Shown piece after piece: positions 1 to 64,000 of a stretch of 64,000 nt of DNA. The stretch spans positions 94,015 through 158,014 of the forward strand of contig NW_025955052.1 of assembly GCF_022376445.1 (NCBI RefSeq), given 5' to 3'. The position numbers and the translations under genes were made by a program. Numbering within the stretch: the first letter of the stretch is position 1; the number at the start of each line of letters is the position of its first letter. The notes beneath the pieces are model-generated. The model saw only the letters and a list, made by a program, of their open reading frames with translations. It searched no databases and was not told where the DNA came from. The DNA is from Fomitopsis serialis (Eukaryota; Basidiomycota; Agaricomycetes; Polyporales; Fomitopsidaceae).

Positions 1-349
1 AGGACGCGCAGTAAGATCGTCCTTCGCAAACAAAACATTAAGACGAGACGCTAAGCAGATATCGATGCCTTGATGCAGGATGCTCCGAGCAAACATGTGG
101 AACATATACATGCTGTACGCGCGAGCGAGCCCGGAGGCCAATGATGATCATCCTGTTGGCAGGATGAGGGTCATGGCGGATGGCGGCGTTGACGAAGTGT
201 GGAGTGTAATTCGCAGTGCATGCATCATGCTTCGGTGAGTCATATCATACTTCATTTTCAGGAGCAAACACTGTGATCTACTATCGAGGTCCATGGTACA
301 ACGCAATCGCCATGGGCAAAAGTACGTGCATGTGGCATACACAATGCCT
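1..349. other. intergenic, no gene seen
   Basis: Lies downstream of the minus-strand gene that ends near 350. Short open frames here overlap on both strands and none resembles a known protein. It may hold the 3' untranslated part of that gene. Confidence 0.5.
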
Positions 350-2622
350 TCATTTCTTCGAATTTCTCCATCTGTGCATGTGCCACTCAGTATACTTCGC
401 GTCGCAAGCAGGTGCGCTCTGCATGAACCACTGAACCTGATCGCTAGGCATGAACGTAGCCGCCTTGACTGGCCACCCCATGTGTCGTTCCCTCTCTTGC
501 GCCGCTTTGTACATCTCCTCCCGAGAGATACATCCCGTGCTTGTGAGAGATCTTGTGTAAAATGCACGCATCGGCTTCGCTTGTGACGCTTGAACAATCC
601 GTCTCTCGGACTCCTCCTTGGACAGGAAGAACTGCGAAAGTTCAGCGACCAGGTTGTCGGGCACGGGTGGCCGGCCTTCGCTCTTGAGTGCAGCCAGAAA
701 GCCTGGCAGGTCGAAAACTTCGACGGGCGAGCGGTCTTCATCGGTTTGCTCCCCTTCCTTTGTATCTCCGTGTTCCGCGTCATTACCAATGGCTCTGTAT
801 CTCTTGAAGGCGTACTGGCACTCAGTCGGGGCCAACGTTTCTCCCCATTGGTACATGCATACCCAGCTCTGATGCGAGCCCGGGGCGAAGGCGTCCAAGC
901 CGAACAGAGGCGCAGCTGCGAGGGATCTCGCGGAGAACGCCTTCCCCCGTTCTCGCGTCGCGCTCAATACCGCCTGAGGTATCACGTCACCATGAGACGT
1001 GAAGAAGTTCGCGGGATTGTGCGCGACGATCCTGGCGAAGTCGAGGAGAGACTGGACTATTCTTGTCGGAGTGAAGACAGGCAAGCAGCAGCCGTGCATA
1101 TCGGGTGTCCACCTGTCAGTGGCGCGGTGCCGCGCGGTTGCGAAGGTGAATGCAACGGGCCAGCGCGGCGGCTCGGCCACTTCGAGCAGGGAAGGGTGCA
1201 GGAGGGTGTCGAGATTGTAGAATAGCTTGGGTTCATTCCGTAGCAGATCGAAGAGTTCGGCCTCCTTGATTGACGTACAGCCGATGAGGACGAGTCGGCG
1301 CAGGGTTGGCAAGATCGTGAGTAGCTGCGATATGGTCTCCGATGTGATGCACTCATTGAATGAAAGGTTCAGGGCGCGCACCGCCGGCTCCTTGCGGGAG
1401 GACAGAATCTGGAGAAGCCCATCGGTGGACAGGTGGAAGCCAGATAGATGATCCACGGCTTCGCCTTGCAGTTTATCGAGCGACAGGGCTTCGAACAAGG
1501 AGACTGCGTTGTCCGGGAAAGGATTTTGGCGTCGAAGGTATGAATGGACCTGGTGAGCCTTCTCCGACTGCGACAACAGTCTCTCGATGTCGCTCGTGTC
1601 GCCACTAGATATAGCCTGCTCCAGTGCGGGTACCAACGATAGCTGGGCCAGGGAGGGAATAAGAGCATCTGACATCCCTTGAGGCTCTCGGGCGTCCGCA
1701 GGTACTTACGACCGTGACGAGGCCCTCTTCGCCTTCAAGTTCCTCCCTACCCTGCTGTAGCCACGCCTCGTCGATCATATCTAGTGTTACCAGTGGAATG
1801 CCGTCCAAGGCATGCAGAAGGCGTCTCGTTTTCTGATCGCTGGGAACATAACCGTAGTAGCGCATATAGCGTTCCGCGTCGACCATACACCCATCTGGCT
1901 GAATATGACAATAGGCAGGGGACTCGGGCTCTGTTACGTCTATGACGGTTTGACTACCATCAGTATCTGTAGTGCATTGCGTTCAATCTCGTCATGTATG
2001 AACTATGCTGGACTGGGACGACTCACTGCGCTCGTCCCAAGGTGAGCAATCAGCTGTTAACACGTCCCAAGCGAATGCCATGCCGCTCGTGTAGGGGTTT
2101 CCCGCTGGGTCCATTTCACCATTGTCTACACACCACGCCATGCCCAGCAACGATGCCGTGAAAGGACACGGGTATTTGGGAAGCTTGGGCTCCTGGGTCC
2201 ACCGACCGTGCTTGCCTTGTAATTTCTGGATCTCGGCTCTTACGACCTCCGCGTTCTCCCTCTGCTTGAGCAGAGTGACGAAGCGGCTTATAGCGGCCGC
2301 TGGAAGGTCTTCGTAGCAGTCTTGGTGATGATATGCAGCGATACAACGGTACCTGGGTCGACCGTCCTTGGCGCCGTGAGGTATGACTCGGGCGATGAGG
2401 AAAGCCTAGTGTCTCTGTCCCATGTTGGCTGGGCGAAAAGTCGGGTAGGAGCGGTCACGGTGTGACTATCAAAGGAAAAGAAAACATCAGCGATGCCGGG
2501 GCGAGGGTGAGGACGATGGAGACGGTGATCGACCAACTAGTACCTGACTCCTTGTGGCCCTGACTTCCAGATCGGACCTGCGATAGCCTCGTATGGATCT
2601 GCAAGGTCAGGCACGATATTCA
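350..2622 (-). CDS. unrecognised fungal protein with leucine-rich stretch, multi-exon
   Basis: I read a spliced gene on the minus strand. The last exon is about 350-1642. Introns fit GT..AG at 1643-1709 (GTAAGT..CCCAG), 1967-2026 (GTGAGT..TACAG) and 2309-2352, and each keeps the frame. A further intron lies near 2460-2560. The first readable part contains PDLADPYEAIAGPI; the true start codon is unresolved and may lie up to about 2880. The middle of the last exon has a leucine-rich stretch (VRALNLSFNECI, then LLTILPTLRRLVLIGC), as in F-box/LRR-like proteins, but I see no F-box. No catalytic motif or membrane segment is visible. A truncated relative of the PYEAIAGPI segment sits 650 bp away at 3242-3280. 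Function unknown. Confidence 0.6.
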
Positions 2623-3241
2623 AGTTTTAGACCGTTGATGACAAGCCTTATTTGCCGCTATGTATCTAGCTACTGACATCCCGTCAGGAGCCACTATATG
2701 ATCTCCGCGAGAACGAGCTCGATGTACTGAAAACACCAACGGTTATCTCGTCTCATATAGCGGACAAAATCAAATATAGGCAGTGATGAGAAAGGTGACG
2801 AGGACGGTGAGCCTGTAAAGCGCCCGGACCTTAATCTCGAGCAGCCGGGGTACAGTTCGCTAGCCACGACAGCATGCGCCATTCAACGGACGACGACCGA
2901 CAAGTGAAACCCACGCGGCGACGAGGTCGGCAGCGTGTCTCGTACCCAACGATCCACTGGCGTCACCTTGCACCATTCCAAGTATCTACGACCACCACTC
3001 CCCGTTCGCAGTCACCACGACCGTGACCCCGAGGCAAACGCCACCGGGCCCACGCCGTTAAAAGTCGGAACAGCACGGACGCTATGTATCCACTCAGATT
3101 GGCGTGATCTTGTTGTATGACACGCCCATTTCGCCGCGACGTGCGAATTTCGAAATATCTGACCGGGGCGAGACATATATGCATAAGGCCTCAGGTCGGT
3201 CTCGGGCGACCGAGGCCTCCGCCAAAACTGGGCGTGTGTTA

Positions 3242-3280
3242 AATTGGGCCTGCGATGGCCTTGTATGGCTCTGCAAGATC
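3242..3280 (-). pseudogene. truncated copy of an exon of the 350-2622 gene
   Basis: On the minus strand this reads DLAEPYKAIAGPI followed by a stop. The neighbouring gene has DLADPYEAIAGPI at about 2580-2620. Most nucleotide differences are at third codon positions, as expected of a once-coding duplicate. I could not follow similarity further on either side, so this looks like a remnant and not a second gene. Confidence 0.5.
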
Positions 3281-3381
3281 AACTTGAAGTACAATAGATT
3301 CATGCAGACCGGTGAACACTCACTTGCTGACATGGAGCTCGCTCGACGGCGACGGAGCCATGTGGAACGCGAGATACACGG

Positions 3382-3427
3382 CCTATATCGCCTCTAAGGT
3401 GTCCCCTATATCGCCTCTAAGGTGTCC
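3382..3427. repeat. 23-bp perfect tandem repeat, two units
   Basis: CCTATATCGCCTCTAAGGTG plus TCC occurs twice back to back (3382-3404 and 3405-3427) without mismatch. It is noncoding as far as I can see. Confidence 0.9.
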
Positions 3428-3603
3428 GTGCGGTACATCGAATGCACGGCGAGCGCCGTAGAACGGAACAATGTTGCAAAGCAGAGGTTCTGACAACATA
3501 CGCGTGGATCGCGCTGCATAAACATGGATACTTCTCCAAACCCTATATTTCACTATTGGTGCTCAGCAGCTGCACTGGGAGCAGCGACGTACCGGGTCAC
3601 TCC

Positions 3604-4540
3604 TTATAACATGCTCTGTTTCATATTTGAACGCAGCAAAGATTGCAGGGAAGCCTTAGTACTGTCCTTCTCATCCTTGATAACCGATGAGAATGCCTTG
3701 AAGTTTGGACGGGACGCATCGGCTGAGCGCGAGAATAAGTGGATGTCATGTCTCTGCCATCTCGAGGCATACGGCGATGCTCAGCACAGCAAACTCACCT
3801 TGTAGCTGGAACGCAATGCTCTCGCTCGTGGTGATTTGAGCACCCGCTTGTCGCATCCTTTCAAGCGCGATAGGGACCTCTTCCGCATTGCAGCTGGATA
3901 CGCCATCTGCTATGACATGCACGTCGTAGCCGGCTTCCAGAAGGTCGAGTGTTGTCTGCAGTACGCAAACGTGAGACTGCAAACGTGGTCAATCTCGACG
4001 TGACGGTAGAACGCTGACAGACACATGACCCTACTTCTATACCGAAAATCGCGATGGACTTGGATTGACGATCGCTCAAAACATCGCGGACTTCTGGCGT
4101 GAGCATGGTGAAGAGAGACTTCGCGATGGTCCCCAAGTGTAGCTGCCCGAGTGCTGCGAATGCGAGCTCAGGAACAGTGGGCCCAAGCGCTGTGCTAGAC
4201 AGTCAGGTGACGGGGATAACCATAGTGCAAGTGGATACATACACCGCGGGTTCTGTTCTGTGACGAGGACCGGAACATCGAGGACCTACAAATAAATCAT
4301 CGTTTCATGAACAACTGAAGCTATTTAACTGAGACAGAACTGACTTTCGCCATCTTTAGCATTTTGTTGGCAGTAGCCACGACACTGTCGAAGCCATGAA
4401 TAGCAGGTCCTAGAGTACAATCAGAACATTGACAATGCGGAATCGAGGAGATAGCAGCACATACTGAACTTAGCTTGCAAGTCGCATACGAAAAACACTG
4501 TACGACCAGGAATGACTTTGACCACTCGGGCGACGGACAT
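3604..4540 (-). CDS. isochorismatase-family hydrolase (ISOC1/ISOC2-like)
   Basis: Spliced minus-strand gene, about six exons, starting [12 protein letters not shown] at 4540 and ending RSNMKQSML* at 3604. The fold's catalytic triad is visible. The aspartate is in VFFVCDLQ (about residue 20), the lysine in TIAKSLFTM, and the cysteine in SHVCVLQTT. The following [13 protein letters not shown] and the C-terminal [19 protein letters not shown] match the eukaryotic isochorismatase domain-containing 1/2 type, which has no isochorismate pathway role. Its substrate is not known from sequence. The length (about 200 residues) is normal for the family. Introns fit GT..AG, for example the last one after QLQ with GTGAGT. 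The frame is intact throughout. Neighbours give no pathway hint. Confidence 0.85.
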
Positions 4541-5346
4541 TTGACCTGGCGTATGTAGGCTTAGTGCTAGGAGCTGAGGTTTTAGGGAAGGGGAAAGTGG
4601 TGCGTGTCAATCGTCGACTTCATATATGAAGGGGAAGTGCTGTACACGAGGTCTTGAACGACTCGGACTCGGACGTCCGCGCGATGTAGCGATTCCGGTT
4701 CGCACAAGCCTTGTCGGGCATCCGTCTTGGCACGCACCTTCCGAGAGACCCGTCTCAAGCTGACGCCGTATATCCCAGACTCGTGACCCACGCAAGGTCC
4801 ACCCGCTCGAAGAATCAGCAGTCCTGTAACGCCGCAACTCGCAACAGCTTGATCGCCTGCGCACCAAAACCACACAGCGAAAACATTCAGATAGCTAAGA
4901 GGAAAACTTGCATGGACATCATAACCAAGGCATAAAACTTCAAGACAGTGCCAGCTTGCAAAACATCGAACATAGTGGTACAGGGCGGAAGGCCACGCAT
5001 CAGATACAGAAAGGTCCATGTCGACCGGGGTTCGCGCCACCGAGGGAGCGTCAAGCTCCAATAAATGACAGGCGAGGGGAAAGACATTGAATGACGGGGG
5101 GAGGGGGGGAGGGGGGGAACGATGGTTATATGACACAATGAGGACTTTCATAAAGGTAATGGGATGATCGGGGGAATGGGGGTGGGATGGAGATGCGAGA
5201 CGTGACGATCAATAGAAAGCCAGGTGATGCGAGACCATGATCAGCAAGAATCAAACTAGTCCGTGGATGTCCGGGGCAGGAATCAGAACTGCATATCAAG
5301 AAAATTAGCATCCCGTAACCACCGAGAGTTCAACACAATACACACC
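4541..5346. other. intergenic with a G-rich tract
   Basis: Upstream of the hydrolase and downstream of the coiled-coil gene. A 189-codon open frame runs on the minus strand (4582-5151), but its composition is not protein-like and it resembles nothing known. The only distinct feature is the G-run cluster at 5096-5117. Confidence 0.4.
5096..5117 (+). repeat. G-rich tract (possible G-quadruplex)
   Basis: Runs of 6, 7 and 7 guanines separated by single adenines. The runs are long enough to supply four G-tracts within one strand. It lies about 230 bp beyond the 3' end of the coiled-coil gene. Confidence 0.7.
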
Positions 5347-8300
5347 TCAAGGGCGTGTCATTGCACCTTGCGTCTTCCCACGAGCGACAGTGGAGACACT
5401 TTGCTGCCGCATGCGACCCTCATCTTCCATCCGGAGCCTCAACTTTTCCAATTGCTTCTCCCTCTGGACGTAGGCCTTGTCTCTTGGCGGCTTTGCGACC
5501 TCGGGCTGAACGGGCTGAGGTGCATTCACGAAGGCCGAGCTCACAGAAGCATCGCTCGGAGAACTCGAATGACTCGTGCTCTCCGGAATGAAACACAGTG
5601 CGGCGGCCGCAGCTGCAGTGGCGGATGCTCTTGAACGTGGTGACCAGGGGAGAGAGGGCATGGGTATGAAATTCGTCAAGGTCTGGAATGAAAGTCGTGA
5701 AGCAAGCGTGGGAGACATGGATATAATGGAGGAGGGGGAAGTTGAGGACTGAGAGGAAGGTGTGGAGGACGGCGCGGAATTAAAGGGATCCTCAGAGTCG
5801 GGGAGGGCATGACCGTTCATGACTGGAGATGCGGAAGGAGCCTTAGTCGTGACAGTGCGGGCTGATCCTGCGGCAGTGTCTACGCGACGCGAACTCCGTC
5901 AGAAACAATGACTGACATCAGGCTGGGGAGGCGCGTACTGGAAGGGCTCATAACGGGAATGCCGGAGGGCTTGACAGACGCCGGAGAGGGGCGGTGCGGC
6001 TGCGGAATGAAAGACGTAGTCTTGCTTGCGGAAAGAGGCGGGCTCTTGATACGAGGCTGGGGAATAAACGTCGGCGACGCCCCGCCACATTTCGCTGGGG
6101 GAGTCTGGAACGGGCTCGGAATGTTGGTGTTGCGCGCAGGGAGCACAGGCGACTTCGGAGTACCAGTCGTCTTGGCCGACGCAAGGCGCGGGATTGATGA
6201 GGGCGAGGGGTATGCGTTCGCCGCCCGCGTCTGAGGGAACCTGAAAGAGCTGTCAGCTTCCTCGGCGACAGGCGTCTGCACGGCAGGCGAAGATTTCTGC
6301 GCAGGAGTCGATGGCGCAGGGGTGGGTTCCGGCTCTTGGACAACCTGGAACTCAGGCGGGATCTCGAAGGTGAACTTGATCCCACCCTCGTCAACTTCGC
6401 CGACAAACTCCTCATCAGCATCAGGCTGCACAGCCTCTTCCTCCTCCTCTTCCTCCTCTTCCTCCATGACAATGTCCAGCTCGCGCTTCGGCGACTCTGG
6501 GGTAACCTCAACACCTACATCAGCAGGGATGAAGAAAGGCGGGAAATCGTCGTCCGCCTGCGCCAGAGCCTGCGAGAAGAGCGTCTTGCCACTCTCGAGC
6601 GAGCGCAAGCGGGAATCCATGGGAGGAGAGTTGTCGACATCCTCCAGGCATCCGAAGAAACGGTCAATCTCGTCGACACGGGAAACCGTGACGACGGCCC
6701 CAGACGTCGGGAAAGTCCAAGTGGTCGAGAGCGATACATGGCGGGAGTGTACTTGCTGCGTGGCACTCGGGGTTGGCAGGGGCGAGGGCGTCGCTGACGC
6801 AGAACGCGTCAACTCAGGGACCTCATCTAGCTGAGGCGCTGGCTCGTTGTCATCCGCCACGGAACCGAAGGAGGACGTGGTCAAGGAATGGGGGAACACA
6901 TCATCATCGCCCTCTTCTTCGTCTTCGAACCTCGCGAGCTCGTCCTCCTCCGACATGTTAGACAGCGTCTCCTCATCCTCCTCCGCAACAGCCTTCAACC
7001 CAAAATCGAGCTTGTCCCTCGGGCTGTCCACAGACTCGACGTCGGTGAATGAGCCCTCCGAATCGATCGACTGGAAACCGAGGCCGCGGCTCCTAGCAAA
7101 CATCATCGTCCGCGACATAGCCGCAGGGACCTCAAACGCCCGGGGAGTGTTCATAAGGCCAGCATGCTCCAGCTCCCTCTCAATCTCCTCCCGCTTCTTC
7201 CTCTCCTCGTCCAGCTCGCCCTGCAGACGCACACACTCGTTCTGCGCGGTGGACATGCGCTCTAGCTCCGCCTTCAAGCGCTCGACCTCCTGCTCCACAA
7301 CGGTCTTCTCCGTCTTGACCTGCTCTAGCTCTTCGACCGCGCCCTTGGCTTCAGCAGTCTTGGCTTGGAGGGCCTCTTCAAGACCGGCCCTTTCCACCTC
7401 CAGGAGACCAACACGCTGGCGAGCGACCCACGCGTCCCGACGCTCGGCATCGATGCGCTTCGCGTACAGGCTAATCTGCTTCTCGAGGTCACTCACGCGC
7501 ATCCGCCAACCATCGACGTCCCTCTTGAGCTCGTCGCGCTCCGCTTTCAGGTCCGCGATCAGCGACAGCATCTCGTCGCTCGGCTCGCTGCTCACTGTAG
7601 ACACGGCGGACGAGTCGGAGGCATAGGACACGGGCCGTGAATAGGACCGGCTGCTGCGAGAGGACAGTGCTCGCTCCAAATCCGAGATACGCTGCACAAG
7701 CGTTGTATGGGCCTGAAAGAGAAAATGCTGTTCACTCGTGGAGAGGGGCCGGGTCGACCGGCTCGCAAGAAAGGACTCCATGTCTTCCTTTGTGCGCGAG
7801 GATGCGCTCGTAGGCGTCATCTCGGGCGTCGGCAGGCCAATCATGGTTTGCGGGGCTGTGTCCGTCGAGCACACGTAGGAGACACTAGAACGTCGCGATA
7901 ACTGCGAGTTCCGAAAGGACTGATGGTGCTCCATGTTGAGGTCCAGGTTGAGAGACGGCCGGCGTGCAGGGGCGCCCGACAACGGCGAAGGCGCCGACGG
8001 GAGGTTCAGCGACTGGCGCTTGGAAGCCAAGGTCAGTGAACGGAGGCCAGAACGTGCGCCGGGGCTCGGCGAGGGCGTCGGGGTGGGGGTGGGGAGATCA
8101 CCAGTCACGACGCTGCCAATCGCAAGGGAGAGAGGACGCAAATTGAGGCTTGCTGGCCGGTGCCTCACAGGTGCAGGCGACGGCGAGGTCACGGTAACCT
8201 CCACTGAGGATGCCGATATAGGTGCTTGCTCTTCCTCCTCCTCCTCTTCCTCTACCAGCGTGCCCAACTGTTCCTTGGCCGAGGCCGAGGCCATGAGCTT

Positions 8301-8830
8301 GCCAAATGACTCGCGCTTGTTGCCGGTGCCAGGCGGAAATGATGGCTTGCTGGCTTCATAGAACGTCAGCATGAAGTGAATGACTGATCAAAACAACACT
8401 TACGAAACTCGAACGCACGCATGCTGGGCTCCTTTGCATCGAACTCGGGGATCTCGACCTTCGAGAAGGACCCTACATCGGTCTTGCCTTCCAATGCCCA
8501 CAGTGCCCGTCGACGAACAGAGTCTTTGTCGCCGAGGTTGATGTTGTCGTCTGAAACAGATTGCGGGATATGGGGTAGCGAGACACCCATCATGTCGGCA
8601 GATTCCCTACGAGTCGACACCGAAGAGCGGCGGCGATGATGGGAGCTGCGTTTGGAGGACACCGATGTGCGAGTGGGGGAAGGAGGCTCATCGGTTGTCG
8701 CCACAGATGGCGTAGGGAAAGAAAGGGGGACAGAAACCGACCCATTACGAGAGTGAGAACGTGCGTGACGTGGTTTCGGACCGCTGTTCTGCGTGGGAGG
8801 GGGTGCTCCGCCTAGTCTGAACGAATTCAT
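5347..8830 (-). CDS. long Ser/Pro/Glu-rich coiled-coil protein, unknown
   Basis: Starts MNSFRLGGAPPPTQ at 8830 and ends MTRP* at 5347, about 1100 residues. Exon 1 (8830 to about 8403) is Ser/Arg-rich. After a short GTAAGTG intron comes one exon of about 800 codons. A final exon follows an intron near 5835-5910; several donors are possible there, as the long exon reads into TAG near 5882. The long exon holds an acidic run (near 8240), Pro/Ser low-complexity sequence, a coiled coil from DEMLSLIADLKAERDEL to EELEQVKTEKTVVEQEV, then acidic stretches including eleven glutamates in a row near 6450. No enzyme motif, signal peptide or membrane segment is visible. A scaffold or trafficking role would be guesswork; I do not recognise the family. 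The gene shows no frameshift. Confidence 0.8.
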
Positions 8831-9283
8831 CTATACATTGAGGTCAGCTGATACATTCAATGGCCGCGCAACGCAAAGAACATCCTGTCGAACCGAGAAG
8901 CATATTCGCCGATCATGACACATGTATAATATTGTGTAATGGACCGCAATGCAACGGGTAGGCGTGCCACACGGCAGCAGACAATGCTAGAAGGGCATTT
9001 CGAGCATTTCGAGACACGTTTCAGGCCTGAGCCCAATTGGTTATATGTGGTGACGGACACGGGTCGCTCGAACATTCGATCAACGTTCAGATATCCTGGA
9101 CTCGAAGCAAGTTCGCAAGACCCGACGTCTTTCAGAGGAAGAGATGGCGACCTGTAGCGAGTGTGCGGCGTGCTGGCGCCTGCGCACTGCGCGCCCACGC
9201 GCCCCAAGTTCAACCCACATCAAGCTCGACCCGACCCGCCCAACCCGACCCTAGCAAGGCTTCCTCCCCTGTTCTCCGAAAAG
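8831..9283. other. upstream region of the coiled-coil gene
   Basis: No open frame here resembles a protein. It is likely the promoter and 5' leader of the minus-strand coiled-coil gene (ATG at 8830) and the 3' flank of the doubtful small gene at 9284-9567. Confidence 0.4.
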
Positions 9284-9567
9284 TCACGAAAGACTTTTCA
9301 CTGTGGATGAACAGAGGAACAGCTTGGAAGAGGGGCTACGCACGAGCTTTCGTATCACTGCGCCACCGTAGTAATGGAACGAGAACATGAGAACATGGCT
9401 GATACCCAGTGAAAAGGGGTCAGGCAACCCCCTCGACTTCGAGACACCAGCAATCCTAGATGATGGAGTTCGACACAACAAATGAAATGAACACACACCC
9501 TCATCTTATCGGCGAGGAAATGAGCCTCCTCTCTGGCTGTGTTGCTGGCGACTGCGGGGTGGTCCAT
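9284..9567 (-). CDS. doubtful small gene
   Basis: A possible two-exon frame on minus. It starts MDHPAVASNTAREEAHFLAD at 9567 (context AATACCATGG), has a GTGTGT..CATCTAG intron of about 43 bp, then IAGVSKSRGLPDPFSLG to VKSLS* at 9284. The product would be about 78 residues. I recognise no family. The splice sites and protein-like first exon are the only support. It could equally be part of a longer gene whose other exons I did not identify. Confidence 0.3.
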
Positions 9568-11275
9568 GGTATTCACGTAGAGCGTCGGGGGCGTAAAAGG
9601 AGTGGCTGTTCTTGAACGAACGTAACGAGAAAAGAAAGACAGGACCGAGTGGCTAGGACGCCGTAGTACAGACGGAGAGGGATGAAGATGGCGAGCAGAT
9701 GGCGGCCTGGAGAGAGTCGCCCAAATCCAACCAACACAAATAGCGTCGCCCCCGCGGCATCTCCCGATCTTTATGAATGACACGTGGGCCGCCCCCGTTC
9801 CCCGTCGCGTCGCGTCGCGTCAGGACGCCCTCATGCCACCCACCCACAACTTAGTTCGACGCGCGCAAGGACGCGAACTCTCGCTCATTCCACGTACAGA
9901 TTCTCTCATTTGGTTATGCATTGTTGTCGAGGCACCTCTACCGCTACGGCACCGCCAGGCGCAGTGCAGTTCTGCTCGGATAGCCTCAGAAGGCAAGTCC
10001 GCACAGCACCCATACATGCTGGCAGTCAAAGCAAATGCATACCCCCACGGGCCGCACACTCGGATCTACTCGAGTGCCTATCAACTCAACGTGAATACGG
10101 TGAAACGCGAACTCGTCTGTGACGCTGACGCTACCATCCCGAATTGACAGGTGACAAAATGTGCCGTGATGCTATCGGGTACTAGTCTCAACAGGAGTGC
10201 AGGTGAATCAAATGCATGTCAGTGTTATGCACACGCATTGTTGAACCGAAGAGAAGCGAAATCGGCCTTGCACGTTCTACGGCAAAAGGGTCGTAAGTGG
10301 TGATTCTCGAGGTCCTCGCATTGATCCAGCAGGTTGGGAGTCGTTGGCCCGCTCTGGGTCAGACGAACGAGTACTTCCACTGCGAGTGGAATTGTCGTCC
10401 GCCGATACTTGTTGCACACGATACTCGCCGAACATTGCATGAACTAGTGAAGTGTGTTAGACATCCGACATACTCGTACCTAAACTGACCCAAATAAGTT
10501 ACCTTACATAGCTGTCAGTGATTCCGGCGGGCACATCATCCGCACCATCTTCCGAGCAAAACCAAGCCGCTGAAATACGTCAAAGTGCGAACGGTTGTCT
10601 TCTACACAGCGGTGCATGACCTCGCATCTAGACCGTCAACGCATCTATAGACTCGAATGCAGGTTGACCTGTTCTTGATGATCGTGACCACTGCGGTCAT
10701 AGTCTCTTAATGTAGCGCAAGACCGCTCAGCATCCGAGATGACCATTAATGGGTTTGACAACAGCCATGCCGTACGCACCGGAGGACACAACGCTCTTGA
10801 CGGGATTGTACGTACTATGTACTGTACGGCGGTCGACCGGCGTGTGCTACGGGTAGTGGGTCTGAGTGTGTTAGTACTAATGGCCTTGGGCCTTGTCGCA
10901 GATCTGCGCTCGTATCAACACTGACAACAGTTCCCCTGAGCCTCGAGTTCCATCGTGCCATTGGTGGTCCTAGTGGGTTGGAGCTGCATCTGTCTTGTCT
11001 CGTTGTGACAGGCTTCGAATACTTCTAACTTCGGGAGCGCAGCCGTCGAAGCGCAAGTCACTAAGACTGGTCCAGCAATAGCAAACTGAATCCGAAATCC
11101 AAAGTCTAATTATAGCACGATATACACGTATGTAGAAGGATACACCAATACATAGCGAACAACACGAGGGGACTAGCGCGAGGGCCATAAGATACACAGG
11201 AACGGAAAAGAAAACGACGTTAAATCAAAGTAAGAACGCACATGTCTCAGAAGACGAAATCAGCCACGGCAAGCC
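9568..11275. other. 1.7-kb stretch without a recognisable gene
   Basis: Several overlapping open frames of 60-140 codons lie on both strands at 9770-10150, but none has protein-like composition or a known motif. The part nearest 11276 is probably the 3' untranslated region of the Zn2Cys6 regulator. Confidence 0.4.
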
Positions 11276-14200
11276 TCAATGGCCCTGCTGCTCCCCCTCC
11301 GGCCGCGCAACCACGTCGAGGAACTGCGCCCACTCCGTCATCCCAATCCCAACAGACGCGCCCCACATCGAGCTCTCGTCCGCCGGCGGCGTATACGACA
11401 GCTGGCCATTCTGTCCGTCCATCGTCCCCGTCGCGTAATTCAGCGGCTGCGTGTGATGTTGCTGCTGCATGGGGCGTTGGGGCACCATCGAGGGCAGCGG
11501 CGCCATCCCGTACCCGTTCATGTTCATCTGCGCATACGACGGTGCGGACATCTGCCCGCTCTGCATCGCGAGCATGCTCGCCGTCTGGAGCAGCGCATTG
11601 CTCGGCTGACCCTGTGATGACTGCATCGCCTGAGCATGCGAGTACGGGAGTGGGTCCGCAGACGGCCCAGCTTGCATCCCGAGCTGCTGCTGCATGGGGC
11701 GCGCAGCCATAGAGGGTTGCGAATACGTCGACATCGCCGTGACCTGTCGTTGTGACTGAGCAAGCCACCCCTCCATCCTCTGCTGCGGAACCCCCGCAGA
11801 CGCCAGGCTGTTCCCAAGGTGCGAGGTCAGCGGGTACGCCTGTCCCCGCAGCAAGTCCGTCTCGCGTGCCGTGGGCGGGTCCTGGTACGGGAACGCGAGC
11901 GTCTTCACGACCTTGAGCACCTCCGCCTTCTTCTGCGCGCGCTGCTCCGCGGACTGCTTCACGAGCTCCTCCGAGTATAGCGGCTGGAGCGCCTGCAAGA
12001 TCGACAGCGCCTTCTCCGCGACGGGTAGCCAGCGGCAGCGCTCCAGCAGCGTCATCGTCTTGCGGACCTGCTCGCGGAACGTGTCTTTCCCCGGCACGTC
12101 CGGGTTCGTAATCAGCTGGAACGAGAAGAACATCGCCGCGGAGAAGACGTGGAACGGGAACCAGCTCAGGTGCCCTGGTACGCTCTGCACGCTGTACGCG
12201 TGCGTGGAGAGGGTGATCAGCTCCGACGCCGCGTCGACCGCTGCGTCGAGGCTCGCCTGCACCTTAATGTACGGCCGGTGCAGCGTAAATCGGATGTGCA
12301 GGTACGCGCACCGGTCGATGAGGCTCTGCACCGCTAGCCGCCGCGTCGCCTTCTCCTGGCTCAGGAGGCCCGCCCGCAGCGCGTACTCGTCGAGCTTCAG
12401 CTCCGCCGGGAGGTTATCGTACCAGTCTATCAGCATCTTGTCCTTCTCCTGGACGGAGGTATACTGTATCGACTTGAACGACACCGCGTCGTCCATGATA
12501 TGGCCGAGGATGAACGCGAGCTTGAAGAGGGCGACGTTCGGGAGGTACAGCCGCCCGACGGTCTTCTCGACGTCGGGGTCGCGCACCGTGGGCAGGTCCG
12601 TCTCAAAGTGATGCGACGAGACGTGCAGCGGGCGGCCGAACATGAATGCCTGCCACCGCTCGAACAGGATTATGTGCCACCACGCCCAGCGGCGACGCTC
12701 CGCGACGAGCCGGTCGAACTTGTGTTTGCACGGGTCGCGGTGGAGGCCCATCGCGGTCGCGATGCCGATCAGCTCGCCCGCGAGCTTCCACACCTCCTCC
12801 GGGTCCTCCTTCGCGAACGTCAGGTATTGCGACTGCGCAAGGAGGAGCTCTACCAGCGGGAGCGTGTACGTGCGCGTCAGGCTCTCTGCCGACTCGCGGT
12901 GGCGCTTCAGGACGTTGCGCATGAGCGTGTGGTACTTGTTGCTGTGCTCCTCGACCGACGCGGACCCCATCCGCTCGAGCAACGGGTGCCCAACCGGCAG
13001 GTAGCGCAGGGCGAGGCACATGATGATGCACGCCGTCGCGAGCACCACCCGGTCGCCGGACTTCCACTCCTTGAACCGCTGCCAGCCCTCCATAAACGCC
13101 TTCTCGTTAATATGCCGGTATATCCAGTTGCAGTAGTCGAAGTAATACGCGATCAGCGCGTCCATGGTGTCGAAGTTAGGCAGTTCGCTGAGGAAGTCGT
13201 TGTCATACTCTGCATAGTGCTCGGTGGGATCTTCTATGTGTGCGGTAGGACTCTGTGGGTCTTGTTCATCCCGGTCGTGGTTCTGTAGCTGGTTAAGTGG
13301 TGTGCCATGGTAAGGAACGGGAAGAGCGTACCCCCATCATGAGCGACCCCGTAGCGGTAGGACCAAGGTAGATGCCGCCCATGCGCCCTCCAAACATACC
13401 AGGCGTGCCGACCATTGGCGAGCTTTCAGTCTTCGTTCGATCGGCTGGCGACGCAGGAACTCCGCCATTTCCGCGGGTGAGTGAGTCCAGCCGGGCCGCT
13501 AGCGGGGCTAGTGGATGTGCTCCTGACCGGGCACTCGGCGGTAGATGCGCATATCCGATAATGGGTCGGATATTTGAGCTGTCTACCTTGATGTAGGATT
13601 CGAGCTGTACGAGAGATTGGCGGATGCGCGAGATCTCCGACAGCGGGTCGGGTTGTCTAACGAAGAGTCGCGTTAGCAGACGGAAGGTGGGATCAGACGA
13701 TTCTAGCATTCTGGATACAAGGCACGGTATTTGGCAGAGATCAAAACATCTGCAGCTGGGGTAGCTATATCCCAGAGGAACACGATGTAGCCTTCAGTCC
13801 TGCCTACCATCCCGTCTCGCATTCTGCATGTTTGCACGAGTTGACCACGGGGAAGCATACAAGCACCCACTCCAAGCACCCACTCCGTGCGCCTAGAGTA
13901 GTCGGATTACCCAGATCGTGATGGGACGCTGGGACGCCCATCGGGGGTACCTCCACAATTGTCCTCACAACACCGTTGTCCGAGGAAATTGATCAAGGGA
14001 CAGGACGGCAAGGGCGGCATGTAAGTACGGCCTGGCCTAGTCAATACACCTGCGGTGTCTAGGTCCAGCTAGTACCCAATTGGTGGTACTCAGTGGCACA
14101 GAGCATATACCAAGCATACACAGTTTGCCGGCCACTATGTGAATCAACTCTGGTCATGCCCGACGGGTGACTTCGCAGCGGGCTAGGCCCATCTGCATAG

Positions 14201-15246
14201 TCGTGTAATTGCAGATACAAAAAGCATGCCTCGACGCTGAACCCAAACTGGTAGCACTCGCCATTGGCTGAGCAGTGGTGAGGCGGGCATCCCGGTCTCG
14301 CGTAAGGGTCCGTAAGCGAGCCTCCTGATAGCTCCTCAGAGCTGCCAGTGGCAGCTTTTGAGCGTTTCAAGACCGATGCATGGCCTGTCTCTAAGACACC
14401 CACAAATGAATAGACAAACCGACACACAGGGTGTCGTGTAAGGCCCGGACCCCCAATCTGAATGGATGTCCACCGAAGCCATGCCTGATATAAAGTGCGA
14501 GCAATGGATCACAGCAAGCGCAGGGGCCTGATTTCATCCAGACTAAGAACCGAGATCTAGGGTCAGGCATCTCTGCCTACAACCGGGGGCCCTCATCGGG
14601 GATGCCTCCGAAATCGTCCTTTCAACACCCATGTCCGAGGGAATTGATTGAGGGACAGGACGGCGAGGATGGCATGTGAGTCTGCGCAGCTCATCCAGGC
14701 TGGCTTCACATGCGCACGGCGTCATCCCCAAGTCCCTGCCGGAATAGCTAACACCTCCTGAGCGTGCCGCTGGCTTTGACGAACATACCAATAACCAGAC
14801 ACCCAACTTGACACGAACTCACCTCGTCTCATCTTGATTAGTCGGCCCATTATCCTGCCCTTGGTAACATGAAGCTGTTGTACCTGCAGACGGTATAGAG
14901 ACATCAGCACACGTGTAACTTACGTTCGAATGACTATGACTGCGCACCTCTCAGCACGCAGGAGGAACAAGGACGATTCCTGACATGACCGAGGATTGCG
15001 AGGAGATCATGTTAGCAGCCAGCGACTTGACGTCGCGACGCCGCGGAGAAAGTGAGCGTACCTATCGCATTTTAGCTTGCTATTTCTACATGGCTCGCAG
15101 TTGATTGCCTTGCGTGCCCGCTTGGGTGGAGGCTGCCGCGTTTCTGAGCCCTGGCGATCGCCGTCCTCGGAGTCCGGGGCCGCTGGCGAGTGGGGTCGGC
15201 GCAGCTTGTTCGGTCGTGTTGCAGACTTGTCCTCGGGTCTCGACAT
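11276..15246 (-). CDS. Zn2Cys6 (GAL4-type) transcription factor with fungal-specific middle domain
   Basis: Five exons, read as 15062-15246, 14948-14979, 14823-14883, 13332-13656 and 11276-13288, which keep frame and give about 871 residues. The binuclear zinc cluster is split by introns: CEPCRNSKLKCDR | NRPCSSCVLR | GTTASC, with all six cysteines in standard order. It is followed by a short heptad-like segment (DPLSEISRIRQSLVQLESYI), then the fungal-specific transcription-factor domain (LATACIIMCLALRY, MGLHRDPCKHKF, ERRRWAWWHI, MFGRPLHVSSHHFETDLP). The C-terminus is Gln/Met/Pro-rich, as in activation domains. Start chosen at MSRPEDKSATRPNK. The protein should bind DNA in the nucleus; its targets cannot be told. 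Intron 3 is 1166 bp, far longer than any other in the window, and contains two copies of a 95-bp repeat. Confidence 0.9.
13931..14026 (+). repeat. copy A of a ~95-bp direct repeat inside intron 3
   Basis: Reads GGTACCTCCACAATTGTCCT.. and closely matches copy B at 14587-14681 by eye (shared GTCCGAGG, AATTGAT, GGGACAGGACGGC, GGCATGT). Both lie in the 1166-bp intron of the Zn2Cys6 gene. Confidence 0.75.
14587..14681 (+). repeat. copy B of the ~95-bp direct repeat inside intron 3
   Basis: Same orientation as copy A and about 655 bp from it. Such spaced direct repeats could be remnants of an inserted element; I found no terminal motif or coding sequence between them. Confidence 0.75.
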
Positions 15247-17227
15247 TGTTCAGAGAGTCGCGCGTTGGCGGAAAGGAGAGAGAGGGGTGCAGAGAGGGGT
15301 CGTGAAGTTGTTGTGAAGAGGCGCGGCGGGAGGAGGTCGTCCAAAAGGGCACCGCTTCCCCGCACGGACAAGACGCCCAATCTGCCGAGGTCTTACCTGC
15401 AGGCTGGATGAGCGGAACGCCGGATCTTCTGCATCTGGATTGGCAACGATAGCAAGGCAAGGCTCCGGCGAGACGTCTCGAAAATGATGCGGAAAGGCAG
15501 CCTCCTCCCAGGTCCTGCAGCACAGGCGCCCAGCGTTAGCGTGCCCAGCTCGGGATCGCTCAGTCGCATCAGACGCGTTACAATTGCTGTGCTGCCCGAG
15601 CCTTCCTCACCCAGTTCCTGCTCTGCGCAAACACCGAGCTCAACATCGCACTGGCCGTCGAGGACGACCTGTGGGCAAAACAGCGCCCCTCAGGGCAGCT
15701 TCACACACACTCAGTAGACAGCTTCCGCTGTGAGTGGATTAGGAAACACTGTCCGCGGAGATGCTCATTCGAGTGGCCGGGTTTGGGTGGCCCACTCGTT
15801 CTGCACCCGGCGATCTGCGGAGTAAGTTATACTTATCGTGCCAACGAAGTGCCGTCTCCACCACTTCCAGACCACTTCAGAGTTCACCGCAGTTGCACAA
15901 GCCTGGTCCTGGAGCCAGTCAACTACTGTATGTACTGTTCTGTCACTTCCCTCGCCGCTCACGCATGTCTCGCGGTACACGTGACTGCACTACTTACAGA
16001 ACGGTTGAAATTGCTACAGAGCCATTATGCCATAGGCCGCATGGCCCTCAATGCGATTATTTTACAACGGCTCTCTGCATGCTAAGTACATCACTGTCAT
16101 CAGGACGCTCATGTGCTGTGTTGTCGCGGAATGCCTCGGAACATCAAGCGGGCCAGTCACTGAGACGCACAAGTTGTACCCAGCTGATACTACCCGTCCA
16201 CCGGTATCCACGGACAAGGGAGAAGTTCTACCGGCCTGAGGTACGTACTACCTCTGCGCGCCGATCAGGCCTCAGGCACCATATTAACACAGCACCATTT
16301 GCAGGACTGTACTTCCCATCGGTCGTAAGGCCGGCGCGGCTACACAGTATTATAATATAAGGCTGATCATATCAAAAGCCGGTGACCTATGACAGAACCA
16401 TGCAACGAGCGTTACGAATGCCATTGGTGACTGACTGACCAGCACCGCTTTACGTGCTTTCGACGGTGTGTAAAGCGGTCTTCCAAAGCGCTAGCATGTG
16501 CAGTAGACAGTCGTCGTTACAGTAACTTATGCAGTGGAGGCTTCAAATCACAACCTAGTCACAGTATATCGTACTACAAGCCTGAGGGCCATCTCACTTC
16601 ACATTACACACTGCCCGCGAGTGGCCGCGCATTCCTCGCAAGCTCATCCAACTTTGGTGAAGAGCACTGCATCGCATCCGAGTCCCGAGACAAGCCGTGC
16701 GCGCATCGTCGATCCCAGAAGCGCAGATATGATCGGCGGCACACCGTCGCGGGCATTGGCAATTGCTGACCTTGGCTTGCTGATGAGTGCGCGGTACGCA
16801 CGCGGTTGCATCATCTTACTGCCTTTCGGGATCTGATTGGCAGGCCAATGGCAGGCTTGTGCAAAATATTGTTGCGCCTCCGGAGCTAGGGGATGTTTCC
16901 CTAACTCCTAACAGAGGTACTCACACTTTGTGAATCGCCGTGTATGCTGACATGAGATTTCGGGTAGTTCTTAGTACACCAGCAAGATTAGCCGTTTGAG
17001 CACAGCTGCACCTTGCCTATTGAGGTTGGCCAGCTGCTGCGCTTCCCACTACGTAAATACTTTCCCTCAATGGCTTGCGGCGGTGCGAGAGCCTGAGGCT
17101 GACCTACCGGTCACCGAGACTTCACTGGGAAAGTGAGTTCATTCAAACCATATAGCACGATACAATAGAACGTTACAGCCGTGCTGTGAGCTTTACAGTA
17201 AATCATCTCAGTCGTTCTCAATCTTAG
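15247..17227. other. 2-kb stretch without a confirmed gene
   Basis: The first part is the promoter side of the Zn2Cys6 gene. On minus, about 15410-15680, there is a protein-like open stretch preceded by a good acceptor (TTTTGCCCACAG) and reading VVLDGQCDVELGVCAEQELG. It might be an exon of an unrecognised gene, but no start or partner exon is visible. Frames at 15760-16360 on plus have no recognisable content. Confidence 0.35.
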
Positions 17228-18646
17228 CTAAGGCCAACTGCACTGTACACCGCACGCTCGTATGTTTTCTACCACGAACTGTCCGATGTCATCTACCTGG
17301 GCAACCTTCCACGACTCCTCCCCGAGAATCAACACGTGCGCCCTCCTAGCCTCCTTCAACCACTTGAGCCCCGCCAGCGGACCCTCCTGCACTTGCATGA
17401 TTCGACCGACCTCGTACAAGATCCTCGCAACCTGGAAATTCATCCCCTCCGCCCGCGCGTACCCCAGCGTCCGCCGGACAGCCTTCTCCGACAACACAGG
17501 GTACGAAGAGGGCTCCAGCGCATTTTCCAAGGTATGCAGCAGCTCCGCAACTATCTTGCGCCGCTCGTCGCTGTGCCTCACGTCCTCCGGCGAGGCGTCC
17601 AGGCACGTCTTGCAGAGGCACTCGCACGAATACAGCCTCTCAAAGCATGCCTGCCGCTCCGCCCGCGTTACTGACGTCACATATTTCGCCGTAATTTCCT
17701 CGCCCGCGGGGATGTCCCGCGCGGCGAAGAACTGCCCGCACCACCTCGCCTTATTCCAGTGGTAGTGCGCGTTCGCAGCACAGTCGTGGTTCGCGCGGGA
17801 AATCGTGAGGTATGTCCCGCCGAAAGCGACAGGGTTGTCCACCTCATCGGTCAAGGGCCCGGAGGTATACGCGTTCGTCATGATGCGGCCTGGGAGCGGG
17901 TGGGATCGCTCCCCGAGAGAGCATCGGTCGACCAACGTCATGAAGGACGTGCGCGGGGCCTCCGACAGGGCAGCGAGCGCTGCGTCGTAGAAAGAGGGCT
18001 CGAAAGGGACACGGTACTTGTTTCCGACCGAGTTATTGGATGAGAGGAGAGTTGGCCTTTCTGCGAGGATCAACTCGCCTGCCTTGATGAGCCGCGTCGC
18101 GAACATCCCCAGGCCCTTGTGCTCAGTCTCCTGTATGCTGAAGGGACGGGCCGTGCCATGGTCTGGCAGTGGCTTTTTCAGAGCGAGCTCGCCGAAGGGA
18201 ATAATGTGCTCGAGTTCGGCGCGGGATCCAATCATGACCATCGTTATTTCTCCGCTGTCTTCCGAGTAAGTACAATAGCAGGGCGGGGGTGGCCCAGTTG
18301 CCCGCCCCGCCTTGCTATTGCTTTCCTCGGGGCATACCAAGCGAAAATGCCCTCCATTGACACTAACAGGCTTCGTGGCCGACGGAGGCACGGCGCTGTC
18401 CACTGAGGCCGTGTTCGTTTCGGCGCGGGTCCTGCGACCTTCCTTCAAGAAGCCGCGCTTCATCTGGGTATACATACCGTCATCAGGACGGGTGCTACTC
18501 GCAGTAGATGTATTGGTGTGAGGTTCTGCTGCCGCCACACGCTTCCGCCTGGCAGACGGCATTGTCGGCGAGTTGGTCGGCGGCGGCGCGGTAGTACCCT
18601 GGTCCAGCCCGTGCTTGAGGAAGCCACGCTTCATCTGCGAGTACAT
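17228..18646 (-). CDS. SET-domain protein, copy 1 (intact)
   Basis: One uninterrupted frame of about 472 residues if started at MYSQMKRGFLK (18646). An in-frame ATG exists at 18682, but the 18646 start matches copy 2. The SET domain spans roughly residues 180-370: GLGMFATRLIKAGELI, then RANHDCAANAHYHW (the NHxC pseudoknot motif) and GEEITAKY. It is followed by a CECLCKTC cysteine cluster of the post-SET/SMYD kind. SET proteins of this type methylate lysines; the substrate is unknown. The N-terminus carries two copies of a short motif, MYSQMKRGFLK and MYTQMKRGFLK, about 57 residues apart. Two further paralogues lie at 19166-20574 and 42534-43766. At DNA level, copy 1 is closer to copy 2 than to copy 3. 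Confidence 0.85.
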   Translation of the reverse strand: MYSQMKRGFLKHGLDQGTTAPPPTNSPTMPSARRKRVAAAEPHTNTSTASSTRPDDGMYTQMKRGFLKEGRRTRAETNTASVDSAVPPSATKPVSVNGGHFRLVCPEESNSKAGRATGPPPPCYCTYSEDSGEITMVMIGSRAELEHIIPFGELALKKPLPDHGTARPFSIQETEHKGLGMFATRLIKAGELILAERPTLLSSNNSVGNKYRVPFEPSFYDAALAALSEAPRTSFMTLVDRCSLGERSHPLPGRIMTNAYTSGPLTDEVDNPVAFGGTYLTISRANHDCAANAHYHWNKARWCGQFFAARDIPAGEEITAKYVTSVTRAERQACFERLYSCECLCKTCLDASPEDVRHSDERRKIVAELLHTLENALEPSSYPVLSEKAVRRTLGYARAEGMNFQVARILYEVGRIMQVQEGPLAGLKWLKEARRAHVLILGEESWKVAQVDDIGQFVVENIRACGVQCSWP

Positions 18647-18779
18647 GCTATTCGAATAACCCAGACGTAGAAGATGAAACACTGAGGGACAGAGACATAA
18701 ATGAGCTAGTAAGTACCTGATAACTGACCGAGTTTGCGGGAGGAGTGAGCGTCGGCTGTGGATAATCGGATGCTAACCA

Positions 18780-18990
18780 CGATCGATTCGATCGAGATCT
18801 GACTTAAGTAGTATGTATCCAAATGCTGAGGCGCTTATTGAAGCTCTCAAGCTGATCATGGGTTGTGTACTATAGTCCTCGTTTTAATATGTTCACCTCA
18901 TCGCCAAAAGCGCAACCCCGGGCCTACGATCTGCCGTAGTCAGGTATCATAACTTGCGACGCCATGTATTTGCCTGTAAGTAGCTCCGGT
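18780..18990. repeat. left noncoding flank of duplicated unit A
   Basis: Starts CGATTCGATCGAGATCTGAC and is closely similar in order and sequence to 42236-42440 (shared AGCTGATCATGGGTTGTGT, TAGTCAGGTATCATAACTTG). It marks the left part of a segmental duplication that also includes a SET gene and the 3' end of MSS1. Confidence 0.8.
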
Positions 18991-19165
18991 TACATATATG
19001 AATACTGTCGCTACTATTTAGACAGATTCCTCAAATTTACAGCAGACGAGTATTATGATGTCGAATTGATCAAATTTTAGAACGATACAATGTCGGACCG
19101 TTCCTACCATCTCATTAAGAACCATGCAGCAAGCAGCACTGTGGTGGCCCATCTCATTCCGTTAT

Positions 19166-20574
19166 CTAGGGCCAGCTGTAATGTACACCGCAAGCAAGGA
19201 CAATGTCCGCTATTACTGACCTCCCGACACTATCGACGCGGGCAACCTTCCATGACTCTTCCCCGACAACCAAGACCAACGCCCTCCTGGCCTCCTTTAG
19301 CCACCGGAGCGCTCCTACAGGGCCCTCTTGCACTCGCATGATTCGTCCGACCTCGAACAAGATGTATGCGTATGAAGCCATCAATGATTCCTCCCGTGCG
19401 TACCGCAACGTCCGTCGGATGGACTTCTTCGAAAGGGTAGGGTACGACGAGGGATCTGAGGCGTTCTCCAGGTCATACAGCAACCCGAAAACCGCCTTCC
19501 GCCGCTCGTCGCTGCGCCTCACGTCCTCCGGCGACGCCTCCAGACATGTCTTGCAGAGGCAGCTGCATGAATACCCAATCGCGAAAAATGCGTGCCGCAG
19601 CGACTGCGTCGCCAATGGCGCGTACGTTGTCGTGATCTCCTCGCCCGCCGTGATATCCCTCACGGCAAATATCTGCCCACACCACCTCGTCTTGTTCCAG
19701 TGGTAGTGCGCGTTCGCAGCACAGTCGTGGTTCGCGCGAGATATTGTGAGGTACGTCGCCACATATTTGAAGGCTTTTTGCGCATCGGACATGGCACCGA
19801 TGGCGAACCCATTCGTCTTGACGCGTCCCGGAAGTGGATGACATCGTTCCCCGACAAGGCAGCAGTCGCCCAGAGCCATGAAGGAAGTGCGTGGGCCCTC
19901 CGACAGCGCTGCAAGGACGGCGTCGTAAAAAGAGGGCTCGAAAGGCACATAGTACTTCGTGCCACATACGCCTGAGGACGAGATGATGGTGGGTCGTTCT
20001 GCAATGATCAATTCGCCAGCCTTGATGGACCGCGTCGCGAACAACCCCAGACCCATCTGGGCAGTCTCCTGTACCCGGAAAGGCCGGACTTTCCCGTGGT
20101 CTGGCAGTTCCTTCTCCAGAGCGACCTCACCAAATGGAATGATGTGCTCGAGCTCTGCACGGGATCCAATAATGGCCATGTCCGTCTCGCCGCTATCCCC
20201 CGAGTAGGTACAAAAGCAAGGCGGGGGCATCTGGGGCGGCCCTGTAGGCGGCCCAGCCTTGCTCTTGATTTCCTCGGGGATACTAAGCAGAAGCGCCCTC
20301 GACTGGCAGACTTCGCGGCCAGTTCTGGCACGGCGCCCACCGACGCCGTATTCGCTTCGGCACGTTCCTTGTTACTTTCCTTGAGAAAACCGTGTTTCAT
20401 CTGGGCGTACATGCCCTCGTCAGGACGGGTGCTGTCCGCCGTAGGCGGCTTGGGCCGACGTTCAGCGCCGCGGTCCTGGACGGGAAGCTTGACCGACGAT
20501 GTGAATGGCGCTCGCGTGTTGCCCTCCGAGTCCAATCCTTGCTTGAGGAAACCACGCTTCATCTGTGAGTACAT
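19166..20574 (-). pseudogene. SET-domain protein, copy 2 (one-base frameshift)
   Basis: Homologous to copy 1 over its whole length. It starts MYSQMKRGFLKQG at 20574 and has the second motif MYAQMKHGFLK. Near 20276 the reading after CLVSP jumps frame: one base is missing before GAGGAAATC, where copy 1 reads CPEESNSKAG. From MPPPCFCTYSGDSGE (20230) the rest is open to the stop at 19166 and keeps RANHDCAANAHYHW, GEEITTTY and CSCLCKTC. The SET domain itself could therefore still be made from a downstream start. The break is either a true lesion or a consensus error. Product otherwise as copy 1. Confidence 0.75.
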
Positions 20575-20817
20575 GATGCACTATCCGATATATTGAGTAA
20601 GTATGTCTTCAATCAGAACAGCGCGGGGGCGTACCTCGTCAGCTGTGGGCTAACGGTGTCAAAGTCTGGGAGCTAGAGGCTACCGGCTCAAGTCCAGTTA
20701 TACGGACGAAAACACGGAGCAACGGAGTGCGCGAAGCATCATGCATCATAAACAAAGGCGACTGATATAGTGGCTGGATTCCACAAATTCCAACAAAGAA
20801 AAGCCACTTCCTAATTT

Positions 20818-21424
20818 GCCGATGCAGAAGTCACGAAATGCAGCATCGAGGATATCCTCCACATCAATCACGCCAGAAATTTTGCCAATTGCCTGTGCGG
20901 CGTAGCGGAGTTCTTCCGCAGCCAGCACTGCGTCCTCTGCGTCTGGGATAAGCCCCGCGATCAGAGCCTGTTTCCTACGACGATCGAAGCACGCGCTCAC
21001 CAAAGCATAGGAAGGCATCCAGAAACTGCAGTGCATGCTCCAGGTTGACACGATGCCGGGCATGAGTTATGAGCGGACGGACATCCGTGTTCTGCTCCTG
21101 ATGTACGTCGTACCTGCAGGACGGTCAGAGCGCATGTCGAAGCGCGACTACCCGCTCCTGTAATGCCTGTGCGAATCCGTCTAGGAAGTCTTGCGTACCC
21201 TTACCCGTAGCCAAGCTGACGACCCATCCTCTGCTGGTTCCAAGGGCATCCAGTACAGCTGAAACTCGGTTGGGCGCGATATCCGCCACGTCTGACTTGT
21301 TCAAGAGCACGTAGGTGTCCGGCGCGATGAGCGAGGCCACGGAAGGCGGAACGGGGCTGATCGTGGATCCCTTCACGACGTCCGGCAGTGAAAGCACGCA
21401 AAGAGAGACGTTCGTCGATTCAAC
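20818..21424 (-). pseudogene. duplicated 3' fragment of MSS1 (MnmE/GTPBP3-type GTPase), interrupted by the mobile element
   Basis: Nearly identical to the 3' part of the intact MSS1 gene at 44064-46067. It includes the G4 segment [15 protein letters not shown], the [16 protein letters not shown] exon and the C-terminal [28 protein letters not shown]. It lacks the N-terminal domain and the G1-G3 motifs. Its stop codon is changed (TGA to TTA), so the frame runs past FCIGK. The fragment is cut at 21424 by the outer mobile element and resumes at 42180-42227 on the far side. It is therefore a dead duplicate. Confidence 0.9.
21418..21424. repeat. left 7-bp direct repeat ATTCAAC (target-site duplication)
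   Basis: ATTCAAC directly precedes the left inverted repeat and recurs at 42180-42186 beyond the right end. The uninterrupted paralogue at about 44680 has one copy (CGATTCAACTCTGAGG), as expected of the empty site. Seven bases match exactly; an eighth would be a mismatch. Confidence 0.8.
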
Positions 21425-21449
21425 CCCAGTCAAAACTGACACGAATTCA
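21425..21449 (+). repeat. left terminal inverted repeat of the outer element
   Basis: Begins CCCAGTCAAAACTGACAC and ends GAATTCA, 25 bp. It is perfectly complementary to 42152-42176. GAATT motifs recur just inside it. Confidence 0.9.
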
Positions 21450-22770
21450 AAAGAATTTGAGCGAAGCAGTACTAATACCTGTCAACGAGAACGAAGAAAT
21501 AAGAATTCTACCGATCAAAATCTAATTGAACTGCTCTCCTCGGAGCTAAAAGCGCTAAAGTGGACGCACGCTCGCGATCTCTGCCGCATTTTCTCTCTTC
21601 TTTCCTTGTGTGTCGCCCTTTCCGACGTGCGACGCGCGATTAACAGGGTTTGCGCAAAACGTATCCAGAGTCTCATTGCAGGCTGTACCCGAAGTTGCGT
21701 ATTTAAGATGACGATCGCGTGACTCTAACTCTTCGTCGTCGTCGCCACGACGTCATCCGCCGTCGCAGAGTGTCTTGAAACCTTGACTGCATACCACCAC
21801 CACCTTGCTTTCAAAGTTCTCCCTGTGGCCGTGTCGCGCTCTGTTACCCTGCTAATAGTTGCAGTGTGGCCTCTGGCTTCTATCTGTACTCTCAGGGTCT
21901 ATAGGTGTCGATACCGTGTCTCGAAGGCTGCTGGCAACGTCTTTCTGATAACCCGCTACTCTGGTGACAGGCCACGCGGCCTAGGACTCGCATGACACGA
22001 CCGCGAGTCGAGCGATAAGAACGTGGCATGCGCAAGGCAAGGAGAATAGTACGAGGAGGAGGAGAGACAGAAGGGAGAACAGTAAGGTGAGAGCAGGGGA
22101 CACGAGCACAAAGGCTCGAAACTCGATGGTACGCCCTCGATGGACATCCCCTCAGTGGACCACGCTTCCACTAATCACTACGATCAAGCCCACCTTCGCT
22201 TTATCACACAGCTAGACGTTCGCGGCCGTGAAGACGGGAGAATGACCAGGTCAGAGATCGTCGGTGAACGGTGAACGCGCACACGAGGTGGACAGAGCAA
22301 GCTCATCGAACGAGCATGAGCAAGAGTGGGTCAGCACGCAATAGATGAGGGTGTCCAAGGTGAGTGGGCGAGTGCTGACATCAGTACGCATCATGAACGC
22401 GCGGTGGACGAGAAGACAGGGAGAGCGAGCAGGTGGGCAAGGTGAGTAGGCAAGCGGGTGGGTGCGCGAGCGGGCGAAGCGGACGGACACAGGGCGCAGA
22501 CGAGCACCACACGCACGACGACCGCGAGCGCGCTAGGCGAATGCCCAGCACACAATCACGACCGACGAACGGAGTGCGCCCGTGCGAGCTCAGATAGCAA
22601 CAACGGTGGGTAGGGCCGAGGTGTACACAACACGCCGACCGCGAGCACCTAAGGCCAGTGCCTCGCGTGCAGACGCAGCCGATGAGCGCGCTATGGGTCA
22701 GGGCATGGTGGCGACCAGGCGGGAGGGCATGCGGACGGCGCGCGAGGGGCGGGGACGGGCAAGCGTGAGC
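21450..22770. other. left subterminal region of the outer element
   Basis: No gene recognised. The part next to the end has GAATTC/AGAATT motifs. From about 22000 to 22760 the plus strand is rich in A/G and GCGAGCGGG-like words and gives an open but low-complexity Cys/Pro/Arg frame on minus, which I do not believe is a protein. Confidence 0.5.
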
Positions 22771-22953
22771 TGGTCTCGTACCCATCCGTGTGGACGCACC
22801 CCACCACCGCTCCGACACGTCTGGGGCAGTTTGTGAGGGCGACCCCCCTTTGAATAGACGCCCGCGAGGCGCTCGCTGTAACGGTCACGACGGTCCAGAA
22901 TAGAAGCCTCGTGCCCTCAATCGTAGATTTGAGATAGACTTGTCCGATCGGAC
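22771..22953 (+). promoter_or_regulatory. 183-bp shared upstream sequence, helicase side
   Basis: An inverted copy lies at 41563-41746 with only a one-base difference in a G run that I could see. It ends in the 12-bp palindrome GTCCGATCGGAC (22942-22953), about 75 bp before the helicase ATG. Its position ahead of both cargo genes, reading inward, suggests a common promoter or regulator-binding region. That role is inference. Confidence 0.65.
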
Positions 22954-23027
22954 CTCCTTCCATTTAGAGAAAAGTACGCGCTCGTCACCGAGTCTCGAGG
23001 TTGCGACGGAAATCTATCACTACTACC

Positions 23028-24629
23028 ATGGCATTCTCTCGTGCTGATCTGTATGCAAAAGCGAATCACGACCTCAGGCGCAAAGTCGCGCAACAAAATA
23101 TTGAAAGGGCAAGAAAGCTAGCCACTGAAGAACATGGCTACGACTCAGCAAGAACTCGCAACATAATGGCAACGGAGTTCCATACACGAGCAAAAGAAAA
23201 GATGACAGCTCGCAAGTGGCAACTTGACGAAGCGGAATCGTTGGTGCTCGGCCTCGACTCTTCCTACATCGCTGGTACAGGGGCTGGCAAGACCGTACCG
23301 TACATGCTCCCGCTCTTTCTACCCGAGTTCCGCTCGAAAGTCCTCGTTGTTGTATCACCACTAAAATCATTACAACGAGATCAGGTATGCAGATAATAGA
23401 GACATACACTTCTCACTCACGTTTTGTGGTAGACGCGCCGCTTTCGGCACATGGGCATCGAAGCATGTGCTGTCAATGGTGACACATGGTCTGAGAGCCT
23501 CCGAAAGGTGCGCGGCATCCTGAGATTCGACATGAGCAATTATCTCACCGGACTGCAGGACCTATTAGCAGTCAAATACCGTGCTGTATTTACATCGCCA
23601 GAGATGTGCCTTGAGCATCCTGCGTGTCGCGAGACGATGTCCCAGTTGGGACTGTCCGAACGGATCGGCGCATGGGTCATCGACGAAGCTCACTGCATAT
23701 CGCAGTGGGGAGGGGATTTCCGGCCGACGTACGACAAACTCGACAAACTACGAGCAATTGTCCATGGCCGAACACCAGTTCTCGCACTCTCTGCAACACT
23801 AACTCCATCAGTACTCGAAGAAATCGAGACGAAGACTCACATTGATCCCATGACATCATACCACCTGAACCTGGGCAACGACAGACCAAACATCAAGCAG
23901 GTAGTTGTCGAGATGAAGAGCAAGGATGATCTAGACATACTAGACACAGTTCTTGATCTCGAGAGCATCTCTGCATCAACCGAAGTCCCAAAGACCCTCA
24001 TCTTCGCGAACACGCGGGCCGCGACTATGCAGATCTGGCGTCACATTCGCGAGAAGCTCAATGGGCGAATGGATGAAGATCAGATCGACTTCTTACATGC
24101 CTATAGACGACGTCGCGGCAGGGAGCGTGTCATGCAACGCTTTCGAGAGGGTGATATAAGGATTCTTGTCGCAACCGAGGCGGCGGGCATGGTCAGAGTG
24201 TCAGACTCGTGGAAACATACAGGAGATTAACGAGGACTTACAGGGAGCAGATATCCCTGACATCGAACGTGTTGTACAGTTCGGTGTCCCATCATCGTTG
24301 ACCGTGTGGATACAACGTGCGGGGCGGTCTCCGGATATTCAAGCCGTAGCAATCCTGCTTGTGGAGAAATCAGCATTTCAGCAGGTAGCTACGAAAAAAC
24401 GCAAGAAGAAGGCGCACGAGACGACCGCAAACGCCGTTGTCAGTCAGCCAGAAAAGACTTACAAGATGAATGTCGAAAACGCGCTCCGTGTATGGCTTGA
24501 AACGCCTAATTGCAGGCGCGTCATCACTGATGAGTACTTCAACAACCCACCAAGAGATAGTACTGGTATGTCGGAGTTTTGCTGTGCAAATCCTTGCTAA
24601 CGCGTTCGTTGTTGCGCGACCTGGGGTGG
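23028..24629 (+). pseudogene. RecQ-type DNA helicase, 5' part (split by nested transposon)
   Basis: Starts MAFSRADLYAKANHD. Helicase motifs in order: KWQLDEAESLVLGLD (Q-motif-like), Walker A AGTGAGKT (about residues 82-89), VVSPLKSLQRDQ (Ia), DEAHCISQWGGDF (II), LALSATLTP (III), TLIFANTRA (IV), then VATEAAGM and GADIPDIERVVQFG (V). Introns fit at about 23386-23433 and 24193-24243. Motif VI reads QRAGRSPDIQ, three residues shorter than the usual QxxGRxGR, so the second arginine is lost. This mobile RecQ-like family is widespread in Agaricomycetes. The gene continues at 30997 after the nested element, which sits in what would be a 77-bp intron (GTATGT..GGCAG). The protein would act on DNA as a 3'-5' helicase if repaired in function. 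Confidence 0.85.
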
Positions 24630-24927
24630 CACATCAGAACTTAGGGAAAACTACTGAACCTCGCTGAAGCCACTGAAATGGCCATTTCAGCGATGTTCAG
24701 TGTGTCACAGTAGCATTCAGTAGGGACCATTTTTCAATCGAAAGCTGGCCTGTATTTCGTCAGTAGCTGCTAGGTAGAATGTGTCAGCAGATGTCAGTAG
24801 ACGTCAGAGGATTTCATGGCACATCAATCTCGTTCGTGACATTTATGCATAGGTTCATTGGAACAGACGAGGTAGTACTACAATGTGAGACGACATGCGA
24901 CAACAGCTGTAAGGTACGGCATGACAT

Positions 24928-27279
24928 CTAGTCATCATCGCCATCACCCGATGACCCCTGGCCTTCGTCCCCTGCATCACCATCTCCCTCTGCTTCGGAT
25001 CCGCTCGGTGTGTACAGTCGAACAACCCGCGCCTTCGGCTCCCGTGGCTGTCGGTACGTCTCGCTTTTCTGGGTCTCTTTTGCAGCCTTGATGATTGTGT
25101 CGAATTGATCGGTATGACGAGAGAGCCACTCGATGTTCGTCCTGAATGCGCCGAGGACCAAGTCTCTCGCGGCGTCACCGTCCCATGCCGGAGTGCCTTG
25201 GTCCGAGCCAGACTGCCATTGCTCGAACGAAGCCTGTACCTGCAAAGTGAGCGAAGATACTGTCAGTCCAACACATACACAGTACGAAATAGACGGCGTA
25301 CTGCGGCGTAACACAGCGCAAGAGCGCCACTAGGGCGCGGCCGGTGCATACACGAGTTTTCAATAGTCTTGAGGTGCTTCGCGAACGTTTTGAGGATGTA
25401 CACGGATTTCATGCGACCGGCCTGTCGAGTTTGGTTAGCCGAATGATACAGCTGCCCGAGCCGCGGTGGACAAACCTTGCCATCGACTACATTGTTGAAT
25501 GCTGCTCCATGAGGCTCGAGAGCGTCCTTGACGTGCTTTGCACGGCCTGCTTTTCCGCCGTCCACGCGCTTGAGGTCCGCATCGACGAGTCGCTTCGCTT
25601 TCAGGAGGAGACCCTTGCGCCAGTCACGGACCTTCGTAGCACACTTCCGGAGCATTCAGTACGACATATGGAGCAAGCCATGCATTAGAATTACTTACAT
25701 GCTCGACAAACTTGTTGAATTGCGTATCGGTGAGGTCAGTGATTCGGAACTTCGGACAGACCTGGGCTAGAATCGCTTTGATGTTGTCACGAACATCGTC
25801 GAGGCTGATGTCCCAAGGGTTATCGAGTGAACCATAGAGTTCAATGAGCGTCGGGTGGATCTTCGTGAACCAGACACTGAATATCGCTGCGGGGACAACG
25901 GCAGCGGCGCCTCTTGACTTCTCTTGAGGTATATCGGCGGGAGCACGACGCGCCCGTTTTGCTTTCGCAGGCGTAGGGACTTCGGTGTCCGAGTCGATGA
26001 TCTCCACGAACTTAGACAGAGGGCACACATCACTGATGAGACAGCAGGCTAATACAGAGTAGCGATTTACACACCTGTTCTTGCGATTTCCGAAGCACCA
26101 CCATGTCCTCCTTCTTCAAAGCGACATCGCTGTCGGCCAGACCTCTCTCCTGCACAGCACTCTCCTCCTTTGAATCTTTCTTGCCCTGCGCGCGACCGTG
26201 ACGCTTCTTCGGTGCGTTGGTCGATTTCGTGGACATGGTGGCATCGTCATGGCGTGCAAGGCCGGCACCATCAATGATGGCCCGCCAGTCTTCGTTAAGG
26301 CCAGATGTCTTCGCTGATGCTTGTTTGCTCTTGACAGATTTCGCGGTGTTGCCAGCGCTGATACGGTGTCGATGAGACGCCTTTGGCCGCAGACGAATGA
26401 TATATGGCAAGACATGCAGACGCACCTTGTCTTTGCCTTCGACTTGTGAGTTCCTGACCGAGATGAAGCGGGAGGCGAAGCGGGAGGTGGGAGTTGACGG
26501 TGAGAGTCGATAGCAGAGAGCACAGAGACCACGCGCTCGCGCTTCTTGTCCTTGCGTCTTGACGCGGGCTGATTCGAACATCAGATAAGGTGCGTGGTAC
26601 CATACCTATAAACAATACGACCGTGTGTACTCACCGGTGCAGACTCAGACGCACTGCGCTCCTCCTCACTCTGCTCCTTATCGCCGTTGGCTGCGGTGTC
26701 GTCCTCTTCCTGCTCCACCATGTTGACGTCCGACTCGTAGCCATCAAGTGGCATCCCCGCCTCGTCAAGCAGAGCCTCCTCTTCGGCATGCCGATCCTGT
26801 AGTGCAGCAATCGTTTTTGTGCCTGCGTCCTCCTTTTCCTCGAGCAAGCGGGCTTCCTGTTCACGGGCATCCGCCTCAGCTTGATCCTCAGCTCGTTTCC
26901 TCTCTGCGACCTCTGCGATCTCAGTCTTGGACCGCTTGTGGAGACCGGCCGAACACGCGGGATGAGGATCGGTCTGGCGTGCTGTACGGCGCACAGTGAC
27001 AGCAGGACTCGGAGGACTAGCAGAGGGTTCGTCGAGATTGAAATCCGAGTCAGTATCCTGAGCATCTACCTCGGAGGTGCGTGCTTTCTTGCGTCGAGTC
27101 TGATGGGTCGACGCAGTGCTGACATCGAGTTCCAGATCGTTGTCGGTATCGCTCGGTGCTGGTGCAGACCGCTTGGATGCTGTCGACGTAGTACGGCCAG
27201 CAGATGAAGACCCGCCTCGTCTGTGTCCGCCTCTAGGCCCACGTCCATGCGGGCCACGCCCACGAGTTGCATTTGGCAT
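24928..27279 (-). CDS. accessory protein of Plavaka copy 1, unknown
   Basis: Multi-exon minus-strand gene inside the nested element, divergent from the transposase. I prefer the start MPNATRGRGPHGRGPRGG at 27279; an upstream in-frame ATG lies at 27411. The N-terminal half is Gly/Arg, Ser and Glu-rich with basic clusters (TRRKKARTSE) suggesting nuclear targeting. The C-terminal half is ordered: IFSVWFTKIHPTLIELYGSL, then VRDWRKGLLLKAKRLVDADL, AGRMKSVYILKTFAKHLK and FRTNIEWLSRHTDQFDTII, ending in an acidic tail SGDGDDD*. Introns fall between these blocks. I recognise no family with confidence and see no DDE or nuclease motif. It may assist the transposase, for example in binding ends or chromatin, but that is a guess from position alone. 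Confidence 0.65.
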
Positions 27280-27546
27280 GGAGTACAAGGTGACAGGGGA
27301 GGTGTAGCAGCAAGAAGCGTCGACTCGAAAGACAGCAGGCAAGTCAAAGACGAAGCCAGAGAACCGAGCGGGATCGAGCGTGCGACCCAGCGTGTGCCGC
27401 CTTGCCAACACCCCAAGGATCAGTCTCGACTCGAACTTGTTGCAACAAGTGTCGCATCAGTTCGCTTGAAGCACTCCGCAGCTCTCGACGCCGTGTTTCA
27501 CTGGTACTTCTCCCTCTTCGCTCGCTCGAGCCTCTGTATACTCACT

Positions 27547-30500
27547 ATGACTTTCTTTTGTGTAACCTGTTCAGCAACATTCACCACCCGACGAGCTTTC
27601 CGCACGCATGTCGCCAGAGAACACAAACATCCCAAGCCGAAGGTTCCTTCCCTTCGGAGGCAAAATCACTACATACTCAACGGTTCGTGTTGCACAAATA
27701 TCGCAGCCAAGTTTAGCTGACCGCTTCTGTTCCTTACAGGTCGCCCGTGTGACGAGAACGGTCATTACCTCCCGCCAGGGACGCCGCCGCCGCCACCGCC
27801 TCCACCTATCACTAACTTCGAGCCATTTCCCGACCGCCCATCATTCGAATTCGCAGAACTCACTGTTGAGAAGATGGCTACGTCTCGCGAAGACATTGAC
27901 CACCTCCTGCGAATAATCCGTGCGAAGAATATCATGGATGGTGTCGAAGATTCGCCTGACGATTCTGGTCTCTTTCCTGGACTCTCGGCGGAGCTGCAGC
28001 GTACTCTCGACGCGATCCCCTTTGGCGACATCCCCTGGTTCTCTTTCAAAATTCGCTGGTCTGGCCCTATCACCCCGACGTCACCGGCTTGGAAAAGACA
28101 GACGTACGTTGTCCACACGCGCGACCCACTTGCTGCGTTCGAGAACACTCTCCGCAATGCAGAATACAAGAACAAGTTCGACGTCTGTGCGTACAAAGAA
28201 TTCACGCCAGGAGGCAAGCAGAGGTGGTGCGATTTCATGTCAGGACTGTGGGCTTGGAAGGAGTCGGTAAGTCTGAATTGATACTCGGCAAATGTGCACG
28301 CTTCCGACTCATATTGCTCGACATTACAGAGCAAGATTGCCCTGGACCCATCAACCCGTGGTGCGATGCTCGCCACAGCGATCGTTGGCGCTGATAAGAC
28401 GACCGTATCAGTTGCGAGTGGTGATCAGGAATTCCATCCTGTGTACGTCTCACTGGGTAACTTACATAACGATATCCGGCGCGGGCATGGGGAGGCAGTG
28501 ATACCACTGGCGTTCCTCGCCATTCCCAAAGGTGTGTCGAATTTGAGTGTCTGCATATACTATCAAGAGCTAAGGGCATCGTCGGCTTAGGTTCGAACGA
28601 AGACGAGAATGACCCCGAGTTCCGCATCTTCAAGAAGCAGATCTACCACCGATCTCTCGCACACATCTTCGAACCTCTCAGGCCGTGGATGACAACACCG
28701 CGCGTGACGCTCTGCCCAGACGGTCACTTTCGCCGGGTTATCTACTCGCTCGGACCATTCATTGCCGACTACCCAGAGCAAGTCTACCTCTCTGGCGTTG
28801 TCCAAGGATGGTGTCCAAAGTATGTTCGCCCTAGTTCGTTTTGCAACATCAATGTCACTAACCTTGTAATTCACAGATGTTTTGCTGCACCCGACGAGCT
28901 CGGAGAAGGAGCTCTGCGATTCCGAGAGCTAACACAACAAATCAAAGATACGTACTCGCATGATCCTGACGTCTTGTGGGACGCATTCGGTATCGCTCCC
29001 GGGGTGAAGGTATGACAAGGCATGTTGATCGAGTGAATACATGTTGACAGTTTACAGCCCTTCACGGATTACTTCCCACGTGCGGACATCCACGAAGCAC
29101 TCTCTCCAGATCTCCTGCATCAGTTGATCAAAGGAACCTTTAAGGACCATCTTGTCGAGTGGGTACTCGACTACATCAGAATGAACAATTCAGCCCGTGA
29201 GGCCAACACGATCATCGATGCTCTTGACCGCCGGTGAGTGCCCATCTGCTAATTCCGTGAATTATTGAGTAACATTCCTTGTAGACTTCGATCAGTACCT
29301 GCATTCCCCGGTCTACGGCGCTTCAAACAAGGCCGAAACTTCAAACAATGGACAGGTGATGACTCGAAGGCACTGATGAAGGTAAGTTCCGTCCGTTATC
29401 TAGTGGGGCTCTCTAAGTAACCTCGTCGTGCCCCATATATTTCAGATTTTCATTCCTGCAATAGCTGATGTTGGGGTCCCCGGACGTGTTGTTGAATGCG
29501 TCCGGTCGTTCATGGACTTCTGTTACATTGCTCGGCGATCTACCCACGACGAGGACTCTCTGCGGCTCATGGAGACTCATCTGCGCCGCTTCCACGAGCT
29601 TCGGGAGGTCTTCCGCGAGGAGGCTATCCGTGCGAACTTCACGTTGCCGCGCCAACACGCCCTTATGCACTACGTTCGAGGGATCAGGCTCTTCGGGTCC
29701 CCGAACGGTCTCTGCTCGTCGATCACAGAATCGAAGCATATCCGTGCAGTCAAGAAGCCGTGGCGTGCAACGAACAAGAACAACCCGCTGCAACAGATCC
29801 TTAAGATCAACTGTTGGCTGAGCAAAATTGCTGCCGCGCGTTCTGTTTGGGGGGCTAATGGGTTGCTCCGACACGACGTCCTCTCGGCTGCCCGCCGTCA
29901 TGCCCATCCAGAATACTACGACTCGGATGATGACCAGGATGACCGGCCCGGAGGTCCTCACCGAGCTATGGTTGATGAAGAAGCTGACGATGCAGACGAA
30001 GAGGGTGGTGATGCCGAAAATCGTCACTTCAATGACATTGCTGACGTTTTGGGTGAGCCAGAGCCACTCTCTATAGAGTTGGCTAAGAAGCCAGGTATGT
30101 TACTATCAGTCTCACTCGAAGCAATGCTAATATCTTGTTGTCAGCGTATTCGCGACCGATCTCGCGACTCGATCTCGACGCGAGACTCAAGACCCTCCTG
30201 CCAAATCTCATTCGCCGCTTTCTCCATGAACAGCTTGACCCTCCAGCAGACTCCGACTCCGACTCTGACAATGAGCCCGAGGACGTGGACATCGAAGACT
30301 GCCCTCGCTTCCACGGGCATGTCGCTGTGTACTACAGCGCGCGCGCACTCTATTATGCTCCGAGTGAGCTGTCCGGGCCGGGCGGGATGCATTCAGAGGT
30401 CATCCGCAGCCATCCGCTGTGGTACGGAAAGTACGAGCGCCGCGACACCGTGCTTGTCCAGGATGGACCAGATGATGGTGTCATGGGAGGTATGGTTGTG

Positions 30501-30824
30501 GCACGAGTACTTGCATTTCTCTCATTCTCGCACAACGAGATCAAGTACCCATGTGCACTCATTCAGTGGCTCCTCCCAATCGGTGACGCTCCCGACCCTA
30601 CCACAGGCATGTGGGTCTTGGAGCCCGAAGTGTTTGATGGTGAGCGGGCTGTAGGATTGATACACACAGACTGTATTGTTCGTGCTTGTCATACTCCCCC
30701 TGTTTATGGTAGAGGTCGTCTTCCGGCCGATTTCGATTTCTCCTACTCACATCTCGCTTTCAAACGGTTTTATTTGAACAAATGGGCTGATTATCATGTA
30801 CATGAATGTTATCCATTGGTTTGA
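27547..30824 (+). CDS. Plavaka transposase, copy 1 (apparently intact)
   Basis: Multi-exon gene starting MTFFCVTCSATFTTRRAF, a C2H2 finger with C5, C8, H21 and H26. The next exon opens with the family's GRPCDENGHYLPPG and a proline run. Conserved blocks follow: PFGDIPWFSFKIRWSGP, YVVHTRDPLAAFENTL, GADKTTVSVASG, YVSLGNLHNDIRRGHG, FRRVIYSLGPFIADYPEQ, VQGWCPK, RFKQGRNFKQWTGDDSKA, VRSFMDFCYIARRSTHDED and RLFGSPNGLCSSITESKH. The exon carrying the six-guanine run near 29855 continues in frame through VWGANGLLRHDVLSAA to the acidic C-terminal part, unlike copy 2. The last exon ends HVHECYPLV* at 30824. It should recognise and cut the element ends in the nucleus. The 27280-27546 gap to the accessory gene is probably a shared two-way promoter. 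Confidence 0.85.
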
Positions 30825-30996
30825 TCAGTAGTTTCGTGCGTCGAATATATGATAGTTTAGCTCGTCTACAGAGCAATGATACTGACATGCTGATGGCGCT
30901 GAGCTCACTGACGGCTTCTGAGGTAAATGTCTTCAATTTCGTCAGTGTGTGTCAGTGTGCATCAGTGCGTCGGGGAATCACCGAAGTACTGATGCA

Positions 30997-32259
30997 GTCG
31001 ATCCAGAGAGATGTTGTGATAACTGTGCGGCGAGAGCACTTGACTGCGAGTCCGAGTCGGAGGCGCCGCAACGTGTGCCATTGACGCCTTCGCGAACACC
31101 GCCTTCACACGCGTCCAGCGAGTTCAGCGCACCCTCTGTCCGTGCCCTCCTTAGCCCCTCCGCCATCTTCAACACTCCTACGAGCTCGGTGGGCACGCCT
31201 TCTCGACGCAAGCGAAGGCGTGCAGACTCGGACGTGCTTCAGACACCAACGAAGAAACGGCGAACGCACGCAGTGCCCGCCATGGAGGATGACGCAGGAC
31301 CGACGACACTGGCGAGTGTACGAGCTGGGAAACGGTACGATGCCGCAATGGATGCTTTGAAGGCCTGGCGACACACGACGATTCTCTCCGAGCGTTATGC
31401 GAACTTCCCGATCACCGAGCATGGGCTGCTCATGGATGACCAGCTGCGGAAGCTCGTGCATGATGCCACTCTGAAGACTTCAAGACTCTGGAGGATATCG
31501 AGCAGCGGGTGCATAATCCGCCTTGGGTCTTGCTGAAGCGGCACGGTCTCGAGGTGCTTGAGATCTTGCAAAAGGTCGACAAGGCATTCGAAAAGCCGGG
31601 CAACGCAAAGCGCGGGAAGCGTGGCGACGTTCAACGGAAGGAAAATCGGCCAGCTGCACCGAGGACGCGTAGCCTCGCGGCTACGCTGCAGTCCGAAACA
31701 GTCGACTTGGGATGCGACCTGGTACGTTCAAGATGTGTTCGCAGATTCAGTACTGAACATTGCACTACAGGCTGATGACTTACAGTCCACGTCGTCATCT
31801 GCAATGCCGACTCCGTCCGGCTCAACAGCAGGTGCCGGAGCACCATCGACGTTGCATGTGCCCATGACGGGATCACAACGCCCGATGTACGACCTGCTGC
31901 ACAGTCGAGCAGTCATCCCACCTGCTCACCCTCTATCGCTCGCTCGGTTCAGCTTACCGACAACCATCCACGTCAATGTACCTCCGGCCGCACCATATCC
32001 AACACATCCCATCGTAAATCTACCGACACGCTCAGGTAAGTCCGTGTCATTTGATATTGTCTGTCAGGTACTCACAATCCTAGCGTCTTCACGAGCGTTA
32101 TTGCCACACAGTCGTGACACATCCCAGGTCTTCTGTCCTCAAGCGCGATCCATTGTGTCGTCTTCCGCGCCATCAGCACCGGTGTTTTCGTCGCCGCCTT
32201 CGTCTTCATCATCTGCCATCATCCCTCCTTCGTCGTCAACATCGGATAATTGGCTATAG
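30997..32259 (+). pseudogene. RecQ-type DNA helicase, 3' part
   Basis: Resumes immediately after the nested element. With one CA retained and the intron removed, the reading passes from PPRDST into VDPERCCDNCAARALD, the cysteine motif of this helicase family. A Ser/Pro and basic linker follows (PSRRKRRRADSD, TPTKKRRTH, a likely nuclear signal). Then come helical segments LRKLVHDATLKT and KTLEDIEQRVHNPPWVLLKR. Between these two the frame slips near 31478 (one base short), so this half also carries a frameshift. The end of the gene is uncertain; an open frame reaches TAG at 32257-32259 and overlaps the 3' end of the DUF6589 gene on the other strand. Confidence 0.7.
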
Positions 32260-34971
32260 TCCTCGTCGACACGGCGAGCATATGTGCGTGCATTCTCCCA
32301 TCTTCCTAGCGTCTTTGCGAACTCAGCGATGCCGTTGTTGTAGAAGTCCTTGACTCTCTCGGACTCGCGTTCCACGAGACGGCCTGGCACTGTGACGTGA
32401 ACGCGAGCACTGGTATATGTTTGCTGAAGTAGTTTGATCCCTTTTTCGTCATCTGGTGTTGTATGTTTCTTATAGCGTGTCCATGTTGCAAATTCTGTTT
32501 CCATGTGCTCGGAAAGTGCCTGTATAACAGGGAGAACCGGATGAAGCTTCCGGAAGTACTCCCAATTGACATTAGGCCCTTGTGATCGGTTCGTAACCTG
32601 AAAAGACCAGTATGTGTGAGCGGATCTAGGGCTTTGCATTATCCTCTTGCGAAGGCTTACCTTGATCTTTCCTATGTTAGCTTCCTGTGCACGGTCGACC
32701 GGCGTGAACCCCTCGCGTCGTCCTGTGCTGTTCACTAGCCAACAGAACTTTCGTACGAAATCACTGTGAGTACATTAGCACTGATCCGGATTCATCATGA
32801 ATGATATAACACGACGTACGCAACAGCGGGTGGCCATTCTCTGTGAAGACCTTGCAGTAACTCGACACACTCTGTCGTGTAGTGCGAATTCCGACCACCA
32901 GCAAATCGAAAGGCCAAGTGAGGTAGCATACCCTCCATCATTCCGACGTCTCCGTGCTTGATCGCCCGCTCGAGGACAAGATATTGAAGTACGTCGTGAT
33001 TGAACATGCATGCTTGTTCCTTCACTTCATCGCGCGAGACGCCGGCTGCACGTAGGTGCTTGACGGCTCGGAATGATGCGTGCTCGTCTACGAGTTGTAT
33101 GGCGAGTTGCTTCAGAGCCTCTGGTCGGCTCTTCCTGAGCTCGGCCAAGTTAGAGACATTGCCGACGACTTTCCAGCATGTGCGGATATGGGCAGTGAGA
33201 ATGTGACGAAGGGCGCGCTCCAGATTGTCGTGAAAGGGCCCTTTCGTCGAGACTTTGTCAAGTCCCTTCCGCCTGAGCTGCGTGAAGGCGTGTTTCAGCC
33301 CTAGCCCAGCGTTCGTTCCGAGGTATTGTTTGTGAATATTCTTGGCATATGCCATCATAGCATGTAGCCAGCCGAAAACAGCTACGATGAAATCGAGGCG
33401 GTCCAGAGAGTTATACTCTTGGCAGCAGAACCGCTGCATGCCTCGGATACGATCGACCGTGAGTTGATCACCTATCCAATAGATGACGCGCTCAAGGCTC
33501 ATCTTCTTCAGTTCGTCCGGGGTATCAAACCCGAGTTGCTTCAGAAACTCGAAGATAATCCGGTCGTTGTCTTCGTAGGTTGCTTGTGGGATTGGTACAC
33601 TGCCGAGCATATACTGCAGTGTAACGTGGTCCTCGCCACAAGGCAGTTCATCCACAGGTGATGGCGGATTGAGGTGTACACTGTTCTTGAACTCGTAAGT
33701 GCTGAGGTCGAATTCAGGTGTGTCCAACAGCATCTCCAGTACCAGGTAGGCCATGTGCTGCTGAATGGCAGGATAGCTCTCCTCTGCCCATCCGAAGACC
33801 TCTATCACCGTGATGGGGTCGTGGATGCCTCGTCTTCGCCACACTTGCAGATCACGATTGAGTGTCGGATCAATGGGAGGGGCATCCTTGCGGATGTAGA
33901 CTGTCCCAGCTGTCCCAGATCCAAACTCTGCATGCTGGTCCAACCTCTGGGAAAATATGCGGAAGGATACTTGCATGTTATCGTGTGAGATGATATATTG
34001 AAGTGCAGACACGAGTGTCTGGGCATCTCGCATGGCTTCTGCGGATAGGCTCGAGACAGCATCAGTAACCCACTTTGTGCTCATCATGATACCCAGAGCA
34101 TGCAGTGTGTCGCAGCCTTTTGCTGAAAGGCCCTTGAACTTGAAGTAGATGGCCAAGACTCGTTGAAGTCGGTTTGCGAATCGATTGCGGCAATATGCCA
34201 GAATGGAGATGATAAGCATGATGATCTGTCATACATGTAGATCAAACCAATCAGACCTCAGTCAATAGACACAACTTGCCTTGCTGTTGTCTTTCTGAGT
34301 TCCACGTTTCCGTTGTACATCACTAGTGGCAATGCCTTCTAGCAACATCCATATTGTTGGTGCCGATTTTTGCATGTCAGCTTGCAATTGACTGATATGA
34401 ATTGCAGTGAGGTCAGCCTTGGTGAGAAGATCGTCTGATGACTTCACGAGAGCCTCCACATTGCCCAGCTCAGTCTCTGCTGTTTCCTTCATCGTCTCCA
34501 AAGCAAAGCGATTGAGAGTCTCCTCGGCTCCCTCGGGTCGCTTCTTCTTTGAGGTCTTCTGGCGTGGAGGTTTGCGCCAGCGTTTCAGCAACACTGGAAG
34601 TGTTGGGCTCTGTAGAAATCGTGTGCGCGACTGGCGGATACGATTGTTAGTGACACATGCTTGATTACCCCAGCTATACGCATCCAAGAACTGAGCCATT
34701 GTCATCTTCTCCTCCTTGATGGCATCCAAAATACGCAGAACAGAGGCACAGATGCCATCCTGATCTTGAGCGGAGGTATTGTGGCCTGGCTCTTCTCCCC
34801 TGGCTCTGCAGATTGACTCGGATATTCCATGTCGTCCGAATCTTCGACATTGGGTGGTCCTATTAATTGGACAGTTGAACATGATAAAGTGCATAAAATA
34901 GAGAATTTACCAGAGTCATCGGCCATGGGATAGTCTATGGATGGCGAAGGCGAGGGACTCGGAGATGATGA
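32139..34971 (-). CDS. DUF6589-family protein, main part (3' exons)
   Basis: Minus-strand exons: SSSPSPSPSPSIDYP, then PNVEDSDDMEYPSQ.., a long helical region (VLRILDAIKEEKMTMAQFLD), then the core of about 475 residues starting near 34219. Core blocks match the Agaricomycete DUF6589 family: LSAKGCDTLHALGI, ERVIYWIGDQLTVDRIRGMQ, DRLDFIVAVFGWLHAMMAY, HKQYLGTNAGLGLKHAF, VSTKGPFHDNLERAL, VLERAIKHGDVGMMEG, LQGLHREWPP. The next exons give NSTGRREGFTPVDRAQEA, NRSQGPNVNWEYFRKL and an acidic C-terminus ending DDTMDRA* at 32139. The function of DUF6589 is unknown. The family is multicopy in mushrooms, and here it is a cargo gene of a mobile element. The 5' exon is displaced to 41338-41548 by nested copy 2. 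Confidence 0.85.
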
Positions 34972-35143
34972 TGCATCAGTACTTCGGTGATTCCCCGACG
35001 CACTGATGCACACTGACACACACTGACGAAATTGAAGACATTTACCTCAGAAGCCGTCAGTGAGCTCAGCGCCATCAGCATGTCAGTATCATTGCTCTGT
35101 AGACGAGCTAAACTATCATATATTCGACGCACGAAACTACTGA

Positions 35144-38100
35144 TCAAACCAATGGATAACATTCATGTACATGATAATCAGCCCATTTGTTCAAATAAAA
35201 CCGTTTGAAAGCGAGATGTGAGTAGGAGAAATCGAAATCGGCCGGAAGACGACCTCTACCATAAACAGGGGGAGTATGACAAGCACGAACAATACAGTCT
35301 GTGTGTATCAATCCTACAGCCCGCTCACCATCAAACACTTCGGGCTCCAAGACCCACATGCCTGTGGTAGGGTCGGGAGCGTCACCGATTGGGAGGAGCC
35401 ACTGAATGAGTGCACATGGGTACTTGATCTCGTTGTGCGAGAATGAGAGAAATGCAAGTACTCGTGCCACAACCATACCTCCCATGACACCATCATCTGG
35501 TCCATCCTGGACAAGCACGGTGTCGCGGTGCTCGTACTTTCCGTACCACAGCGGATGGCTGCGGATGACCTCTGAATGCATCCCGCCCGGCCCGGACAGC
35601 TCACTCGGAGCATAATAGAGTGCGCGCGCGCTGTAGTACACAGCGACATGCCCGTGGAAGCGAGGGCAGTCTTCGATGTCCACGTCCTCGGGCTCATTGT
35701 CAGAGTCGGAGTCGGAGTCTGCTGGAGGGTCAAGCTGTTCATGGAGAAAGCGGCGAATGAGATTTGGCAGGAGGGTCTTGAGTCTCGCGTCGAGATCGAG
35801 TCGCGAGATCGGTCGCGAATACGCTGACAACAAGATATTAGCATTGCTTCGAGTGAGACTGATAGTAACATACCTGGCTTCTTAGCCAACTCTATAGAGA
35901 GTGGCTCTGGCTCACCCAAAACGTCAGCAATGTCATTGAAGTGACGATTTTCGGCATCACCACCCTCTTCGTCTGCATCGTCAGCTTCTTCATCAACCAT
36001 AGCTCGGTGAGGACCTCCGGGCCGGTCATCCTGGTCATCATCCGAGTCGTAGTATTCTGGATGGGCATGACGGCGGGCAGCCGAGAGGACGTCGTGTCGG
36101 AGCAACCCATTAGCCCCCAAACAGAACGCGCGGCAGCAATTTTGCTCAGCCAACAGTTGATCTTAAGGATCTGTTGCAGCGGGTTGTTCTTGTTCGTTGC
36201 ACGCCACGGCTTCTTGACTGCACGGATATGCTTCGATTCTGTGATCGACGAGCAGAGACCGTTCGGGGACCCGAAGAGCCTGATCCCTCGAACGTAGTGC
36301 ATAAGGGCGTGTTGGCGCGGCAACGTGAAGTTCGCACGGATAGCCTCCTCGCGGAAGACCTCCCGAAGCTCGTGGAAGCGGCGCAGATGAGTCTCCATGA
36401 GCCGCAGAGAGTCCTCGTCGTGGGTAGATCGCCGAGCAATGTAACAGAAGTCCATGAACGACCGGACGCATTCAACAACACGTCCGGGGACCCCAACATC
36501 AGCTATTGCAGGAATGAAAATCTGAAATATATGGGGCACGACGAGGTTACTTAGAGAGCCCCACTAGATAACGGACGGAACTTACCTTCATCAGTGCCTT
36601 CGAGTCATCACCTGTCCATTGTTTGAAGTTTCGGCCTTGTTTGAAGCGCCGTAGACCGGGGAATGCAGGTACTGATCGAAGTCTACAAGGAATGTTACTC
36701 AATAATTCACGGAATTAGCAGATGGGCACTCACCGGCGGTCAAGATCATCGATGATCGTGTTGGCCTCACGGGCTGAATTGTTCATTCTGATGTAGTCGA
36801 GTACCCACTCGACAAGATGGTCCTTAAAGGTTCCTTTGATCAACTGATGCAGGAGATCTGGAGAGAGTGCTTCGTGGATGTCCGCACGTGGGAAGTAATC
36901 CGTGAAGGGCTGTAAACTGTCAACATGTATTCACTCGATCAACATGCCTTGTCATACCTTCACCCCGGGAGCGATACCGAATGCGTCCCACAAGACGTCA
37001 GGATCATGCGAGTACGTATCTTTGATTTGTTGTGTTAGCTCTCGGAATCGCAGAGCTCCTTCTCCGAGCTCGTCGGGTGCAGCAAAACATCTGTGAATTA
37101 CAAGGTTAGTGACATTGATGTTGCAAAACGAACTAGGGCGAACATACTTTGGACACCATCCTTGGACAACGCCAGAGAGGTAGACTTGCTCTGGGTAGTC
37201 GGCAATGAATGGTCCGAGCGAGTAGATAACCCGGCGAAAGTGACCGTCTGGGCAGAGCGTCACGCGCGGTGTTGTCATCCACGGCCTGAGAGGTTCGAAG
37301 ATGTGTGCGAGAGATCGGTGGTAGATCTGCTTCTTGAAGATGCGGAACTCGGGGTCATTCTCGTCTTCGTTCGAACCTAAGCCGACGATGCCCTTAGCTC
37401 TTGATAGTATATGCAGACACTCAAATTCGACACACCTTTGGGAATGGCGAGGAACGCCAGTGGTATCACTGCCTCCCCATGCCCGCGCCGGATATCGTTA
37501 TGTAAGTTACCCAGTGAGACGTACACAGGATGGAATTCCTGATCACCACTCGCAACTGATACGGTCGTCTTATCAGCGCCAACGATCGCTGTGGCGAGCA
37601 TCGCACCACGGGTTGATGGGTCCAGGGCAATCTTGCTCTGTAATGTCGAGCAATATGAGTCGGAAGCGTGCACATTTGCCGAGTATCAATTCAGACTTAC
37701 CGACTCCTTCCAAGCCCACAGTCCTGACATGAAATCGCACCACCTCTGCTTGCCTCCTGGCGTGAATTCTTTGTACGCACAGACGTCGAACTTGTTCTTG
37801 TATTCTGCATTGCGGAGAGTGTTCTCGAACGCAGCAAGTGGGTCGCGCGTGTGGACAACGTACGTCTGTCTTTTCCAAGCCGGTGACGTCGGGGTGATAG
37901 GGCCAGACCAGCGAATTTTGAAAGAGAACCAGGGGATGTCGCCAAAGGGGATCGCGTCGAGAGTACGCTGCAGCTCCGCCGAGAGTCCAGGAAAGAGACC
38001 AGAATCGTCAGGCGAATCTTCGACACCATCCATGATATTCTTCGCACGGATTATTCGCAGGAGGTGGTCAATGTCTTCGCGAGACGTAGCCATCTTCTCA

Positions 38101-38420
38101 ACAGTGAGTTCTGCGAATTCGAATGATGGGCGGTCGGGAAATGGCTCGAAGTTAGTGATAGGTGGAGGCGGTGGCGGCGGCGGCGTCCCTGGCGGGAGGT
38201 AATGACCGTTCTCGTCACACGGGCGACCTGTAAGGAACAGAAGCGGTCAGCTAAACTTGGCTGCGATATTTGTGCAACACGAACCGTTGAGTATGTAGTG
38301 ATTTTGCCTCCGAAGGGAAGGAACCTTCGGCTTGGGATGTTTGTGTTCTCTGGCGACATGCGTGCGGAAAGCTCGTCGGGTGGTGAATGTTGCTGAACAG
38401 GTTACACAAAAGAAAGTCAT
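35144..38420 (-). pseudogene. Plavaka transposase, copy 2 (frameshifted)
   Basis: Same gene as copy 1, starting at the C2H2 finger at 38420. All conserved blocks are present, but the guanine run near 36112 has five bases instead of six. After SKIAAARSVW the reading goes to GLMGCSDTTSS and stops early, where copy 1 reads GANGLLRHDVLS. The C-terminal exons are therefore out of frame. If this is not a consensus error, copy 2 depends on a transposase made elsewhere, such as by copy 1. Confidence 0.85.
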
Positions 38421-38687
38421 AGTGAGTATACAGAGGCTCGAGCGAGCGAAGAGGGAGAAGTACCAGTGAAACACGGCGTCGAGAGCTGCGGAGTGCTTCA
38501 AGCGAACTGATGCGACACTTGTTGCAACAAGTTCGAGTCGAGACTGATCCTTGGGGTGTTGGCAAGGCGGCACACGCTGGGTCGCACGCTCGATCCCGCT
38601 CGGTTCTCTGGCTTCGTCTTTGACTTGCCTGCTGTCTTTCGAGTCGACGCTTCTTGCTGCTACACCTCCCCTGTCACCTTGTACTCC

Positions 38688-41039
38688 ATGCCAAATGCAA
38701 CTCGTGGGCGTGGCCCGCATGGACGTGGGCCTAGAGGCGGACGCGGACGAGGCGGGTCTTCATCTGCTGGCCGTACTACGTCGACAGCATCCAAGCGGTC
38801 TGCACCAGCACCGAGCGATACCGACAACGATCTGGAACTCGATGTCAGCACTGCGTCGACCCATCAGACTCGACGCAAGAAAGCACGCACCTCCGAGGTA
38901 GATGCTCAGGATACTGACTCGGATTTCAATCTCGACGAACCCTCTGCTAGTCCTCCGAGTCCTGCTGTCACTGTGCGCCGTACAGCACGCCAGACCGATC
39001 CTCATCCCGCGCGTTCGGCCGGTCTCCACAAGCGGTCCAAGACTGAGATCGCAGAGGTCGCAGAGAGGAAACGAGCTGAGGATCAAGCTGAGGCGGATGC
39101 CCGTGAACAGGAAGCCTGCTTGCTCGAGGAAAAGGAGGACGCAGGCGCAAAAACGATTGCTGCACTACAGGATCGGCATGCCGAAGAGGAGGCTCTGCTT
39201 GACGAGGCGGGGATGCCACTTGATGGCTACGAGTCGGACGTCAACATGGTGGAGCAGGAAGAGGACGACACCGCAGCCAACGGCGATAAGGAGCAGAGTG
39301 AGGAGGAGCGCAGTGCGTCTGAGTCTGCACCGGTGAGTACACACGGTCGTATTGTTTATAGGTATGGTACCACGCACCTTATCTGATGTTCGAATCAGCC
39401 CGCGTCAAGACGCAAGGACAAGAAGCGCGAGCGCGTGGTCTCTGTGCTCTCTGCTATCGACTCTCACCGTCAACTCCCACCTCCCGCTTCGCCTCCCGCT
39501 TCATCTCGGTCAGGAACTCACAAGTCGAAGGCAAAGACAAGGTGTGTCTGCATGTCTTGCCATATATCATTCGTCTGCGGCCAAAGGCGTCTCATCGACA
39601 CCGTATCAGCGCTGGCAACACCGCGAAATCTGTCAAGAGCAAACAAGCATCAGCGAAGACATCTGGCCTTAACGAAGACTGGCGGGCCATCATTGATGGT
39701 GCCGGCCTTGCACGCCATGACGATGCCACCATGTCCACGAAATCGACCAACGCACCGAAGAAGCGTCACGGTCGCGCGCAGGGCAAGAAAGATTCAAAGG
39801 AGGAGAGTGCTGTGCAGGAGAGAGGTCTGGCCGACAGCGATGTCGCTTTGAAGAAGGAGGACATGGTGGTGCTTCGGAAATCGCAAGAACAGGTGTGTAA
39901 ATCGCTACTCTGTATTAGCCTGCTGTCTCATCAGTGATGTGTGCCCTCTGTCTAAGTTCGTGGAGATCATCGACTCGGACACCGAAGTCCCTACGCCTGC
40001 GAAAGCAAAACGGGCGCGTCGTGCTCCCGCCGATATACCTCAAGAGAAGTCAAGAGGCGCCGCTGCCGTTGTCCCCGCAGCGATATTCAGTGTCTGGTTC
40101 ACGAAGATCCACCCGACGCTCATTGAACTCTATGGTTCACTCGATAACCCTTGGGACATCAGCCTCGACGATGTTCGTGACAACATCAAAGCGATTCTAG
40201 CCCAGGTCTGTCCGAAGTTCCGAATCACTGACCTCACCGATACGCAATTCAACAAGTTTGTCGAGCATGTAAGTAATTCTAATGCATGGCTTGCTCCATA
40301 TGTCGTACTGAATGCTCCGGAAGTGTGCTACGAAGGTCCGTGACTGGCGCAAGGGTCTCCTCCTGAAAGCGAAGCGACTCGTCGATGCGGACCTCAAGCG
40401 CGTGGACGGCGGAAAAGCAGGCCGTGCAAAGCACGTCAAGGACGCTCTCGAGCCTCATGGAGCAGCATTCAACAATGTAGTCGATGGCAAGGTTTGTCCA
40501 CCGCGGCTCGGGCAGCTGTATCATTCGGCTAACCAAACTCGACAGGCCGGTCGCATGAAATCCGTGTACATCCTCAAAACGTTCGCGAAGCACCTCAAGA
40601 CTATTGAAAACTCGTGTATGCACCGGCCGCGCCCTAGTGGCGCTCTTGCGCTGTGTTACGCCGCAGTACGCCGTCTATTTCGTACTGTGTATGTGTTGGA
40701 CTGACAGTATCTTCGCTCACTTTGCAGGTACAGGCTTCGTTCGAGCAATGGCAGTCTGGCTCGGACCAAGGCACTCCGGCATGGGACGGTGACGCCGCGA
40801 GAGACTTGGTCCTCGGCGCATTCAGGACGAACATCGAGTGGCTCTCTCGTCATACCGATCAATTCGACACAATCATCAAGGCTGCAAAAGAGACCCAGAA
40901 AAGCGAGACGTACCGACAGCCACGGGAGCCGAAGGCGCGGGTTGTTCGACTGTACACACCGAGCGGATCCGAAGCAGAGGGAGATGGTGATGCAGGGGAC
41001 GAAGGCCAGGGGTCATCGGGTGATGGCGATGATGACTAG
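38688..41039 (+). CDS. accessory protein of Plavaka copy 2, unknown
   Basis: Counterpart of the gene at 24928-27279. It differs by a few residues seen directly: GGRGRGGSS instead of GGHRRGGSS, ARSAGL instead of ACSAGL, EQEACLLEE instead of EQEARLLEE, and VCLHV instead of VRLHV. All blocks are open, so unlike the neighbouring transposase it shows no break. Start preferred at MPNATRGRG (38688). Family and function unknown. Confidence 0.65.
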
Positions 41040-41337
41040 ATGTCATGCCGTACCTTACAGCTGTTGTCGCATGTCGTCTCACATTGTAGTACTACCTCGT
41101 CTGTTCCAATGAACCTATGCATAAATGTCACGAACGAGATTGATGTGCCATGAAATCCTCTGACGTCTACTGACATCTGCTGACACATTCTACCTAGCAG
41201 CTACTGACGAAATACAGGCCAGCTTTCGATTGAAAAATGGTCCCTACTGAATGCTACTGTGACACACTGAACATCGCTGAAATGGCCATTTCAGTGGCTT
41301 CAGCGAGGTTCAGTAGTTTTCCCTAAGTTCTGATGTG

Positions 41338-41548
41338 GCCACTGATATCTATCCTCGTCCGAATCGACAGCCTCTTGATGGTCAGATGTGTGATCAGAGG
41401 CATAGTCCTCTTCATCAGAGAAAAGTTGAGTGCGGGTATGCGTGTAGTTGTGCAGTCGGCGCAGCATTGCGCGCAGGAATCGCTGGAGTCGAGTCGGTGT
41501 CGAGTGGCTGAAGATCGCACGAAGACGGTGAGGCTTGTCGCCCATCAA
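41338..41548 (-). CDS. DUF6589-family protein, first exon (displaced by nested copy 2)
   Basis: Starts MMGDKPHRLRAIFSHSTP, continues LQRFLRAMLRRLHNYTH and ends in an acidic stretch SDEDRYQWP at the border of the nested element. It continues in frame with SSSPSPS at 34971 when the element and one CA are removed. The start codon lies only 15 bp inside the 183-bp shared upstream sequence, so the messenger leader must lie within that sequence. In its present state the gene is split by 6.36 kb and is probably not expressed as one protein. Confidence 0.75.
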
Positions 41549-41562
41549 TACCTGATTAGGCA

Positions 41563-41746
41563 GTCCGATCGGACAAGTCTATCTCAAATCTACGATTGAG
41601 GGCACGAGGCTTCTATTCTGGACCGTCGTGACCGTTACAGCGAGCGCCTCGCGGGCGTCTATTCAAAGGGGGGGTCGCCCTCACAAACTGCCCCAGACGT
41701 GTCGGAGCGGTGGTGGGGTGCGTCCACACGGATGGGTACGAGACCA
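41563..41746 (-). promoter_or_regulatory. 183-bp shared upstream sequence, DUF6589 side
   Basis: Inverse copy of 22771-22953, with one extra guanine in a run. Its gene-proximal end is the palindrome GTCCGATCGGAC (41563-41574), 14 bp before the DUF6589 start codon. Similarity stops sharply at both borders of the block. Confidence 0.65.
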
Positions 41747-42151
41747 CAGGTACGCGGGTCGTGGGTGCGGTATGCCCTCGCGCACCCCCTGTGGTACGTC
41801 GATCTCTAAGGCTGTGGCTGTGGTACACGCGTGCTGAGGTGTTGATGCACTGGCCCTTGCGAGCTACTCCCTGGTGTGTATAGCGGTCAAAATACAGCCG
41901 GTGGATGCGGCGCATCCAGGAGCAGGAAATAGTAAAACAAATCATGTATTATATTCGTATGAAGCGTCGCGCTGGCGGCGCTGAAATTCTCCCGAATTAG
42001 ATTGTATTCGGTCCAGTAGACCAGAATTCGCTCGCCTTCGTTGTGCTTCATACTGCTTCGCCGTTTTACCGAAGGAACGCTGGCGCCTCGAAGGATTCCG
42101 AAGAGAATCGAATTTCTTTGACATATTCGCTAGAAATCTGTGGAATTCGCC
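41747..42151. other. right subterminal region of the outer element
   Basis: No gene. From about 41985 to the end, GAATT words recur (GAATTAG, GAATTCGC, GAATTTC, GAATTCGTG), similar to those next to the left end. They could be binding sites for the protein that moves the outer element. Confidence 0.5.
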
Positions 42152-42176
42152 TGAATTCGTGTCAGTTTTGACTGGG
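42152..42176 (-). repeat. right terminal inverted repeat of the outer element
   Basis: 25 bp, perfect inverse of 21425-21449. It is followed by AAT and then ATTCAAC. Confidence 0.9.
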
Positions 42177-42179
42177 AAT

Positions 42180-42186
42180 ATTCAAC
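42180..42186. repeat. right 7-bp direct repeat ATTCAAC (target-site duplication)
   Basis: Continues into TCTGAGGAGAGGTGTCAGCT, which matches the uninterrupted MSS1 intron at about 44686-44705 and so resumes the interrupted duplicate. Confidence 0.8.
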
Positions 42187-42235
42187 TCTGAGGAGAGGTG
42201 TCAGCTCGAGACGTTCCGGATGTTGAACCAATATC

Positions 42236-42440
42236 GATTCGATCGAGATCTGACTTATGTATCCGAGTCCTCGAGTGCTGAGGTGCTCAACCTCTCAAGC
42301 TGATCATGGGTTGTGTATTAAGAGTCCTCGTTTTAATATGTTCACCTCATTGCCGAAAGCGCAACCCTACGATCTGCCGTAGTCAGGTATCATAACTTGT
42401 GGCGCCATGCTCCGATTGCATACAAGCGACATATATGAAT
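42236..42440. repeat. left noncoding flank of duplicated unit B
   Basis: Matches 18780-18990. The junction with unit A is visible just before it: MSS1-intron sequence ends at GACGTTCCGG and the unit-B flank begins CGGATGTTGAACC. CGG is shared at the join. Confidence 0.8.
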
Positions 42441-42533
42441 ACCGTCACTACTAGTACATTCTTGAACAGACGTCCATAACATCGAGGCCAATACAAATCA
42501 AAGGCCCTTGAGGACCCGCCCCTAAAGGCCCCC

Positions 42534-43766
42534 CTAAGGCCAGCTGCAATGAATGCCGCGAGCCCGTATGCTGGATGTCATGATTTTTCCATGTTTATCA
42601 ACCTGAGAAACCTCCCATGCGTCCTCCCCGAGCGTCGCCACATATGCCTGTCTGGCCTCCCTCAACCACTTCAGCGCCACCGTATGGCCTTCCCGTGCCA
42701 TAAGCATACGACTTCCCAGGAATGCGATAGTCGCGTAGCTTATCATCATGCCTTCCTCCCGCGCGTACCCCAGCACATGCTGGAGAGACTCGTCTGACGT
42801 CGTGACGTACGAGGAGGAGTACAAGGCACTCTGCAACGCGTCTCGCACCTGCGTGACCATCTTCCTACGCTGATCGCTGCGCCTCACGTCCGCCGGCGTG
42901 GCATTGAAACACGTCTTGCAGCGGCATTTGCACGAGTACCGCGCCTTCATATAGGCGTGCCGCTCCGCCTGCGTGAGGGCGAAGGTGTAGCTGACCGTGA
43001 TCTCCTCGCCAGCGGCGATGTCCCGCTTGGCGAGAAACTGCCCGCACCACCTCGTCTTGGACCACTGGTAGTTGGTGTTGGCCACGCAGTCGTGATTTGC
43101 GCGAGACAACGTGAGGAATGTCGCGGCGAATTCGACGGGATTATCTTCGGCATCGTCCATGGGCCCGGAGTCGAACGAGTTGATGGCGGCACGGCCGAGG
43201 AGCGGATGGGATAGCGCCCCGGGGGCGCAAGAGCCTGTCAGCGTCATGAACGACTCGCGCACGCTCTCTGAGAGGGCGGCGAGAGCGGCGTCGTTGAACG
43301 ACGAGTCGGCGAAGGGCGTCTTCGACGAGAGTATGGTTGGCCGTTCGGCAACTATCAGCTCGCCGGCCTCAATGAGCCGCGTCGCGAACATCCCCAGACC
43401 CTTCTGCCCCGTCTCCTCAATCCGGAAAGGGCTCGCCTCACCGCAGCCCGGGAGTGGCTTCCGCATAGCGTCCTCGCCGAATGGCATGAGGTATTCGAGT
43501 TCCACCCGGGATCCCACCATGACCAACCCCGTGTCGCCGCCGTCCGTCGAATAGGTACAATAACAAGGAGAGAGCAGTCGAAGTCTGCTATCTGCCAGTT
43601 GTCCTGTCTTGCTTTTGTTTTCTCCGTAACGGACAAGGTGAAAACGAGATGCACTCGCAGCTCCAGCCGGCGGTAGCGGGGTGCTCTGCGAATCTGTCTC
43701 TGACTTCGCGCTGGTGCGCTTCTTATGTTTCTTCCGGGAGCCACGCTTCTTGTTCTGCGAGTCCAT
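42534..43766 (-). CDS. SET-domain protein, copy 3
   Basis: Single open frame of 410 residues starting MDSQNKKRGSRKKHKKRTS and ending ARGIHCSWP*. SET hallmarks: GLGMFATRLIEAGELI, SRANHDCVANTNYQW, GEEITVSYTF and the cysteine cluster CKCRCKTC. The N-terminus aligns with copies 1 and 2, but the MKRGFLK motif is degenerate and replaced by a Lys/Arg-rich stretch that could act as a nuclear signal. It is clearly more diverged from copy 2 than the noncoding and MSS1 sequences that flank both. Probably a lysine methyltransferase of unknown substrate. Confidence 0.85.
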   Translation of the reverse strand: MDSQNKKRGSRKKHKKRTSAKSETDSQSTPLPPAGAASASRFHLVRYGENKSKTGQLADSRLRLLSPCYCTYSTDGGDTGLVMVGSRVELEYLMPFGEDAMRKPLPGCGEASPFRIEETGQKGLGMFATRLIEAGELIVAERPTILSSKTPFADSSFNDAALAALSESVRESFMTLTGSCAPGALSHPLLGRAAINSFDSGPMDDAEDNPVEFAATFLTLSRANHDCVANTNYQWSKTRWCGQFLAKRDIAAGEEITVSYTFALTQAERHAYMKARYSCKCRCKTCFNATPADVRRSDQRRKMVTQVRDALQSALYSSSYVTTSDESLQHVLGYAREEGMMISYATIAFLGSRMLMAREGHTVALKWLREARQAYVATLGEDAWEVSQVDKHGKIMTSSIRARGIHCSWP

Positions 43767-44063
43767 GACGCACTGTCAAATTGATGTACATGATTTAGGA
43801 CTATCGACGCGACGGACTAGGTGAGGGGGGAGGGAACATACCTCACAGCTATGATGCGACGACGCAATGGGTGGTTGCTCAAGCGAACGGTATCACCTTG
43901 ACTTTTATGAGTGCAACTACAGTTCACGAAGCCTTCGGACGATCAAGAGACCGTTGCTCCATGGAAAGGGGCGACACAGTGCACGAGGTATCAAGTAACA
44001 AGCACACAGCGATGGCTGCGGTAACTCGCCTTCTCAGAATATAGACACAGGGAAAGTACCTTC

Positions 44064-46067
44064 TCATTTTCCGATGCAGAAGTCACGAAATACAGCATCG
44101 AGGATATCCTCCACATCAATCACGCCAGAAATTTTGCCAATTGCCTGTGCGGCGTAGCGGAGTTCTTCCGCAGCCAGTACCACGTCCTCCGCGTCTGGGA
44201 TAAGCCCCGCGATCAGAGCCTCTTTCCTACGACAATCGAAGCATGCGCTCACCATAGCCTAGGAAGGCATCCAGGAACTGCAGTGCATGCTCCAGGTTGA
44301 CACGATGCCGGGCATGAGTTATGAGCGGACGGACATCCGTGTTCTGCTCCTGATGTACATCGTACCTGCAGGACGGTCAGAGTGCATGGCGAAGCACGAC
44401 ACGTGGACACTGACCGCTCCTGTAATGCCTGTGCGAATCCGTCTAGGAAGTCTTGCGTACCCTTACCCGTAGCCAAGCTGACGACCCATCCTCTGCTGGT
44501 TCCAAGGGCATCCAGTATAGCTGAAACTCGGTTCGGTGCGATATCCGCCACGTCTGACTTGTTCAAGAGCACGTAGGTGTCCGGCGCGATGAGCGAGGCC
44601 ACGGAAGGCGGAATGACGGGACTGTTCGTGGATCCCTCCGCGACGTCCGGCAGTGAAAGCACGCAAAGCGAGACGTCCGTCGATTCAACTCTGAGGGGAG
44701 ATGTCAGCTCAAGACGTTCCGGGTACTTCCTGTTGCACTAACAAATTGCGCGCGCGTTCGACGCCTATGCTTTCAACCAGGTCATCGGTCTGCCGTATAC
44801 CAGCAGTGTCAGCGACAATCACGGGTAGGCCGCCTATATCTAGGGAGAGTTCCAGGATGTCTCGAGTCGTGCCCGGCACCGAGGTCACGATGGCCGCTTC
44901 TCGCTGAGCTGAAAGTTTGCCATCAACATTGGAGTCTGTGTCGGCCAGCCTCTACTTACCGAGGAAATTCAATAAGCTACTTTTACCCGCGTTGGGTGGT
45001 CCAAATATGGCCAGCCGTATACCGGACCGCAGGATTTCACCTCTTCGGTTGTCAGACAACTGCTCACGTATGCTCTGTGCTATATCTCGGGCACGTTCTC
45101 TGGCTGTGGTTTGTCGGATACTCAGAAACAAGACACACGGAACAGGTCAACACCGACCTTGTTGAAATACACCTTCTTCGATGTCCTCGCCTTCTCCAAA
45201 ATCGATGAGAGCCTCTACGAGAGCAAGGCATTGTATGATATCTTTCCTGAGCTTCTCAAAATGGTTTCGTGCAATACCCTGAGTGAATTCAGTGACTGCA
45301 AGGAAGCATACTCTCAGATATCTCACACACCCCCGCTGCGATCAGCGCAGCCTTGCGCTGGCTTTCAGTCTCCGCATTTATTAGGTCATTCAATCCCTCG
45401 ACTTGGGTCAGGTCGAGACGACCACCCTTAAAGGCACGACGCGTGAACTCCCCGGCTTCCGCAAGACGACAGGCAGGGATGCAAGATAGAGCAGACAGCA
45501 CCGAGGACACGACAGCCCGACCAGAATGAATATGCAGCTCTACAACATCTTCTGTGGTGAAGGACTTCGGCGCTGTACAGGCACTGCGGATGAGGCACGT
45601 CGGGGCTACGTTACGAGGGACGAACCTTTGAAGTAGACTGCAAGGCCATCATCCAGAACCTCTCCGGACACAGGGTGAGTGACTTTGCACCTGTACATTT
45701 GCCAGGGTGCAGGATCATCGTTCCGAGGTCCATCCTTACGCGCTCCTCTGTTCACCACTGCCCTCCACACGAGCAGCGCGTCCGGGCCCGATATTCTGAT
45801 CACCGCTACCCCGCCCTTTCCCGGAGGCGTTGAGAGCGCGTATATAGTCCTGCGCTGATTGTCTGACAACGACAGCTGGCCTTCGTGCGCACGGAAGCCT
45901 CTCGACGCGACTGCTTCATGCTGAGGGTTGCTCCGAACAGAAGTGCCGTGGTACCGGGCAGTGCCCGCGTGCTTCGCTGGTGCTCTGATGATCAACCACT
46001 CCTTCGTCAGCAGCGTCGAGCCGTTACGGAGGACATGGCTTGCTGCAGAGAGGCGGCATCGCAGCAT
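44064..46067 (-). CDS. MSS1: mitochondrial tRNA-modification GTPase (MnmE/GTPBP3 family)
   Basis: Multi-exon gene starting [20 protein letters not shown], an Arg-rich presequence typical of mitochondrial import. N-terminal tetrahydrofolate-binding domain: [58 protein letters not shown] domain: G1 [14 protein letters not shown]2 GTTRDI, G3 DTAG, G4 LNKSD. It ends with the family's invariant C-terminal FCIGK*, whose cysteine is needed for catalysis in MnmE. With its Mto1/GidA partner the enzyme modifies the wobble uridine of certain mitochondrial tRNAs. Introns join in frame, for example after AVYFK and after QALQER. The part 44064 to about 44725 is duplicated at 20818-21424. The gene is divergent from calcineurin B with 229 bp between starts. 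Confidence 0.92.
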
Positions 46068-46296
46068 TCGAGATGGTCGACGCGGTCAGGTCGCGGAGGC
46101 CGAAATGAGCTGCCTTGATTCACGAAGCGACGAGTTCCCACGGACGCGCCGGAGGGGTCTTGGGCGCGAGTGGTTCTCCACACAGCCTGCTCTGAACTCT
46201 GCTTGCAATCCTCCTGCCTTGCTCTCCTCATCCTGCTCAATCTTTGCATCTGACGAACCATCTCTTGTACCTTTCACATAGGCGAGCTCGGCAACC
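46068..46296. promoter_or_regulatory. shared intergenic promoter region of MSS1 and CNB1
   Basis: 229 bp separate the two divergent start codons. I saw no clear TATA box or named operator. It must hold the promoters of both genes. Confidence 0.5.
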
Positions 46297-47189
46297 ATGG
46301 GTCAATCACGTACGTCGTGTGCTGCACACTTGACGGCCTACCTTACTGAGAGAGCGTGTCGTGCTCCACATACAGCGTCGCAATTCATGGAGGACATGCA
46401 GAGGCGGTCCAACTGTGCGTCCGCTTCGCTCTTCCGGTCATTCTTTTGTCTCTGAAGCAGGGACTGCCACCATGTTCTGTCGTCCAGTCAACGCAAACGA
46501 GTTGGAGCGGCTGAAGAAGCGCTTCATGAAGCTGGACAGGTATGTGCGGCCGTTCATCACTTTATACAAGGCACTCAGACTGCTACGTGTCTACAGTGAT
46601 GGCTCTGGATCAATAGATCGCGAGGAATTCCTCCAAATCCCTCAAATCGCCAACAACCCACTCGCATCACGACTAATTGCCATCTTCGATGAAGAGTACG
46701 TGCTGCTGAGTTGTTCCGCACCTCAGCGCATCAATCTCAATTCCCGATAAACAGTGGAGGGGGAACGGTCGACTTCCAGGAGTTCGTCGGTGGTCTCAGC
46801 GCATTCAGTAGCCGAGGAGGTCGAGAAGAGAAGCTGAGATGTATGCGTGCGCCCCTCATGATCACAGTTCTTGGTCGCTCATGTGTTGCCTGTACAGTTG
46901 CGTTCAAGGTCTATGACATGGATCGAGATGGTTTCATCTCGAACGGCGAGTTGTTCCTCGTGCTGAAGATGATGGTCGGAAATAACCTGAAGGACGGGCA
47001 ACTACAACAAATCGTCGACAAGACGATAATGGAGGCGGACAAGGACGGCGACGGCAAGCTCAGTTTCGAAGAGTTTGTCCAAATGGTGTCGAATACAGTG
47101 CGTCTCGCGCGTCGACCACATCCCTTCTGTAACTGACATCTGCTGGCCAGGATATTGTAAAGCAAATGACGCTAGAAGATCTGTTCTAG
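46297..47189 (+). CDS. CNB1: calcineurin regulatory subunit B
   Basis: Starts MGQS (N-terminal glycine for myristoylation), then a first intron with GTACGT. Four EF-hand loops in order: [39 protein letters not shown] and [13 protein letters not shown]. The intervening [24 protein letters not shown] and final KQMTLEDLF* are typical. The protein binds calcium and the catalytic subunit of the calcineurin phosphatase, a cytosolic calcium-signalling enzyme targeted by FK506/cyclophilin complexes. Several introns split the EF hands; joining them in frame restores each loop. Length is normal (about 175 residues). All frames intact. Confidence 0.93.
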
Positions 47190-47595
47190 TGCAGATCAGT
47201 TGTATGTTCTGGTGTACGTTAGTCATTTCCATTAGCTCTATACCCTAGTGGTCTCCGTGTCTCGCTATTCTTCGCGCATCGTTACGGCTCATGATCTGCA
47301 ATGTCATTCATGTCGCACTGGATCCTAATGACCATTGGTCAGACGCCTTTGCTGTTCGCTGTCCCGTGTAGCCAGTATCGCTCACAGCAATGCCGAACAG
47401 GGACAAATGCGACTGGCAGAGCCGTGATCGTCCACGATGAAGTGACTGTAGCTTCGCGCTACCAGATACTGCAACCACGCCGACATCCGTTATCCACGAT
47501 GGAACCAGACACAGGAGCATAACGAGGTGGATAACCAATCTGATGTGCGCTATTATGCGGCTGCGACTTCTATTGGTAAAGCATCGTAGCGACAA

Positions 47596-48453
47596 ATTAC
47601 ATGAGCGAGAGGTCGCCAAACTTCTCCTTGTAGCCTGTACAGAGCGTAGCATGAGTATGAGCAGCGAACAGATGTGATCGCGGAACATTGGTACGTACCC
47701 GGCACGGACCACTTGCCCTTCTTCAGCATGGTTTCGACAGCCTCGACAATGCGCGGGTGCGCCTGGCCGACCTCCTCCGCCTGCAGAAGTGTGAATTCGC
47801 GATGCATAAGACGTAATGCATGCATGAGCACGTACGGTGAGGTCCTCGAAAGGCCGTGCATCCTCGATGTTCGCAAGGGTAGCCTGGAGATCCTTCAACT
47901 CAACATCGATCTTCTCCGTCGTCTCCTTCGCCTTCGCGACCTGTTGTTCGCAGCGCGATGACACGGTGACACAACGCACAGAGGGCACAATGCCATAGTG
48001 AGCAGTGCTTCTTCAGACTGAGTACGCGACACATACCGCCTTCGCCTCGAATGCCTCAATCGCCTTGAGCTGCGTGCTCACGTCGTAGGTGATGGGCTTG
48101 AACTCGCTGAGGAGCTTCTCGGTCTCGTCGACGATCGCCTTGTTCTTCAGGATGGAGCGGTAGTGCGCGAGGTCGACCGTCGTGGGCTGCGCTGCAGCCT
48201 GCGCGTGGATGCGCTGGGCGTCCGCGTGCCGCTTGCGGAAGGCCTGGAGAGACGCGACGGTCTCTGGTTGTAGATGTGTGATTTAGCTCGACGCAACGAT
48301 CACATTCAAGCAAACATACTGACCCTTGGAGAGACCAAGAGAGGAGTAGACACGGGTGAAGTCCTGTATGACGTGCCATCCATGAATTGGAGGCATAACC
48401 GAGAAAAAGAAAACACGACGTACCACCGCTGCAGCGGCTGCTTTTGAGGCCAT
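47596..48453 (-). CDS. ATP7: mitochondrial ATP synthase subunit d
   Basis: Starts [20 protein letters not shown]. Exons continue [77 protein letters not shown], and end [19 protein letters not shown] at 47596. This is the peripheral-stalk subunit d of F1Fo ATP synthase in the inner mitochondrial membrane. The length (about 170 residues) and the C-terminal GKWSVPGYKEKFG are family hallmarks. Introns are short and all frames fit, in contrast to the neighbouring hexokinase gene. Confidence 0.92.
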
Positions 48454-48883
48454 GGCAAGCTACACAACGCTCGATCAGCAGATAGCAAACGGAGCGGGAA
48501 AGCGAAGCAGCCTCACAGAATGAATGGGGGATCGTGGAGGTCGTCACGCAGGCCGTCAAGCTCTGTCCGAACGTCGCCGGAAACAGCCGAGAAAGTACGG
48601 GCGCTTCTGCCCGGGTCCTCCGGGTGTGCGCGACACCCGACCCGCTCAGGGCCGTGTTTATATTGTACTTAGCTGTCATACGGTTGTAATGGGACGGTGT
48701 AGGAGAGGCGACACAAGGATGGTACAATTGTACTTGATCACCATGGTACCATTGTACTTGATTTTCCTCTCCTTGCTGTGCTACATTCTATGTTCAATAG
48801 TACTGCTGCTACGAAGTCCAGATACCAATTGCAACACCTCTTCTCTTCTAGTTCCGAACCAGTACAACAACATCAGACAAACG
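48454..48883. other. intergenic between ATP7 and hexokinase
   Basis: Upstream of ATP7 and downstream of the hexokinase gene. It contains a short degenerate repeat, TGGTACAATTGTACTTGAT and TGGTACCATTGTACTTGAT (about 48719-48764). No gene seen. Confidence 0.5.
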
Positions 48884-51492
<2,609 letters not shown>

Positions 51493-52128
51493 GAATGCGG
51501 GAGGCAGGGAGGAAGAGGGATGAGATGCAGGATAAGCGTAGAGTAGCCAGGTCAGGACTGAACGATCCATCTCTTATGACATACGCGACCCGTCACGTGC
51601 CTAGATCGCCCTCCGATCTCTACATCCAAGTCCAGGAAAGGCTACAGAGCCTGGAAAGCCGGCGGCTCTGCGCCAGTCGCGCTGTCTCTCACCGGAGCTA
51701 CCACCCGGACACGCCTGAAGGAGACCTTGCTCATTCCGCATTCTAGGCATCGGAATGGTACCCGGCATGAGCGGACCAAAGGCTGCGGAACGACATACAA
51801 ACCATGATACTATTCCACGGGAACGGCCACCGTCACTTGCGGTGTTGGCTTCCGGTGAGTTTCCATTTGGTTTCCATTGACAAACTTGGTAGCCATACAG
51901 ATATAATGTAGGAAAGGTGCTAGTGATACATTGTGATGAATGCCAGAAAATAGATGTTGTCACAGGCCAGCGGGCACCGTTCCATGAGTATAATGTATAG
52001 TACTTTGCATGCCCCGTTGGCACCTGATTCGTAGCCCGGAAGATCTGCTTCATTCATATGACGGCGGTCGAAGTAGACAGTCCGTGGTTCGTTCCCAATT
52101 ACAGATATCCAGATGATAGACAGCGCCC
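51493..52128. other. intergenic, no gene seen
   Basis: Upstream of the hexokinase gene and downstream of the aquaporin gene. Open frames overlap on both strands and resemble no protein. Confidence 0.45.
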
Positions 52129-53667
52129 TCATACCGGGCTGTCATTGACGCGCGTCCGGCCATGCGAGGTAATATTCGCGGCACTGGCGTCACCATTCGC
52201 GCGCGCAATAGCGTCCTTCTCACGCCGCGAGGTATCATCGGCAGCATTGCCTGGGCGCGACGATCCCGACCGCCTGGAGGAGCGAGAGCCCGAACGGCGG
52301 CCAATGGGAACTCCGTCCTGTAGCGGCACGACGGGCGACAGGGTGTGGTCAGTCGTGTCTTGCCCCGGAGTCAGGCGCCAGTAACGGTTCCTACATTTGA
52401 CTGTGGTCAGAATGTATTGGCTAGCCGCAGGGGAAACCACTTACTGCTTGAGGATGATGAAGAGGGCTGCGCCGAGGAGTGAACCAAGACCGTCGCCCAC
52501 CCAGTACTGTAACGTCGATCAGCCCATCGCGGTATATCATCACGCGCATAATACTTACAACCCAATGTGTCCCGTAAGGAAAGCCTGTGACGACCGCAGG
52601 GCCAAAGGCACGAGCCACATTCATACCAGCTCCTGTATAGTACCGCCCACCTTGATACGTCAGACGAGCGTCGCAGAAGCGAGAGAAAAATTTCTAACAG
52701 GTGGCATGCGAACAGTGTCAGACCAATGCCGACCTAAGATGCGGTGTAGAGATGGTCGATACCGACTGGCGAGCAAGCGACGCACCGGCGCAAACGGTGT
52801 GACGCTGTGTTTCTCCGCCGCCAACATGAGCACCGCGAGCACGAGAGCGGTGGTGATGAACATCTCGATGAATACACCTTGCGCTGGGTTGATACCGGGC
52901 GCAAGGAACGTGCTGCAGAATCACGTCAGAATCAACCAGGACTCCCACAGAGAAAAGGGGACGTACACTGATTGAAGTGTTCCAGGAGTCAACGCAAGGA
53001 CAAGTGCAGCAGCGACGATGCCGCCCAGTAGTTGTGCTATGCAATACAGCACGAAGCGGCACGGACCAATAACGCCAGTCAGGAGGAGCGCCAAGCTGAT
53101 GTTCGGGTTGAACACTCCTCCACTGGCGCGGTAGAAGATCCAGACAGAGACGAGGAGGCTGAAGCCCATCGAGAGGGAGATATACATGACATGTTGGACA
53201 TCGGACGTCCCTGCTCCGGAACTCGACACTGTCTCTTCGTTGGCCGCTTGGATGCCGCCGAAGGCGAGGAGAAGGAAGGTGGTTGTCCCGATGAACTCCA
53301 GGCACGCTGCCTTGAGATCATCAAGCCAATTCGCGAAAGTCCTACAGTGAATGTTGTTCTGTTCATGCTTGCTGACTTCGTGTCGGTCGTGATGTTCGTA
53401 GAGTTTCGTAAGGGGCGAGGGAGAAAAGTGCGATCGAGGGCGGCTGACAGTGTCAGCCGGGGACGACGAGGTGAGCAATAAAGCTCTCTCCGCTCGATCG
53501 GGACGTGGAGTGCTCGTCACGATGAATGCTGGACACCACGCCATGAGCAGGCCTCCCCGCTCTACCCGACGCAGACAGGGGCGGCGGGAGCACTGTCTGG
53601 CGTCCTCCTGCCAATCAGCCTTCATCATATGACATAGACGCGCGAGCGGCTCCTCACCTCGCTGCAA
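52129..53667 (-). CDS. aquaporin / aquaglyceroporin family channel with atypical NPA motifs
   Basis: Multi-exon minus-strand gene. Membrane segments readable in order: AACLEFIGTTTFLLLAFGG, MYISLSMGFSLLVSVWIFY, CRFVLYCIAQLLGGIVAAAL, VFIEMFITTALVLAVLMLAA, and WVGDGLGSLLGAALFIILK. The two half-helix motifs are FNPNISLAL in place of NPA and AGMNVARAFGPAV in place of NPAR, a departure seen in some fungal MIPs. The cytosolic C-terminal tail is Arg/Ser-rich and ends NDSPV* at 52129. The N-terminus is uncertain; the open frame extends up to 53667, and the likely start lies between there and about 53360. It probably conducts water, glycerol or another small solute across a membrane; the altered motifs make the substrate uncertain. 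Frames are intact where exons could be joined. Confidence 0.8.
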
Positions 53668-54462
53668 CTCGCTGCCGCCATCCTCGCATGCGGCGGCACG
53701 CCAGGGACCACGGATGCCTAGGACTGAAGACAGACGTCAGTGCGAGGGGAACAGCGTAATGTTCCGGTCGATAATGCGACGGGTGGTGCATAGAGCGTTC
53801 GATAAGCTCCTGACCATCTCATTCCACACAGAGGAACATACTATACCTGATGAATATGCTCGTCGTCAATTGGCACCTGCAGTACCTAACACAGAGAGCA
53901 TATGCATACGGTTCTTCGAAGTTGCCACTGACAGCCATGCTACTAGGTCACACTGGTAGTATGTAGTACGGCTCAGAGCCTGTCACCGCACCGACACTTA
54001 GTGACTTACTAGGCCGTCACGCAGGTAGCATCCGCGTAGACTCTGCTGGCTCGATGAATGCACTCTTGGCGTGAGCGGCCCGTAGCAATTCGGTTTAACA
54101 AGGGTGGTGTGGTTGGTTGGTGGTTGGTGAAAGAGAATGATAACGCTCGCATCCCAGAGCTGTGGCTGTGGTGCCATCAAGGATGTGGCTGGAGATCTAA
54201 ATCGAGATCGGAATCGACGACGCTGGCCAGGCGACTGAAGCTCTTCAACCAACTCTGTGAACGCGTGTCGGGTACCTCGTATTGGCACGATCCAAACGGG
54301 CCCGAGCAAAAAACCACACTTTATTGGATTTTGAGGTGCAGTTGTAGCAGAACGGTCACCAGACAGGTGGGACTTCCCCAAGTGCGTGTCGTGAAGGGGC
54401 ATTGCCGTTTAGGCGTTGACGCGGTCCGCATTACTTAGACCCTTCAGCGTCGTATCCTCCAG
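53668..54462. other. intergenic between aquaporin and AP-3 mu
   Basis: Divergent upstream regions of two genes. A 126-codon frame at 54058-54438 on plus has Trp/Arg-rich composition without known similarity; I do not call it. Confidence 0.4.
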
Positions 54463-56244
54463 ATGGCAATTGACGGAATAGTAATCTTGGACTCTACAGG
54501 GTAGGTCTCGCCGTATGATCATGTTTGGCACAAGTCTAATCGAGGGACAGTCGTCCCATTATACAGTCAGGATTCCGCTCAACATCGGCGGCGTATCCTC
54601 TGCTTCACATTGAGGCAGTCAACGACGCGCTCTCTAACGCACCGAAACCCGAAGATGTTGACCCAGTGTTATACGTATCCGGGTTGAGCATTGACACGCC
54701 GTGTGCCTGCTGCCACACCAAAGTAGGGGACATGAGGATCCTCTGCCCCATCAGTGGCGAAGGTAAACTCTATGGTCTGTTCCTCTTAACGTAAAGAACT
54801 CATGGTCTCACAGTTGACCCACTGTATGCCTTCGCGTTTATGGAGACGTTCGTCGACATCCTCAGGGAGTACTTCGGATACATCTCCGCTGAGACACTCA
54901 AGGAGAACTTCGATATCATTTATCAGGTCAGTCAGGGTCCAGCATACCCTGCAGACATGTCTCAATTGTGCGGTTTAGCTTCTTGAAGAAACGTTGGACG
55001 CGAGTGGACATCCCCTGACAACGTCCCCGAACGCACTACGGGACATCGTGCTATCGCCGTCCTTGCTCAACAAGGTCCTCTCTGTCGCAGGCGTGCCCGG
55101 TCTTGCAACACCCTTAGTAGGCCCACAACCGTTTGCATCACCAATTCCATGGAGGAAAGCCGGCGTGCGCTATAACAATAATGAGATCTACTTCGATGTC
55201 GTGGAAACGCTGGAGGCGATCGTCAACAAGTGAGAATTCCTTCCACCCCAACAGTCTCCTTGCTTGAGCTTATGCGACTTGACGTCTCGTTTTATAGGAA
55301 CGGTACTCCGGCATCCAGTCATGTTTGGGGCCGCGTCGAATCGAACTGCAAGCTGTCAGGTATGCGTCATCCGCTCTGCCAAAATGCCTTCGATTTACGC
55401 ACTAATTGCAGGGACGCCTGACCTCCTGCTCACACTGTCGAACTCAAAGTCGCTCACGGAATGCTCATTCCACCCATGCGTTCGGTACGCTCGCCTAGTG
55501 GGTTGCCCCACTAATCCATACTCACCTTTTCTCTGTAGGCTCTCGCGATGGGCCCGTGACAAGACGCTATCGTTCGTCCCTCCAGATGGCCGATTCAAGC
55601 TCATGGAGTACCGTTACGCACCGACGTCGGCGTCAACTATGCATCAGATAGCGGTACCGCTGTCCATGCGTACTAATGTCAAGATCGAAGAGCATGGCGG
55701 TATGTGTCGTGTCATTTCATATCGCCCAATGCAATTGATAAAGGGCGCTGCTCCAAGGTACACTTGACCTTTCCCTCACATCGCGCCTGACAACGCGCGC
55801 GATGGAGAATGTGGTGGTTGAGCTCTACCTGGGAGAGGGTGCTTCGGGTGCGAGCTGTACCGCGTCACATAACGATTCATGGACTTTCGAGCCGAGGAGT
55901 TTGGCAAGCATCCTATTGATACCTTGCCAAATGCCGGCTGACCCTCAGACTCCACAGAGCCTGCGCTGGGAGCTTAAGAACGTTGCACCCTCCGCCACAT
56001 ACACATTGCGCGGGACGTTCGCATCGACGTACGCCTTACTTCGTGTTAGCCTAAGCTTATACTGACCCGCTTCATCAGTGTCAAGACTCCAAGGCCATCC
56101 CGTTCGTTCCGAGTACGCTTCGACATCATGCAACACAGCTTCTCGGCGTTGAAGATCGACCAGCTCAAGCTGACCGGAGAGCTATACAAACCATACAAAG
56201 GAATGCGGCCCAAATCTTTTGGAGACATCGAGTGGCGATGGTAG
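54463..56244 (+). CDS. APM3: AP-3 complex subunit mu
   Basis: Starts MAIDGIVILDSTG, then after an intron RPIIQSGFRSTSAAYPLLHIE, the longin-like sigma half. It continues DPLYAFAFMETFVDILREYFG, ENFDIIYQLLEETLDASGHP. The mu-homology domain begins IPWRKAGVRYNNNEIYFDVV and runs through VESNCKLSGMPDLLLTLSNS, SFHPCVR, DKTLSFVPPDGRFKLMEYRY, WELKNVAPSATYTLRGTFAS and the end QLKLTGELYKPYKG..GDIEWRW*. The IPWR..YFDVVE and PPDG..LMEYR blocks are those of AP-3 mu, not AP-1/2. The complex sorts cargo from endosome or Golgi to the vacuole. Many short introns; all frames I could join are intact. Confidence 0.9.
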
Positions 56245-56496
56245 TGCGAGACGTGGATCATGCATGCTGCTAGTTCACAATTAGCTCTCAAAATGAGTGC
56301 GGTATGGTTCTGTGCACAACAGGACGCAATCATCCGACAAGAACTCTCTAGGGTGGCTGTGTGATATGGGTCGATGGGAGTAGGGTGCATTAGATGTACT
56401 TTTAGTATCTATGAGATGTGTAGCGATCGGAGCTGTCCCAGCCCGCACCAACATGCGATGTAAACCCGGACACACATGACAACCACGCACGCCCTC
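56245..56496. other. convergent 3' intergenic region
   Basis: 252 bp between the ends of APM3 and the mitoribosomal gene. No gene seen. Confidence 0.5.
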
Positions 56497-57665
56497 TCAC
56501 AGGCCAATGCCCGCCGTGAAACGCTGGTGTCTCTGGATGACCTTTTCCCAGTCCAGCACATTCCAGAAGCGCTTCATGTACTCCTCCTTCCCCCACACTC
56601 CGTACTCCGGCACCCACGCATGTTCGTGCACGGACACGCAGAACAGCGGGTTGAGCACCTCGCCGATGTTCGTGATCTTCATCTCATCGTTCGCGGGTGG
56701 CTGCGGCAACAAGTTGCCATCGGGGCTATACATGGTGTTGATAGGGCCACGGCCGAAGGCCGACCTCGCAACGGCAGAGGTGCTGAATGTCCTCGACAGC
56801 GGTGGCGGTGAGGTCGACAGCGGCGATTGTGATACACTGGAGACTGGTGACGATGCGCGGACGGCTCAGCCGACTCTGTACTGGTCGCAGGCTCCCTTGC
56901 GGGTTGAGAGAGCTTCAGGCCCCGTGCAATGATCTCGCCGACGACCCTATCGCGTCCTAGTGGGGTCTGGCCCGCCCGGACGAGGAGCGTGCCCGCGCCG
57001 AAGATGGGTAGATGGCGATCTGGCCGACATTGTCCACGACGCAGTATAACCAGCCGGAGGAGAACATGCCGAGGACAGCTGCGCTGAATTCTGACTTGAA
57101 CTGCTCGAGGCTGCCGAATTGCCTCTGGAACACGGAGAAGAGGTTGTTAGGGTTCTCTGTCAGAGCTGCCTCATTCGACTTCGCGGGTTCTGTTGGCGGT
57201 TTCTGACAAGACACGAGCGGTTAGACAATGAATCGAGGGGACGACAGAGTAACGCACCATGGTCTCGAGGAAGAACGAGTTGTTGAGGGCTTCGCAAGCG
57301 TAGTCGAACTCCAGCACTTTGTGAGGATCACGAGCTGCCTCGATCACAGTCTGGAACACTCTTGTTCTCCAGCACGGTACCTGGTCGCACATGAGTACCT
57401 AGGACTGAGTAACAATAGGTTACACAGACGCACCTCGGATCTGGTCGTTCAGTCTCTCTAGGAGACCATTCTGGTAGTCCAGCGCAACGACCTTTAATGC
57501 CTCCGGTGACATAAACTCCCCAAGACCATTCTCAATCGGATATGGCAGTCCTTTCCGCTCGTGGTATTTCCTGGACCACACCCAGCGACCATGTCTGCAC
57601 GCTGGCACGAGCCGTGCGGCACCGCGAGAGCTGCTTGCGCTTAGCCGAAGACCGAGTGGCAACAT
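56497..57665 (-). CDS. mitochondrial small-subunit ribosomal protein of the Fe/Mn superoxide dismutase fold (mS42/mS43, Rsm26/Mrp1-like)
   Basis: I choose MLPLGLRLSASSSRG at 57665 as start: it gives an Arg-rich presequence and clears the divergent DAD1 start at 57890. An in-frame ATG at 57905 would overlap it. Blocks: KYHERKGLPYPIENGLGEFM, VALDYQNGLLERLNDQIRG, LNNSFFLETM, FSVFQRQFGSLEQFKSEFSA, SGWLYCVVDNVGQIAI, PIFGAGTLLVRAGQTPLG, and the SOD C-terminal part LFCVSVHEHAWVPEYGVWGK. The SOD metal-binding Asp is replaced (SVHEHAW for DVWEHAY), so no dismutase activity is expected. The frame slips by one base near 57012 (IAI to LPIFGAG) and near 56830; these may be consensus errors in what should be an essential gene. 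Confidence 0.8.
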
Positions 57666-57889
57666 CCCTTCTATGCAGACTCCCACTTGAGACCCCAACA
57701 GCGATTTGAAGGAGAAGCCGGGAACGCGAGGGACGAGGAGGTGTAAACGCGAAACTTTTTGGACGCGGACAGGACGCGCTCGCCAGCGTGACTGCCCGAT
57801 ATGGCAGGCCCAGCTTCCGAGATCGCAGGACCGCGCAGTCCACGTTGACGGCGGCAAGCCCGCTCTGAGTCTACGCCCATCTCTCCGCC

Positions 57890-58362
57890 ATGGCACCCAA
57901 AACAACCCCGTCGTCGGCGAGCACTAGCTCTGTCCAGTCCTTACTAAAGTCCTACAAAGAAAACACGTCGTCGCGGCTGAAACTCATCGACACGTTCCTG
58001 CTCTTTCTCATGCTCTCCGGGATCATACAGTTCGTCTACTGTGTCCTGGTGACGAACTTCCCGTTCAACGCGTTTCTTTCCGGGTCCGTGCCATTTCTCT
58101 CCAGCACTCCAGTGTAGGTAACTGAGAACCGCCTTAGCTTCGGCAGTTGTGTAGGCCAGTTCGTGTTGACTGCGTCGCTGCGGTCACAGGTCAACCCGGC
58201 GAACCGGGCAGAGTTCAAGGAAGTTTCACCAGAACGGTACGTCTGCTAGACAGACCGTTTCATCACCAGATATACTAACATGCCCGATATCGCAGTGCCT
58301 TCGCAGACTTCGCAATGGGCTCCATCGTCCTCCACTTCTTCGTGTACAACTTCCTGGGCTGA
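57890..58362 (+). CDS. OST2: oligosaccharyltransferase subunit DAD1/Ost2
   Basis: Starts MAPKTTPSSASTSSVQSLLK, continues KLIDTFLLFLMLSGIIQFVY (first membrane segment), LVTNFPFNAFLSG. After an intron comes CVGQFVLTASLRSQVNPANR, then after a second intron AFADFAMGSIVLHFFVYNFL and G*. The C-terminal FADF..S.ILHFFVYNFLG and the SLRxQVNP loop are hallmarks of DAD1. The protein is a small subunit of the ER-membrane oligosaccharyltransferase that adds N-glycans. Length (about 120 residues) is normal, and no frame problem is seen. Divergent from the mitoribosomal gene; 224 bp separate the chosen starts. Confidence 0.93.
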
Positions 58363-59551
58363 GTCTTCTGCCATTGCATTGCGCTGGCACACTCCGAGCA
58401 CATGGAGACGGACAACGACTGAACGGGATGTATTGTTACAAGGCGCCGTCTATACATATGAGATAGACCTCCGAGACAGTCCCAGTGAGGAGCGAACGGT
58501 GCGACGGTGCGACACGGGGAATAGCGAATCGACGGGGATATAGAGCATCAGGCAGGGGCGCACGCATATAGTGAGACAGCAGTGAAGGAGATCCCTGCAT
58601 GCTCAGTCGCGTTTCCGTTCGAACGACGATGACCTCTGCCGACGACCTCTTCAGAGTGAGACGTGAGAGCATGACAAACGAGACGCACCCCGAATATCAC
58701 CACAGCGAAGTCAAACACATATTCGCCTGCATGGAATGCCACCTCAGTCTGTGTACACCGTCGTCTCCCGCTGGTCTACGCACCGAACTCCAGATAAGAC
58801 CGGAGTATTTCTGCAAGAAGCGACGCGCGATGAGCAACACGTTTGCCATTGTGACGGGGGTGGTACTCACGCCGGATGTCCTTGTTGGGCACATCAGAAA
58901 GCTTGGGCCTATCCGCAGCTCGTGAGTCAAAGTCAATATGCGAGACTCTGAACGCACGTTAGGCCCGTCGTCCGCCTGATACCCGCAAGGAACGCGCTCA
59001 AGAGCACAGCGTCGAAACAAAGGTGTGTAAGCGTTCCAAACATGGCGTGTTTAGTCGTCAAGCTCGTAGAGTTGACGTGGATGACCGATAGGTTATGCGC
59101 GAACGTTAAGAGGGACGAGGCCTGCGTCGTACGATGGATGCGAAGAGAGTGAAGCAATCTTGCCACAGCGCGGCTGAGTGGCCTGAGCGCGCGATGTCAC
59201 TTATTCGGCCATGGTACGGACACGAGGCTACTGAACGCTGGGCGCCTCCACGGAGCGCGCACGGGACCAAATCTGCGAAACGCGAGCTCGAGTCACGGCT
59301 TTCCGAGAACTGTAGACGAATGCACATAAGACATTCAAGGAAGTATTTGAGTAATATATGGTATCAATAATGTCAAGCACGTAGACAGTGATATCAAGGA
59401 TCTGAGTCTGGAAGATGCAGGACATATGTACCATCGTTGTACAGATCGTGTCAGCCCTTCAACTTCAGGAACGGGTATCGAGTCGCTGATGTACATTGTC
59501 CAGTTTATGAGATTCGAGCCATGGAATCAGATAGTCCCACACGATGATCGC
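58363..59551. other. 1.2-kb stretch without a recognisable gene
   Basis: Follows DAD1 and precedes the 3' end of the PB1 gene. Overlapping open frames of 60-110 codons lie on both strands; none has a motif I know. A piece near 59173 resembles a tRNA D-arm but lacks the rest of a tRNA. Confidence 0.4.
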
Positions 59552-60827
59552 CTACCACCTTCGCATGTTCAGGTTTGAGAACATCTCCTGGATTGGAGTC
59601 GGCTGCGGCTGCCAAGTGTTGAAGTCAAACCCTCCAAAAGGCGAGTTGGCGTCCCCGCCCCCGCGGGAGGACCCACGCCCATGGTGACCATGACCATGAC
59701 CATGACCATGGCCTTGGCCCTGACCAGGCCACGAGAATTGCGCAGAGCCACCAAACTGACCACCAAAGGGGTTCCAGTCCGGCATTGGGGGTGCAAGGCT
59801 GTTGGCCCAGCCGCCCTGCCCGCCGAAGGCATCCTGCTGATTATGGTTGTGGTGTCTGCCGCGATTGGCCTCGCGGCGGCGCGAGCGGCCGTCGTTCTCG
59901 AAGCCGGGATTCGTGGCGTCGTCGTCGCCGTTATCATCGTCGTCGCTGCTGCTGCCGTCATCGTTGTTGTCGTCGATGTTGACACTGACGGCGAAGGACT
60001 TTCCACCATCGTTTCCGTCCGCATCCTCGCCATCGTCGTCATCGTCGTCGTCGGCTTCATCGTCATCGTCGGCTTCGTCATCTCATCGTCTTCGTCATTG
60101 CGCCGATGACCGTGCGCGCTATGGGCCGGCTGGTCCATATCACGGATGCGAGGAGAGGGCGCTGCCTGATGACGGCCCCCGCCAGACCGATTGGCAGGCG
60201 CGGCGGAGGCAGCCGACACTTGCTGTCCACCCTTGCGACCTTTACGGCGCTTGTCTCCGCGCTTAGCCGCACCCTGAGGAGGTGGCGAGCCGGTGGTGGA
60301 CGGTGGGCTCCGTCGTCCCGTCCCGTGAGCAGTCAAAGTCTCGGCTGTGCGAGATGCACTATGAGATGCGGAATGCGCGTGCGATTTACGTGTAGGGCCC
60401 GGGCCGCGTTGAGAGTCCTGATCATTGGAATCGTCGAGATCTACGAATGTATGAGGATTCGCGTCGGCATATTAGAGTGGACAAGGATGAAAGGCTGACC
60501 TGACGACTCGATCTCCGGCTTCAGATCCTTCCTATGCCCCTTCTGACGTCCCTCCACATCCGCAGCGGCATCCTGCAACTTGCACACCACGAGCTTGATG
60601 TTCTTGGGATCGGTCTGCAGGCTGTCATAGTACTGCTCCAGCTCCTCATCGGTGCTGACGGTGACTTCGTCCTCGTCCTCATCCGTGTACTTGACTGCCG
60701 CTGCCTTAGCAGGGACGTGGAAAAGGGCCTCGACGCGATCCACGAGCTGTCGCCAGGTCGGCTGAGAGGCGAAGGCGACTTTACGAGTAGTCTCGCCGAA
60801 CGTGAGCTTGATGTTGTACTGCTTCAT
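59552..60827 (-). CDS. PB1-domain protein with acidic and His/Gly-rich C-terminal region
   Basis: Starts MKQYNIKLTFGETTRKVAFA. The first about 95 residues form a PB1 domain: basic Lys near the start, then YTDEDEDEVTVSTDEELEQY, the acidic OPCA motif. After an intron (about 60440-60500), a Ser/Pro and basic linker (KRGDKRRKGRKGG) leads to a long Asp/Glu stretch, an Arg patch SRRREANRGR, and a Gly/Phe/His tail with (GH)n near 59685-59720, ending FSNLNMRRW* at 59552. PB1 domains pair with other PB1 domains as signalling scaffolds; no kinase or ZZ domain is present. Near 60081 one base seems missing: NDEDDE should continue into DDEADDDDEADDD but the frame turns to MTKPTMT. Role unknown. Confidence 0.75.
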
Positions 60828-62757
60828 TGTGGGTGGGTCGGCCGTTCCACTGAAGGTACCGAACAGCTCTTATACCTTGGTGCGGTGCTGTGCGCGAGAC
60901 CGAGTACAAACTGCGGGATGTCTCCAGCGCCCGCAGCGCCCGCTATATGCCACAGGGAAACCTCGTGGTCATCACCGCCTCCGAATATAAATATATCGTA
61001 TGCATAACAGGCGTCTCCAGCTACTTACTCGCCCTTGTTTACACGAGTTGCCGACGCCTTGTGTTTTGTCCTGGTACCTGTATGGCTCCAGGTAAGCACT
61101 TCGTATTCGCGCATACCTGCAGAATGCAACCCTATGTGTTGGATAACACGAAAGATTTTGCTGGTGGCTGATGGTAGTGAAGGCGCATAGCTCCGGGTCG
61201 TTGTGTGTAACTTCTGGAGAAGCACTCACAGCATCCTCATGGACGAAGGCAATTGCATAGCACCAGCAGGCACGTTGCACGATAGCAGAGCTGGAGGAGT
61301 AGCCATATTCCGCCGATGAAGTCGATTTGAAGAGACCGGACACCGCCCCTGCCAGAAACCATGACAGGTCAACCAGGATCTTTGGCTGCCCACCTCGCAA
61401 GGGCGCAAAACGTCCCAAAGAAGTCGCTGAGATGCAATCATGCCCTAGGCCGAAAGTCCCCTCGTGCGCCAGTGGAACCACAGGTGGGAAATTGTCGGCA
61501 AGGTCCTCCGGTGGACAGCGGACAAGAGCGGACACAGTGCGGGTGTACGCTTCCTATGATGATCATATAGCTGCGGAAATCCAGACGTTGACTGAGATTG
61601 GACTTCCCCAGCAGCTATTAGGATCGCTTGCACAGGAGAAGACACAATCAGAGAGCAGCTGTTCATGATCCGGCATAGACAGAAGGATCAAGCTTCAAGG
61701 TGCAGCGCATGGGCGAGAGCTGTGACGACTAGCAGGGTTCCGGTATGATACACGATGCATAAGACGCTCTAAGACCCGGGCTGAATACTCGCAGTCGTTG
61801 AAATGGAAGAAGGGTCTGCATCACAGCCATGGACTGGATGTCGAGATATTGGGATGTCATAGTACAGATGCAGCAGCGGAACGAGTTCAGGAAGTTGATG
61901 ATCCATGTTTGGCCATCTTTGTCTCAGCACTGCGGGTGCCACAGTCGCGTGACCGTGACACCACGTATATCGAGTATCTCAACCAATGACCATCTCAACC
62001 CTTTCTACAACCTTTTCAGTCAGTTATCGGCAGCACTTGCGAATTACGCTCCTCAGGCTGGGCCGACTGCCACTCCGTTCGAATCAGTCGGAAGTGATGT
62101 CCATGCTGCTACTGAGACAAATTCAATCATGGGAATAGTAAGGGGGCAGTGAGTGCAATTGTGCCGTCTCCCCCTCGTCGTGATCTCAACATGAAATCAC
62201 ATATATTGTGGGAAACAGTTTCAAGCCTGTGTCTTCATCTGGTACGACTTGGGAGTGTTCAGCTGCAGCACCGTCTTCAGAAACTCTACAGGTCAACTTG
62301 TCGACTACTGGACGGACTTTAGGCCGGCCACTCCAAGCCCAAAGGCGGCTTCGATAGGGTTGAACCCCGTCAAGCGAAACATCACTGCCAGTGGGTGCTT
62401 TCGCAGTGCCACTGCGACTCATCCGACTCACTCTGATCCATTGTCAGAACACATTTGTCGTTGTGGGTGGCTAGCGGCCAACATATTACTCGGGCGGCCT
62501 CCAGCCCGCCCGAGTTGTGGGCGCCGACTCCCGAGTGTGAATCCCAGGTACACAGATGTGTCACCAATGATTAATGGCCACTGGTGGGCGGACATAGTGA
62601 ATTGAAGTTGACGCTCTGCGCTGATAAGCAGATCATTCGTAGGAAGCGAATCTGCGGGCACTCGGAATATAACTTGGGCAGCGTGACTATAATAGACGAC
62701 ATCGGGAGAGCGACTGCACACCTCTCTTGCGTGCCCGGTCTGAATCTGTACAACAGT
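60828..62757. other. 1.9-kb stretch without a confirmed gene
   Basis: Open frames occur on both strands, the longest on minus at 60972-61535 (LADNFPPVVPLAHEGTFGL..) and plus frames at 61327-61668 and 61829-62152. I cannot join them into a known protein. A 10-bp inverted repeat with an 8-bp loop lies at 62488-62515. This could hold one or two unrecognised genes. Confidence 0.4.
62488..62515. repeat. short GC-rich inverted repeat
   Basis: ACTCGGGCGG at 62488-62497 and CCGCCCGAGT at 62506-62515 are perfect complements around an 8-base loop. It could fold as a stem in RNA or DNA; no T-run follows. Confidence 0.6.
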
Positions 62758-63820
62758 ATGGTCACTGGAAGAGTCTGGTTCAGTAAGTGACGACCCGTCG
62801 CATCGATCCGCGTCATACTAATATCCTGATAACACCTATCCAGTTACTGGTGCTTCCAGTGGATTCGGAGGCTCATGACCGAGCTCGTCTTGAAGAACGG
62901 AGACAGCGCAGCCGCAACACTGAGAAAGCCAGAGGCCATCGCAGACCTATCGTCGCAATACGGCCCCGACCGCCTCCTCGTAGCCAAGCTCGACGTCACG
63001 AACAACGAAGAGATCAAAGCCGCCTTCAACAAGGCCGCAGCGCACTTCGGGCGTATCGACGTCGTCTTCAACAATGCCGGATATGCTCTGTTCGGAGAGG
63101 CGGAGGGTATACCGGACGACCTCGCGCGCGAGGCCATGGAGGTCGACTTCTGGGGCGCGGCGAACGTCAGCAGGGAGGCGGTCCGCGTGTTCCGTGAGGT
63201 AAACAAGCCCGCGGGTGGATTCCTGCTGCAAGTGTCGTCCGCCTCGGGTCTCATCGGCCTTCCAGGGCTGTCCTATTACTGCGCGCCCAAGCATGGTAGG
63301 AACTGCGACTTCAGGGCACGCATAGGATCTGACACGCACTTGGGCAGCGCTAGAAGGTTTCACCAAAGGTCTTGCTGCGGAGCTCAATCCGGAATGGAAC
63401 ATCAAGGTGCCTTCCTTCGCCTTGGTAATAGGTCGACGACTGAACTAACTAACAGAGTACCACCTTCAGGTTTGCATCGTTGAGCCCGGAGGCTTCCGCA
63501 CTCCCGCGCTTAGCAAGATGGTCCACGCTCCGCCCCATCCCGCCTACATGACGCCTGCCTCCGCGACCTGGCGGGAACGCGAGCGGTCCAAGGGCGTCCA
63601 GTACACGCCCAACATGGCGGATCCCGCCACGGCCGTCGAAATGATGTACAAAATCACATCGCTGCCAGACCCGCCGATCCAGCTTCCGCTGGGCAAGGAC
63701 TGCCTGACGATGGTGCGGGGTACGCTGGCGAAGCTGCAGCGGACCGTAGATGCCTATGCGTCATGGTCGGACGAGCTGCAGCCGGAGGGTGAGTACCAGT
63801 GGGAGTCGATGGCTAGTTGA
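62758..63820 (+). CDS. short-chain dehydrogenase/reductase (classical SDR)
   Basis: Starts MVTGRVWF and, after a GTAAGT..CCAG intron, continues ITGASSGFG, the nucleotide-binding TGxxxGxG motif. Then DVTNNEEI, the structural NNAG (VVFNNAGYALFGE), catalytic Ser in LLQVSSASGL, and YYCAPK (YxxxK). After introns at about 63296-63347 and 63406-63472 come ALEGFTKGLAAELNP and VCIVEPGGFRTP. It ends ESMAS* at 63820, about 290 residues. It oxidises or reduces an unknown small substrate with NAD(P). Near 62868 one base seems missing: after SGFG the expected RLMTELVL lies in the next frame. As elsewhere on this side of the window, this may be a consensus error. No biosynthetic neighbours are visible. Confidence 0.85.
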
Positions 63821-64000
63821 TCGTAATACTTCCCATCGCCCGTCACCGGTCACCGGTCACCTCCCGGTCCATCAAATACTCTTTACACGTACCGATCGTG
63901 GTTCATAAACAGGCTTTCTCGTTGACTTCCACCGAGTACAAATGAACCACCCGCATTGTCCAGTCGTGATGTGTCGTTTTCGCCCCGACCATTCCAGGTT
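63821..64000. other. 3' flank of the dehydrogenase gene
   Basis: No further gene begins before the end of the window. Contains the tandem hexamer-like CACCGGT(CA) near 63842-63858. Confidence 0.5.

Follow-up and report, generated by a model that had tools for sequence, protein, structure and literature searches.

A two-gene DNA transposon of Fomitopsis serialis with a RecQ-type helicase and a DUF6589 protein, probably of the AcademH type

In the polypore Fomitopsis serialis (Agaricomycetes) a RecQ-type helicase gene and a DUF6589 gene are enclosed by a pair of inverted repeats of their own (22771-41746). We consider it very likely that they constitute a two-gene DNA transposon, most likely of the AcademH type, with DUF6589 as the predicted transposase and the helicase as an accessory. 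The window, that is the whole stretch of 64,000 nucleotides that was analyzed, is C799:94015-158014 from an assembly of 66.2 Mb in 806 contigs. It contains a nested arrangement, in which a gene-free outer element harbors the helicase/DUF6589 element, which in turn harbors two Plavaka transposons; the outer element and the helicase/DUF6589 element are unrelated to each other. The features are as follows.

21418-21424, plus strand: ATTCAAC, left target duplication of the outer element
21425-22770, plus strand: left part of the outer element, including the terminal repeat 21425-21457; 99.4% identity over 1346 bp to the copy on contig C282
22771-22958, plus strand: left terminal inverted repeat of the helicase/DUF6589 element, beginning TGGTCTCGTACCC; inverted match to 41558-41746
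23028-24600, plus strand: RecQ-family helicase, 5' exons; Pfam DEAD and Helicase_C, TIGR00614 (7.6e-28)
24630-30996, plus strand: nested Plavaka transposon, copy A; Pfam Plavaka, 1.7e-17 to 3.2e-29 in four of the five pieces scanned
30997-32100 (end approximate), plus strand: 3' part of the helicase gene, assigned by reading
32139-34972, minus strand: main exons of the DUF6589 gene, a predicted DDE transposase; PF20231, 1.4e-90 on 32795-34219
34972-41337, minus strand: nested transposon, copy B, near the DUF6589 start; assigned to Plavaka through its identity to copy A
41338-41549, minus strand: probable first exon of the DUF6589 gene, an open frame starting MGDKPHRLRAIF, read by eye
41558-41746, minus strand: right terminal inverted repeat of the helicase/DUF6589 element; inverted match to 22771-22958, recurring genome-wide
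41747-42176, plus strand: right part of the outer element, including the terminal repeat 42144-42176; 99.5% identity to the C282 copy
42180-42186, plus strand: ATTCAAC, right target duplication of the outer element, preceded by three extra bases
44683-44689, plus strand: empty site of the outer element in a duplicated segment, with a single ATTCAAC

The presence of the two genes, their convergent orientation in the window and the two nested transposons all agree with the preliminary description of this DNA. The nearest NCBIfam model of the helicase is TIGR00614 (RecQ family), with 97.5 bits against a cut-off of 219.8 when one exon was scanned, and its PDB matches are led by WRN, RECQ5, and BLM. 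The 3' part starts with CCDNC, which we take to be a RecQ-like zinc motif; 30949-31536 in this region gave no Pfam match. Copies A and B are nearly identical and oppositely oriented, and copy A likely sits within the helicase gene at an intron position.

Two elements and their ends

The preliminary description placed the two genes at the heart of an element of 8 kb, with 25-bp CCCAGTC repeats as its ends and a 7-bp duplication flanking it. The repeats are indeed there (25 bp identical, 33 bp at 91%), they and a near-perfect duplication bracket the genes, and the duplicated copy of this segment of the window keeps the target site without an insertion, as had been reported for a site at about 44.68 kb, where the duplicated gene was given the name MSS1. 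ATTCAAC was correctly placed on both sides, with the reservation that AAT (42177-42179) separates the right copy from the element end. We nevertheless reject this delimitation of the element as very improbable, for the following reasons. A genome search with up to three mismatches located the 25-bp end at eight places on six contigs, two each on C799 and C282 and one each on C504, C181, C423, and C100. Of these, C504 holds an incomplete duplicate of the window locus that shares its flank. On C282 both ends lie 1.94 kb apart within a clean 7-bp duplication, GCTGAGC, and bracket neither helicase nor DUF6589 gene. This copy matches the window from 21425 to 22770, continues with 160 bp of its own, and matches again from 41746 to 42176; the segment without a counterpart thus starts and stops at the inner inverted repeats. 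The 160 bp had no match among the other outer-element copies compared. The single recognized ends are flanked by GTTGAAC on C181 and C423 and by GTTCAAC on C100. Since C282, C181, C423, and C100 are all absent from the listed genome-wide helicase and DUF6589 matches, the outer element is non-autonomous, and the gene pair does not belong to it. Repeats that occur without these genes are among the outcomes which the preliminary description itself had named as refuting it. The target duplication and the ends that had been proposed as diagnostic, CCCAGTCAAAACTGAC, belong to this outer element, and it is the inner repeats, missed earlier, that bound the two genes. On C52, the closest paired relative, the inverted repeats likewise lie just beyond the genes and correspond in position to the inner ones. 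No transposase was recognized by eye in the lists of long open frames near the outer-element relatives on C100 and C423. C100 also has a weak 56-bp inverted repeat, which we disregarded because the gene pair is absent there.

The inner repeats are about 185 bp long (TGGTCTCG...) and close outside both genes, their inner edges being separated from the helicase ATG (23028) by about 70 bp and from the likely DUF6589 start by about 10 bp. A DNA search of the genome gave 46 matches, 43 of which begin at base 1 (counting the two in the window and C504). From this list we picked 18 copies in 20 stretches, 16 of them short and two longer with both ends. Ten show perfect duplications of at least 8 bp, representing eight distinct sites (seven with 8 bp, one with 9 bp), because C545 and C542 share one site, and C432 and C223 another; the duplication of C756 depends on a right end that matches poorly and on a flank that is repetitive. 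The duplications of C364 and C94 are off by single mismatches, and C568, C90, C792, C143, C734, and C35 have no duplication or no second end. Because the repeat recurs from one exact base and duplications surround its copies, base 22771 is a genuine transposon terminus, and most duplications made by the window's family are of 8 bp. No target duplication was seen around the window copy itself, and compared with C282 the surrounding outer element lacks 160 bp; recombination between two insertions is a possible cause of both.

The gene pair in the rest of the genome

Searches of the same genome gave at least 93 PF20231 matches, which were clustered into 45 loci, and, with two helicase queries, at least 40 helicase loci. 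A helicase lies within 10 kb of 31 of the 45 DUF6589 loci, where uniform placement expects 0.54 and reached a maximum of 5 in 20,000 runs. Duplicate contigs inflate the number of pairs (C390/C523 are 100% identical over 5 kb, C235/C556 99.8%), and half of the 31 would still be far above the random maximum. Several of the unpaired DUF6589 loci are at contig ends (e.g. C49, C674, and C444). The convergent pairs within 10 kb that had been anticipated were found in this genome as far as the pairing goes, and as far as orientation goes for 22 of the 31; the other nine are divergent, and none is in tandem.

The 45 loci represent diverged families; among the matches listed, no other copy is closer to the window's DUF6589 than 38% identity. 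Sequences of both genes were available for 18 pairs, which were reduced to 14 non-redundant ones, and the tree distances of helicase and DUF6589 are correlated in these (r = 0.93, permutation p 0.0001). Five divergent pairs among the 14 form one clade in both gene trees.

Besides the window, eight contigs have inverted repeats outside both genes. Counting the window, five of the nine loci have a 9-bp duplication, one has 8 bp and three have none. The 9-bp duplications, read by eye, are CCTCGCCAA on C223 (terminal repeat of 307 bp, 100% identical), CTGCACTCT on C445, TCTTTACGT on C446, GTTCTTTGC on C805, and GGTGACCGG on C113, where two inverted units, 12.9 kb, are enclosed; the 8-bp duplication, also by eye, is CCGTAACG on C52. 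Ends without a visible duplication were found on C260 and C632, and no convincing repeat was found on C124, C34, C48, C1, C235, C556, C390, and C523, mostly with little flank examined.

The 440-bp left flank of the C445 element is found again on C417 and on C446, with 100% identity in both. C417 reads ...GTTGTTC CTGCACTCT CACAAGTGGCCC..., which is both C445 flanks with one copy of the duplication and no element. It is therefore clear that the whole two-gene unit at C445 was inserted precisely and is missing from the second copy of its site. C135, which is 74% related to the C52 locus, runs across the insertion point without the element and with a 6-bp gap, and is supportive rather than exact. 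A search with the C223 flank matched C223 alone in the genome. As a separate observation, C446 carries the left flank of C445 to within about 20 bp of its element, yet has another duplication and another far flank.

Collectively, the linkage, the agreeing trees, the end-bounded units with duplications, and the empty site strongly support that the helicase and DUF6589 are two genes of one transposon, as the preliminary description had proposed. Telomere-linked RecQ families do exist in fungi (PMC4522978, in the part of the text available), but given the linkage, the matching trees, the terminal repeats, the duplications, and the empty site, it is hardly conceivable that these are host subtelomeric RecQ genes which neighbor DUF6589 genes by chance.

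DUF6589 as a predicted transposase

The DUF6589 protein of the window, as far as it was searched, is 100% identical to the public protein P0001 (859 aa, Fomitopsis serialis). We found 155 relatives; PF20231 is present in all of the 120 listed, which are mostly labelled “hypothetical protein” or DUF6589, and the named ones are, as far as we recognize them, presumably from mushroom-forming fungi. Our literature search returned no paper on DUF6589 or PF20231. No NCBIfam model matched the protein, and a profile of 82 proteins gave no sequence match in PDB. The predicted models have an RNase H-like core with a large helical insertion and conserved D, D, and E residues, namely D286, D457, and E700. 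Foldseek alone was too weak to decide the fold, and a second look with VIA-align was used instead, which placed the predicted fold closest to the hAT (Hermes) and P element transposases. DUF6589 is accordingly predicted to be a DDE transposase.

Judged from the D-D-E residues and the predicted fold, DUF6589 would be the cutting enzyme of the element. The RecQ-type helicase may play an accessory part, opening or remodeling the DNA at the element ends or during repair. Movement would be by cut-and-paste rather than copy-paste, and the short non-autonomous copies with the same ends (about 78-87 bp, up to 2 kb) could be mobilized in trans. If this is true, PF20231 relatives are transposases and the adjoining RecQ-like helicases are transposon genes rather than host repair genes, so that the numbers of genes and the RecQ repertoires given for mushroom genomes would be corrected. 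An opposed pair that is co-inherited across diverged families also allows one to ask why some DDE transposons carry a helicase.

Relation to known helicase-carrying transposons

The predicted RNase H core with its large helical insertion resembles the hAT (Hermes) and P transposases. These elements have 8-bp target duplications, as does the TGGTCTCG family; to our knowledge they carry no helicase gene, and they differ from DUF6589, which has no sequence match in PDB. The resemblance of the fold, the 8-bp duplications of the window's family and the missing NCBIfam and PDB matches would all suit a superfamily of helicase-carrying DNA transposons that is new and separate from Academ, with DUF6589 as its transposase. 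We consider this unlikely, though it deserves some weight, since a helicase, 9-bp duplications at five loci and a low copy number in Basidiomycota correspond to AcademH as described in the available parts of PMC10045372 and PMC10799480. Similarly improbable in our view is the version in which DUF6589 is a separate eukaryotic DDE superfamily not descended from Academ, which independently and stably recruited a RecQ helicase while the gene order switched between convergent and divergent.

The target duplication of Kolobok elements is TTAA, whereas the duplications found here are 8-9 bp and of varied sequence. The helicase here is also a separate, opposed gene, while in KolobokH, a fungal group with a RecQ helicase, the helicase is downstream of the transposase domain, according to the accessible portion of PMC9587614. 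A RecQ helicase beside a (here predicted) DDE transposase in a fungus is common to both, and the same portion of PMC9587614 describes a red-alga Kolobok with its RecQ helicase on the complementary strand; all the same, we give an assignment to KolobokH, or to any other Kolobok that has a RecQ helicase, very little credence. With Helitrons the element shares an encoded helicase. Helitrons have neither terminal inverted repeats nor a target duplication, and this assignment was rejected because the helicase/DUF6589 elements have both.

The AcademH lineage reportedly goes back to Kojima in 2020 (Mob DNA 11:15). It is described as a lineage of Academ that encodes a helicase and has 9- or 10-bp target duplications (PMC10045372), and as occurring at low copy number in Basidiomycota, Ascomycota, and Mucoromycota (PMC10799480), in those parts of the two papers that were available. 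Similarly limited parts of other papers report putative non-autonomous Academ elements in Marasmius oreades (PMC8290104) and Academ in bivalves, the latter without a sequence motif (PMC10294476); PMC12730594 and PMC9674265 do not mention Academ. The statement that no description of such a pairing as a transposon class was known is consequently doubtful, as both AcademH and KolobokH have been published (PMC10045372, PMC10799480, and PMC9587614, as far as their available text goes). Like AcademH, the helicase/DUF6589 element is a DNA transposon with a helicase inside an end-bounded unit, it is present at low copy number in a basidiomycete, and five of its loci have duplications of 9 bp, within the 9 or 10 bp of AcademH. 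Unlike AcademH, the window's own family has mostly 8-bp duplications, which is one base short. Compared with the AcademH descriptions by its helicase, its host range, and, at five loci, the length of its duplications, the helicase/DUF6589 element works like AcademH and is probably a member of it rather than a new class.

Short copies with the inner-element ends

Palindromic copies of 78-87 bp, consisting of the terminal inverted repeats of the helicase/DUF6589 element (22771-41746) alone, occur at several genome sites and are a MITE family whose ends are common to that element. Examples among a larger number of such copies (C-numbers denote contigs of the same assembly) are:

C545:54213-54299, palindromic inner-repeat copy
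C202:13662-13747, palindromic inner-repeat copy
C190:184598-184682, palindromic inner-repeat copy

Insertions and repeats at the locus

Each gene of the helicase/DUF6589 element holds one Plavaka-type transposon (24630-30996 and 34972-41337), the two being nearly identical and oppositely oriented. If their ends are CATCAG...CTGATG, these copies would carry 2-bp flanking duplications (CA and TG). The 7-bp targets of the gene-free outer element, here (21418-21424, 42180-42186) and on C282, C181, C423 and C100, fit the palindromic RYTSARC. A segment at 20001-21424 is repeated at 43348-44689, some 23 kb away, with piecewise identities of 72-98%; it takes in the MSS1-like segment and also parts of two reading frames that are putatively SET-domain-like by their motif.

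Helicase/DUF6589 pairs elsewhere

The divergent pairs on C1, C48, C632, C34 and C124 (five of the nine found, the number taken into the trees) group as a single clade in the helicase tree and in the DUF6589 tree alike, so a single switch of gene order may account for them. The left flank of the C445 pair (43832-44300) is also present at C446:263037-263509, to about 20 bp from the element, beyond which C446 diverges, with a different 9-bp duplication and a different far flank; rearrangement, a second insertion or misassembly are candidate causes of this mismatch. The arrangement on C113 (269037-281941) is composite-like: two mutually inverted helicase/DUF6589 units lie between one shared pair of outer 9-bp duplications (GGTGACCGG).
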